Of a stretch of 42,661 bases of DNA, positions 1 to 42,661 are shown piece by piece. Source of the stretch: Mangrovicoccus sp. HB161399 (lineage in GTDB: Bacteria > Pseudomonadota > Alphaproteobacteria > Rhodobacterales > Rhodobacteraceae); assembly GCF_013184745.1 (NCBI RefSeq), contig NZ_JAATVU010000053.1, positions 1-42,661 on the forward strand, given 5' to 3'. Made by a program: the position numbers and the translations under genes. Each line of letters begins with the position of its first letter. Position 1 is the stretch's first letter. The notes under the pieces were generated by a model. The model did not search any database. It had not been told where the DNA came from and saw nothing but the letters and a program-made list of their open reading frames with translations.

Positions 1-205
1 GCCGGCGAGGAAGCGGCAGGCACCTCGCGATCCCGGATCCTGCACCGGGGCGGCCGCGCGCCCCGGAGGCCATCCCGGCCGCGCGTCCGCCGCGCCGCCG
101 GGGACCGCGGTCCCATGGCGGGGCTTCCCCCGCCTCGCAGACCTCGCGGAAGGTGCCCGCCTTGCAACGCCGCAGGCGGGCACTTGTGGGCAACTTCAAG
201 AGGGC
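1..205. repeat. Left arm of a ~205 bp inverted repeat bounding the window
   Basis: Positions 1-205 match the reverse complement of 42457-42661 base for base with no gap and only a handful of substitutions (for example at 50, 58 and 154, and two near 179-181). The first 49 bases are identical. The arm is rich in dyad symmetry: a 14-base palindrome GGGACCGCGGTCCC at 101-114, a hairpin with 7-bp stem at 117-134, and an 8-bp stem at 154-161/175-182 that is perfect here but mispaired in the right arm. No transposase or target-site duplication is visible, so the nature of the repeat is open. It could be a dispersed intergenic repeat at which the assembly broke, or the ends of a larger element. Confidence 0.85.
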
Positions 206-448
206 ACGGGCTGCAACGGCTCCTGCGCCTGAAGAAAATGCCCGGAAGCCCGGCGGAAGGCACGGGCCTCGGGACGGCATGCCTCCTGCGGCCGCCCCGC
301 CGGAGGCGGGGCCAAGGCGCGGCCCGCCCACCGCAGGCCGAACGGAGCGGCACCGTTGGCAGCCCTTCCCGCCGCGGATGCCGCGGCAGCAACGGCCGCC
401 CCCTCACAGGGGCGGCCGGACCGCATGTTCCGTGGCCGGAGTCCTGGC
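206..448. other. Non-coding stretch with stacked GC-rich hairpins
   Basis: I recognise no gene between the left repeat and the thioredoxin-like gene. The stretch holds several perfect stem-loops: 8-bp arms at 294-301/305-312 with a 3-base loop, and 9-bp arms at 394-402/409-417 with a 6-base loop. Both lie downstream of the minus-strand gene pair and could stall or terminate transcription, although neither is followed by a T-run. Open frames here are short and match nothing I know. Confidence 0.5.
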
Positions 449-468
449 TCAGCCCCTGAGCCAGGACT
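440..468 (-). terminator. Strong stem-loop at the 3' end of the thioredoxin-like gene
   Basis: The arms 440-452 and 456-468 are perfectly complementary over 13 bp around a CCC loop. The structure overlaps the last codons and stop codon of the minus-strand thioredoxin-like gene. No T-run follows on the minus strand, so it may act as an RNA 3'-end stabiliser or a Rho-assisted terminator rather than a classical intrinsic terminator. Confidence 0.55.
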
Positions 469-685
469 GCAGCTTTTCCGGATCGGGCAGACCGCCGGAA
501 TGCACCAGCTTGCCGTCCACCGCGATGCCGGGCGTCGCCATCACCCCGGCCTGGGCGATGCTTTTCGGGTCCACCACCTTCTCGACCTCGACATCGATGC
601 CGAGCGCGGTCGCGGTGTCGCGGACCATCGCCACCGCGCTGTCGCAGCGGCGGCAGCCGGGACCGAAGACCTTGACGCTTTTCAT
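449..685 (-). CDS. Small thioredoxin-fold protein (redox-active disulfide family)
   Basis: This 78-residue protein is a minimal thioredoxin/glutaredoxin fold. It has a CxxC redox motif at C11-C14 (GPGCRRCD) and the cis-proline signature TP at 51-52, both typical of the small archaeal-type thioredoxins of the redox-active disulfide protein 2 family. It starts with ATG behind AAGGAGGG and follows the permease gene by 13 bp, so the two are surely co-transcribed. In many bacteria a permease of this type is paired with such a protein, and a role in thiol-linked handling of a metal(loid) or organic thiol substrate is plausible. That role comes from context, not from the sequence. Cytoplasmic; no signal peptide. 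Confidence 0.85.
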   Translation of the reverse strand: MKSVKVFGPGCRRCDSAVAMVRDTATALGIDVEVEKVVDPKSIAQAGVMATPGIAVDGKLVHSGGLPDPEKLQSWLRG

Positions 686-698
686 GGGCTCCCTCCTT

Positions 699-1751
699 TC
701 AGAAGAGCAGGTTGAACAGATAGCCGACGGCCAGGATGCCGCTGCCGACCACGCCGATGAAGACGGCGATCAGCCGGAGCGTCAGGACCTGGCGCAGGAT
801 GATCATTTCCGGCAGGCTCAGAGCGATCACGCTCATCATGAAGGCCAGGACCGTGCCGAGCGCCGCGCCCTTGCCGAGAAGCGCCTCGACCACCGGGATG
901 ACGCCTGCGGCATTGGTGTACATCGGGATGCCCAGCACCACCGCGGCCGGGACCGACCACCAGGCGCCCGAACCCATGATGCGCACCATCAGGTCCTCGG
1001 GGACATAGCCGTGAATCAGCGCGCCGAGCGCGATGCCGAGCAGGATCCAGATCCAGACCCGGCCGAAGATCTCCTTCACCGATTGCAGCCCCTCGCGGTA
1101 GCGGTCGGCCATCCTGCGGTCCGCCCGCTCGGGCGCCGCCGCCCCGGCCTGGATCTCGCGGACCCAGTCCTGCAGCCAATGCTCCAGGTTCAGCTTGCCG
1201 ATGACGAAGCCCGCGACGATGGCGAGGCCGAGGCCGAAACCCAGATAGACCGCCGCCACCTCCCATCCGACCAGGCCGAAAAGCATGACCAGTGCCACCT
1301 CGTTGACCATCGGCGCGGCGATCAGGAAGGAGAAGGTGACGCCGAGCGGCACCCCCGCCGAAACGAAGCCGATGAAGATCGGCACCGCCGAGCAGGAGCA
1401 GAAGGGCGTCACGATGCCCAGGCCGGCCGCCAGCACGTTGCCGATCCCCTGGGCGCGGCCGGACAGCAGCGCGCGGGTGCGTTCCGCCGAGAAGTAGCTG
1501 CGCAGCACGCCCATGGCGAAGACCACGAGCAGGAGCAGCAGCATCACCTTCGGCACGTCGTAGAAGAAGAAGGCCAGCGCCTCGCCGGCATGGCTGTGCC
1601 GGTCGACGGGCAGCGCTGCGACCGCGGCCTCGGCGAGGCCCGAAAGCTGGCGGTAGACAAGCCACCACAGCACCGCCGCGGCAGCGACGGCCCCGTGAAG
1701 GCGCAGATCCGGGTGGCCATGCCCGGCGGGATGGGTGCCATGGGCGCTCAT
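699..1751 (-). CDS. Permease of the DUF318/COG0701 (ArsP/YraQ-like) family
   Basis: The product is a 350-residue polytopic membrane protein with about eight hydrophobic segments. The first half carries the family hallmark around residues 112-150, with the cysteine pair C118/C120 in PFCSCSAVP followed by a glycine- and proline-rich helix ending in APMVNE. A polar linker (about 190-230) separates two membrane bundles, and PMYTNAAG at 276-283 marks the second. The N-terminus is histidine-rich (HGTHPAGHGHP). I chose the ATG at 1751 because AGGAGG lies five bases upstream; a much longer frame extends upstream but runs antisense to the polyamine ABC genes. Family members export trivalent organoarsenicals (ArsP) or have unknown cargo. 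The actual substrate is not shown here and no ArsR gene is adjacent. Confidence 0.85.
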   Translation of the reverse strand: MSAHGTHPAGHGHPDLRLHGAVAAAAVLWWLVYRQLSGLAEAAVAALPVDRHSHAGEALAFFFYDVPKVMLLLLLVVFAMGVLRSYFSAERTRALLSGRAQGIGNVLAAGLGIVTPFCSCSAVPIFIGFVSAGVPLGVTFSFLIAAPMVNEVALVMLFGLVGWEVAAVYLGFGLGLAIVAGFVIGKLNLEHWLQDWVREIQAGAAAPERADRRMADRYREGLQSVKEIFGRVWIWILLGIALGALIHGYVPEDLMVRIMGSGAWWSVPAAVVLGIPMYTNAAGVIPVVEALLGKGAALGTVLAFMMSVIALSLPEMIILRQVLTLRLIAVFIGVVGSGILAVGYLFNLLF

Positions 1752-2093
1752 GTCGGCCTCCTTTCCGGAAGTGCTGAAATTCCGGGCGACCCGCCCGGAA
1801 ACGCAGCACATGGCCCTGTCTAGCGCATGACGTGGCTTCCCGCCCTGATTTGCGTCAGATCGGCCGTCAAACCGGCATAACGGATGCTTGCACCCCGGGT
1901 TTTCTGGTCCCGGCAGGGTCATTGCCCTGCAATCGTGCCCTTTTTGGCAACGGATACTGCAAAAAACGATGCTTTTTCCTGGATGCAAATGGTGACTGCA
2001 TGGCGCCGAGAAATCCCGCCGCAAGGAATCCGAGTCCCATGTCCTCCCGTCCCCGCACCGTCCCCGAAACCGCCGGCGCCACGGAGCGGCGCG
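1752..2093. other. Divergent intergenic region between the permease pair and the polyamine-type ABC operon
   Basis: About 340 bp separate two divergently transcribed units, so promoters for both must lie here. The stretch around 1925-1980 is markedly more AT-rich than its surroundings. I see no convincing regulator-binding palindrome and no small gene. The region also lacks an arsR-type gene, which often accompanies permeases of the neighbouring family. Confidence 0.4.
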
Positions 2094-3122
2094 ATGGATA
2101 AGCGGGGCTGCCTGCTGCTCGACAACGTCACCATCGCCTACGGCAAGTCGGTGGCAGTGGACAGCCTGACGCTGGAGCTGGGCGAGGGCGAGCTGCTGTC
2201 GCTTCTGGGGCCTTCGGGCTGCGGCAAGTCGACGACGCTGAGGATGATCGCAGGCTTCGTGCCGCCTGTCTCGGGCCATGTCATGCTGAACGGCCGCGAG
2301 ATCACCCGCAAGCCGCCGCACAAGCGCAATATCGGCGTCGTCTTCCAGTCCTACGCGCTCTTCCCGCATCTCTCGGCGCTGGAAAACGTCGGCTACGGGC
2401 TGAGGATGCGCAACGTCGCCAAGACCGACCGGCTGGAGCGCGCAAAGGCAGCGCTGGAAACCGTCGGCCTCGGCGCCTTTGCCGCCCGCCTGCCCGGCAA
2501 CCTTTCGGGCGGCCAGCAGCAGCGCGTCGCCCTGGCCCGCGCGCTGGTCATCGAACCGGAAATCCTGCTCCTCGACGAGCCGCTGTCGAACCTCGATGCC
2601 AACCTGCGCGCCGAGATGCGCGACGAGATCCGCGCGCTGCAGCAGCGGCTGGGCATCACCACGCTGTTCGTCACCCATGACCAGCAGGAAGCGCTGGCCA
2701 TGTCCGACCGGATCGCGGTGATGAAGGACGGGCTCGTGACCGAGCTGGGCACGCCGCGTCAGCTCTGCGATGCGCCGCGCTCGGCCTTCACCGCCGGGTT
2801 CCTGGGCGCCCGCACCGTGATCGACGGCCAGGTCGAGGGCGGCACCTTCCGTGCCAAGGGCACGTCCTGCGCGGGCGCGCCCGAGGGCGCCACGCAGATG
2901 GTGCTGCGCGCCTCGCGCCTGCGCCCGGCAGCAGAGGCCACCGGCCCGCTGGCGCTGGCAGGAACCGTCAGCACCGTCAGCTATCTCGGCGAGAGCTTCG
3001 AGATCGACCTCGCCGCCGCCTCCGGACCCGTCCGGATGGTGATCCCCTCGGACCTGCCGCCCCCCGCCCCGGGCCAGACCGTCTCGGTGGAGGCGCTGCC
3101 CGGCGCCGTCACCTTCATCTGA
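2094..3122 (+). CDS. ABC transporter ATP-binding protein, PotA-like
   Basis: This is the 342-residue ATPase of a polyamine-type (PotABCD/PotFGHI) importer. All nucleotide-binding motifs are present: Walker A GPSGCGKST at 39-47, Q-loop Q85, signature LSGGQ at 137-141, Walker B ILLLD with the catalytic glutamate at 157-162, and switch histidine H195. The C-terminal part, from about 240, is a TOBE-type regulatory domain typical of the PotA/FbpC/MalK branch. The ATG at 2094 is preceded by GGAG. Binding protein and permease genes follow directly, making a complete import system. The family moves spermidine, putrescine, other cationic compounds or carboxylates; the true cargo cannot be read from the ATPase. 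Confidence 0.93.
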   Translation: MDKRGCLLLDNVTIAYGKSVAVDSLTLELGEGELLSLLGPSGCGKSTTLRMIAGFVPPVSGHVMLNGREITRKPPHKRNIGVVFQSYALFPHLSALENVGYGLRMRNVAKTDRLERAKAALETVGLGAFAARLPGNLSGGQQQRVALARALVIEPEILLLDEPLSNLDANLRAEMRDEIRALQQRLGITTLFVTHDQQEALAMSDRIAVMKDGLVTELGTPRQLCDAPRSAFTAGFLGARTVIDGQVEGGTFRAKGTSCAGAPEGATQMVLRASRLRPAAEATGPLALAGTVSTVSYLGESFEIDLAAASGPVRMVIPSDLPPPAPGQTVSVEALPGAVTFI

Positions 3123-3152
3123 ACCAGAAACGATCCCGACAGGAGACTCCCC

Positions 3153-4193
3153 ATGAAGCTGAACCGCCGCCAGTTCACCGGCCTCGGCCTTGCCGCGCTT
3201 GCCGCCCCCGCAAGCATCATCCGTCCCGCCCATGCGCAACCGAAACCCGGAGACGAGCTGGTCGTCGGCATCTGGGGCGGCGCGCAGGAGAAGATCGTCA
3301 AGCAGTACATCGAGCCGCAGCTCGTCGAGAAATACGGCTGCAAGATCAGCTACGTGCTGGGCGGCACCACCGACCGCCGCGCCCGCGCCTATGCCGAGCG
3401 CGGCCGCCCGAGCTTCGACGTGCTCTACCTCAACATCTACGAAAGCCGCCAGGCGGTGGCCGACGGCGTGACCCAGGCGCCGACCGCGGCCGTGGAACGC
3501 TTCGACCAGCTCTATCCGCTGGCGCAGAAGGGCGGCTACGGCGTCGCGTTCAACCCCTGCACCGTGGTCTATGACGGCACTGCTGCCAAGACGCCGGTCA
3601 AGTCCTGGAAGGACATGTGGAACCCGGAATGGAAAGGCCGCATCGCCTGGCCGAACGGCCTGGGCGCAGAGGGCATCTCGGCGCTGATGATGACCGCCAA
3701 GTCCTTCGGCTACGACATCACAGAGTTCGACAAGGTCCTCGAGAAGGTCGCCGAGCTGAAGCCCTTCGCCGGCATCCAGTCCTCGCAGGCGCAGCTCTAC
3801 GACATGTTCGACCAGGATGTGGCCGACCTGTCGGTGGAATTCGCCTCCTTCACCCGGAAATACGCCGAGACCCGCAACCCCGACTGCGTCATCGCCGAGC
3901 CCGAGGAAGGCATGGCCGTGACCATGAACGTCGCCTGCATCACCGAAGGCACCAAGAACCAGAAGCTGGCCGAGGAATGGATCAACCTGCACCTCTCGCC
4001 CGAGGTGATGATCGCCTATGCCCGCGAGGTCTACTACTCGCCGACCGTCAAGGACGTGGAAATGCCGGACGACGTCAAGGGCAAGGTCATCACCGGCGGC
4101 CAGGTCAACGATCTCGTCGATTTCGACTGGGACTACATCAACGCCCACCGCGCCGAGTGGCAGGCCAAGTTCGACCGGGTGCTTGCCGGATGA
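3153..4193 (+). CDS. Periplasmic binding protein of a polyamine-type ABC importer, Tat-exported
   Basis: The 346-residue product begins with a twin-arginine signal (RRQFTGLG at 5-12), a hydrophobic stretch, and a probable cleavage site after AHA at 28. The mature part resembles PotD/PotF-type binding proteins (family 1 extracellular solute-binding, SBP_bac_8-like), with the early strand ELVVGIWGGAQE and a hinge-spanning two-lobe layout. It starts 30 bp after the ATPase gene with AGGAGA upstream, and its stop codon overlaps the start of the permease gene by four bases (ATGA). Export in folded form by Tat is common for this subfamily in alphaproteobacteria. Substrate unknown; putrescine- or spermidine-like molecules are the default guess. 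Confidence 0.9.
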   Translation: MKLNRRQFTGLGLAALAAPASIIRPAHAQPKPGDELVVGIWGGAQEKIVKQYIEPQLVEKYGCKISYVLGGTTDRRARAYAERGRPSFDVLYLNIYESRQAVADGVTQAPTAAVERFDQLYPLAQKGGYGVAFNPCTVVYDGTAAKTPVKSWKDMWNPEWKGRIAWPNGLGAEGISALMMTAKSFGYDITEFDKVLEKVAELKPFAGIQSSQAQLYDMFDQDVADLSVEFASFTRKYAETRNPDCVIAEPEEGMAVTMNVACITEGTKNQKLAEEWINLHLSPEVMIAYAREVYYSPTVKDVEMPDDVKGKVITGGQVNDLVDFDWDYINAHRAEWQAKFDRVLAG

Positions 4194-5878
4194 GACGCTG
4201 GATCGGGCCGGTCCTTGCCACGCCGGTGACGGCGTGGCTGCTCATGGCCTTCGCCGCGCCCCTCGGGGTCGTGGTCCTTCTGTCGCTGCACGAGTATCCG
4301 AGCCCCTTCGGCCCGGTGCTCGTGCATCCGTCGCTGGTGCAGTTCCGGACGATCCTGTCGGACGGGTTCTACCTGTCGATCATCGCCGAGACGGTGGGGC
4401 TGGGCCTCGCCGTCACGGTGGTCTCGGCGATCCTCGGCTATCCGCTGGCCCATTGGCTGGCGCGGATGCCGGGGCGCTGGCGGGCGATGGCCTTCGCGGT
4501 GATCCTGATCCCGCTGCTGACCAACGTGGTCGTCCGCTCGCTGGGGATCATCCTGCTGCTGTCGCCCAAGGGGCTGCTGAATTCCGCCGCGGCGCTGGTC
4601 GGGCTGGGGCCGTTCAACGGCATGCTCTTCACCCATGGCGCGGTGATCGTGGCGCTGGCGCAGGTCTTCATGCCCTTCATGGTGCTGGCGCTCTACGACA
4701 ACCTCCAGAACACCTCGCCGCGCATACACGAAGCCGCCGAAAGCCTCGGCGCCTCGCCCGCGATCCGCTTCCTGACCGTGGATTTCCCTCTGTCGCTGCC
4801 GGGGCTGCGCTCGGGCATCATCGTCGTTTTCCTGATGACCGTGACCTCCTATGTCTCGGCCACGCTTCTGGGCGGCAAGAAGGTCTGGACCATCGGCATG
4901 CTGGTCATGCAGGAGGCGATCCAGAACCTGAACGCCACCATGGCCTCGGCCCTGTCGCTGGTAATGACCGTGGTGGGGCTGGCCTTCATCGCGCTCGTGA
5001 CGGTCGCGCTAGGCCGGTTCATGGCCTGGCGCAAGGGCACGCCGTCCTCGCCGATGGACATCCCGGTGCCGCTGGCGCGGGCCGTCGATCTGGCCGGGCC
5101 GCTCCTGTCGAAGCTGGCGCTCGGCTGCGCGATCGGCCTCCTGCTGCTGCCGCTCGGGCTTGTGGTGGTGCAGAGCTTCAACGACGTGCCGCTGGCCACC
5201 GCCGCAGGCTTCAAGGGCTTCACGCTGGAATGGTACCGCCGGGTGCTGATCGCGGGCGACTATACCGCGAACTTCTGGATCTCGGTGAAGCTGGCGCTGG
5301 CCTCGGTCGTCACGGGCCTGGTCCTGGCGCTGCCCGCGGGCTTCGCGCTGGCGCGGCATCCGTTCCGGGGGCGCAGCCTGCTCTTGGCCTTCTGGATGCT
5401 GCCGCTGTCGCTGCCGGGCATCGCCATCGCGGTGGGGATGCTGAAGCTGCTGCAGATCTACCTGGCCGTTCCGCCCTTCCTCGGGCTGATGGCGGTGCAT
5501 GTCGTCGTGATCCTGCCCTTCATGATCACGCTGCTCACTACCTCGGTGCTGGCGCTCGACCCGGCGCTGGAGGAGGCCTCGGCCAGCCTCGGTGCCAGTG
5601 CGCCGCGCACCTTCCTGCACGTGACGCTTCCGGTGCTGGCGCCGGGCCTCTTCGCGGCCGGGCTCGTCGGATTCCTGATGAGCTTCGGCGAGGTGACGGT
5701 GACGGCCTTCCTGACCACGGCACGTCTGACCACCCTGCCGGTGCGGATCTATTCCGAGGCGACCTTCGCGCTGGAGCCGACCGCGCATGCGATCTCGGCC
5801 CTGCTGATCGGGGTGACGATCATCGCGCTCGGGGTGCTGGGGAAATTCGTGCGGCTCGACCGGCTCTATTCCCGGTAG
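4190..5878 (+). CDS. Fused double permease of the polyamine-type ABC importer (PotB-PotC fusion)
   Basis: The 562-residue protein contains two complete binding-protein-dependent permease domains in one chain. The first spans about 1-280 with its EAA loop at 181-201 (EAAESLGASP...). The second spans about 300-562 with its EAA loop at 461-480 (EEASASLGAS...). In standard polyamine systems these are separate genes (potB and potC). The N-terminal half keeps the long first-helix/periplasmic-loop layout of PotB, and the second half resembles PotC. The start ATG overlaps the stop of the binding-protein gene. Fused permeases are better known from iron (FbpB-like) systems, so cargo assignment should stay open. 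A strong terminator follows. Confidence 0.9.
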   Translation: MRRWIGPVLATPVTAWLLMAFAAPLGVVVLLSLHEYPSPFGPVLVHPSLVQFRTILSDGFYLSIIAETVGLGLAVTVVSAILGYPLAHWLARMPGRWRAMAFAVILIPLLTNVVVRSLGIILLLSPKGLLNSAAALVGLGPFNGMLFTHGAVIVALAQVFMPFMVLALYDNLQNTSPRIHEAAESLGASPAIRFLTVDFPLSLPGLRSGIIVVFLMTVTSYVSATLLGGKKVWTIGMLVMQEAIQNLNATMASALSLVMTVVGLAFIALVTVALGRFMAWRKGTPSSPMDIPVPLARAVDLAGPLLSKLALGCAIGLLLLPLGLVVVQSFNDVPLATAAGFKGFTLEWYRRVLIAGDYTANFWISVKLALASVVTGLVLALPAGFALARHPFRGRSLLLAFWMLPLSLPGIAIAVGMLKLLQIYLAVPPFLGLMAVHVVVILPFMITLLTTSVLALDPALEEASASLGASAPRTFLHVTLPVLAPGLFAAGLVGFLMSFGEVTVTAFLTTARLTTLPVRIYSEATFALEPTAHAISALLIGVTIIALGVLGKFVRLDRLYSR

Positions 5879-5902
5879 GCGTTGCATTCAGGCAAGGAAA
5901 GA

Positions 5903-5925
5903 GGGCCGGGGGAACACCCCGGCCC
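5903..5925. terminator. Bidirectional intrinsic terminator
   Basis: A perfect 9-bp GC stem (5903-5911/5917-5925) with a five-base loop lies between the convergent ABC permease and TauE/SafE genes. It is followed by TTCGCGTTT on the plus strand and by TCTTTCCTT on the minus strand, so it can serve both directions. Confidence 0.8.
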
Positions 5926-5933
5926 TTCGCGTT

Positions 5934-6758
5934 TCAGGCGAGGAAGACCTTGCGCAGCATGTTGAGCGCGACAAGGATCAGGAACACCGCGAAGACCCGC
6001 TTCAAGGGCTTCGGATCGAGCGAGTGAGCCAGCTTCACGCCCAGGGGCGCGGTCAGCAGCGTCATCGCGATCACGATCAGGAAGGCCGGGATGTTCACCG
6101 CGCCGAGCGTGAAGGGCGGCCGCGTCGCCGGGTCGATGCCCACGGTCAGGAAGCCGATGGTCGAGGGCGCGGCGATCAGCACGCCGAAACCCGCCGCCGT
6201 GGCCACCGCGCGGTGGATCGGAACGGCATGGAGGCTCATCAGCGGCACGCCGAAGCTGCCGCCGCCGATCCCCATCAGCACCGACAGGAAGCCCACGACC
6301 GGCGAATAGACCGCGCGCTTGACCCCCTCCGGCATCGCCTCGGCCAGCCGCCAGTGCTGCTTGCCGAGCCCCATGTAGAGGCCGATCACCAGCGCCAGTC
6401 CGCCGAAGATCGCCTGAAGCACGATCGAGCGCAGGCTCGCCGCCACCAGCACGCCGACGATGGCGCCGATGACGATGCCGGGCGCCCAGCCCTTGAGGAT
6501 CTCCCAGTCGACAGCGCCCTTCTTGTTGTGGCTCATGACCGAGCGCACCGAGGTGACGACGATCGTGGCCAGCGACGTGGCGAGGCAGACCTGCATCAGC
6601 TGCGGGCCGCCATAGCCCAGCGTCGAGAAGGCGTAGAAGAAGGCGGGCACCAGAACGATGCCGCCGCCGACGCCGAGAAGGCCGGCGAGCACGCCGGCAA
6701 AGGCGCCGATGAAGGCCAGCAGCGCCAGCATGAGAAGGAGGAGGGACGGGTCGGACAT
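5934..6758 (-). CDS. TauE/SafE family sulfite or organic-anion exporter
   Basis: This 274-residue integral membrane protein has two homologous halves of about four helices each, as expected for the TauE/SafE (DUF81) family. Each half carries the glycine-rich signature: GLLGVGGGIVLVPA near residue 26 and GIGGGSFGVPL near residue 164. Members export sulfite, sulfoacetate or other small anions from the cytoplasm, often as the last step of sulfonate breakdown. Here it follows the GntR gene by 18 bp on the same strand, so both probably form one transcript and the regulator likely controls the exporter. No sulfonate-degrading enzyme is recognisable nearby, so the exported anion is unknown. Confidence 0.88.
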   Translation of the reverse strand: MSDPSLLLLMLALLAFIGAFAGVLAGLLGVGGGIVLVPAFFYAFSTLGYGGPQLMQVCLATSLATIVVTSVRSVMSHNKKGAVDWEILKGWAPGIVIGAIVGVLVAASLRSIVLQAIFGGLALVIGLYMGLGKQHWRLAEAMPEGVKRAVYSPVVGFLSVLMGIGGGSFGVPLMSLHAVPIHRAVATAAGFGVLIAAPSTIGFLTVGIDPATRPPFTLGAVNIPAFLIVIAMTLLTAPLGVKLAHSLDPKPLKRVFAVFLILVALNMLRKVFLA

Positions 6759-6776
6759 GGGAACTCCGGTCGGTTG

Positions 6777-7406
6777 CTACTCGGGAAGGGGGCGCGACAG
6801 CGCCAGGAAGGCACCCGCGACATGGGCCTGCATCGCCGCGCGGGCGGCATCGGCATCGCGGGCAAGGATCGCGGCGGCGATGGCGCGGTGCTCGGCGCGG
6901 GACAGATCCGTGCGCCCGGCATCGCGGGAGAAGTTGAGCGCCCGCCAGGGCAGGGTCTGCAGCTCGAGCCGCGCCAGCGTCTCCGCCAGCACCGGGCTCT
7001 TCGCGCCCTCGCGGATCGCGGCGTGGAACCGCAGGTTATGCGCGGAATACTCCGCAGGCGGCAGCCCTGCCCCTGCGGCCAGCAGCACCTCCAGCGCCGC
7101 CCGTTCCACGGCGCTCATGCGGTGCGCGGCCAGCGCGGCAATCGCGCCCTCGATCTCGCCCACGGCCTCGAAGACGCCGGCCATCTCTGCCGGGTCCGGC
7201 CTGCGGATGGCGAAGGCGCGGCGCGTGCCGCGCTCGGCCAGCCCGTCCCGGGCCAGCTCCTGCAGGGCCTCGCGCACCGGCGTGCGCGACACGCCGAATT
7301 CCTCGGCCAGCGCGGTCTCGGCCAGAGGCGTGCCGGGCGGCAGGCTGCCCCCGGCGATCCGCGCGATCAGCGCGGCATGGATCTTGGCGGCGGACCCTTC
7401 GGACAT
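6777..7406 (-). CDS. GntR-family regulator, FadR/FCD subfamily
   Basis: The 209-residue product has an N-terminal winged helix (about 5-70; recognition part FGVSRTPVREALQEL at 37-51) and an all-helical C-terminal FCD ligand domain with histidines (NLRFHAAI, EHRAI, AHVAG) that usually bind a metal and a carboxylate ligand. I prefer the ATG at 7406 because AGGGAG lies seven bases upstream. An upstream in-frame ATG at 7442 has no ribosome-binding site and sits inside the likely operator. FCD regulators usually respond to small organic acids. It probably represses itself and the downstream TauE/SafE exporter. Confidence 0.88.
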   Translation of the reverse strand: MSEGSAAKIHAALIARIAGGSLPPGTPLAETALAEEFGVSRTPVREALQELARDGLAERGTRRAFAIRRPDPAEMAGVFEAVGEIEGAIAALAAHRMSAVERAALEVLLAAGAGLPPAEYSAHNLRFHAAIREGAKSPVLAETLARLELQTLPWRALNFSRDAGRTDLSRAEHRAIAAAILARDADAARAAMQAHVAGAFLALSRPLPE

Positions 7407-7434
7407 GGCGGCGCTCCCTGGACTCGCGCCACTT

Positions 7435-7461
7435 GTATACATGTCAGCATTACATGTACAC
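7435..7461. promoter_or_regulatory. Probable operator of the GntR regulator
   Basis: Two 10-base arms, GTATACATGT (7435-7444) and ACATGTACAC (7452-7461), form an inverted repeat with one mismatch and a seven-base spacer. Each arm also contains its own short palindrome (TGTATACA; TACATGTA). FadR/FCD-type GntR proteins commonly bind GTnTACnnnAC-like palindromes of this style. The site lies 29-55 bp upstream of the chosen GntR start codon and just beyond the 3' end of the LysR gene at 7473, so it fits autoregulation. The assignment is by pattern only. Confidence 0.55.
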
Positions 7462-7472
7462 CCTCTTGCACA

Positions 7473-8366
7473 TCAGCCCCCGGCGAGCATCGGCTTCAGC
7501 GTCTCGAGATAGACATTGGCCATGGCATTGGCATAGCGCTCGGAGCCGACCACCATCAGCTTCTGCGTGCGGTCGGCGAATTCCTGGACGGGCACCAGCA
7601 CCAGCCGGCCCGCGGCCACGTCGCGTTCGACATCGAAGCGGGTGAGGAAGGTGATGCCGTCGCTGCCGGAGGCCATCTCGCGCATCACCTCGATGGAGTT
7701 CGTCTCGGCGAGGATCTCGGGACTGCTGCGCAGGGGGGCGAGCCAATGGTCGAGATAGGGCCGGATCACCATCGACTGGTCGGCAAGGATCAGCGGATAG
7801 GCGATGCAGTCGCTCAGCCGTAGGCTGGAGCGCGCCGCCAGCGGATGGCCGGCCGCCATCACGGCGCCCAGCTGCGCCAGCGAGGTGGTGTGGATTCTCA
7901 GCCCGAACCGTTCCGGAAAATCGAAGCCGATTCCGAAATCGGCGTCTCCTGAGGCAACGCTCTCCATGATCGCCTCTCCGGTAGGCAGAAGCTGAACCTT
8001 CAGCGAAACGCGGGGATTCGCCTTCCGGAAGGCAGCAAGGCTGCGGGGGATCACGTTTCCGGCGAGGCCGCTCATGATCGCCAGCGAGACCTCGCCGCGG
8101 CGCAGCCCCTTCAGGTCCTCGATCTGCGCCAGCGTCCGGCTTTCCTCGCGCAGCGTCTCGCGGACATGCACCATCAGCAATTCGCCTGCGGCCGTGAGGG
8201 TCATGTCCCTGGCTCCCCTATGGAAAATCGGCGCACCGACCTGTTCCTCGAGGGTCTTGATCTGGCGGCTGATGGCCGAAGGTGCGACGTGGAGCTTCTC
8301 GGACGCGGCGCGGATCGAGCCGGAGCGGACCACCTCGTCGAGATAGCGCAGGATGCGTGCATGCAT
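7473..8366 (-). CDS. LysR-family regulator, divergent from the catabolic cluster
   Basis: This 297-residue protein has a LysR helix-turn-helix at about 16-40 (GSIRAASEKLHVAPSAISRQI), the linker helix, and a two-lobe effector-binding domain from about 90 (VSLAIMSGLAGNVIPRSL...). It is transcribed away from the plus-strand cluster that starts with the cupin gene, the classic arrangement for a LysR activator of a neighbouring catabolic operon. The 141-bp gap between the two start codons holds two CAAATTTG palindromes 21 bp apart. A related box occurs upstream of the second NMT1-type binding protein, so this regulator may control both units. Ligand unknown. Confidence 0.92.
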   Translation of the reverse strand: MHARILRYLDEVVRSGSIRAASEKLHVAPSAISRQIKTLEEQVGAPIFHRGARDMTLTAAGELLMVHVRETLREESRTLAQIEDLKGLRRGEVSLAIMSGLAGNVIPRSLAAFRKANPRVSLKVQLLPTGEAIMESVASGDADFGIGFDFPERFGLRIHTTSLAQLGAVMAAGHPLAARSSLRLSDCIAYPLILADQSMVIRPYLDHWLAPLRSSPEILAETNSIEVMREMASGSDGITFLTRFDVERDVAAGRLVLVPVQEFADRTQKLMVVGSERYANAMANVYLETLKPMLAGG

Positions 8367-8379
8367 GGGACTGTATTGC

Positions 8380-8416
8380 CAAATTTGGAACGTTACCGTG
8401 CAAATTTGATGCTTTT
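8380..8416. promoter_or_regulatory. Paired CAAATTTG palindromes in the LysR/cupin divergent promoter
   Basis: The octamer CAAATTTG occurs at 8380-8387 (within CCAAATTTGG) and at 8401-8408, spaced 21 bp centre to centre, i.e. two helical turns on one DNA face. The second is followed by ATGCTTTT (8409-8416). The same string with one change occurs at 27079-27094 upstream of another binding-protein gene. Two phased sites between divergent regulator and target genes fit a LysR tetramer binding region. Confidence 0.6.
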
Positions 8417-8507
8417 ATCTCACGCGTCAATCGTCTTCCTTGATCGCAAGAGGGGCGGCGCCTGCAGAAGCCGCGCCCCGCAGATGACGACCTACGGAGC
8501 AGAGCGG

Positions 8508-8939
8508 ATGCAGAAATCCTTTACGTACGAGCAACTTCGAAAGGCCGAGGTGTTCAAGATCGCTCCGGACGACACGAATTACTTCGCGATCCTCTTCGAC
8601 CCGGCGAATTCCTCCACCAATTCCATCTTCGTGATCGAGATTTTCACCGTCGGCGGCGCCACGCCTCCGAACAGCCATTCGACAGCGCATGAATTCTTCT
8701 ACGTGCTGCACGGCGAAGGAATTGCCTCTTCCGACGGCGACGAGCTGCCGATCGCCAAGGGCGACGCGCTGCTGCTCGAACCGGGCTCGGTCCACATCGT
8801 GAAGAACACCGGCGCGTCGAAGCTCTATACCCTGACCGTCATGGTCCCGAACCAGGAGTTTTCCGAGCTGATCCGCGCGGGCGAGCGCGTCGCGCTGGAC
8901 GACGAGGATCTGGCGATCCTGACCGGGAAGGCAGCGTGA
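8508..8939 (+). CDS. Cupin-domain protein, first gene of the catabolic cluster
   Basis: The 143-residue protein is a single cupin barrel. The first cupin motif is visible in the middle (HSTAHEFFYVLHGEG), with metal-ligand-type histidines and a glutamate. The second follows around KGDALLLEPGSVHIVKN, ending with a conserved histidine. ATG 8508 is preferred because GGAG lies eight bases upstream; an in-frame ATG at 8484 lacks one. Small cupins in catabolic operons act as isomerases, hydrolases such as ureidoglycolate lyase, dioxygenases, or ligand sensors. Which applies here is unknown. The stop codon overlaps the next start (TGATG), indicating translational coupling to the amidohydrolase. Confidence 0.85.
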   Translation: MQKSFTYEQLRKAEVFKIAPDDTNYFAILFDPANSSTNSIFVIEIFTVGGATPPNSHSTAHEFFYVLHGEGIASSDGDELPIAKGDALLLEPGSVHIVKNTGASKLYTLTVMVPNQEFSELIRAGERVALDDEDLAILTGKAA

Positions 8940-9730
8940 TGGACGGCATGACGGATCGCGACCTGCTCCCGCTCGGGGCCACTCCGCGCAACGCCTGGCA
9001 GGTCAGCGCCGCCGAGGTCAGCCTGGTGCGCGCCCGCGAGGAAGCCCGCCCGGTGACGCTTTCGGACCGCGGCCGCAAGGTCGTGATCGACGCCCGCCGC
9101 ACCGCCATCATCGTCGTCGACATGCAGAACGACTTCTGCCACCCCGAGGGCTGGCTGGCCTCGATCGGGGTCGATGTCTCCCCCTGCCGCGCGCCGATCG
9201 GCCCCCTGCAGTCCCTGCTGCCGACCCTGCGCGCCCATGACCTGCCGGTGATCTGGCTGAACTGGGGCAACCGCCCGGACCGCGCCAACCTGCCGCCCTC
9301 CGTGCTGCATGTCTACGATCCGGACGGCCGGTCGACCGGCATCGGCAAGCCGCTTCCCGGCAACGGCGCGCATGTGCTGGAGGAAGGCAGCTGGGCTGCC
9401 GCCGTGGTCGACGAGCTGGCCCCCGAAGACGGCGACATCGCGGTCTCGAAATACCGCATGACCGGCTTCCAGGACACCGAGCTGGAAACGGTCCTGCGCA
9501 ATCTCGACGTCACCACCGTGCTCTTTGCCGGCGTGAATGCCGACCAGTGCGTGCTGAACACGCTGACCGACGCGGTCGCCAAGGGCTTCGACGCGGTGCT
9601 GCTGGAGGACTGCTCGGCCACCTCCTCGCCGTCCTTCTGCATGGAGGCGACGCTCTACAACGTGCGGCAATGCTACGGCTTCGTCTGCGACGGCGCCGAG
9701 CTGAAGACGCAGCTGGAGGCACAGGCATGA
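8939..9730 (+). CDS. Isochorismatase-like cysteine hydrolase (amidohydrolase)
   Basis: This 263-residue enzyme has the complete catalytic triad of the cysteine-hydrolase branch of the isochorismatase fold: D61 in VVDMQNDFC, K171 in SKYRMTGF and C204 in GVNADQCV. Relatives hydrolyse C-N bonds in N-carbamoylsarcosine, biuret, ureidoacrylate (RutB) and nicotinamide. The roughly 50-residue extension before the core is typical of RutB- and biuret-hydrolase-like members rather than nicotinamidases. It overlaps the cupin gene by one base and the AtzH-like gene by four, so it is part of the operon. The context of amidase, creatininase-fold and AtzH-like proteins supports hydrolysis of a ureido or amide intermediate; the substrate is not determinable. 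Confidence 0.9.
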   Translation: MDGMTDRDLLPLGATPRNAWQVSAAEVSLVRAREEARPVTLSDRGRKVVIDARRTAIIVVDMQNDFCHPEGWLASIGVDVSPCRAPIGPLQSLLPTLRAHDLPVIWLNWGNRPDRANLPPSVLHVYDPDGRSTGIGKPLPGNGAHVLEEGSWAAAVVDELAPEDGDIAVSKYRMTGFQDTELETVLRNLDVTTVLFAGVNADQCVLNTLTDAVAKGFDAVLLEDCSATSSPSFCMEATLYNVRQCYGFVCDGAELKTQLEAQA

Positions 9731-10116
9731 CCCCCGAGCTCAACCTGCCCGGACCGGTGGCCGAACTGACCGCCGCCTGCGACGCCTACGAGGCCGCGCT
9801 GATGACCAACGACCTCGACGCGATGGACGCGCTCTTCTGGGAAAGCCCGCTGACTTTGCGCTACGGCGTGGGCGAGAACCTCTACGGCATCGACGAGATC
9901 CGCGACTTCCGCAAGGCGCGCCCCGGCGGCTCGCCGCAGCGACAGGTGATCCGGCGCGAGATCGTCACCTACGGCGAGGCGATGGGCACCTGCAACCTGG
10001 AGTTCCGCCGCGAGGGCGGCACGAAGACCGGGCGGCAGAGCCAGACCTGGCTGAAGACGCCCGACGGCTGGAAGGTCGTCGCGGCGCATGTCTCGCTGAT
10101 GGCGGAGACCCACTGA
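9727..10116 (+). CDS. AtzH/HpxZ-like protein (DUF3225, NTF2-like fold)
   Basis: The 129-residue protein matches the AtzH/HpxZ family, with the characteristic block FWESPLTLRYG, ENLYGIDEIR and FRKARP between residues 38 and 70, and a C-terminal WKVVAAHVS strand. In known systems AtzH acts in the cyanuric-acid/carboxybiuret route and HpxZ belongs to oxalurate catabolism. Both accompany an AtzE/HpxY-type amidase. A GatA-type amidase is present at the end of this operon (18209-19366), which strengthens the parallel. No AtzG/HpxX-like small subunit is visible. Start and stop overlap both neighbours. It probably handles a labile N-carboxy or ureido intermediate. Confidence 0.82.
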   Translation: MTPELNLPGPVAELTAACDAYEAALMTNDLDAMDALFWESPLTLRYGVGENLYGIDEIRDFRKARPGGSPQRQVIRREIVTYGEAMGTCNLEFRREGGTKTGRQSQTWLKTPDGWKVVAAHVSLMAETH

Positions 10117-11504
10117 TGCCGCTCGACGCGTTCCTCTCCGCGCTCGGCCCGATCGAGGCCACCACCGAGCCGAAGCTGGTCAAGGCGAAGAGCCGCGACT
10201 GGCACTTCATCTCGCCGCTCCTGTCGAAGACGCTGGACGGTCTCGTGGCCGATGCCGTGGTGACGCCGAAAAGCGCCGAAGAGGTCCGCGCCGTCGCCGC
10301 CGCGGCCTATGCCCATGATGTCGCGCTGACGCCGCGCGGCACCGGCACGGCGAATTACGGCCAGTCGGTTCCGCTCCATGGCGGAGCGATGCTGGACCTG
10401 TCGAAGCTGTCCGGCGTGATCGCGGTCGGCAGCGGCTTCATCCGCGCCTATGCCGGGACGCGCATCGCCGACCTGGAATCCGCCGCCGCCGCCACCGGGC
10501 AGGAGCTGCGCTTCTTCCCGACCACCAAGAAGCAGGCCACGATCGGCGGCTTCGTGACGGGGGGCACCGGCGGGGTCGGATCGATCAATTACGGCGTGCT
10601 GCGCGATCACGGCAATGTCCGCGCCGCCCGCGTCGTCACCGTCGAGGAGACCCCGCGCGAGATCGAGCTGACCGGCATGGAAACCCGCATCGTCCAGCAC
10701 AGCTATGGCACGCTCGGCATCGTGACCGAGGTTGAGATGCCGCTGGCGCCGCTGCGCGACTGGGAGGAATGCCTGGTCGCCCTGCCCGACTATCCGTCCG
10801 CCGTGCGCCTCGCCGTCGCCATCGGCAGGGAGCCGGGGCTGGAGAAGAAGCTCGCCTCCGCCTATGAATGGCCGGTCGGCGAGTGGCTGAAGCCCTTCGC
10901 GCCCTTCGTGCCGGAAGGCCAGTCCATCGTGATCGCGATGATCGAGGCTGCCTCGATGCCGCTTTTCCGCCAGATGGTGGCGGAGGCCGGCGGCGAGATC
11001 GTCGCGGGCGGCCCCGAGGGACACGCCCCCTATGGCCGCCCGATCTGGGAATTCGCTTTCGGCCACACGACGCTGCAGGCTCAGAAGACCCGCCCCGACA
11101 TCACCGAGATCGAGGGGTTCTTCACCGCCCCCGACCTCGCCGCGCGGATCCTCGAGGTGCATGACGCGATCAGCGCCACCGGCCCGATGCGGATCGAGAT
11201 CCGCCGCTGGGGCGGCGATCTGGTCGGCTCGGGCTCGACCTTCGTCACCTTCACCGACGAGGCGGCGGTGAACGAGGTGGTCACCGCGATGCGCTCGATG
11301 GGGCTGAAGGTCGCCAACCCGCATGCCTCCAATGTGCGCGGCGTCGGCAAGAAGACCATCGGACCCGGCGAAATCGCCTTCAAGCGCGCGGTCGATCCCA
11401 AGGGCCTGCTGAACCCCGGCCGCTTCGAGGCCGAGGGCGCCGCGGACACGGTGATCGACCGCCATCTCGACACCGACGGCTGGCTCGACCGCCAGGCCGG
11501 CTGA
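10116..11504 (+). CDS. FAD-linked oxidoreductase (VAO/PCMH, GlcD-like), paralogue 1
   Basis: The 462-residue enzyme has an N-terminal FAD-binding type-4 domain (about 40-210) and a C-terminal cap ending in the family-typical DPKGLLNPGRFE. The flavin loop reads PRGTGTANYGQS in place of the usual GGGTGLSGG, and no histidine for covalent FAD attachment is seen there. It shares ANYGQSVPL, SNVR-VGKK and many other blocks with the protein at 13439-14851, so the two arose by duplication. Such proteins oxidise hydroxy acids, amines or alcohols, passing electrons to quinone, cytochrome or oxygen. No signal peptide is evident. Its start overlaps the AtzH-like stop by one base. Substrate unknown. Confidence 0.9.
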   Translation: MPLDAFLSALGPIEATTEPKLVKAKSRDWHFISPLLSKTLDGLVADAVVTPKSAEEVRAVAAAAYAHDVALTPRGTGTANYGQSVPLHGGAMLDLSKLSGVIAVGSGFIRAYAGTRIADLESAAAATGQELRFFPTTKKQATIGGFVTGGTGGVGSINYGVLRDHGNVRAARVVTVEETPREIELTGMETRIVQHSYGTLGIVTEVEMPLAPLRDWEECLVALPDYPSAVRLAVAIGREPGLEKKLASAYEWPVGEWLKPFAPFVPEGQSIVIAMIEAASMPLFRQMVAEAGGEIVAGGPEGHAPYGRPIWEFAFGHTTLQAQKTRPDITEIEGFFTAPDLAARILEVHDAISATGPMRIEIRRWGGDLVGSGSTFVTFTDEAAVNEVVTAMRSMGLKVANPHASNVRGVGKKTIGPGEIAFKRAVDPKGLLNPGRFEAEGAADTVIDRHLDTDGWLDRQAG

Positions 11505-11561
11505 CATGACAGCCCGCAAAGGGCGCAGCGGGGCGACCCGCATCCAACAGGAGCTACCTCG

Positions 11562-12527
11562 ATGATCAAGACCGTTTCCGCCGCCCTGGTTGCCGCGCTG
11601 GCAGGCAGCACCGCGATGGCCGCCGACCTGGTGCCGATGACCTTCCAGATGAGCTGGAAGGCGCAGGCCGAACAGGGCGGCTACTGGCTGGCCGCTGCCG
11701 AAGGGTATTACGAGGAGTGCGGGCTGGACGTCACCGTCCGCTCGGGCGGGCCGGGCATCGACACCACCCAACTGCTGGTGACCGGCGCGGTCGAGGCGAT
11801 CCTCGTCAGCCAGAATGACGGCGCGATGCGTATGAACCAGGCGGGCTTTCCGTCGAAGGCCGTGATGGCCGCCTTCCAGAAGCTGCCGACCATCCTGCTC
11901 TATCACGACGAAGCGGGCATCTCCGAGCCCGCCGACATGGCCGGCAAGCCGGTGATGATCTCCCAGGGCAACCGCCAGACCTTCTGGCCCTTCATGAAAG
12001 ACAAGTGGGGCCTCTCGGACGACCAGCTGCGCAGCTACAACGGCCAGATCGCGGTCTGGATGCAGAACGGGGACTCGATCCAGCAGGGCATCGTCACCAA
12101 CGAACCCTTCCGCATCAAGGAGCAGGCGGGGTTCGACGCCTCCTACTTCCTGCTCGCCGATTACGGCTACGACCCCTACACCTCCGTCGTCGTCGTGCCG
12201 CAGACCCTGATCGACGGCCATCCCGAGCAGGTGCAGTGCCTGGTCGACGGCTCGGTCAAGGGCTGGACCGAGTTCATGGCCGACCCCGAGGCCGGCTTCG
12301 CCGCCGTGCAGGAGGCCAACCCGGAAAACTCCGACGAGCTGATGGCCTATTCCTACGGCAAGATGAAGGAGCTGAACCTGATCGAGAACGGCGACACCGC
12401 CGCCCATGGCATCGGCGCGATGACCGATGAACGCTGGGCCGCGCATTTCGGCGAGCTGGTCAAGTACGGCCAGTTCCCGGCGGATTTCGACTACAAGTCC
12501 GCATACACGCTCCAGTTCCTGGACTGA
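11562..12527 (+). CDS. NMT1/THI5-type periplasmic binding protein, paralogue 1
   Basis: This 321-residue protein starts with a Sec signal peptide (cleavage likely after AMA at 19-21). Its mature part belongs to the NMT1/SsuA family of ABC importer receptors for sulfonates, pyrimidine precursors, riboflavin and similar organic molecules. Recognisable blocks include FQMSWKAQAEQGGYWLAA, GYYEECGLDV and LVTGAVEAILVSQNDG. A GGAG ribosome site precedes the start. The permease and ATPase that would complete the importer lie 4 kb downstream in the same operon. A close paralogue sits at 27318-28301, and the shared FQMSWKAQAE motif implies related ligands, probably a ring compound. Confidence 0.92.
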   Translation: MIKTVSAALVAALAGSTAMAADLVPMTFQMSWKAQAEQGGYWLAAAEGYYEECGLDVTVRSGGPGIDTTQLLVTGAVEAILVSQNDGAMRMNQAGFPSKAVMAAFQKLPTILLYHDEAGISEPADMAGKPVMISQGNRQTFWPFMKDKWGLSDDQLRSYNGQIAVWMQNGDSIQQGIVTNEPFRIKEQAGFDASYFLLADYGYDPYTSVVVVPQTLIDGHPEQVQCLVDGSVKGWTEFMADPEAGFAAVQEANPENSDELMAYSYGKMKELNLIENGDTAAHGIGAMTDERWAAHFGELVKYGQFPADFDYKSAYTLQFLD

Positions 12528-12558
12528 CCGCTCCCCCCTCTCTTCGCGGACAGTCCTT

Positions 12559-12593
12559 GCTGCCGGGGCGGATGCCCCTTGCGTCCCGGCAGC
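12559..12593 (+). other. Stem-loop in the mRNA after the binding-protein gene
   Basis: Arms 12559-12567 and 12585-12593 are perfectly complementary over nine bases, in the 88-bp gap between the binding-protein and creatininase-family genes. There is no T-run. Hairpins directly after binding-protein genes often protect the upstream message and raise its expression over downstream genes, which fits the high stoichiometry expected of the receptor. Confidence 0.5.
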
Positions 12594-12615
12594 CCCTTAT
12601 CACGAAAGACCTCCC

Positions 12616-13428
12616 ATGACGCTGAAATCCCACTGGTGGACCGATCTCACCGCGCTCGACTTCAAGACCCTCGACATGTCGGAGATGGTCGCCGTCTTCC
12701 CGGTCGGCGCGACCGAGCAGCACGGCCCGCACCTGCCGGTGAAGGTGGACTATTCCATCGCCCAGTCCATCTGCGAGGACGCGGTGGCGAAGATGGCCCC
12801 CGGCTTCCCGGCCCTCGTCCTGCCGGTCAGCGCCGTGGGCAAGTCCGACGAGCACCTGCGCTATCCCGGCACGCTGACCATCCCCGGCCCGCTGCTGGCA
12901 GACTACTGGTTCGAGATCGCCAAGTCCGTGCACCGCGCGGGCTGCCGCCGCATCCTGTTCCTCAACGCCCATGGCGGCCAGCCCCAGGTGATGGAAATGG
13001 TCTGCCGCCGCCTGCGCATCGAGCTGGGCATGTTCGCCGTGTCCTCGATGTGGTCGCGCTTCACCGAGATGGCCGACCAGTTCTCGGAGTTCGAGCGCAC
13101 CCACGGCATCCATGCCGGCGAGGTGGAGACCAGCGTCATGCTGCATCTCTTCCCCGAGCTCGTGGACATGGAGCATGCCCGGAATTTCGAGCCGCTCTCC
13201 GTCGCGCTCGCGCAGAAGGGCGGCATGCTGACCCCCGAGGGCGCGGTCGGCTTCGGCTGGCAGGCGCAGGATCTGCATCCTTCGGGCGCGGCGGGCGATG
13301 CGGCCTCGGCTGATGCCGACCGCGGCCGGATCGTCTTCGACCGCGCCGTCGAGGGGCTGATCAAGCTCATCGGCGAGATCTCCGCCTTCGACCTTGCCGA
13401 ACTGGAAAAATCGCCCTCCTACGCGTGA
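12616..13428 (+). CDS. Creatininase-family amidohydrolase
   Basis: The 270-residue enzyme carries the family metal-site motifs: E34 and H36 in GATEQHGPHLP, D45 in VKVD, NAHGG at 117-121, and HAGEVETS at 166-173. E34, H36 and D45 fall at the numbering of the metal ligands of Pseudomonas creatininase. The glutamate used there at position 122 is a glutamine here, as the common NGHGGN version of the family also lacks it. Members open cyclic amides or cleave formamides (creatininase, FAPy deformylase, MftE peptidase). True creatinine use is not supported, because no creatinase or sarcosine oxidase is nearby. A ring-opening or deformylating step on the imported compound is plausible. Confidence 0.88.
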   Translation: MTLKSHWWTDLTALDFKTLDMSEMVAVFPVGATEQHGPHLPVKVDYSIAQSICEDAVAKMAPGFPALVLPVSAVGKSDEHLRYPGTLTIPGPLLADYWFEIAKSVHRAGCRRILFLNAHGGQPQVMEMVCRRLRIELGMFAVSSMWSRFTEMADQFSEFERTHGIHAGEVETSVMLHLFPELVDMEHARNFEPLSVALAQKGGMLTPEGAVGFGWQAQDLHPSGAAGDAASADADRGRIVFDRAVEGLIKLIGEISAFDLAELEKSPSYA

Positions 13429-13438
13429 GGCCTGCCCA

Positions 13439-14851
13439 ATGAACGACATGACCCGCCCCGCCTATCCGCTCGAAGCCTACTCGGCCGAGATCGACGGCAT
13501 CGAGCACACCACCGACCCCAAACGCATCCGCGTGAAGAGCCGGGACCGCTATGCCGTCAGCCCCATCCTGAAGGAGGCGCTCGCCGGAAAGACCGCCGAT
13601 ATCGTGGTCTCGCCGAAGACGGATGACGAACTCAGGCGGGTCCTGTCGGCTGCCGTGCGCCACCGCATCCCGGTGACGGTGCGCGCGGCAGGCTCGGCGA
13701 ATTACGGCCAGTCGGTGCCCCTGAAGGGCGGGATCGTCCTCGACTGCCTCGGGCTGACCGGCATCGTCGAGCTGAAGGACGACCGCGTGCGGGTCCGCGG
13801 CGGCATGATCTGCGCCGAGCTCGACGCGGAGCTCAGGAAGCACGGCAAGGAGCTGCGCTTTCCCCCGACCACCGCGCGCATCGCCACGGTCGCGGGCCAT
13901 TTCGCCGGCGGCCAGGGCGGTCCCGGCTCCACCGTCTACGGCACATGGCGCGATCCGGGCAACGTGATCTCCTGCACCGTGATGACCATGGAGGAGGAAC
14001 CGCGGCTCCTGGAACTCCGCGGTCTCGACGCGCAATTCGCGCACCACACCTACGGCGCCACCGGCATCATCACCGAGATGGAGCTGCCCCTCGCGCCCGC
14101 TTGGGCCTGGAACGAGGCGATCGTCACCTTCGACGACTACATGGACGCGGTGCGCTTCGGCGTGACGCTGGCCGACAGCGCCGGGATCACGCGGAAATTC
14201 GTCTCGGTCCATGAATGGCCGACGCCCAGCTTCGTGAAGCCGTTCCAGAAGATCGTGCCCGAGGGCAAGTCGATCCTGATGACGATGATCGCCGACCAGA
14301 GCTGGGAGAGCTTCGCCCAGATGGCCGAGCGCGCGGGCGGCACGATCGTCACCCAATCGCGCGAGGGCGAGGGCCCCTACGGCCAGCCGCTCTGGGAATT
14401 CATCTTCGGCCACATGCTGTTCCAGATCCAGAAGTCCCATCCCGAACGCTCGGTGATCGAGGGCTTCTTCCGCGCCGACGACCTTGTCGGCCTGATCGAC
14501 CGGGTGCACGAGAAGGTGAAGCATTACGGGCCGCTGCGGATGGAGCTGCTGCGCATCGGCGGGCAGATCGTCGGCTCGGGCTCGCCCTATTTCGTCTTCG
14601 AATCCCCCGAGCAGATGGCGCAGATGGTGCGCGACATGCAGGAGGCCGGCGCGGTCGTGTCGAACTCGCATACCTCCAACGTGCGCGCGGTCGGCAAGAA
14701 GGAGATCACCGATGCAGATCTCGCCTTCAAGCGCATGGTCGACCCGCATGGCCTGCTGAACCCCGGACGGTTCGAGGTGGACGAGGCGGATGACGCCGCC
14801 GTCTCCGCCGTCGAGCTGCCCACCGACAAATGGGACCGGAGGCTCGGATGA
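13439..14851 (+). CDS. FAD-linked oxidoreductase (VAO/PCMH, GlcD-like), paralogue 2
   Basis: This 470-residue protein is the second flavoenzyme of the operon and is clearly homologous to the one at 10116-11504 over its full length: KSRDRYAVSPIL, ANYGQSVPLKGG, EGFF, SNVRAVGKK, DPHGLLNPGRFE. It keeps the FAD type-4 domain and cap, and again lacks an obvious covalent-FAD histidine in the flavin loop (RAAGSANYGQS). ATG 13439 has GAGG upstream, and its stop overlaps the next start by four bases. The pair could act on successive intermediates or as a heteromeric oxidase, as in multi-subunit glycolate-oxidase-like complexes. The latter is speculation. Confidence 0.9.
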   Translation: MNDMTRPAYPLEAYSAEIDGIEHTTDPKRIRVKSRDRYAVSPILKEALAGKTADIVVSPKTDDELRRVLSAAVRHRIPVTVRAAGSANYGQSVPLKGGIVLDCLGLTGIVELKDDRVRVRGGMICAELDAELRKHGKELRFPPTTARIATVAGHFAGGQGGPGSTVYGTWRDPGNVISCTVMTMEEEPRLLELRGLDAQFAHHTYGATGIITEMELPLAPAWAWNEAIVTFDDYMDAVRFGVTLADSAGITRKFVSVHEWPTPSFVKPFQKIVPEGKSILMTMIADQSWESFAQMAERAGGTIVTQSREGEGPYGQPLWEFIFGHMLFQIQKSHPERSVIEGFFRADDLVGLIDRVHEKVKHYGPLRMELLRIGGQIVGSGSPYFVFESPEQMAQMVRDMQEAGAVVSNSHTSNVRAVGKKEITDADLAFKRMVDPHGLLNPGRFEVDEADDAAVSAVELPTDKWDRRLG

Positions 14852-16536
14852 CCCTCGACCTGACCCCCGCCTTCGACCCGCACATGGCCCCGGCAGAGCT
14901 GCCCCCCGCCGCCGGCGTGCAGCCGGTCGAGACGCTGTCGATGGCCACCGCCGACGGCACGCGCCTGGATGCCGACATATGGCGCCCCGAGGGCGACGGC
15001 CCCTGGCCGGTGCTGCTGCAGCGCCAGGCCTACGGGCGGCGCATCGGCTGCACCATCTGCTATGCCCATCCCGCCTGGTACGCGGCGCAGGGCTACATGG
15101 TCGTGGTGCAGGACGTGCGCGGCCGGGGCACCTCCGAAGGACGTTTCTGGCCCGGCCAGCACGAGGCGGCGGACGGGGCCGAGGCGGTCGAATGGGCGGC
15201 ACGGCTCCCCGGCTCGGACGGGCGCGTGGCAATGTACGGGTTTTCCTACCAGGCCTATGACCAGCTGCTGGCCGCCACGGCCGACAGCCCGTCGCTCGCC
15301 GCGCTGATCCCGGCCATGGGGCCGTGGGATCCGGCCCGGACCTGGATCTTCGGAGGCGGCGCCTTCAAGCTGGGCCAGATGGCGGGCTGGGGCACGCAGA
15401 TCACCGTCGAGGGCGCCCGCCGCGCCGGAGACGCCGCCGCCTATGCCCGCCTGAAGGCCGGGGCAGCGAGCCTGTTTTCTGGCGAGGTGCCCGGCCACCC
15501 AGCAGAGCTGATGGCTTCGGGCGAGTTCGGCCACTACCCCGGCTGGGTGTCGCGCGGCGCGGACGATCCCTACTGGCAATCGATCTCTCCCGCCGCCTCG
15601 CTGGCACGGCTGCGCGAGCGCAGGCTGCCGATGTTCTTCATCGGCGGCTGGTTCGACGGGCACCTGCATTCGACGCTGGAAGCCTTCGCGGCGCTCGACC
15701 GCGCGGACGACCCGACGATGAGGCTGATGGTCGGCCCCTGGATCCACTTCCCCTGGGAACGCCGCGCCGCGGGCGTCGATTTCGGCCCCGAGGCGGCCGC
15801 CGATACCGACCGCGCGCAGGTGGCCTTCCTCGATGCAGTGCTGAAGGGCAAGGGCACGCTGGCAGCGGAGGACCGCGTCCAGCTCTTCGATCTCGGGCAG
15901 CGGACCTGGCGCAGCCACGGCGCCATGCCGGAAACCGCCGCCCCCGCCTTCCTGGCGGGCTCGGGCCGCGCCGCCACCCGGATCGGCGACGGCACCCTTG
16001 CCGATGGGCCCGCCCCGGGCACCGAGCTGATGGTCCACGACCCCTGGCGCGCCGCGCCCTCCGCCGGTCCAGGCGCGGGTCCGGTGGACCGCCGCGCGAC
16101 TGACGAGCGCTCCGACGTGATGACCTTCGCCAGCCTGCCGCAGGCCGCCCCGGTCACCGTCGAGGGCCCCCTGCGGCTGCATCTGGACATCTCCGCCGAC
16201 CGGCCGAGCTTCGACGTGTCGGCCACGCTGTCGATCCTACGCGCCGACGGCCGCGCCCATGCCATCGCCGAGAGCTACCTGCATCTGCGCGCCCGCCCGG
16301 AGGGGCCGGTCTCGCTCGATCTGGGCGCGACCTGCGTGACCCTCGCCCCCGGCGAAGCGCTGCGCCTGTCGATCGCCGCCGCCGCCTTCCCCGCCCATGC
16401 CGTCAATCCCGGCACCGGAGCGGATCCCGTCGCCGCGCCGCTTGCCTCGGCGCTGATCACCACATTGCATCTGGCCCTGGGAGAAGACAGCCGCCTCGAC
16501 CTGCCGGTCGCCGACGGCGTGCTGCAGCTCCGCTGA
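14848..16536 (+). CDS. CocE/NonD-family alpha/beta hydrolase
   Basis: The 562-residue protein has the X-Pro dipeptidyl-peptidase/CocE architecture: an alpha/beta-hydrolase core plus a C-terminal jelly-roll from about residue 380. The triad is visible as S133 in YGFSYQ, D270 in GGWFDGH and H300 in VGPWIHF. The oxyanion-region motif DVRGRGTSEG occurs at 89-98. Members include cocaine esterase, glutaryl-7-ACA acylase and alpha-amino-acid ester hydrolases, so it cleaves esters or amides with an acyl group. There is no signal peptide, so it acts on imported substrate. GGAGG precedes ATG 14848. With benABCD next door, release of a benzoyl or other aromatic acyl group is an attractive but unproven idea. 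Confidence 0.9.
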   Translation: MTLDLTPAFDPHMAPAELPPAAGVQPVETLSMATADGTRLDADIWRPEGDGPWPVLLQRQAYGRRIGCTICYAHPAWYAAQGYMVVVQDVRGRGTSEGRFWPGQHEAADGAEAVEWAARLPGSDGRVAMYGFSYQAYDQLLAATADSPSLAALIPAMGPWDPARTWIFGGGAFKLGQMAGWGTQITVEGARRAGDAAAYARLKAGAASLFSGEVPGHPAELMASGEFGHYPGWVSRGADDPYWQSISPAASLARLRERRLPMFFIGGWFDGHLHSTLEAFAALDRADDPTMRLMVGPWIHFPWERRAAGVDFGPEAAADTDRAQVAFLDAVLKGKGTLAAEDRVQLFDLGQRTWRSHGAMPETAAPAFLAGSGRAATRIGDGTLADGPAPGTELMVHDPWRAAPSAGPGAGPVDRRATDERSDVMTFASLPQAAPVTVEGPLRLHLDISADRPSFDVSATLSILRADGRAHAIAESYLHLRARPEGPVSLDLGATCVTLAPGEALRLSIAAAAFPAHAVNPGTGADPVAAPLASALITTLHLALGEDSRLDLPVADGVLQLR

Positions 16537-17414
16537 TGCAAGAGCCGAGGAGACCCGGTTTGGCCGATGAAAGCGTTCCGCTTGCCCACCCCGAAACCAA
16601 ACGCCTCGCCGAGCGGCCCAGCCGCCTGACGACAGTCCTGCGCGAGACCGGCCCGACCGTCGCGGCCGGCCTCGCCTTCATCGCTCTCTGGGAACTCGCG
16701 GTGCACACTTTCGGCATCTCGAAATTCGTGCTGCCGCCGCCCTCGATGATCGTCGTCTCGATGATCGCCGACTTCCCCTACCTGATGCATGCGCTGGCCT
16801 TCACCGCCGGGATCACCATCGCGGCCTTCGCCGCCGCCGTGGTGTCGGGCATTCTCGGCGGGCTGCTGCTGACGCTGCACCGCGATGTCGAGCGGATGCT
16901 CTGGCCCTATGCGATCGCGCTGCAGGTGACGCCGATGGTGGCCATCGCGCCCTTGGTGATCATCTGGGTCGGGCTCGACCGGGTCTGGCTGGGGCTGATG
17001 ATCCTCGCCTGGCTGGTCGCCTTCTTCCCGATGCTGGCCAATACCGTGCAGGGGCTGAAATCTGCGGACCGCGGGCTGCAGGACGTGATGACGCTCTACC
17101 AGGCGTCGCGCTGGCAGCGGTTCCGCCACCTGCAGCTGCCCGCCGCCCTGCCCTATATCCTGACCGGCGCGCGGATCTCGTCCTCGCTTGCCGTGATCGG
17201 CGGCGTGGTCGCGGAATTCGTCGCGGGCTCCGGCGCCTCCACCGGACTGGCCTGGGTGATCGTGGAATCGGGCACCATGCTCGACGTGCCGCGGATGTTC
17301 GCCGCGCTTTTCATCCTGTCGGTCTTCGGCCTCGCCATCTGGTGGCTGACCTCGATGGTGCAGGCGCGGCTTCTGAGCCGCTGGCACGAAAGCGAAATGG
17401 GCGGAGAGCGCTGA
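16536..17414 (+). CDS. ABC importer permease (SsuC/TauC/ThiX-like)
   Basis: The 292-residue membrane protein has about six helices and the EAA-type cytoplasmic loop (YQASRWQRFRHLQLPAALPYI, in part) for contact with the ATPase. This is the layout of permeases paired with NMT1-type receptors. The ATG at 16536 overlaps the preceding stop but has no good ribosome site. An in-frame TTG at 16560 follows GAGGAG at ideal spacing and may be the true start, removing eight residues. It works with the ATPase immediately downstream and with the binding protein at 11562-12527 and/or 27318-28301. Confidence 0.9.
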   Translation: MQEPRRPGLADESVPLAHPETKRLAERPSRLTTVLRETGPTVAAGLAFIALWELAVHTFGISKFVLPPPSMIVVSMIADFPYLMHALAFTAGITIAAFAAAVVSGILGGLLLTLHRDVERMLWPYAIALQVTPMVAIAPLVIIWVGLDRVWLGLMILAWLVAFFPMLANTVQGLKSADRGLQDVMTLYQASRWQRFRHLQLPAALPYILTGARISSSLAVIGGVVAEFVAGSGASTGLAWVIVESGTMLDVPRMFAALFILSVFGLAIWWLTSMVQARLLSRWHESEMGGER

Positions 17415-17415
17415 G

Positions 17416-18207
17416 ATGACCGACATGAGCCCCGCGACGCAGCCCGTCATGCGGATGCAGAACCTCGACAAGGTCTATCCCAACGGCACGGTCGCGCTGA
17501 AGAACCTGTTTCTCGACGTCCATCCCGGCGAGTTCGTCTCGCTCCTTGGCCCCTCGGGCTGCGGCAAGTCCACCGCGCTGAAAATCGCGGCCGGGCTGGC
17601 CGAGCATTCGGCGGGCCGCATCCAGCGCCCGGGCGAGGACGAGGTCAAGGGCATCCGCGCCAAGGCAGGCGATATCGGCTTCGTCTTCCAGGAGCCGAAC
17701 CTGATGCCCTGGCTGCCGGTCTTCGACAACGTGTTCCTGCCGCTGAAGCTGGCCGGGATGTCCCGCGCCGACGCCGCGCCGCAGGTCGAGGCGATCCTCG
17801 AAACCGTCGGGCTGGCGGGTTTCGCCGCCAGCTATCCGCGCGAGCTGTCGGGCGGCATGAAGATGCGCGTCTCGATCTCCCGCGCGCTGGTGACCAAGCC
17901 GAAGCTCCTCTTGATGGACGAGCCTTTCGCCGCGCTCGACGAGATCACCCGCAACAAGATCTCGCAGGACCTGCTGCAGCTGTGGCAGGCGACCGGATCG
18001 ACGGTGATCTTCGTGACCCATTCGGTGTTCGAGAGCGTCTTCCTGTCGAACCGCATCGTCGTCATGGCGGCGCGTCCGGGCCGGATCATCGGCGAGATCG
18101 GGGTGGACGCGCCCTATCCGCGCGATGCAAGCTTCCGCCTGAGCCCGGATTACGCGGCGCATTGCCGCGAAGTGAGCGCGCTGCTGACGCGCGCCATGGA
18201 GAGTTGA
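17416..18207 (+). CDS. ABC importer ATP-binding protein (SsuB/TauB-like)
   Basis: This 263-residue ATPase has Walker A LGPSGCGKST, Q-loop VFQEPNL, a signature LSGGMKMRVSISRAL, Walker B LLLMDEPFAALD and switch histidine in FVTHSVFES. The short protein without a TOBE domain, and the LSGGMKMR form of the signature, are typical of the nitrate/sulfonate/taurine (NitT/TauT) branch. Its start follows the permease stop after a single base and the amidase gene follows at once, so transport and hydrolysis genes are co-expressed. It is the only such ATPase in the window, so both NMT1-type receptors probably share it. Confidence 0.93.
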   Translation: MTDMSPATQPVMRMQNLDKVYPNGTVALKNLFLDVHPGEFVSLLGPSGCGKSTALKIAAGLAEHSAGRIQRPGEDEVKGIRAKAGDIGFVFQEPNLMPWLPVFDNVFLPLKLAGMSRADAAPQVEAILETVGLAGFAASYPRELSGGMKMRVSISRALVTKPKLLLMDEPFAALDEITRNKISQDLLQLWQATGSTVIFVTHSVFESVFLSNRIVVMAARPGRIIGEIGVDAPYPRDASFRLSPDYAAHCREVSALLTRAMES

Positions 18208-18208
18208 G

Positions 18209-19366
18209 ATGAGTATCGATCCGTTCGTGACGACCTTTGCCGAGGATGCCTTCCCCGAGCGGGACGGCCCGCTGTCGGGTCTGCGCCTCGCGGTGAAGGA
18301 CAATCTCGACATCGCGGGCCATGTCACCGGCTCCGGCCATCCCGGCTGGGCCTCGATCCGGCAGCCAGCCGCGGAGACCGCGCCGGTGGTGCGGATGCTG
18401 GCCGCGGCCGGGGCGCAGATCGTGGGCAAGACCCACATGGACGAGCTGGCCTATTCGCTGATGGGCGAGAACGCGCATTACGGCACGCCGCTGAACCCTG
18501 CGGCCCCCGGCCGCGTGCCGGGCGGTTCCTCCTCCGGCTCGGCCTCGGCCGTGGCGCAGGGGCTGGCCGATCTCGGCATCGGCACGGATACCGGCGGCTC
18601 GGTGCGCCTGCCTGCCTCCTTCTGCGGGCTCTGGGGCTGGCGCCCGACCCACGGGCTGCTGCCGCATGGCGGCATGCAGGCGCTGGCGGCCAGCTACGAC
18701 GTGCCGGGGCTCTTCGCCCGCGATGCCGAGACCCTGCTGCTCGCCGCCGCGATCCTCGCGCCGGATGCCGACCTGGCCGCGCCGCGCTATCTCGCCCCGT
18801 CCGATCTCTGGGCGCAGGTGCCCGAGGCGACCGCGGCCGCGCTGCGCCCGTTCGTGCCCGAGGCGGAGACCGCGCCGCTTTTCGACCCCGAGACGCTGGA
18901 GCGGCTGCAGCCGGTCTTCCGCGTGGCGCAGGGCCGGGAAATCGCCGCGACCTTCGGCGATTGGATCCGCGAAACCGCGCCGGAGTTCGGCCCCGGCGTG
19001 CGCGAACGCTTCGACGGCGCCATGTCGCTGAGTGCGCAGGAGATCGCCGAAGCCGAGGCTGCCCGCGCCGCGATCCGCGCCCATGTGCGCGGCGTGCTGG
19101 GCAAGGACGGCATCCTCGTCATCCCGACCGCGCCGGGGGCCGCGCCGCTGCTGAACACTTCGGGCGAGGAAATGGACCGCTACCGCAATGCCGCGATCCG
19201 CATGCTCAGCATCGCCGGCCATGCCGGGCTGCCGCAGATCACCATGCCGCTGGCGGTGATCGACGGTGCGCCGCTGGGCCTGTCGCTGGTCGGCCCGGCA
19301 GGCAGCGACCTGGCGATGATCGCGCTGGCCGCGGAACGCTTCGCCGCCGCCCCGGCCCTGGCCTGA
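18209..19366 (+). CDS. Amidase-signature enzyme (GatA/AtzE-like)
   Basis: The 385-residue enzyme has the Ser-cisSer-Lys triad of the amidase-signature family: K30 in LAVKDN, S107 in GGSSSGSA and nucleophile S131 in GTDTGGSVR. It is compact compared with the 450-480 residues of GatA or AtzE and resembles the roughly 390-residue AtzF-like or indole-acetamide-type amidases. Together with the AtzH-like and isochorismatase-like proteins it suggests stepwise hydrolysis of amide or ureido bonds. No GatB/GatC or AtzG partner is present, so it is not the tRNA amidotransferase subunit. It is the last gene of the plus-strand run; a hairpin follows. Confidence 0.92.
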   Translation: MSIDPFVTTFAEDAFPERDGPLSGLRLAVKDNLDIAGHVTGSGHPGWASIRQPAAETAPVVRMLAAAGAQIVGKTHMDELAYSLMGENAHYGTPLNPAAPGRVPGGSSSGSASAVAQGLADLGIGTDTGGSVRLPASFCGLWGWRPTHGLLPHGGMQALAASYDVPGLFARDAETLLLAAAILAPDADLAAPRYLAPSDLWAQVPEATAAALRPFVPEAETAPLFDPETLERLQPVFRVAQGREIAATFGDWIRETAPEFGPGVRERFDGAMSLSAQEIAEAEAARAAIRAHVRGVLGKDGILVIPTAPGAAPLLNTSGEEMDRYRNAAIRMLSIAGHAGLPQITMPLAVIDGAPLGLSLVGPAGSDLAMIALAAERFAAAPALA

Positions 19367-19373
19367 GACCCGC

Positions 19374-19398
19374 GCGCGGCGTCACTCCGGCGCCGCGC
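19374..19398. terminator. Stem-loop between convergent amidase and LysR genes
   Basis: The 8-bp arms 19374-19381 and 19391-19398 pair perfectly around a nine-base loop and overlap the stop codon of the LysR gene. There is no T-run on either strand, so termination strength is uncertain, but its position between convergent genes fits a bidirectional 3' end. Confidence 0.45.
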
Positions 19399-20323
19399 CC
19401 CTCACCGACAGGTTGTGCTCGGTCGTCAGCCAGGGCGGATTCTCGGCATACATCTCCTCGATCAGCTCCCTGACCAGCCCGACATAGGCGGAGGTGTCGG
19501 AGGCGCGGTAGCTGAGCACCACCGGCGAGGTCGCGCGCTCGCCCTCCAGGATGCGGTAGCGGATGTCGTCGCGCAGACGCCGCGACGAGGAGGGCACGAT
19601 GCAGAGCCCGACCTCGGCCGAGACCAGCCCCAGCGCGGTCTGCAATTCGCTGACCTCCTCCAGTTCGCCGGGGCGCACGCCATGCCCGTTCAGGAGCCGC
19701 AGGACGTGGTCGGCATAGCTCGGCCGCGGCTCCTTCGGGTAGACGATAAGCTTTTCCCCGCCAAGCGCAGAGACCGGCAGGGACTCGGGCGAGGCCGCAA
19801 GCGGATGGCCCTCGGGGATCGCCACGGCCAGCCGCTCCTCGCGCAGCACGAGCCCGGTCACCACCGGATCGCTGTGGCGCAGCCGGCCGAAGCCCAGGTC
19901 GATCCGGCCCTCCTTCAGCGCGTGGACCTGATGCAGCGAGACCATCTCCACCAGCCGGATGTCCAGCCCCGGCGCCGCCTGGCGCATCTTCCGGACCAGC
20001 GAGGGCAGCCCGCCATAGAGCGTCGAGGGCACGAAGCCGATCTTCACCACGCTGTTCTGGTTGCGTCCGACCCGGCGCGTCGCCTCGGCCATCTGTTCGA
20101 CCCGGCCCAGCACCTGCAGCGCCTGCTCGTGGAACAGCCGCCCGGCATCGGTCAGCCGCAGCGGCCGCGAACCGCGCTGGATCAGCACGGTGCCAAGCTC
20201 TTCTTCCAGCAGCTGGATCTGGCGGCTGAGCGGCGGCTGCGCGATGTTGAGCTTCTCCGCCGCGCGGGTGAAGTTCCGCTCCTCCGCCACGGCGGCAAAA
20301 TAGCGGAACTGGCGCAAATCCAT
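19382..20323 (-). CDS. LysR-family regulator of the ben operon (BenM/CatM/CatR-like)
   Basis: The 313-residue protein has a LysR helix-turn-helix at about 16-40 (RNFTRAAEKLNIAQPPLSRQI), with the NIAQPPLSRQI form characteristic of the BenM/CatM/CatR branch, and a LysR substrate domain from residue 90. ATG 20323 is preceded by GGGAGG; a longer frame upstream is not supported. It diverges from benABCD, and the gap contains an exact ATAC-N7-GTAT site, the known recognition pattern of BenM and CatM. It therefore probably activates ben expression in response to benzoate and/or cis,cis-muconate. Effector choice cannot be read directly. Confidence 0.92.
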   Translation of the reverse strand: MDLRQFRYFAAVAEERNFTRAAEKLNIAQPPLSRQIQLLEEELGTVLIQRGSRPLRLTDAGRLFHEQALQVLGRVEQMAEATRRVGRNQNSVVKIGFVPSTLYGGLPSLVRKMRQAAPGLDIRLVEMVSLHQVHALKEGRIDLGFGRLRHSDPVVTGLVLREERLAVAIPEGHPLAASPESLPVSALGGEKLIVYPKEPRPSYADHVLRLLNGHGVRPGELEEVSELQTALGLVSAEVGLCIVPSSSRRLRDDIRYRILEGERATSPVVLSYRASDTSAYVGLVRELIEEMYAENPPWLTTEHNLSVRGAAPE

Positions 20324-20416
20324 GGTTTCCCCTCCCCGGAAATGATGCATCACACCTTCCTCAGAGGTATGCTGCAGTGCGAAAACACGTGATTCAAGGG
20401 GTATTTTCGCGCTATC

Positions 20417-20431
20417 ATACCCTGAAAGTAT
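20417..20431. promoter_or_regulatory. BenM/CatM-type operator ATAC-N7-GTAT
   Basis: The sequence ATACCCTGAAAGTAT fits exactly the ATAC-N7-GTAT consensus established for BenM and CatM. It lies 94 bp upstream of the LysR start and about 338 bp upstream of benA. Another arm pair, GGGTAT at 20399-20404 and ATACCC at 20417-20422, overlaps it and may form part of an extended tetramer site. The surrounding 20340-20450 stretch is clearly more AT-rich than the rest of the gap, as expected of a promoter. Confidence 0.7.
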
Positions 20432-20612
20432 AGTTTGCGACTGAAACGGTCTTGGACTTCCTCCCAGCTTCCGGCGCAACCTCCCCTTGCAAGGCCGAAC
20501 CTCCGCGCCACCGGGCGCAGGAACGGCAGAGGAGGACCGGACACCGGCGGAAGCCCCTGGAGGGGGGCACCCCGGAACGCCCGGACAGCGCATGACAGAG
20601 GAGGAGCCAGCC

Positions 20613-20684
20613 ATGCGTGCCAGCAGACAGATCCGTCCGGTCCCCCGGACCGCGCCGCCGCACATCCGCAGACCGGCAGCCTGA
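20613..20684 (+). CDS. Possible 23-codon leader peptide upstream of benA
   Basis: In the long untranslated stretch before benA a short frame starts with ATG behind an excellent GAGGAGGAG ribosome site and encodes 23 residues rich in arginine and proline (MRASRQIRPVPRTAP...). It ends 84 bp before the benA start. A second in-frame ATG at 20592 would add seven residues. Nothing recognisable in the peptide. It could be a regulatory leader whose translation influences benA, or chance. The rest of 20432-20768 holds no other gene. Confidence 0.3.
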   Translation: MRASRQIRPVPRTAPPHIRRPAA

Positions 20685-20768
20685 TCCCGCGCCGCCGCGC
20701 GCATTCCCTTTCCCGCAATCCAGATGACGGGGACCGAGCCGCCGCGCAGGTCCCCGAAGGAGACCCGC

Positions 20769-22142
20769 ATGTCCGCAAGCATCGACAAGGCCCGCGCACT
20801 GGGCGAGATCCTCGACAACGCCGTCCAGGACGACAAGGAGGCGGGCATCTTCCGCTGCCGCCGCGACATCTTCACCAACGAGGACCTGTTCGAGCTGGAG
20901 ATGAAGCACATCTTCGGCAGGAACTGGGTCTATCTGGCGCATGAAAGCCAGGTGCCGGAGCCGAACGACTACTACACCACCCATATCGGCCGGCAGCCGG
21001 TGATCGTCACCCGCGACAAGAAGGGCGAGCTGCACGCCGTCATCAATGCCTGCGCGCACAAGGGCGCGATGCTCTGCCGCCGCAAGCACGGCAACAAGGG
21101 CAGCTTCACCTGCCCGTTCCACGGCTGGACCTTCTCCAATGCGGGCAAGCTCCTGAAGGTGAAGGACCAGAAGACCACGCAATATCCCGAAGCCTTCAAC
21201 AAGGACGGCTCGCACGACCTGACCCGCGTGGCGCGCTTCGGCAACTACCGCGGCTTCCTCTTCGGCAGCCTGTCGCCGGATGTCGGTCCGCTGGAGGACT
21301 ATCTGGGCGAGACCAAGGTGATCATCGACCAGATCGTCGACCAGGCGCCCGAAGGGATCGAGGTGCTGCGCGGCAACTCCTCCTACATCTATGACGGCAA
21401 CTGGAAGCTGCAGATGGAGAACGGCTGCGACGGCTACCATGTCAGCTCGGTCCACTGGAACTATGCCGCCACGATGGGCCGCCGCAAGGAAGAAGGCACC
21501 AAGGCGGTGGACGCCAACGGCTGGAGCAAGTCGGTCGCCGGCGTCTACGGCTTCGAGAACGGCCATATCATGCTCTGGACCAACTCGATGAACCCCGAGG
21601 TGCGCCCGGTCTGGAACCGCCGCGACGACCTGATCGAGCGCTACGGCGAGACCCGCGCGGAATACATCACCCGCCAGACGCGCAACCTCTGCCTCTATCC
21701 CAACGTGTTCCTGATGGACCAGTTCTCCACCCAGATCCGCGTCACCCGGCCGATCGCCGTCGACAAGACCGAGATCACCATCTTCTGCTTCGCGCCGAAG
21801 GGCGAGAGCGCCGAGGACCGCGCCACCCGCATCCGCCAGTACGAGGACTTCTTCAACGTCTCCGGCATGGGCACCTCCGACGACCTCGAGGAATTCCGCG
21901 CCTGCCAGGAAGGCTATGCCGGCATCTCGGCGCAGTGGAACGACATGAGCCGAGGCGCGCCGCTGTGGATCGACGGCCCGGACGAGAACGCGAAGGGCAT
22001 GGGGCTGAATCCGGCTCTTTCGGGCGAGCGCAGCGAGGACGAGGGCCTGTTCGTGCGCCAGCACGCCCATTGGGTCGAGACCATGAAGAAGGCGCTGGCC
22101 GAGGAAACCGCCGGTTCCGCCGCCGCGCTCGCCGCCGAATAA
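20769..22142 (+). CDS. benA: Benzoate 1,2-dioxygenase, large (alpha) subunit
   Basis: The 457-residue protein is a ring-hydroxylating dioxygenase alpha subunit. The Rieske [2Fe-2S] ligands are C95, H97, C115 and H118 (CAHKG... CPFHGW). The catalytic iron ligands fit D221-x2-H224-x4-H229 ([13 protein letters not shown]). Length and the [11 protein letters not shown] block match benzoate/toluate dioxygenases rather than the shorter VanA-like oxygenases. With BenB it forms the hexameric oxygenase that turns benzoate into 1,6-dihydroxycyclohexa-2,4-diene-1-carboxylate, using electrons from BenC. GGAG precedes ATG 20769. benB, benC, benD and a transporter gene follow in canonical order. Confidence 0.95.
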
Positions 22143-22153
22143 GGAGACATCCG

Positions 22154-22660
22154 ATGACCATCGTGCACCGCCCCGCCATCGCCCATGACGCGATCTGCGC
22201 ATTCCTCTACCGCGAGGCGCGTCTCCTGGACGACCGCCAGTGGGACGAATGGCTGACCTGCTATGCCGAGGATTGCAGCTACTGGATGCCGGCCTGGGAC
22301 GACGACGACCGCATCACCGAGGATCCGCAGTCGCAGATCTCGCTGATCTACTATCCCGACCGCGGCGGGCTGGAGGACCGGGTGTTCCGGATCAAGACCG
22401 AGCGCTCGGGCGCCTCGACGCCGGAGCCGCGCACCAGCCACGCCGTGCAGAACGTGGAGATCGTCGAGGACCGCGGCGAGGAGATCGACCTGCGCTACAA
22501 CTTCCAGACGCTGAACCACCGCTACAAGGTCACGGACACGTTCTTCGGCACCATCTTCGCCACGATCCGCGTCACTGCCGACGGCCCGCTGATCTGCGCC
22601 AAGAAGATCGTGCTGAAGAACGACTACATCCGCCAGGTCATCGACGTCTATCACGTCTGA
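22154..22660 (+). CDS. benB: Benzoate 1,2-dioxygenase, small (beta) subunit
   Basis: This 168-residue protein is the beta subunit of the ring-hydroxylating dioxygenase (SnoaL/NTF2-like cone). It shows the usual LYREARLLDDRQWDEWL start, the YYPDR and TSHAVQNV region, and the C-terminal KKIVLKNDYI. It supports the alpha3beta3 hexamer and has no cofactor. It lies 11 bp after benA with AAGGAGA as ribosome site. The closest family is benzoate/toluate dioxygenase beta, as expected from its position. Confidence 0.94.
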   Translation: MTIVHRPAIAHDAICAFLYREARLLDDRQWDEWLTCYAEDCSYWMPAWDDDDRITEDPQSQISLIYYPDRGGLEDRVFRIKTERSGASTPEPRTSHAVQNVEIVEDRGEEIDLRYNFQTLNHRYKVTDTFFGTIFATIRVTADGPLICAKKIVLKNDYIRQVIDVYHV

Positions 22661-22687
22661 CCCCCAAGCCCAGAAAAGGAGACGCGC

Positions 22688-23707
22688 ATGGCCTACCGCA
22701 TCGCGCTGAATTTCGAGGACGGGGTGACCCGGTTCGTCGAGGCAAACGAAGGGGAGACGGTGCTCGACGCCGCCTTCCGCCAGAAGGTCAACCTGCCGAT
22801 GGACTGCTCCGACGGGGTCTGCGGCACCTGCAAGTGCCGCGCCGAGTCGGGCAGCTTCGAGATGGGCGACGACTATATCGACGAGGCCCTGACCGAGGAC
22901 GAGGCCGCCGAGGGGCTGGTTCTTACCTGCCAGATGGTCGCCGAAAGCGACTGCGTGCTGTCGGTGCCGGTGGCGTCGACCGCCTGCAAGATCGCGCCGC
23001 AGGCCTTCGAGGCCACCGTCGCCGCGATCGAGCCGCATGAGGACGCCGCCGTCGTGCTGGAGCTGGATGCGGAGGCCGCGCCCGACTTCCTGCCGGGGCA
23101 GTACGTGAACATCGACGTGCCGGGCTCGGGCCTTGCGCGCAGCTACTCCTTCAGCTCGGCGCCGGGCGAGGGACGGATGCAGTTCCTGATCAAGAAGATC
23201 CCCGACGGTGTCATGGGCACCTGGCTGTCGCGCGCCAGGACCGGCGACGTGCTGAACGTCACCGGCCCGATGGGCAGCTTCTACCTGCGCGGAGACGAGC
23301 GCCCGCTGCTGTTCCTGGCCGGCGGCACCGGGCTCGCGCCCTTCCTGTCGATGCTGGAGGTGCTGGCGCACAAGGGGTCCGAGCAGCGCATCCACCTGGT
23401 CTACGGCGTCACCCGCGATCTCGACCTCGTGCTGGTCGAGGCGCTGGAGGCCTATGCCGCGAAACTGCCGGGCTTCACCTTCGCCACCGTCGTGGCCGAG
23501 GACAGCTCGACGCACGAACGCAAGGGCTGGGTCACCCAGCACATGCCCGGAGAGATGCTGAAGCCGGGCGAATTCGACGCCTATCTCTGCGGCCCGCCGC
23601 CGATGGTCGACGCAGTCCGCAGCTGGTTCTCGGAAAGCGGCATCCAGCCCGCGAGCTTCCATTACGAGAAGTTCACGCCCAACGCCGTGCTGAAGGCCAC
23701 GGCATGA
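22688..23707 (+). CDS. benC: Benzoate dioxygenase reductase (electron-transfer component)
   Basis: The 339-residue protein has an N-terminal plant-type ferredoxin domain with ligands C40, C45, C48 and C81, an FAD domain with RSYSFSSAP (about 150-158), and an NAD-binding domain (LFLAGGTGLAPFLSMLE; C-terminal CGPPPMVDA). It moves electrons from NADH to the Rieske centre of BenAB. AAGGAGA precedes the start. The stop overlaps benD by four bases. It is the only Rieske-type reductase in the window and could also serve the lone Rieske oxygenase at 28306-29346. Confidence 0.95.
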   Translation: MAYRIALNFEDGVTRFVEANEGETVLDAAFRQKVNLPMDCSDGVCGTCKCRAESGSFEMGDDYIDEALTEDEAAEGLVLTCQMVAESDCVLSVPVASTACKIAPQAFEATVAAIEPHEDAAVVLELDAEAAPDFLPGQYVNIDVPGSGLARSYSFSSAPGEGRMQFLIKKIPDGVMGTWLSRARTGDVLNVTGPMGSFYLRGDERPLLFLAGGTGLAPFLSMLEVLAHKGSEQRIHLVYGVTRDLDLVLVEALEAYAAKLPGFTFATVVAEDSSTHERKGWVTQHMPGEMLKPGEFDAYLCGPPPMVDAVRSWFSESGIQPASFHYEKFTPNAVLKATA

Positions 23708-24513
23708 CCGCGCCCTTCGCCCCCCCGAAACCCGCCCCGGCCTTCGAGGGCCGGTTCGCGGGCAAGGCCATGGTGATCACCGGGGCCGCGCAGGGCATCG
23801 GCCGCGAGGTGGCGCTGCGCGCCGCCCGCGAAGGCGGACAGGTGCTGTTCGTCGACCGCGCGGAGTTCGTGGCCGAGATCGCCGCCGAGGCCGGGCCCGA
23901 GGCCCGCGCATTCGAGGCGGACCTCGAAACCCACGAGGGCGCGGCCGCAGCGATGGCCTTTGCCGCGGAGGAATTCGGCGGCATCGACATCCTGATCAAC
24001 AATGTCGGCGGCGCGATCCGGATGCGGCCCTTCGCCGAATTCGAGCCCGCCCAGATCGAGGCCGAGATCCGCCGCTCGCTCATGCCGACGCTGAACTGCT
24101 GCCACGCGGTGCTGCCGCATCTGTTCGCGCGCGGCCGCGGCACGATCGTGAATGTCAGCTCGAACGCCACCCGCGGCATCCACCGCGTGCCATATTCGGC
24201 GGCGAAGGGCGGCGTCAACGCGATCACCCAGTCGCTGGCGATGGAACTGGCGCCGAGGAACATCCGCGTCGTCGCCACCGCGCCCGGCGGCACCGAGGCG
24301 CCCGCGCGCCGCGTGCCCCGCAATGCCGCCGGCGACAACGCCGCCGAGCAGGCCTGGATGGCCGAGGTGGTCGATCAGGTGACCGGCTCGGCGCTGATGA
24401 AGCGCTACGGCACGCTTGCCGAGCAGGTCGCGCCGATCCTGTTCCTGGCCTCCGACGAGGCCTCCTACATCACCGGCTCGGTCCTGCCCGTCGCGGGCGG
24501 AGACACCGGCTGA
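23704..24513 (+). CDS. benD: Dihydroxycyclohexadiene carboxylate dehydrogenase
   Basis: The 269-residue short-chain dehydrogenase has the cofactor motif TGAAQGIG (26-33), the NNVGG stretch at 99-103, catalytic serine in VNVSSNATRG (about 152-153) and YSAAKGG with Y164 and K168. BenD oxidises the cis-diol made by BenABC, with loss of CO2, to catechol. Translational coupling to benC through ATGA and strong family resemblance make the call firm. No catechol-cleaving gene is in the window, so the catechol must be processed by enzymes encoded elsewhere. Confidence 0.94.
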   Translation: MTAPFAPPKPAPAFEGRFAGKAMVITGAAQGIGREVALRAAREGGQVLFVDRAEFVAEIAAEAGPEARAFEADLETHEGAAAAMAFAAEEFGGIDILINNVGGAIRMRPFAEFEPAQIEAEIRRSLMPTLNCCHAVLPHLFARGRGTIVNVSSNATRGIHRVPYSAAKGGVNAITQSLAMELAPRNIRVVATAPGGTEAPARRVPRNAAGDNAAEQAWMAEVVDQVTGSALMKRYGTLAEQVAPILFLASDEASYITGSVLPVAGGDTG

Positions 24514-24592
24514 CGCTCCGCTGCAGGCCGCGGGAGGCGGCCTGCGCCACAGAATTCTCCAAGCGCGAACGACTCATCAGGGAGGAGACCCC

Positions 24593-25924
24593 ATGCGCAA
24601 GATCGACGTGACGGATCACATCGACAAGATACCCTTCGGCCGGTTCCAATGGATGGTGGTGGCGCTCTGCGCGCTGCTGCTGATCGTCGACGGCTATGAC
24701 GTGTTCGTCGCGGGCACGGTGCTGCCGCGGCTGATCCAGGAATGGGGGCTGACCAAGCCCGAGGCCGGCGCGCTGCAGGCCTGGGCACTCTTCGGGATGA
24801 TGTTCGGCGCGCTGATCCTCGGCCCGCTCGCCGACCGGGTCGGCCGCAAGAAGGGCATCGCGATCAGCTTCCTCCTCTTCACCGTCTCGACCCTGTTCAC
24901 CGGCTTTGCCGAGACGCCCGCCCAGTTCAAGGTCTTCCGCTTCATCGCCGGGCTCGGCTGCGGCGGGCTGATGCCGAATGCCGTGGCGCTGATGAACGAA
25001 TACGCACCGAAGCGGCTGCGCTCCACCATGGTGGCGCTGATGTTCTCGGGCTATTCGGTCGGCGGCATGGTCGCCGCGATCCTCGGCATCTGGGTGATCC
25101 CCGTGCATGGCTGGCAGCCGATGTTCTTCGTCGCCATCCTGCCGCTGATCGCGCTGCCGGTGATCCTGTGGAAGCTGCCCGAGTCGCTCGGCTTCCTGAT
25201 CCGCGAAGGCCATCAGGACAAGGCCCGCGCCATCCTCGCCAAGGTCGACCCCTCGCTTGACCTGCGCGCCGCCGACGAGCTGAGCTATCACGAAGCCAAG
25301 GGCGGCTCGACCTCCATGGCAGAGCTCTTCCGCAACCGCCGCCTGCTGCCGACGGCGATGCTCTGGGTGTCGTTCTTCTGCTGCCTGCTGCTGGTCTACC
25401 TGCTGTCCTCCTGGCTGCCCAAGGTGCTCCAGGAAGCGGGCTATGCGGAGCGTGCGAGCCTTCTCAACCTCTTCGGGCTGAACTTCGGCGGCATGGCCGG
25501 GGCGATCCTCGGCGGGCGGCTGGGCGACCGGTTCGGGCTGCCGAAAGTCGTGGTCGGCTTCTTCATCGCCGCAGCAGCGTCCATCGCGCTGATCGGCTCG
25601 ACCCCGCCGGACCTCGTGCTCTTCGCGCTGGTCTTCGTTGCAGGCGCCACCACCATCGGCACGCAGATCCTGCTCTACGCCTCGGTCGCGCAGCTCTATC
25701 CGCTCTCGGTGCGCTCCACCGGGCTCGGCTGGGCCTCGGGCGTGGGCCGGATCGGCGCCATCGTCGGGCCGACCTTCGGCGGGCTGCTGCTGGCGCAGCA
25801 ATATCCGCTGCAGCAGAACTTCCTGCTCTTCGCCATCCCAGCCGTGGTCTGCGCGATCGCGATGATGGTCTTCGGCCTTGCCACCTCGCGCCAGAACGCA
25901 ACTCCGGAACCGGTCGCGACCTGA
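24593..25924 (+). CDS. MFS aromatic-acid transporter, AAHS family (BenK/PcaK-like)
   Basis: The 443-residue protein has 12 predicted helices and the AAHS-family signatures: DGYDVFVAG in helix 1, GPLADRVGRKKG between helices 2 and 3, and the matching loop LGDRFGLPK in the second half. AAHS proteins import protonated benzoate, 4-hydroxybenzoate and related acids. GGAGGAG precedes ATG 24593. It closes the ben operon and is followed by a strong terminator. Benzoate import is the likely task, based on position. Confidence 0.9.
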   Translation: MRKIDVTDHIDKIPFGRFQWMVVALCALLLIVDGYDVFVAGTVLPRLIQEWGLTKPEAGALQAWALFGMMFGALILGPLADRVGRKKGIAISFLLFTVSTLFTGFAETPAQFKVFRFIAGLGCGGLMPNAVALMNEYAPKRLRSTMVALMFSGYSVGGMVAAILGIWVIPVHGWQPMFFVAILPLIALPVILWKLPESLGFLIREGHQDKARAILAKVDPSLDLRAADELSYHEAKGGSTSMAELFRNRRLLPTAMLWVSFFCCLLLVYLLSSWLPKVLQEAGYAERASLLNLFGLNFGGMAGAILGGRLGDRFGLPKVVVGFFIAAAASIALIGSTPPDLVLFALVFVAGATTIGTQILLYASVAQLYPLSVRSTGLGWASGVGRIGAIVGPTFGGLLLAQQYPLQQNFLLFAIPAVVCAIAMMVFGLATSRQNATPEPVAT

Positions 25925-25948
25925 GCCGTCCCATCCCCGCAAAGCGAA

Positions 25949-25974
25949 AGCCCCCGGATATCCGGGGGCTTTTT
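25949..25974. terminator. Rho-independent terminator of the ben operon
   Basis: A perfect 9-bp stem (25949-25957/25962-25970) with an ATAT loop is followed by a run of T on the plus strand. On the minus strand the downstream bases CTTTCGCTTT also fit a weak T-tract, so it may also end the convergent cation-efflux gene. Confidence 0.92.
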
Positions 25975-25982
25975 CCGTTCGC

Positions 25983-26936
25983 TCAGCCCGCCTGCGGCAG
26001 CGACTGGGGATCGCCCCGCCGGAAGGCCTCGGCCTCGACGAAGATGCGGCCGATCTGCGGATGCACCCTGCGGATGCGCGCCTCGACCCGCTCGACGGTG
26101 GAAAAGATCTTCTCTGCCGGCACGCCGGGCCGGAACCGCAGCTCAAGGTTCAGGAGCACCTGGTCGGGCGCGAAATGCATGGTCAGCAGATGCGCGACCC
26201 CGGCGACGGCCTCTTCCTCCATCGCGATCCTGCGGACCGAGGCCACGACCTCCGGATCGGCCGCCTCGCCCATGATCAGCGAGCGCGTCTCGTAGACCAG
26301 CAGGGCCGCCACCGCGATCAGCACGACGCCGATCACCATCGAGGCCAGCCCGTCGAAATACGGCTTGTCGAAGGTCACCGACAGCCAGACGCCCGCCGCG
26401 GCCGCGACGATGCCGACCAGCGCCGCCGAGTCCTCCGCGAGAACGATGTAGACCGAGGGGTCCTTGCTGCGGCGGAACGCGCGGAAATGGCTCTCGCCGT
26501 TCTTGCGCGCCTTGCGCAGCGCCTTGAGCGCAATGAACCACGAGGCGCCCTCGGCCAGGAAGGCGACGGCCAGCACCGCGTAGTTCCAGACCGGCGCCTC
26601 GATCGGTTCGGGATGGCGCAGATGCGCGACGCCTTCGTAGAAGGACAGGCCGCCGCCAATGGCGAAAAGCGCCATCGCCACGACCAGCGACCAGAAATAC
26701 AGCTCCTGCCCGTAGCCGAACGGGTGCATTTCGTCGGCGGGCTTCCGGCTGCGGCGCACGCCGAGCAGCAGAAGCCCCTCGTTGCCGGTATCGACCACCG
26801 AATGCATCGCCTCGGCCAGCATCGAGGAGCTGCCGGTGAAGATCGCGGCCGCGAACTTCGCGACGGCGATGACAAGGTTGGCCACGATGGCGCCGATGAT
26901 CGTGACGGGGCTTTCGCCGCCTGGGGCTTCGGCCAT
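25983..26936 (-). CDS. Cation diffusion facilitator, ZnT9 (SLC30A9)-like branch
   Basis: The 317-residue protein has six transmembrane helices and a C-terminal cytoplasmic ferredoxin-like domain (about 215-317). The helix-2 metal pair is H45-x3-D49 (MHSVVD). Helix 5 reads VLAEDSAALVG, so the usual HxxxD or DxxxD pair is replaced by E168-D169 with alanines after it. This EDSAA variant resembles the ZnT9-type branch of CDF proteins, whose cargo is debated (zinc or other cations). Many members of this branch are found in bacteria without a known phenotype. ATG 26936 has only a weak AGGA upstream. Not obviously related to the surrounding catabolic genes. Confidence 0.87.
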   Translation of the reverse strand: MAEAPGGESPVTIIGAIVANLVIAVAKFAAAIFTGSSSMLAEAMHSVVDTGNEGLLLLGVRRSRKPADEMHPFGYGQELYFWSLVVAMALFAIGGGLSFYEGVAHLRHPEPIEAPVWNYAVLAVAFLAEGASWFIALKALRKARKNGESHFRAFRRSKDPSVYIVLAEDSAALVGIVAAAAGVWLSVTFDKPYFDGLASMVIGVVLIAVAALLVYETRSLIMGEAADPEVVASVRRIAMEEEAVAGVAHLLTMHFAPDQVLLNLELRFRPGVPAEKIFSTVERVEARIRRVHPQIGRIFVEAEAFRRGDPQSLPQAG

Positions 26937-27317
26937 GCTGAACGTCCTGTACCGTTGAAAACTGCGGCAGGCCCGGCGCTGCGGCCGGGCTGCGGGAAGA
27001 GAACCCGCGGCCCGGCCGGAGGGTTCCGCGCCGCGGCAAGTCCCGCGCAAACGTTGCCCGAAAGGCAATGGTGACAGCCAAATTTGATGGTTTTCCGGCC
27101 CCTGCCTTCGTGCCAGTCTCGATCCATGGGGCAAGATGACAGCGCCCCGGAACCTCCCGGACAGGTAGCGCACCGGCCATGCTGGCCCGCCATTGGCGGG
27201 GCTCGGCCGGTCCGCCAAAGCGCCCGGAGGACCCGGTGCCCGCCTCCCTCCGCAACCGCGGAAGGGCCCCCTGCCCCCAATGACAAAACCCATCCCCGAC
27301 AGGAGAAAGGCAAGGCT
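26937..27317. promoter_or_regulatory. Divergent promoter region with a CAAATTTGATGGTTTT box
   Basis: This 381-bp gap separates the cation-efflux gene from the second NMT1-type binding protein and contains no recognisable gene. At 27079-27094 it carries CAAATTTGATGGTTTT, identical in 15 of 16 bases to 8401-8416 in the LysR/cupin promoter. In this GC-rich DNA such an AT-rich string is rare, and I see the octamer CAAATTTG only in these two promoter regions. The box lies about 235 bp before the start codon, so a long leader or additional sites are implied. Confidence 0.6.
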
Positions 27318-28301
27318 TTGATCTTCCGCATCCACGCATCGACCCTTGCGGTCCTCGCCGCGCTGGCCGCCCCGGCCATGGCGCAGGACCTCGTGCCGCT
27401 GACCTTCCAGATGAGCTGGAAGGCGCAGGCCGAACATGGCGGCTATCACCAGGCGGTTGCCCGCGGCTATTACGAGGAGTGCGGCGTCGACATGACGATC
27501 CGCGACGGCGGCCCCGGCATGGACACCGCGCAGCTCCTGACCACCGGCGCGGTCGACATCGCGCTGGTGTCGCAGAATGACGGGGTGATGCGGCTGAACG
27601 AGGCGGGCTTCCCGGCAAAGGCGGTGATGTCGTCCTTCAAGAAGATCCCGCAGATCCTGATGTATCACGAGGGCGAGGGCATCGAGACGCCCGAGGACAT
27701 GGCAGGCCACCCGATGCTGCTGTCGCAGTCGAACCGGGTCACGATCTGGCCGTTCCTGAAGGCGAAATACGGGCTCGATGACGCGGATCTGCGCGCCTAT
27801 AACGGCCAGATCGCAGTCTGGATGTCGAACCCCGACGCCATCCAGCAGGGCTTCGTCTCCTCCGAACCCTACCGCTACAAGCAGGAGACCGGCGAGGATG
27901 CCAGCTACTTCCTGATCGCCGACATGGGCTATGTCTCGCTCGGCTCGCTGGTGGTGGTCTCCGACAAGCTGATCGAGGAGAAGCCCGACGCGGTGCAGTG
28001 CCTCGTCAGCGCCTCGATCAAGGGCTGGCAGGACTTCATCGAGGACCCGGCCCCGGCCAAGGCGCGCATCGCCGAGCGCGACCCGAACCAGACGGACGGC
28101 CAGATGGATTTCGCCATCGGGAAGATGGTCAGCGAACACCTGCTCTACGAAAGCGATCCGTCCGAGATCGGCCAGATGAGTGCCGGGGCCTGGAAGGCCC
28201 ATGCCGACATGCTGAAATCCCAGGGCCTGCTGCCTGCGGATTTCGACGAAACCAATTCCTACACGCTGGAGTTCCTCGACGCCAGCGGCACCGAAGGCTG
28301 A
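27318..28301 (+). CDS. NMT1/THI5-type periplasmic binding protein, paralogue 2
   Basis: The 327-residue product is closely related to the protein at 11562-12527 over its whole length: FQMSWKAQAE, GGYHQAVARGYYEECG, NGQIAVWM. It has a signal peptide ending near APAMA at about 24. No ATG fits the start. TTG at 27318 is preceded by AGGAGAAAGG and gives a complete signal peptide, so I take TTG. There is no permease or ATPase gene beside it. It presumably delivers ligand to the importer at 16536-18207. A Rieske oxygenase gene follows after four bases, suggesting that the ligand of this receptor is the oxygenase substrate. Confidence 0.9.
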   Translation: MIFRIHASTLAVLAALAAPAMAQDLVPLTFQMSWKAQAEHGGYHQAVARGYYEECGVDMTIRDGGPGMDTAQLLTTGAVDIALVSQNDGVMRLNEAGFPAKAVMSSFKKIPQILMYHEGEGIETPEDMAGHPMLLSQSNRVTIWPFLKAKYGLDDADLRAYNGQIAVWMSNPDAIQQGFVSSEPYRYKQETGEDASYFLIADMGYVSLGSLVVVSDKLIEEKPDAVQCLVSASIKGWQDFIEDPAPAKARIAERDPNQTDGQMDFAIGKMVSEHLLYESDPSEIGQMSAGAWKAHADMLKSQGLLPADFDETNSYTLEFLDASGTEG

Positions 28302-28305
28302 GACC

Positions 28306-29346
28306 ATGCTGAACACCAAACAGAAAACCCTGCGCCGCTTCTGGTACGCGATCATGCCTGTGGAGCATCTCGCCGACGGGCCGAAGCCCTTCACCCTGCT
28401 CGGCGAGAACATCGTGCTGTTCCTCGACGGCGAGGGGAAGCCGGCCGCGCTGGAGGACCGCTGCTGCCACCGCACGGCGAAGCTGTCGACCGGCTGGTGC
28501 AAGGATGGCAACATCGTCTGCGGCTATCACGGCTGGGAATACGACCGCACCGGCAAGCTGGTGATGGTGCCGCAATTCCCCGAACGCCAGGCGGTCCCGA
28601 ACGCGCGCACCCGCGGGTTCCATGCACAGGAACGCTATGGCCATGTCTGGGTGGCGCTCGACGATCCGATCGCCGACATCCCGGAGGTGCCCGAGGAGGA
28701 GGATGCCGATTTCCGCCGCATCCACCAGTTCTACGAGCACTGGAAGACCTCGCCCTTCCGGCTGATGGAGAACTCCTTCGACGCCGCGCATATCGCCTTC
28801 GTCCACCGCAACACCTTCGGCGACATCAACGATCCGGTGCCCGAGCAGTACAAGATCGAGGAAACCGCGGAGGGTTTCACCGCCTCGGTGCGGCAGGAGG
28901 TCGTGAACCCGGCCCACGCGCGGAAGATCACCGGCGAGCCCGAGGGCAAGACCATGCGCAACATGGTCAACAAGTGGTACGTGCCGTTCTACCGGCGGCT
29001 CGACATCGAGTACCCTTCGGGGCTTCGCCACATCATCTTCAACTGCGCGACGCCGATCGACGACGGCAACATGCAGCTGACGCAGATCCTGTTCCGCAAC
29101 GACACCGAGGAAGACTGCCCCGCGGCCGATCTGGTCGCCTGGGACGAGGCCATCGTGCGCGAGGACAAGGACGTGCTGGAAACCACCGACCCGGAGGTGG
29201 TGCTGGATCTCAAGCACCGCACCGAGCTGCACATGGTCACCGACCGCCCCGGCATGATCATGCGCAAGCGCATGCTGCAGCTCTTCGCCGAGAACGGCGA
29301 GGAGGAGTACGTGGACGGCGCCTCGCCGGTTCTCGCCGCCGAGTGA
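28306..29346 (+). CDS. Rieske non-heme iron oxygenase (VanA/phthalate-oxygenase-like)
   Basis: The 346-residue enzyme has Rieske ligands C53, H55, C72 and H75 (RCCHR... CGYHGW) and the catalytic triad D159, H162 and H167 (ENSFDAAHIAFVH). Its length and the N-terminal RRFWYAIMPVEHL are typical of single-subunit oxygenases such as vanillate O-demethylase, dicamba demethylase or caffeine N-demethylases, not of the two-subunit BenAB type. Such enzymes hydroxylate or O-/N-demethylate aromatic and heteroaromatic compounds. No reductase gene is adjacent, so it must borrow one, perhaps BenC. It is coupled to the binding-protein gene and convergent with the MocR gene. Confidence 0.9.
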   Translation: MLNTKQKTLRRFWYAIMPVEHLADGPKPFTLLGENIVLFLDGEGKPAALEDRCCHRTAKLSTGWCKDGNIVCGYHGWEYDRTGKLVMVPQFPERQAVPNARTRGFHAQERYGHVWVALDDPIADIPEVPEEEDADFRRIHQFYEHWKTSPFRLMENSFDAAHIAFVHRNTFGDINDPVPEQYKIEETAEGFTASVRQEVVNPAHARKITGEPEGKTMRNMVNKWYVPFYRRLDIEYPSGLRHIIFNCATPIDDGNMQLTQILFRNDTEEDCPAADLVAWDEAIVREDKDVLETTDPEVVLDLKHRTELHMVTDRPGMIMRKRMLQLFAENGEEEYVDGASPVLAAE

Positions 29347-29350
29347 CGCC

Positions 29351-30790
29351 CTAGCCTGCCGCGCGGCGCAGGACGGCCACCAGCCGTTCCGCCGCGCGTC
29401 CCAGCCGGTCTTCACCGAAGCCCGCATAGCCGAGGATCAGTCCCTGCGGCGGATCGGGCAGGCGGGCATGGGCGGAGAGCGCGCGCACCAGCAGGCCCTC
29501 CGCCTCCGCCATCGCGGCAATCTCCCGGTCGGTGGCGCGCCCGGCCAGTGCCGGGCCGAGGCGCAGCACCAGATGCATCCCCGATGGATCGGGCCGCAGC
29601 TCCAGCAGACCGGCGGCAGGTTCCAGTGCCTGCAGCAGGAAAGCCTGCCGTCTTGCATAGATGCGCCGCATCCGCCGCAGATGGGTGGCGAATTCTCCCG
29701 AGGACATGAAGGCCGCGAGCGCGGGCTGCGGCAGCAGCGAGACCCGCGTGCCGGTGACCTCGAGATGCGCCCGAACCGGGTCCAGAAGCGGCCGCGGCAG
29801 CACCAGATAGCCGATGCGCAGCCCCGGGCTCAGCAGCTTGGAAAAGCTGCCCATATAGATGGTGCGCCTGAGCCCGTCGAGTCCGGCAAGCGACGGCAAG
29901 GGCTGGCCCTGATAGCGGAATTCGCTGTCGTAATCGTCCTCGATCACCAGCGCATCCCTGCGCTCCGCCCAGGCCAGCAGCGCCAGCCGCCGCGCCAGCG
30001 GCAGCGCCGCCCCGGTCGGGTAGTGCCGCGAGGGCGTGACCATCGCTGCAGCGAGCCCGGCAGGCAGATGCGCGGGATCCAGCCCGTCGCCGTCGATCCT
30101 GACCGGCTCCGGCACCAGCCCGGCGCGCTCCAGCAGCCGCTGCAGCACCGGCCAGCCGGGGTCTTCCACCGCCAGCCGCGCCCCGGGCGGCAGCGCTGCG
30201 CCGCGCAGGATGTCGATCGCGTCCCAGGCCCCGGCGGTGACCACCACCTGCTCCGGCGAACAGCCGAGCCCGCGCCAGGCGGCCAGATGCTCCGCGATGG
30301 CCGCGCGCAGCGGCGCCCAGCCGAAGGGATCGGGCCGGGCGGCCAGCAGCGCGGGCTCGGGGCTGCGCCAGGCGCGTTCCAGATGCCGCGCCCAGAGCCG
30401 GTGGGGGAAAAGCGCCTGGTCGGGCATGCCGGGATGGAACGGATGGGGCATCTGCGGCGGCGCGGGCAGGGCCGCGCGCGGCGCGGCGGGCGGAGCGAGA
30501 TGCGGCAGATGCGCGGCGACGAAGGTCCCGGACCCCTGCCGCGCCGAGAGATAGCCCTCGGCGGCCAGCTGGTCATAGGCCGTCGTCACCGTCATCCGCG
30601 ACACGCCCAGCTCGCCCGCCATCGCCCGGCTGGGCGGCAGGCGCTCGCCCGCGAAACCGCCGCCGATCAGCAGGCCCCGCAATGCCCCGGCCAGCTGCAG
30701 GTGCAGGGGCACCGCACTGTCCCGGTCGAGCCCCAGACCGAACAGGGCGGCCTGAAAATTGGATCGATTATTTTTTCCGGTATTGGCCAT
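29351..30790 (-). CDS. MocR/PdxR-type regulator (GntR HTH plus aminotransferase domain)
   Basis: The 479-residue protein joins a GntR winged helix (about 25-92; LGVSRMTVTTAYDQL) to a class-I aminotransferase fold. The PLP-anchoring lysine is K318 in GSFSKLLSPGLRIGYL, and the EDDYDSE motif at 284-290 is present. MocR proteins sense PLP or a PLP-amine adduct; PdxR controls vitamin B6 genes and others control amine metabolism. It diverges from a flavin-nucleotide-binding protein gene, a frequent partner. A 26-bp palindrome overlaps its start codon and suggests autorepression. Confidence 0.92.
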   Translation of the reverse strand: MANTGKNNRSNFQAALFGLGLDRDSAVPLHLQLAGALRGLLIGGGFAGERLPPSRAMAGELGVSRMTVTTAYDQLAAEGYLSARQGSGTFVAAHLPHLAPPAAPRAALPAPPQMPHPFHPGMPDQALFPHRLWARHLERAWRSPEPALLAARPDPFGWAPLRAAIAEHLAAWRGLGCSPEQVVVTAGAWDAIDILRGAALPPGARLAVEDPGWPVLQRLLERAGLVPEPVRIDGDGLDPAHLPAGLAAAMVTPSRHYPTGAALPLARRLALLAWAERRDALVIEDDYDSEFRYQGQPLPSLAGLDGLRRTIYMGSFSKLLSPGLRIGYLVLPRPLLDPVRAHLEVTGTRVSLLPQPALAAFMSSGEFATHLRRMRRIYARRQAFLLQALEPAAGLLELRPDPSGMHLVLRLGPALAGRATDREIAAMAEAEGLLVRALSAHARLPDPPQGLILGYAGFGEDRLGRAAERLVAVLRRAAG

Positions 30791-30806
30791 GTCTCCATGG
30801 CCAATA
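30781..30806. promoter_or_regulatory. 26-bp inverted repeat operator over the MocR start codon
   Basis: Perfect 10-base arms TATTGGCCAT (30781-30790) and ATGGCCAATA (30797-30806) flank the six bases GTCTCC. The left arm contains the MocR start codon on the minus strand, and the right arm lies 43 bp before the divergent gene. Such a site would let one bound MocR dimer act on both promoters. Confidence 0.7.
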
Positions 30807-30849
30807 AGCCGATATCCCGCGTCCGTCCAGAGTTTGAAGGAGTTCCGCC

Positions 30850-31503
30850 ATGAGCGACAGCCTCGCCGCCACCGACCGTTCCCGCCTGCGCCGCGCCCAT
30901 GCCCGCGGCGCCTTCGACCGAGAGACGGTCAATGCGATCCTCGATGCCCAGCCGCTGTGCAGCGTCGGATATGTCATGGACGGGAAACCATACGTCACGC
31001 CGACACTGCAATGGCGCGAGGGCGACCATGTCTATTGGCACGGCTCCTCGGCCAGCCGGGCGCTGCGCGCGGGGAATGATGCCGAGGTCTGCCTCAGCGT
31101 CTCGATCCTCGACGGTTTCGTGCTGGCGCGCTCGGGCTTCCACCATTCGGTCAATTCGCGCTCGGTCACGCTGTTCGGCACCGCCTTCAAGGTCGAGGAC
31201 CCCGAGGAGAAGCTGGCCAAGCTGATCCGCTTCGTCGACGGCCTGTTCCCGGGCCGCTACGGCACGCTGCGCCCCGACCATGCGCAGGACCTGAAGGCGA
31301 CGACCGTGCTGGGCATGAAGATCGCGGAGGGCGCCGCCAAGGTCCGCACCGGCGGGCCGGGCGACGAGGAAGAGGACTATGCCCTGCCGATATGGGCCGG
31401 GGTGATCCCGGTGACGACCGTGATCGGCACGCCCGAGCCCGATGCGCGCAACCTGCCCGGGGTCGAGTTGCCCGATCACGTCCGGGATTTCCGCCTCGGC
31501 TGA
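30850..31503 (+). CDS. Pyridoxamine 5'-phosphate oxidase-family flavin-binding protein
   Basis: The 217-residue protein has the split-barrel FMN-binding fold of the NimA/COG3467-type flavin-nucleotide-binding proteins: LCSVGYVMDGKPYVTPT, HGSSASRAL and the long C-terminal arm. It is not a canonical PdxH. Members reduce nitro compounds, bind haem or FMN, or have unknown function, and many are divergent from a MocR gene exactly as here. AAGGAG precedes the start. It is therefore the likely target of the MocR protein. Its product role in B6 or amine metabolism is not established. Confidence 0.87.
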   Translation: MSDSLAATDRSRLRRAHARGAFDRETVNAILDAQPLCSVGYVMDGKPYVTPTLQWREGDHVYWHGSSASRALRAGNDAEVCLSVSILDGFVLARSGFHHSVNSRSVTLFGTAFKVEDPEEKLAKLIRFVDGLFPGRYGTLRPDHAQDLKATTVLGMKIAEGAAKVRTGGPGDEEEDYALPIWAGVIPVTTVIGTPEPDARNLPGVELPDHVRDFRLG

Positions 31504-31516
31504 TCCTTCCCAGCTG

Positions 31517-31538
31517 CGCGGCCCCTAGCCGGGCCGCG
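31517..31538. terminator. Stem-loop between convergent PNPOx-like and LysR genes
   Basis: The 8-bp arms 31517-31524 and 31531-31538 pair perfectly around a six-base loop that includes the LysR stop codon. There is no T-run. It sits in the 21-bp gap between convergent genes and is a plausible shared 3' end. Confidence 0.45.
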
Positions 31539-32472
31539 TGCCGCGAAGCGTTTCCAGCGTGTCCTGTGCCTCCGAGGCCAGGCATTCCGCAACCTTCCCG
31601 GCGATGCGCGGCAGGCTGCGCCTGGCGTTGATCGCCATCGAAATGCTCTGCGCGGCAATCTTCGGCCCCTCGACCGGCAGCGCGACGGCCCTGCCGGAAA
31701 GCAGCTCGGGCGCGGCGTCCATTTCGGATGTCAGGGCGACATGGCTGCCCGAGATGACCAGCTGCTTGAGCAGCTGCAGCGAGTTAGTGACGACCGGCGG
31801 CGGGCCGTCGGAGAAGATCCAGGAATGCCGCGCCTCGAGTATCCGCCGGATGGCCAGCGCTCGGCTCTGCACCACGATGGCATGCTCGCGCACCTCCTTC
31901 AGCGAGACCGCGCCCAGCGAAGCCAGCGGATGCGACGGCGCCGCCACGCAGCACAGCGGCAGCTCGGCCGACCAGAGCACGTGGAAATCGCGGTGCGGCC
32001 GCAGGTTGAAGCACAGCACCATGTCGCACAGGCCCTCCTCCAGCTGGGCGGCGGCATCGTCGGGCGTCGCCACCTCGACATCGACCCGCACCCGCGGATA
32101 GCGCGCCGCGATCTCGGCCAGGAAGCGCGGCACCAGCCCGTTGACCAGGCTGTCCATCGTCGCCAGCCGGATATGGCCCAGATCCACCCCCTGCATCTGC
32201 TTCACGTCCGAGACGATCCGCGCCTCGTCCGCGCGCCAGCGCTGCGCCAGCAGCACGAACATCTCGCCTGCCGCGGACAGCGCCATGCCGCGCGTCTGGC
32301 GGTCGAACAGCAGCACGCCCAGCCGGTCCTCCAGCAGCTTGACCTGCCGGTCGATGGCCGAAGCCGCGATGCCGGTCGCGCGCGAGGCCGCCTGGATGGA
32401 GCCGTGCTCCGCCACCGCCTCGACATAGAGAAGCGCCTTCGGAACCAGATGCAGCGCCATGTCCCATTCCAT
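31525..32472 (-). CDS. LysR-family regulator, divergent from uraD-TRAP operon
   Basis: The 315-residue protein (311 if the ATG at 32460 is used) has a LysR helix-turn-helix (HGSIQAASRATGIAASAIDRQV) and a substrate-binding domain. The start is uncertain, as neither ATG has a clear ribosome site. A short inverted repeat, CCATTC at 32464-32469 and GAATGG at 32484-32489, spans the start region and may be part of its binding site. Divergence from uraD and the TRAP genes suggests that it controls them. Ligand unknown, possibly a ureide or carboxylate. Confidence 0.9.
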   Translation of the reverse strand: MEWDMALHLVPKALLYVEAVAEHGSIQAASRATGIAASAIDRQVKLLEDRLGVLLFDRQTRGMALSAAGEMFVLLAQRWRADEARIVSDVKQMQGVDLGHIRLATMDSLVNGLVPRFLAEIAARYPRVRVDVEVATPDDAAAQLEEGLCDMVLCFNLRPHRDFHVLWSAELPLCCVAAPSHPLASLGAVSLKEVREHAIVVQSRALAIRRILEARHSWIFSDGPPPVVTNSLQLLKQLVISGSHVALTSEMDAAPELLSGRAVALPVEGPKIAAQSISMAINARRSLPRIAGKVAECLASEAQDTLETLRGTRPG

Positions 32473-32563
32473 CCTAATTTCCAGAATGGATAATTGCTCA
32501 CAATGTCATGGATGGCAATGGTCATCGCGGGCTAAGGTCCTTTCAGCAAGCAAGGAAACCGAC

Positions 32564-33133
32564 ATGACCACCGCCCTCGACATCCTCAATGACGCGCCGC
32601 GCGCAGAGGCGCTCGCGATGATCGCGCCGCTGGCCGAGCGCTCGCCCTGGGTGGCCGAGGCAGCACTTGGCGCCCGTCCCTTCGAGAGCGACGAGGCACT
32701 GGCCCGCGCGCTGGTGGAGGCGATCCTGTCCAGTTCCCGCGAGACCCGCATCGCGCTGTTCCGCGCCCATCCGGCGCTGGCCGGGCGGGAAGCCGCCGAA
32801 GGCAGCATGACCGCGGAATCCACCTGCGAACAGGGCCGCCTGGGCCTGCTGTCGCTGTCGGCCGCCGATGCCGCGCGGCTCGGCCGCCTCAACGCCGCCT
32901 ATGCCGCGCGCTTCGGCCATCCCTTCATCCTCGCGCTGCACCGCATTCCCGACCTCGGAGCCTTGTTCGACATCTTCGAACGCCGCCTCCGGGCCACGCC
33001 TCTGGAGGAACATGCCTCCACCCTGGCCGAGATCGCCTCGGTGATCCGGTCCCGCGCCGCCGAAGCCTTCGGCGCCGCTGCCGCCAACAAGACCGCAACC
33101 CCGTCCAACACTCCCAGGGAGCAAGCCCAATGA
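32564..33133 (+). CDS. uraD: OHCU decarboxylase-like protein
   Basis: The 189-residue protein carries the OHCU decarboxylase hallmarks: HPALAG with catalytic H69, SxxEQ at 86-90 (ESTCEQGRLGL), and FGHPFI near 127-132. This enzyme decarboxylates 2-oxo-4-hydroxy-4-carboxy-5-ureidoimidazoline to S-allantoin in urate breakdown. No urate oxidase, hydroxyisourate hydrolase or allantoinase is in the window, so the partner enzymes are elsewhere or the protein acts on a similar compound. AAGGA precedes ATG 32564. Its stop overlaps the start of the TRAP binding-protein gene by four bases, linking uptake of a carboxylate to this step. Confidence 0.87.
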   Translation: MTTALDILNDAPRAEALAMIAPLAERSPWVAEAALGARPFESDEALARALVEAILSSSRETRIALFRAHPALAGREAAEGSMTAESTCEQGRLGLLSLSAADAARLGRLNAAYAARFGHPFILALHRIPDLGALFDIFERRLRATPLEEHASTLAEIASVIRSRAAEAFGAAAANKTATPSNTPREQAQ

Positions 33134-34122
33134 CCTTCGCAAAGACCCTTGTCGCCACCTCCGTGCTCGCCCTCGCCGCAGCCTCCGCCCAGGCCAAGGA
33201 CACGATCCGCGTGGCCGGCAACTTCGCCACCGAACATTCCTCCTCGCTGGCCATGGCGAAGTTCGAGGAAGAGCTGGAGCGGCTCTCCGGCGGCGAGATC
33301 GACGTCAACATCTTCCCCGCCCAGCAGCTCGGCGGCGCCGCCGAGAACGTCCAGGCCGTCAAGATCGGCGCGATCGAGATGATGTGGGTCGGCACCGCCT
33401 ACCTCACCCGCACCGTGCCGGAGCTGGAGATCATCGGCCTGCCCTTCCAGTTCCCCGACCGCGAGACCGCCTTCGCCATCGTCGACGGCCCGGTGGGCGC
33501 GGCGCTGGACGCGAAGCTGGCCGGCGAGGGCATGACCTCGATGGGCTACATGGAGCTGGGCTTCCGCCAGCTGACCAACTCCAAGCACCCGGTCGAGTCG
33601 GTCGGGGACATCGCCGGGCTGAAGATCCGCCTGCAGCCGAACGAGACCCACCTGGCCACTTTCCGCGCGCTCGGCGCCAACCCGGTCGCGATGGACGTCA
33701 AGGAGCTCTATTCCGCGCTGGAGCAGGGCGTGATCGACGGCCAGGAGAACCCCTTCGCGATCATCAACGTGGCAGGCTATGCCGAGGTGCAGAAATACAT
33801 CTCCAACACCGGGCATTTCTTCGATTTCATCTCGGTCGTCTCCAACAAGAAGTGGTTCGACAAGCTCGACGCGGACAAGCAGGCGATGGTGCGCGAGGCC
33901 ATGGCCACCGCGATTGCCTACCAGCGCGAGCTGGCCGCCGAGCAGGATGCGGCGGGCCTCGCCAAGCTGGAGGACGCCGGCATGACCTACAGCCCGGTCT
34001 CGCCGGAATTCGCCCAGGCGCTGCGCGACGCCACCGCGGGCGTGGCAGCCGAGACCAAGGCGCGCCTCGACCCGGAGCTGGTCGAGCTGCTCGACGCGGA
34101 AACCGCCAAGATCGGCATGTAA
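33130..34122 (+). CDS. TRAP transporter binding protein, DctP family
   Basis: The 330-residue protein has a Sec signal (cleavage after AQA at 20-22) and the DctP fold. The conserved arginine that clamps the ligand carboxylate is R167 in GLKIRLQPN, and the VIDGQENP block lies at 201-208. This type binds organic acids in the periplasm and feeds a sodium-driven DctQM permease. It is translationally coupled to uraD upstream and followed by dctQ and dctM genes. The ligand is likely a carboxylated compound connected with the urate/ureide or related pathway. Confidence 0.93.
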   Translation: MTFAKTLVATSVLALAAASAQAKDTIRVAGNFATEHSSSLAMAKFEEELERLSGGEIDVNIFPAQQLGGAAENVQAVKIGAIEMMWVGTAYLTRTVPELEIIGLPFQFPDRETAFAIVDGPVGAALDAKLAGEGMTSMGYMELGFRQLTNSKHPVESVGDIAGLKIRLQPNETHLATFRALGANPVAMDVKELYSALEQGVIDGQENPFAIINVAGYAEVQKYISNTGHFFDFISVVSNKKWFDKLDADKQAMVREAMATAIAYQRELAAEQDAAGLAKLEDAGMTYSPVSPEFAQALRDATAGVAAETKARLDPELVELLDAETAKIGM

Positions 34123-34126
34123 GCCG

Positions 34127-34606
34127 ATGGCTCCCGCCCTCTCCAGGATCCTCGCGCGCGCCGACCAGGGCGCGCGCCTTCTCGTGATGGCGGGGGCCGC
34201 CCTGATGGTCGCCGTGGTCTCCGCCCAGGTGGTGATGCGCTACGTCTTCAACGGCTCCTTCGACTGGGCCGACGAGGCCAGCCGCATCGCCTTCGTCTGG
34301 ACGATCTTCCTGGCCATCCCGCTGGGCATCCGCGACGGCAGCCATGTCGGCATCGAGCTTCTGGTCCGCCGCTTTCCGCCGCGGATCCAGCGGCTTCTGG
34401 CGCGCGTCATGAACGGGCTCGCGGCGCTGATGCTGGCTGTGGTCTGCGTCACCTCCGTCCGGGTCGCGCAGATGACCTGGTCCGAGCGGCTGGGCTCGGT
34501 CGACCTGACATCCAGCGTGTTCTTCCTGCCGGTCATCCTGGGCGCCGCCCATGGCGCGCTGCATCTGATCGACCTTGCCCTCAACCCCCGGGACCCTGCG
34601 CAATGA
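34127..34606 (+). CDS. TRAP transporter small permease, DctQ family
   Basis: The 159-residue protein has four predicted helices and the DctQ hallmark around residues 43-60 (SFDWADEASRIAFVWTIFL). It lies four bases after the dctP-type gene and overlaps the dctM-type gene by four bases. It forms the membrane complex with the large subunit. Confidence 0.93.
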   Translation: MAPALSRILARADQGARLLVMAGAALMVAVVSAQVVMRYVFNGSFDWADEASRIAFVWTIFLAIPLGIRDGSHVGIELLVRRFPPRIQRLLARVMNGLAALMLAVVCVTSVRVAQMTWSERLGSVDLTSSVFFLPVILGAAHGALHLIDLALNPRDPAQ

Positions 34607-35883
34607 GCCTTTTCGTCATCGTGTGTTTCCTCGTCCTCGCCTTTCTGGGGATGCCGCTTGCCTTCTCGCTGGGCGTCTCGGCGCTGGCGGGGCTTTGGCT
34701 GTCGGGCTTCGACCTGCTGGTGCTGCCGCCGCGGCTGATGAATTCGGTCAATTCCTTCCCGCTGATGTCTATCCCGCTCTTCATGATCGCGGGCGAACTG
34801 ATGCTGAAGGGCGGGATCATGGAGCGGCTGGTCGATTTCGCCAATGCCTTCATCGGCCGCGTCCATGGCGGTCTGGCACAGGTCGCCGTGATCTCCGGCG
34901 CGGGGCTTGCCTCGGTCTCGGGCGCCGCCGTCGCGGATGCCTCGGCGCTGTCCTCCACGCTCGTCCCCTCGCTGAGAAAGCAGTACGGGCTGGGCTTCTC
35001 CACCGGCATCGTCGCGGCGGCGGCCAATCTGGGCCCGATCATCCCGCCCTCGGGCGCCATGATCGTCTATGCCTTCATGGCCGGGTCCAGCGTCTCGGTC
35101 GGCGGGATGTTCATGTCGGGCGTGGTGCCGGGGCTGATCCTCTTCGCGCTGTTCATGCTGCTCTGCCGGGTCATCGCGAAGCGCCGCAACTATCCGCTGG
35201 CGGGCGAGCCGGTCAGCCTGTCCCGCATCCTGCACGAGCTGCGCCGCAGCTTCCTCGTCTTCCTGATGCCTGTGGTGGTGATCGGCGGCATCGTGATCGG
35301 CGCCTTCACCCCGACCGAGGGCGCGGCGATCGGCGTCTGCTACGCGCTGGTCCTGGGCTTCTTCGTGACCCGAAAGCTGACCGTCGCCGACCTGCCGCAT
35401 GTGCTGCTGACCGCCGCCAAGACCTCGGCCGTGGTCGGCGCGATGATCGCCTTCGCCTCGACGGTGACCTTCCTCTTCACCATCGACATGCTGCCGATGA
35501 AGCTGGCCGCGCTGATGCAGGGACTGACCGAGAGCCCGTTCCTCTTCCTCTGCCTCGTCGCGGTGATGCTTCTGGTTGTGGGGATGTTCCTGGAATCGAA
35601 CGCCGCCTACATCATGCTGGTGCCGCTGTTCCACCCGATCGCGCTGCAATACGGCATCGACCCGCTGCATTTCGGCTTCCTCTTCGTGCTGAACCTGGTG
35701 ATCGGCATGCTGACCCCTCCGGTGGGCGTCGTGCTCTTCGTGGTGACCGGGATCACCGGGGTGAAGATGGGCGATCTGGTGCGCGAAAGCTGGCCCTTCA
35801 TCGCGGCAATGTATGCGGTTCTGCTCCTGTGCATGCTGGTGCCGGGCGTCGTCACCTGGCTTCCCGGACGGCTCGGCTACTGA
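34603..35883 (+). CDS. TRAP transporter large permease, DctM family
   Basis: The 426-residue protein has about 12 helices and typical DctM segments: the early VCFLVLAFLGMPLAFSLG, the SGAGLASVSGAAVADASAL region, and NLGPIIPPSGAMIVYA. It carries the sodium-coupled translocation pathway. Complete length, no frameshift. It ends the uraD-dctPQM operon; I see no clear terminator directly after it, but a promoter-like element for the next gene lies about 50 bp downstream. Confidence 0.94.
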   Translation: MSLFVIVCFLVLAFLGMPLAFSLGVSALAGLWLSGFDLLVLPPRLMNSVNSFPLMSIPLFMIAGELMLKGGIMERLVDFANAFIGRVHGGLAQVAVISGAGLASVSGAAVADASALSSTLVPSLRKQYGLGFSTGIVAAAANLGPIIPPSGAMIVYAFMAGSSVSVGGMFMSGVVPGLILFALFMLLCRVIAKRRNYPLAGEPVSLSRILHELRRSFLVFLMPVVVIGGIVIGAFTPTEGAAIGVCYALVLGFFVTRKLTVADLPHVLLTAAKTSAVVGAMIAFASTVTFLFTIDMLPMKLAALMQGLTESPFLFLCLVAVMLLVVGMFLESNAAYIMLVPLFHPIALQYGIDPLHFGFLFVLNLVIGMLTPPVGVVLFVVTGITGVKMGDLVRESWPFIAAMYAVLLLCMLVPGVVTWLPGRLGY

Positions 35884-35929
35884 GCCGGGCGCGCCCCCGG
35901 AGAATCCATGCGGCATTCATGCCACAGCA

Positions 35930-35960
35930 TTGAAAACAAGCGGTTTCGACCCCATATACT
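35930..35960 (+). promoter_or_regulatory. Possible sigma-70-type promoter for the small protein gene
   Basis: TTGAAA at 35930-35935 and TATACT at 35955-35960 resemble -35 and -10 elements, with a rather long 19-base spacer. They lie about 45 bp before the start codon of the 67-residue protein, in a locally AT-richer stretch. The spacing makes the call tentative. Confidence 0.35.
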
Positions 35961-36006
35961 GGTGGCAGGGAGGCGGATGCACAGCCCTGCAGAAAGGGAG
36001 ACGACC

Positions 36007-36210
36007 ATGCAAAACGTCCTCCAGTTCCTCCAGGCCAGCATTGCCGTCGAGCACCGGCGCCGCCCCGAGGACGGCGTGCTGAAGCTCGTCGATCCGGCGC
36101 CGCCCGCAGCAGCGGCAAAGCCTGCCCCGTCGGCGGCCGCACAGGACGCCGACGCCCCGGCCGAAGAACCTGGTCCCTGGCATCCGTTCCCGGTGCATGG
36201 CGCCGCCTGA
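36007..36210 (+). CDS. Small hypothetical protein, Ala/Pro-rich tail
   Basis: The 67-residue frame starts with ATG behind GGGAG, has its own promoter-like element, and is followed by a good terminator, so it looks like an independent gene. The N-terminal 25 residues (MQNVLQFLQASIAVEHRRR...) could form an amphipathic helix; the rest is low-complexity alanine and proline with acidic residues. It resembles nothing I know. It has no signal peptide and no cysteine. Confidence 0.55.
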   Translation: MQNVLQFLQASIAVEHRRRPEDGVLKLVDPAPPAAAAKPAPSAAAQDADAPAEEPGPWHPFPVHGAA

Positions 36211-36238
36211 GGCGCGCCGCCCGGGGCACGCCCCCCTG

Positions 36239-36268
36239 AAGGACCGCGGCCCTGCCGGCGGTCCTTTT
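36239..36268 (+). terminator. Intrinsic terminator after the small protein gene
   Basis: A 9-bp stem (36239-36247/36258-36266) with an inner GGC/GCC pairing is followed by TTTT. This is a typical Rho-independent terminator. Confidence 0.8.
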
Positions 36269-36429
36269 GCCGTCGCCCTACACGGCCGGGTTGCGCAATT
36301 TCCCGGAACTCCTAATGTCGGATAGCGCACTGCACGGCACTCCAGATATTCCCCGCCACTGCCGTCCATCGGAACGGTCGGCGGACGCCGGAGCCGGCAC
36401 TGCGCACATCGTTCGACGGAGAAAACCGC

Positions 36430-38259
36430 ATGACACCCCAGCCTGTGTCCCGCCCCGGCCTTCTGGCCCTGCTGCTGTCATCTGCCGCCCTGTCCCTGCC
36501 AGCCGCGGCGCAGGAGACCGCCGACACGATCCTGTCGGGCGGCCCGGTGCTGACCATGGAGGACAGCCAGCCGCGGGCCGAGGCCGTCGCCGTGCTGGAC
36601 GGGCGCATCCTCGCCGTCGGCACCGAAGAGGCGGTGATGGCGCATCGCGGCGATACCACCCGGATGATCGATCTCGGCGGGCGCGCGCTGCTGCCGGGAT
36701 TCTTCGACAGCCACGGCCATGTCATACTCGGCGGGCTGCAGGCGCTCTCGGCCAACCTGCTGGCGCCGCCCGACGGGGATGTCACCGACATCGCCGGGCT
36801 GGCGGCCACGCTGTCCGGCTGGGCGGAGGAGCATGCGGAGGAGGTCGCCAAGATCGATCTCATCGTCGGCTTCGGCTACGACCAGTCGCAGCTGGCCGAA
36901 CAGCGCCATCCGACGCGCGAGGATCTGGACAAGGTCTCCGCCGAGGTTCCGGTGCTGATCATCCACCAGTCCGGCCATCTTGCCTCGATGAACAGCGTCG
37001 CGCTGCAGCGCGCGGGCTTCGCGGCCGACACGCCCGATCCGGCCGGCGGAGTGATCCGCCGCGCGCCCGACGGCAGCCCGAACGGCGTGCTGGAGGAGAA
37101 CGCCTTCTACCTGGGCGCGGGCGGGCTGTTCTCCAAGCTCGGCGCCGATGCGATGATGGCCTTTGCCGAAGCGGGATCGAAGCTCTGGGCGAGCTACGGC
37201 TACACCACCGCGCAGGAGGGCCGCGCTTCGCCCGCGGTGCTGGCCGCCGCGCAGGCGGCAGGCGCCCAGGGGCTCTTTCCGATCGATGTCGCGGTCTATC
37301 CCGACGTCCTGATCGACCGGCAGGCGATCCTCGACAACGTGTCGGACAGCTACGAGGGCCATGTCCGCGTGGCGGGCGCAAAGCTGACCATCGACGGTTC
37401 TCCGCAGGGCTTCACCGCCCTTCGCGACCGGCCCTATTACGATCCGGTCGGAGACTATCCCCCGGGGTACAAGGGCTATTCCGCCGCCGACATGGAGCAG
37501 GTCGCAGATGCCGTGAACTGGGCCTTCGACAACAACATACAGATCCTGACCCATGCCAATGGCGAGGGCGCCTCGGACATGCTGCTTGCCGCCGTCAAGG
37601 CGGCGGAGGAAACCCATGACCCGGCCGACCGCCGCCCGGTGCTGATCCACGGCCAGTTCCTGCGCGAGGACCAGGTCGACATGATCAAGGCGCTGGACAT
37701 CTTTCCCTCGCTCTTCCCGATGCACACCTTCTACTGGGGCGACTGGCACCGCGACCACACGGTCGGGCCGGTGAACGCCGACAACATCTCGCCCACCGGC
37801 TGGGTGCGGCAGCGGGGCATGATCTTCGGCACCCATCACGACGCGCCGGTGGCGCTGCCCGACAGCATGCGGGTGCTCAGCGCGACCGTGACCCGGCGGA
37901 CCCGCTCGGGCGACATCCTCGGCCCCGACCAGCGGGTCGACGTCATGACCGCGCTCAAGGCGATGACCATCTGGCCCGCCTGGCAGCATTTCGAGGAGGA
38001 CGCCAAGGGCTCGATCGCCCCGGGCAAGCTGGCGGATCTGATCGTTCTGTCGGCGGACCCGGCGGCGATCCCGCCGGAAAGCCTCGCACAGCTCGAGGTG
38101 CTGGCCACGATCAAGGAGGGCCAGGTCATCTACGAGGCAGCGGACATGGACGGCGATGCCGCGGTCGCGGGCCGCGGCTTCGGCGGGGATTTCCCGCCGG
38201 GCGCCGGACTGGCGCCGGGATACGGCCTGCTCCACCAGATGGAGGACAGCATCGAATAG
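36430..38259 (+). CDS. Secreted YtcJ-like metal-dependent amidohydrolase
   Basis: The 609-residue enzyme has a signal peptide (SAALSLPAAAQE, cleavage about 27) and the amidohydrolase family 3 (YtcJ) fold, with the first metal motif SHGH at 94-97 (H95, H97), later HANGEG, VLIHGQFL and FGTHHDAP segments, and a C-terminal beta-sandwich ending with KLADLIVLSADP. Relatives include N-substituted formamide deformylase and other C-N hydrolases acting on ring or amide substrates. Being exported, it would work in the periplasm before uptake. GGAG precedes ATG 36430. It may be controlled by the GntR gene downstream. Substrate unknown. Confidence 0.9.
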   Translation: MTPQPVSRPGLLALLLSSAALSLPAAAQETADTILSGGPVLTMEDSQPRAEAVAVLDGRILAVGTEEAVMAHRGDTTRMIDLGGRALLPGFFDSHGHVILGGLQALSANLLAPPDGDVTDIAGLAATLSGWAEEHAEEVAKIDLIVGFGYDQSQLAEQRHPTREDLDKVSAEVPVLIIHQSGHLASMNSVALQRAGFAADTPDPAGGVIRRAPDGSPNGVLEENAFYLGAGGLFSKLGADAMMAFAEAGSKLWASYGYTTAQEGRASPAVLAAAQAAGAQGLFPIDVAVYPDVLIDRQAILDNVSDSYEGHVRVAGAKLTIDGSPQGFTALRDRPYYDPVGDYPPGYKGYSAADMEQVADAVNWAFDNNIQILTHANGEGASDMLLAAVKAAEETHDPADRRPVLIHGQFLREDQVDMIKALDIFPSLFPMHTFYWGDWHRDHTVGPVNADNISPTGWVRQRGMIFGTHHDAPVALPDSMRVLSATVTRRTRSGDILGPDQRVDVMTALKAMTIWPAWQHFEEDAKGSIAPGKLADLIVLSADPAAIPPESLAQLEVLATIKEGQVIYEAADMDGDAAVAGRGFGGDFPPGAGLAPGYGLLHQMEDSIE

Positions 38260-38262
38260 CCC

Positions 38263-38301
38263 GCAGGCGGGCGGCCGGGTTCAGCCCTTCCGCCCGCCTG
38301 C
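38263..38301 (+). terminator. Long GC-rich stem-loop after the amidohydrolase gene
   Basis: Arms 38263-38274 and 38290-38301 pair perfectly over 12 bases with a 15-base loop, four bases after the stop codon. There is no T-run, so a Rho-assisted terminator or a 3'-stabilising structure is likely. Confidence 0.55.
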
Positions 38302-38391
38302 TGCCTCCCGCGCCGCGCCCGCGGCGCAGCACCCAATTTCGAACCGCAGTTTCATTCCACTCCCTTTCGCCGGACCAGCAAACCAGTACCG

Positions 38392-39069
38392 ATGCCGCTT
38401 ACGACCGAACAGAAGATCATCCAGCACGTCCTCGACGCCATCGCGCACCAGAAGCTCCCCGCCGGCACCAAGCTGGGCGAGCAGGAGCTGGCCGAGGTCT
38501 TTTCCTGCAACCGCGCGCCGATCCGCCGCGCCCTGGCGATGCTCACCGGCTACGGCGTGATCGAGCTGGTGCGCAACCGCGGCGCCTTCGTGTCGATGCC
38601 CGGAGAAACCGAGGCCCGCGAGGTCTTCGAGGCGCGCCGCGCCGTCGAGGACACGATCTGCCGCAGGGCCGCGGCCCGGGCGGGCAAGGCCGACATCGCG
38701 CGGCTGCGGGCGCATCTGGCCGAAGAGGCCGCTGCGGGCACCGCGAGCCGCGCCCAGGCACTGCAGCTGTCGCGGCGCTTCCACATGATGCTGGCCGAAA
38801 TCGGCGGCAACGGCGTGCTGGCGAAATACCTCGGGGAACTGACGCTGCGCAGCTCGCTGATCCTCGGCTGCTACGGGTCGCGACGGGCGCAGCTCTGCGC
38901 CTCCGGCGAGCACGGCGAGATCGTCGACGCGCTCGAGGAGGGCGATGCCGGGCGGGCCTGCGCGCTGCTCGCTGACCATCTGCGCCATATCGAGAACGAG
39001 GTCGATTTCGGCAGCCGCAGCCCTGCGCCCAGCACGCTGTCCGGCATCTTCGCGGACGGCAGCAACTGA
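38392..39069 (+). CDS. GntR-family regulator, FadR/FCD subfamily
   Basis: The 225-residue protein has an N-terminal winged helix (about 5-72; ELAEVFSCNRAPIRRALAML) and an FCD domain with the helical histidine positions SRRFHMML, EHGEI and DHLRHIE typical of metal-dependent ligand binding. Recognition-helix residues differ from the usual SRTPVREAL (here NRAPIRRAL), suggesting a distinct operator. The start codon has a weak ribosome site. It follows the YtcJ-like gene on the same strand and is the best candidate for its regulator. Confidence 0.85.
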   Translation: MPLTTEQKIIQHVLDAIAHQKLPAGTKLGEQELAEVFSCNRAPIRRALAMLTGYGVIELVRNRGAFVSMPGETEAREVFEARRAVEDTICRRAAARAGKADIARLRAHLAEEAAAGTASRAQALQLSRRFHMMLAEIGGNGVLAKYLGELTLRSSLILGCYGSRRAQLCASGEHGEIVDALEEGDAGRACALLADHLRHIENEVDFGSRSPAPSTLSGIFADGSN

Positions 39070-40307
39070 ACCCGGCGCAGGGCCTGCCGGCAGGTTTCCG
39101 TGGAGCGGCCAAGGCCCTTTCCCTAGACTCCGACCGGGACCCCGCCGCGCGGCCATTCCTGCCGGAGCCCTGAGCCCCCAAGCTCGCCCGGCCGCCCCTG
39201 AGGAGGAGGGTGCGACGCCATGATCGATCCCGCTGCCTGCGACAGCGATGACGGCCTTCCGTGCCTCGGCACGGGCGGAGAACATCGCCCGGGCGTCCGG
39301 ACCGGGCGGCTGCCGGCAGAGCTTTGACGTCCGCCGAAGGCCCCGCAATTGGCTGCCGCAATCCGGGATGAACCCGCTGCAACCCTGAACAGCCTGGCCC
39401 GGTTCATCGCCGAGACCCGCCGCGCGCTCGGCCCGAACTGGCGCCGCCTGCCGCGTTCCGGCTGCCGGCTGCCCTTGGCAACTGTGGGAGACCGACCGGA
39501 GACGGACCCGCCGCTCGCCGATGCCGTGGTCCGCTTCGCTGTCGCCCTCGGGGATGCCCGTCCGGCCCGTGCCGCCCGCGGCAGCAGCAGGAAAGCCTCG
39601 GCCTGCAAGGCGCCCCGCTGGAGAGCGGCCATCGAGATGGACGTGCGGATGCCGACCGCGGCCGCTTTCCGGTTCAGGCGCGGCGCACTCGCGCAGCCGG
39701 TGCGCCTCGGCCGGCGCCACGCCGAGCTGTCGGGGCGCGTCCCCGGCCAGCCGCGCACCCGGGACTTGGCCGCGGACAGGCGCGACGTGACCGAAGCTCC
39801 GGTATCGGAACATTTTGCCATCTTCCGCCCGCCCCGTGCGCAGCCATCCCAAGCAGCGCCCCTTGGCGCGTGGCGGCAATCATCAGCCGCGGCGTGCGCG
39901 CCACCGGCAAGGAAGAGGGGCGGCACAAGCGCGGGACTGCCCTGAGGCCGGCCCAGCACGGCCGGAGGCGCCGAAACCGCTGTTGCATTGCCGCACGGCA
40001 GAACCTCGATGCCTCGCCTGAAGTCGCGGGGGCATTTGCAGAGGCGCAGGGCCTGCCATGACAGCGCGGCCCAGGCGTACCCCGAACCGGCGATGCAGAT
40101 AGACATCGATTGCGGATTGGCGCCCCCCGTGATGCTGCTCCCTCCCCGCCGCCAGAGCCTGACCGCCGAAGCGGAAAGGCCGCGCCAGACAGGCACGGAA
40201 TCCTACGTGCCGGACGGCGGAACCCGCATCTCCCCGCCCAGAAGCGCTGCCTCCGCCCGCACTGTCGGAGCGACCGGCCCCCTCCCTCCGTGCCCGGAGG
40301 GTGCGGC
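39070..40307. other. 1.2 kb stretch without a recognisable gene
   Basis: Open frames exist on both strands, but none has a protein sequence I recognise, a good ribosome site combined with a plausible product, or stable codon usage; they are rich in Arg, Ala, Pro and Gly as expected for chance frames in GC-rich DNA. The stretch lies directly before a frameshifted acyl-CoA dehydrogenase gene, so it may hold one or more decayed genes. Frames change repeatedly when any coding signal is followed. No RNA gene, IS or repeat seen. Confidence 0.5.
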
Positions 40308-41931
40308 GTGACCCGGCTTCCCGGGGAAAGCGCGCTCGGCACCCACCGGGTCGCGAACCAGCCACCGCCGCGCGGAGATATCGACCTCTTCGGCTCCGAT
40401 GCGGCTCTGTCGGGCCATCTCGAGGGCGCAAGGGAAACGCACCGGGCGGCGCTGTCAGCACATGGCCGGGCGCTCGGCACGGCCGAAATGGCCGTCGCCT
40501 GCCGCGATGCCCATCGCCATCCGCCGGAACTGGCACAGTTCGACCGCGCGGGCCGGCGTATCGACGAGGTGCGCTTCCACCCGGCCCATCACCGGTTCAT
40601 GGCACTGTCGCAGGGCGCGGGCTATGCCGCCCTGCCCTGGGAAGGCACGCCCGGCGGACATCTGGCCCGTGCCGCGACGATCTACATGGCAAGCCAGGCG
40701 GAGCCCGGCCATCGCTGTCCGATGACCATGACCTGTGCGGCCATCCCGGCACTGGCCGGGGCCGAGGGGCTGGAGGACTGGCGCGCCAAGCTGATGTCGC
40801 GCCGCCATGATCCGGCGGTGGCGCCGCTGGCGGAAAAGGCGGGCGCGACGCTGGGCATGGCGCTGACCGAGAGACAGGGCGGCTCCGACGTGCGGACGAA
40901 CGAGACGCTGGCCGTGCGCGACGGCCCCGCCTGGCGGCTGACCGGGCACAAGTGGTTCTGCCCCGCGCCGATGTCGGACGTTTTCTTGGCTCTGGCCCGG
41001 GCGCCCCGCGGGCTGAGCTGCTTCCTGGTGCCGCGCTGGCTGGAGGGGGCGCGCAACGGCATCCGCATCCAGCGGCTTAAGGACAAGCGCGGCAACCGCT
41101 CCAACGCCTCTTGTGAAATCGAGTACGACCGCGCTGGCCTGGATGGTCGGCGGGGAGGGGCGCGGGTTGCAGGCGATCATCGAGATGATCCACCACACGC
41201 GGCTTGACACCGCGATGGCCCCGGCCGGGCTGGCGCGCGCCGCGCTGGCGGAGGCACATCACTGGACAGTCCACCGCAGCACCTTCCAGCGGCGGCTGAT
41301 CGACCAGCCGCTGATGCGCCGGGTGCTGGCCGATCTGGCGCTCGACCTGGAGGGAAGCCTTGCACTCGGGCTGCATGTGGCGCGTCTTCGACGGCACGGC
41401 GGAGCAGGACCGCGCCTTCGCCCGGATCGGCGTGGCGCTCGCGAAGTCCCTGTCGAACAAGCTGTGTCCCCTGGTGGTCAGCGAGGCGATGGAGGTACTG
41501 GGCGGCAGCGGCTATGTCGAGGACGGGCCCTTGCCGATGCTTTGGCGCGAGGCGCCGCTGAACGGCATCCGGGAAGGCTCGGGCAACGTCATCTGCCTCC
41601 ACATCCTGCGCACGCTGGCCAGGGTGCCGCTGGCGGCGGCGCAGCTCCGGGCGGAGTTGGAGGCCGGGCGGGCGCTCGACCCGGGCTATCGGGCGGCGCT
41701 GGACGGCTGGGTGCGGGACTGGCCTGACCTGCCGGGCGAAGCCGACGCCCGGGCCTTCGCCGAGCACACAGCCCTGCTGCTTTCGGCTTCGGTGCTGCTG
41801 CGCCATGCGCCGGCGGGATCGCCCGGGCCTTCGCCGCGGCGCGGCTGGAGGCCCCGCGCGGCCGGCTGGCGGGATCGCTCCCCGGGCTGGAGGAGGACGC
41901 GCTCCTGGCCCGGCTCGCCCCGGCGCCCTGA
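40308..41931 (+). pseudogene. Frameshifted AidB-like acyl-CoA dehydrogenase
   Basis: Pieces of one AidB-like (isovaleryl-CoA dehydrogenase-like) protein follow each other in different frames. It starts at GTG 40308 behind GGAGG with THRVANQPPP and continues through GMALTERQGGSDVRT, GHKWFCPAPMSD and GNRSNASCEIEYD. The frame changes near 41130-41138, continuing with WMVGGEGRGLQAIIEMIHHT and RLIDQPLMRRVLADLAL. It changes again near 41381-41390, continuing with VVSEAMEVLGGSGYVEDG and IREGSGNVICLHILRTL, and a third time near 41801-41815, reaching a stop at 41931. Three shifts in 1.6 kb imply a decayed gene, unless the contig end is poorly sequenced. The intact enzyme would be a flavin acyl-CoA dehydrogenase relative. 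Confidence 0.85.
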
Positions 41932-42034
41932 TCTGGTCCTGCCCCCGGCCCGGACGGGAAGCCGGGCATGACGCCCATTTCCACCAAGCGGCGGCTGCGC
42001 TATGCCGGATCCGCCAGGCAAGAAGGAGCGCACG

Positions 42035-42466
42035 ATGCGGGCAAGCGCAGAGATGCCCGGACATCTGATCCGGCGGCTGCACCAGATATCCACCCAGGTC
42101 TTCACCCAGCGGGTGCAGGAGGCCGGGCATGACCTGACGCCGGTCCAGTTCGCCGCGCTCGATGCGCTGGCCGGCCATCCGGGGATCGACCAGGCCGGGC
42201 TGGCCGAGGCGGTAGCCAAGGACAAGGCGACGATAGGCGCGGTGGCCGACCGCCTGGCGCAGAAGGGGCTCGTCGCTCGCGTGCCCAATCCCCGGGACCG
42301 CCGGGCCAAGGCGCTCACCCTGACGGAGCAGGGCGAGGCGGTGCTCGCCGCGGTCCTGCCGGTCGTGCTCGACCTGCAGCGCGAGATCCTGCCCGGGCTC
42401 GACGAAGAGGAATACCACCAGTTCATCGCCCTCGCCGCCAAGGCGATGGAGCCCTCGCCCTCTTGA
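42035..42466 (+). CDS. MarR-family regulator
   Basis: The 143-residue protein has the MarR winged helix: LTPVQFAALDALAGHPGIDQAGLAEAV with KDKATIGAVADRLAQKGLV, the wing NPRDRRAKALTLTEQG, and flanking dimer helices. AAGGAG lies six bases before ATG 42035. It follows the broken acyl-CoA dehydrogenase gene. Its last three codons and stop lie inside the right inverted repeat, so the repeat begins within the coding sequence. MarR proteins often respond to aromatic acids or CoA thioesters. Function otherwise unknown. Confidence 0.9.
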   Translation: MRASAEMPGHLIRRLHQISTQVFTQRVQEAGHDLTPVQFAALDALAGHPGIDQAGLAEAVAKDKATIGAVADRLAQKGLVARVPNPRDRRAKALTLTEQGEAVLAAVLPVVLDLQREILPGLDEEEYHQFIALAAKAMEPSPS

Positions 42467-42661
42467 AGTTGCCCACAAGTGTGCGCCTGCGGCGTTGCAA
42501 GGCGGGCGCCTTCCGCGAGGTCTGCGAGGCGGGGGAAGCCCCGCCATGGGACCGCGGTCCCCGGCGGCGCGGCGGACGCGCGGCCGGGATGGCCTCCGGG
42601 GCGTGCGGCCGACCCGGTGCAGGATCCGGGATCGCGAGGTGCCTGCCGCTTCCTCGCCGGC
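42457..42661. repeat. Right arm of the ~205 bp inverted repeat bounding the window
   Basis: This is the inverted copy of 1-205, with no gaps and few substitutions; the last 49 bases are identical. It contains the palindrome GGGACCGCGGTCCC at 42548-42561 and the 7-bp hairpin. The 8-bp stem present in the left copy is broken here without compensating change, so that stem is not obviously under selection. It includes the end of the MarR gene. Confidence 0.85.

Follow-up and report, generated by a model that had tools for sequence, protein, structure and literature searches.

On our best reading, an operon of Mangrovicoccus sp. HB161399 is an uncommon offshoot of a modular group of gene clusters related to folate and pterin catabolism, a group that is mostly alphaproteobacterial among the loci that we looked at. 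We propose, with confidence a little short of even, that this operon has been horizontally exchanged and that it imports a pteridine-like N-heterocycle and breaks it down oxidatively and hydrolytically, ending in an oxalurate-type fragment. Observed directly are its gene content, the intact motifs of its hydrolases, the conserved clustering of its genes, and the kinship of its two FAD proteins to PDB 6v42. The operon lies in a window of 42,661 nucleotides, the whole stretch of DNA that we analyzed.

Gene content, importers, and regulation

An earlier, sequence-only reading had described a divergent LysR gene and eleven plus-strand genes, and all twelve are present at the coordinates that it gave (Table 1). 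Their products match the Pfam families LysR, Cupin_2, Isochorismatase, AtzH-like, FAD_binding_4 (twice), NMT1, Creatininase, Peptidase_S15 with PepX_C (CocE), BPD_transp_1, ABC_tran, and Amidase. The genes had been called mostly overlapping: this is true of 4 of the 10 operon junctions (overlaps of 1 to 4 bases), but the other six are gaps, two of 1 base, two of 8 and 10 bases, and two of 57 and 88 bases. Similarly, the NMT1-type importer is present as proposed, yet is not "most of" an importer but a complete one, with binding protein, permease, and ATPase; PDB matches of the binding protein are weak.

Table 1. Features of the operon and its upstream neighbors (positions in the window)
Feature	Position	Strand	Evidence
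Pot/PhnT-type ABC importer: ATPase 1884-3122, binding protein 3153-4193, permease region about 4217-5878	1884..5878	+	Pfam, locus comparison
TauE/SafE-family membrane protein; association uncertain	5934..6758	-	Pfam
GntR/FCD regulator; association uncertain	6777..7442	-	Pfam
LysR-type regulator, divergent from operon	7473..8366	-	Pfam
Intergenic region lysR/cupin, 141 bases, conserved blocks	8367..8507		Alignment of 5 loci
Small single-domain cupin	8508..8939	+	Pfam
Isochorismatase-like cysteine amidohydrolase	8948..9730	+	Pfam, NCBIfam, PDB matches, motif alignment
AtzH/HpxZ protein, full AtzH pocket	9727..10116	+	Pfam, NCBIfam, alignment, passages of PMC6219798
FAD_binding_4 flavoprotein 1 (FAD1), putative flavin oxygenase	10116..11504	+	Pfam, PDB match, tree
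NMT1-family substrate-binding protein	11562..12527	+	Pfam, PDB match
Creatininase-family metal amidohydrolase	12616..13428	+	Pfam, NCBIfam, motif alignment
FAD_binding_4 flavoprotein 2 (FAD2), putative flavin oxygenase	13439..14851	+	Pfam, PDB match, tree
CocE/NonD-family serine hydrolase	14848..16536	+	Pfam, NCBIfam, motif alignment
ABC permease, NMT1-type importer	16536..17414	+	Pfam
ABC ATPase, NMT1-type importer	17416..18207	+	Pfam
Amidase-signature hydrolase (PRK08310 type, not AtzE)	18209..19366	+	Pfam, NCBIfam, motif alignment

The proposed boundaries (7473-19366) are right for the operon itself, but the Pot-type importer upstream is probably a second importer of the same system. Its proteins are 54, 58, and 51% identical to those of a Roseomonas mucosa plasmid cluster (L031), whose importer relatives also abut an isochorismatase-cupin pair in L025 and L044. 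Among the close versions, this importer adjoins the operon in L009 and L010/L093 and was not found in L011 or L012. Of the two genes between importer and lysR, tauE is present in L010 and was not found in L009, L011, or L012; gntR is present in L010, partial in L011, and was not found in L009 or L012.

LysR would control the operon: its gene is divergent in L009 to L012, and LysR relatives (52-54%) lie beside the core genes in L028, L029, L031, L035, and L036. The lysR/cupin intergenic region contains conserved blocks, including GGAGCAG before the cupin start. A search for σ70-like promoter sites found none, and terminator-like sites showed no excess (4, versus 4.1 in shuffled sequence).

FAD proteins and their folate-catabolism relative

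FAD1 and FAD2 are paralogs, as was proposed, and are 46% identical to each other. By far their best match is PDB 6v42, to which both align along their whole length (E = 7e-96 and 2e-91; 38-40% identity over ∼440 residues). The structure search gives its title as a flavin oxygenase involved in folate catabolism; we take its role from this title, since a literature search by titles and abstract openings found no paper on 6v42. The sequence-only outline of a coherent catabolic operon for an imported N-compound is borne out, but this named relative had not been foreseen.

In our tree, a 100/100 split separates FAD1 and FAD2 from the clade of 6v42 and places them in its sister clade; long branches were flagged, and the L011 pair and the L021 FADs are left out. 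Eight of the loci fetched encode an FAD protein with 56-64% identity to 6v42, and seven of these have adjoining genes for a CodA-type (cytosine-deaminase-like) deaminase and a flavin reductase (L014, L015, L019 to L022, and L017, which is from this same genome); L026 (56%) has no match to either within its 19 kb. Within the clade of FAD1 and FAD2, a CodA-type gene lies beside the FAD gene in L013, L016, and L027, and L023 and L024 show no deaminase or flavin reductase match. We rejected L023 (an FAD2 relative, 54%) as a version of the operon, its neighbors being RimK- and AstE/AspA-like. Of 132 family genomes with an FAD relative, stretches of seven were fetched, this genome and M. algicola included.

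The operon resembles the importer-deaminase-FAD-flavin reductase-creatininase clusters of the 6v42/6v43 relatives in the full-length FAD homology, an NMT1-type importer, and a creatininase-like gene. It differs in having two sister-clade FAD copies, in its additional isochorismatase, cupin, AtzH, CocE, and amidase genes, and in lacking both CodA-type deaminase and flavin reductase genes, as do the available stretches of all four close versions. In M. algicola (L093), a CodA-type gene lies upstream of the Pot-type importer, ∼6.4 kb beyond lysR. A CodA-type gene also lies near the end of contig C24; on the M. algicola precedent, C24 might conceivably join the window start. G000:C3 holds a CodA-type gene and two reductase-like genes. 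Such a cluster, standing apart from the operon in this genome, may provide reduced flavin and, where required, deamination.

Hydrolases, the AtzH/HpxZ protein, and a proposed pathway

The hydrolases had been described as having intact catalytic residues, and those that we presume to be catalytic are indeed invariant among aligned relatives: D58/K168/C201 in the isochorismatase (34/34 rows), E34/H36/D45/H119/E171 in the creatininase (18/18), S133/D270/H300 in CocE (11/11), and K30/S107/S131 in the amidase (16/16). The isochorismatase-like enzyme is a probable ureido/carbamoyl hydrolase, judging from its nearest named PDB kin, RutB (the best match) and biuret hydrolase, which act on ureides; its scores lie below both NCBIfam equivalog cutoffs (122.3 versus 377.95 for RutB and 123.8 versus 370 for biuret hydrolase). 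The creatininase-like protein matches its Pfam family with motif residues conserved and scores below the equivalog cutoff for creatininase (EC 3.5.2.10; 89 bits versus 235), and the amidase, of PRK08310 type, falls below that for AtzE (192.8 bits versus 461). CocE, with its S-D-H residues, exceeds the CocE/NonD subfamily cutoff (399.7 versus 66.3). The Rut uracil pathway offers a similar logic, a flavin oxygenase (RutA) followed by an isochorismatase-like ureido hydrolase, but here FAD_binding_4 proteins, whose fold differs from that of RutA, stand in its place, and the isochorismatase is far from the RutB cutoff.

CocE also matches cocaine esterase (E = 4e-54), which would suit a route that is chiefly hydrolytic and starts from an alkaloid-like plant or algal compound bearing acyl groups or ester/amide decorations, with CocE deacylating first and the FAD proteins acting on a later side branch; L031, with hydrolases and no FAD match nearby, fits this as well. 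We regard it as improbable, because both FAD genes are kept in 4/4 close versions, with a third in Martelella limonii, and, of 12 more distant loci with a linked cupin, just 5 have CocE.

The AtzH-like protein is the only such match in the whole genome and clears the cutoffs of both Pfam PF11533 (180.8 bits versus 27) and the NCBIfam HpxZ equivalog (169.5 versus 135). Passages of PMC6219798 list the AtzH pocket residues as Tyr22, Arg46, Arg63, Arg66, Arg73, Phe94, Arg96, Gln106, and Gln108; all nine are kept here (Y21, R45, R62, R65, R72, F93, R95, Q104, and Q106), with numbering matched by count along the alignment. The absence of AtzG and AtzD, reported before, agrees with our searches: the AtzG model PF13318, which does detect AtzG in the distant locus L048, has no match in the genome, although control genomes in the same search were likewise silent, and no AtzD-, AtzE-, or AtzF-type match exceeds its cutoff among the 12 operon proteins, so that AtzH has neither an AtzE nor an AtzG partner by these searches. 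The operon thus resembles AtzGEH (cyanurate) and HpxXYZ (oxalurate) in placing an AtzH/HpxZ protein with an intact pocket beside C-N hydrolases, and differs in the type of amidase and in having no AtzG found.

The complete pocket and the relationship of the isochorismatase to biuret hydrolase recall s-triazine, biuret, or triuret pathways of the cyanurate family, and triuret clusters pair isochorismatase-like hydrolases with BMP-type importers (passages of PMC12625717). Such a pathway is very improbable here given the lack of Atz-type matches in the above searches, the low biuret hydrolase score, and the lack of a place in it, as described, for two FAD proteins.

The sequence-only reading recognized the AtzH/HpxZ tie to oxalurate but set it too far off. 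Oxalurate-type chemistry appears closer because L048 holds the gene order ggt-atzG-atzE-atzH (ggt, gamma-glutamyltransferase family), an order described for many enterobacterial clusters (passages of PMC6219798); in L012, a ggt-family gene follows the amidase gene. The L048 locus fits the oxalurate-type end of the pteridine reading and, together with the HpxZ score, would also suit a ureide operon. In that case the imported compound would be hydantoin-like or a ureide of purine origin (allantoin, oxalurate, or a methylated relative); the FAD proteins would dehydrogenate a hydroxy intermediate (compare ureidoglycolate to oxalurate), and the hydrolases would complete the breakdown. The FAD fold, which also resembles D-hydroxyacid dehydrogenases, and the BMP-type importers that adjoin sister isochorismatases are in keeping with this. 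We nevertheless consider it unlikely: the best FAD match is 6v42 and no hydroxyacid dehydrogenase, no allantoinase- or ureidoglycolate-type family occurs among the operon proteins, and creatininase and CocE are left unexplained.

For the pteridine pathway, we infer a substrate, an order of steps, an oxygenase activity, and regulation by LysR. Uptake of a pteridine-like or similar ring would fall to the NMT1-type importer, probably aided by the Pot-type one; the ring presumably already bears oxo groups because the operon has no deaminase. As flavin oxygenases, FAD1 and FAD2 would oxygenate and open the ring; the creatininase-like enzyme could open a cyclic amide, the isochorismatase-like enzyme remove a ureido or carbamoyl group, and CocE cleave an acyl or amide bond. 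Finally, amidase and AtzH may dismantle what remains, a fragment of the oxalurate or N-carboxy type, releasing ammonia, CO2, and a small acid and supplying nitrogen and perhaps carbon. In favor of this reading we count the 6v42 homology, the deaminase and flavin reductase genes that accompany 6v42 relatives, the CodA-type genes near FAD relatives and in M. algicola, the mixed clusters of L048, L043, and L025, the ureide-active kin of the isochorismatase, the ggt genes of L048 and L012, and the complete AtzH pocket. Against it weigh the sister-clade position of FAD1 and FAD2, the operon's want of a deaminase and a flavin reductase, the cases of L026, L023, L024, and L031, the other oxygenases found with the core, the weak binding-protein matches, and the lack of AtzE and AtzG matches.

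Close versions and a proposed modular cluster family

The block is conserved in four named genomes. Poseidonocella sp. HB161398 and Mangrovicoccus algicola keep the full gene order; Martelella limonii, a member of another taxonomic order, departs from it by a single swap. In M. ximenensis (L011), order is kept up to CocE, where the match ends inside the gene (407/562 residues), and the next 8.8 kb of the stretch gave no match to permease, ATPase, or amidase; this assembly may be faulty, because its RpoB match is likewise split in two. Horizontal transfer of the operon is likely: for most of the proteins it encodes, similarity between M. limonii and this strain equals or exceeds that of RpoB. 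We rejected a recent plasmid source: the best FAD2 matches in a plasmid collection are <60% identical in all 166 records, of which 3 were opened (6 were opened of 266 with an isochorismatase match).

Of 29 more distant loci that we examined, 12 share the isochorismatase-cupin pair, and 9 of these 12 have at least two further partner genes; the cupin gene adjoins the isochorismatase gene in 16/16 other loci that have a cupin. None of 20 control stretches (20 kb each, hand-placed in genomes carrying relatives; E limit of 1e-20, or 1e-10 for cupin and AtzH; 60% coverage) holds any of the 12 gene types. A chance neighborhood is therefore rejected, and the operon first proposed from sequence stands because its clustering is conserved elsewhere; nor did a literature search, judged by titles and abstract openings, find a characterized operon with this gene set. 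In the partner-gene search, the L032 amidase and ggt matches are the queries themselves, and the L037 and L039 contigs are <10 kb, so missing partners there say little.

Deaminase, flavin reductase, and FAD genes cluster with isochorismatase, cupin, CocE, and creatininase relatives in the distant loci L048, L043, and L025, joined by an amidase in L048 and L043 and by AtzH in L048. L031, for which we found no described function, shares with the operon the hydrolase set (isochorismatase, creatininase, amidase, CocE), cupin, HpxZ, LysR, and Pot-type importer, but has no FAD or NMT1-type binding protein match within 12 kb; the core can thus work toward an end that does not require an oxygenase of this kind close by. 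At other loci, the core genes are accompanied by VanA-type Rieske or 2-oxoglutarate oxygenases. The Nocardioides lum operon for lumichrome and riboflavin, likened here by its description in passages of PMC12746152, also hydrolyzes the pyrimidine part stepwise, removes a urea moiety, and has a cupin-annotated enzyme, but uses P450, xanthine-oxidase-type, and Rieske enzymes.

It is possible, if somewhat doubtful, that the operon encodes an undescribed pathway for pteridines or another fused N-heterocycle, in which two FAD_binding_4 proteins of a new clade open the ring as oxygenases, an AtzH/HpxZ-amidase pair completes the breakdown of an oxalurate-type fragment, and isochorismatase, cupin, creatininase, CocE, amidase, and AtzH form a shared back end coupled to differing oxygenases and importers. 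How pteridines and folates are degraded in nature is little mapped, and most AtzH/HpxZ proteins, small cupins, and creatininase-like and CocE-like enzymes have no assigned role. The conserved sets offer a testable module tying these four protein types to one chemistry, with M. algicola and M. limonii as cultured carriers.

The operon and its close versions

The operon noted in the sequence-only reading is real: the LysR gene and all eleven genes are present, the hydrolase motifs are intact, and the clustering is conserved. The host genome comprises 7.18 Mb. Gene junctions are tight, and the cupin start at 8508 and the GGAGCAG preceding it are conserved across five loci. The four hydrolases retain what we take to be their conserved catalytic motifs, and the AtzH pocket is complete, judged against the residue list of PMC6219798. 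As far as topic searches of the literature show, the operon is uncharacterized.

Coordinates of the operon and of related gene sets
Stretch	Coordinates	Content
Window	7473-19366	Operon block: divergent LysR gene; plus strand, in order: cupin, isochorismatase-like, AtzH/HpxZ, FAD1, NMT1 binding protein, creatininase-like, FAD2, CocE-like, permease, ATPase, amidase
Window	1884-5878	Pot-type importer
Window	19382-24513	Directly downstream of the operon: LysR gene, Rieske dioxygenase alpha/beta, reductase, short-chain dehydrogenase
Window	27084-33133	Close together: second NMT1 binding protein, VanA-type Rieske oxygenase, PNPOx-like flavin protein, LysR gene, OHCU decarboxylase (uric acid pathway)
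L017 (G000:C3), window's own genome	6210-13596	NMT1-type importer, CodA-type deaminase, FAD (56% to 6v42), two flavin reductases, creatininase; Rid gene alongside
L082 (G000:C24), window's own genome	6094-11162	Second CodA-type deaminase with LysR gene (40% to lysR1) and ABC genes, close to contig end
L048	2451-19473	ggt, AtzG, AtzE, AtzH, isochorismatase, cupin, two FAD, creatininase, CocE, CodA-type deaminase, flavin reductase, two 2-oxoglutarate oxygenases

All twelve genes occur in unchanged order in Poseidonocella sp. HB161398 and Mangrovicoccus algicola, both of which also keep the Pot-type importer beside the operon. In Mangrovicoccus ximenensis the order holds as far as CocE, where the match ends; the 8.8 kb beyond that point gave no match to permease, ATPase, or amidase. 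RpoB of these three is ∼98% identical to that of the window's genome. Martelella limonii, a member of another order with 72% RpoB identity, keeps the arrangement except that a third FAD gene occupies the position of the binding protein gene, and a binding protein gene (50% identity) is located past lysR. Its other eleven operon proteins are 68 to 85% identical to the window's: eight are clearly above the RpoB value (obtained with a different program), LysR and CocE are about equal to it, and the amidase is lower (68%). Since most of the catabolic enzymes are at or above RpoB similarity, these comparisons point to horizontal transfer, and the operon is probably mobile. An FAD2 scan of 84,980 species (one genome each), which retrieves close relatives only and may have left out the window's own record, found four loci. 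Among 394 evenly drawn genomes of the window's family, 132 encode an FAD relative at an E value of 1e-40 or better; above 50% identity there are just two carriers, the window's genome and a congener.

A modular isochorismatase-cupin family

We examined 29 more distant isochorismatase loci: 15 from 385 genomes of the class (own genome included), 8 from 198 genomes of one further family, and 6 opened from 266 matching plasmid records. Twelve carry the cupin gene; in these and the four close loci (16/16) it shares the strand of the isochorismatase match and lies 3 to 96 bases away. Partner genes differ between the 12 cupin-linked and 17 cupin-less loci: FAD (6 versus 0), creatininase (7 versus 0), flavin reductase (7 versus 1), CocE (5 versus 1), AtzH (2 versus 1), CodA-type deaminase (3 versus 2, one just 27% identical), and amidase (4 versus 8). 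NMT1 binding proteins accompany four of the cupin-linked loci. At least two partners, ggt included, are present in 9 of the 12; L044 has none. None of 20 control stretches (20 kb, hand-placed in genomes with relatives) held any tested gene type. Isochorismatase-cupin clusters form a modular family.

Importers vary across this family (NMT1-type; Pot-type in L025, L031, and L044; BMP-type in L029). Oxygenases differ likewise: FAD proteins from two clades, a VanA-type Rieske enzyme in L043, and enzymes of the 2-oxoglutarate type in L048. The window's Pot-type importer is 51 to 58% identical to that of the Roseomonas mucosa plasmid cluster (L031). L048, L043, and L025 carry relatives of four window genes (isochorismatase, cupin, CocE, and creatininase) together with a deaminase-reductase-type set. 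L048, with ggt, AtzG, AtzE, and AtzH in addition, is the fullest version among the loci examined. The ggt family includes HpxW. This protein acts as an oxamate amidohydrolase (PMC5270733), and the ggt-AtzG-AtzE-AtzH order is that described for many enterobacterial clusters (PMC6219798).

In the isochorismatase tree, many of whose other forks are weak, 12 of the 17 cupin-less loci form one supported group, 10 of them beside BMP-type importers. Sister isochorismatases adjoining BMP-type importers (L032-L034, L037-L041, L047, and L050), often with an amidase and sometimes with ggt or AtzH, look like a separate ureide/triuret-type system.

FAD proteins and a possible link to folate catabolism

The nearest solved relative of both FAD1 and FAD2 is 6v42, labeled in the structure search as a flavin oxygenase that takes part in folate catabolism, a role that rests on its PDB title; the window's FADs form a sister clade. 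Among the loci examined, eight encode an FAD 56 to 64% identical to 6v42. In seven (L014 from Rhizobium, L015 from Agrobacterium, L017, and L019-L022), a CodA-type deaminase, flavin reductase, NMT1-type binding protein, and ATPase adjoin, with permease and creatininase matches in six each; L026 has neither a deaminase nor a reductase match. Within the window's FAD clade, a CodA-type gene adjoins the FAD gene in L013, L016, and L027 and is absent beside it in L023 and L024. NCBIfam labels two CodA-type proteins cytosine deaminase. In Agrobacterium (Arad3529) and Variovorax, a pterin deaminase is known that takes the amino group off folate (PMC9513972). Neither a deaminase nor a reductase is part of the operon itself, and near the Roseomonas version there is no FAD match. 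We read the window's operon as one for catabolizing an N-heterocycle, related to the catabolism of folate and pterins; its substrate is hypothetical.

The L017 cluster is a possible folate/pterin cluster. In M. algicola, the homologue (84%) of the L082 deaminase is encoded upstream of the operon-linked Pot-type importer.

Proposed pathway and neighboring genes

In the proposed pathway, the substrate would be imported, oxygenated on its ring by a flavin-dependent enzyme, opened by the creatininase-type enzyme, relieved of a ureido group, and cleaved at an acyl or amide bond. The AtzH pocket, together with the ggt/atz genes in L048 and M. limonii, suggests a final step in which amidase and AtzH would act on a fragment of the oxalurate or N-carboxy type. 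The parallel with uracil breakdown lies in logic, not fold. EncM shares the FAD_binding_4 fold. In this flavoprotein, the oxygenating species is a flavin N5-oxide (PMC7662398).

Two further gene sets lie in the window. The one directly downstream of the operon resembles benzoate-type ring dihydroxylation; it was not found adjoining the operon in Poseidonocella sp. HB161398, M. algicola (L010), or M. limonii. The set with the OHCU decarboxylase gene is possibly another N-compound cluster.
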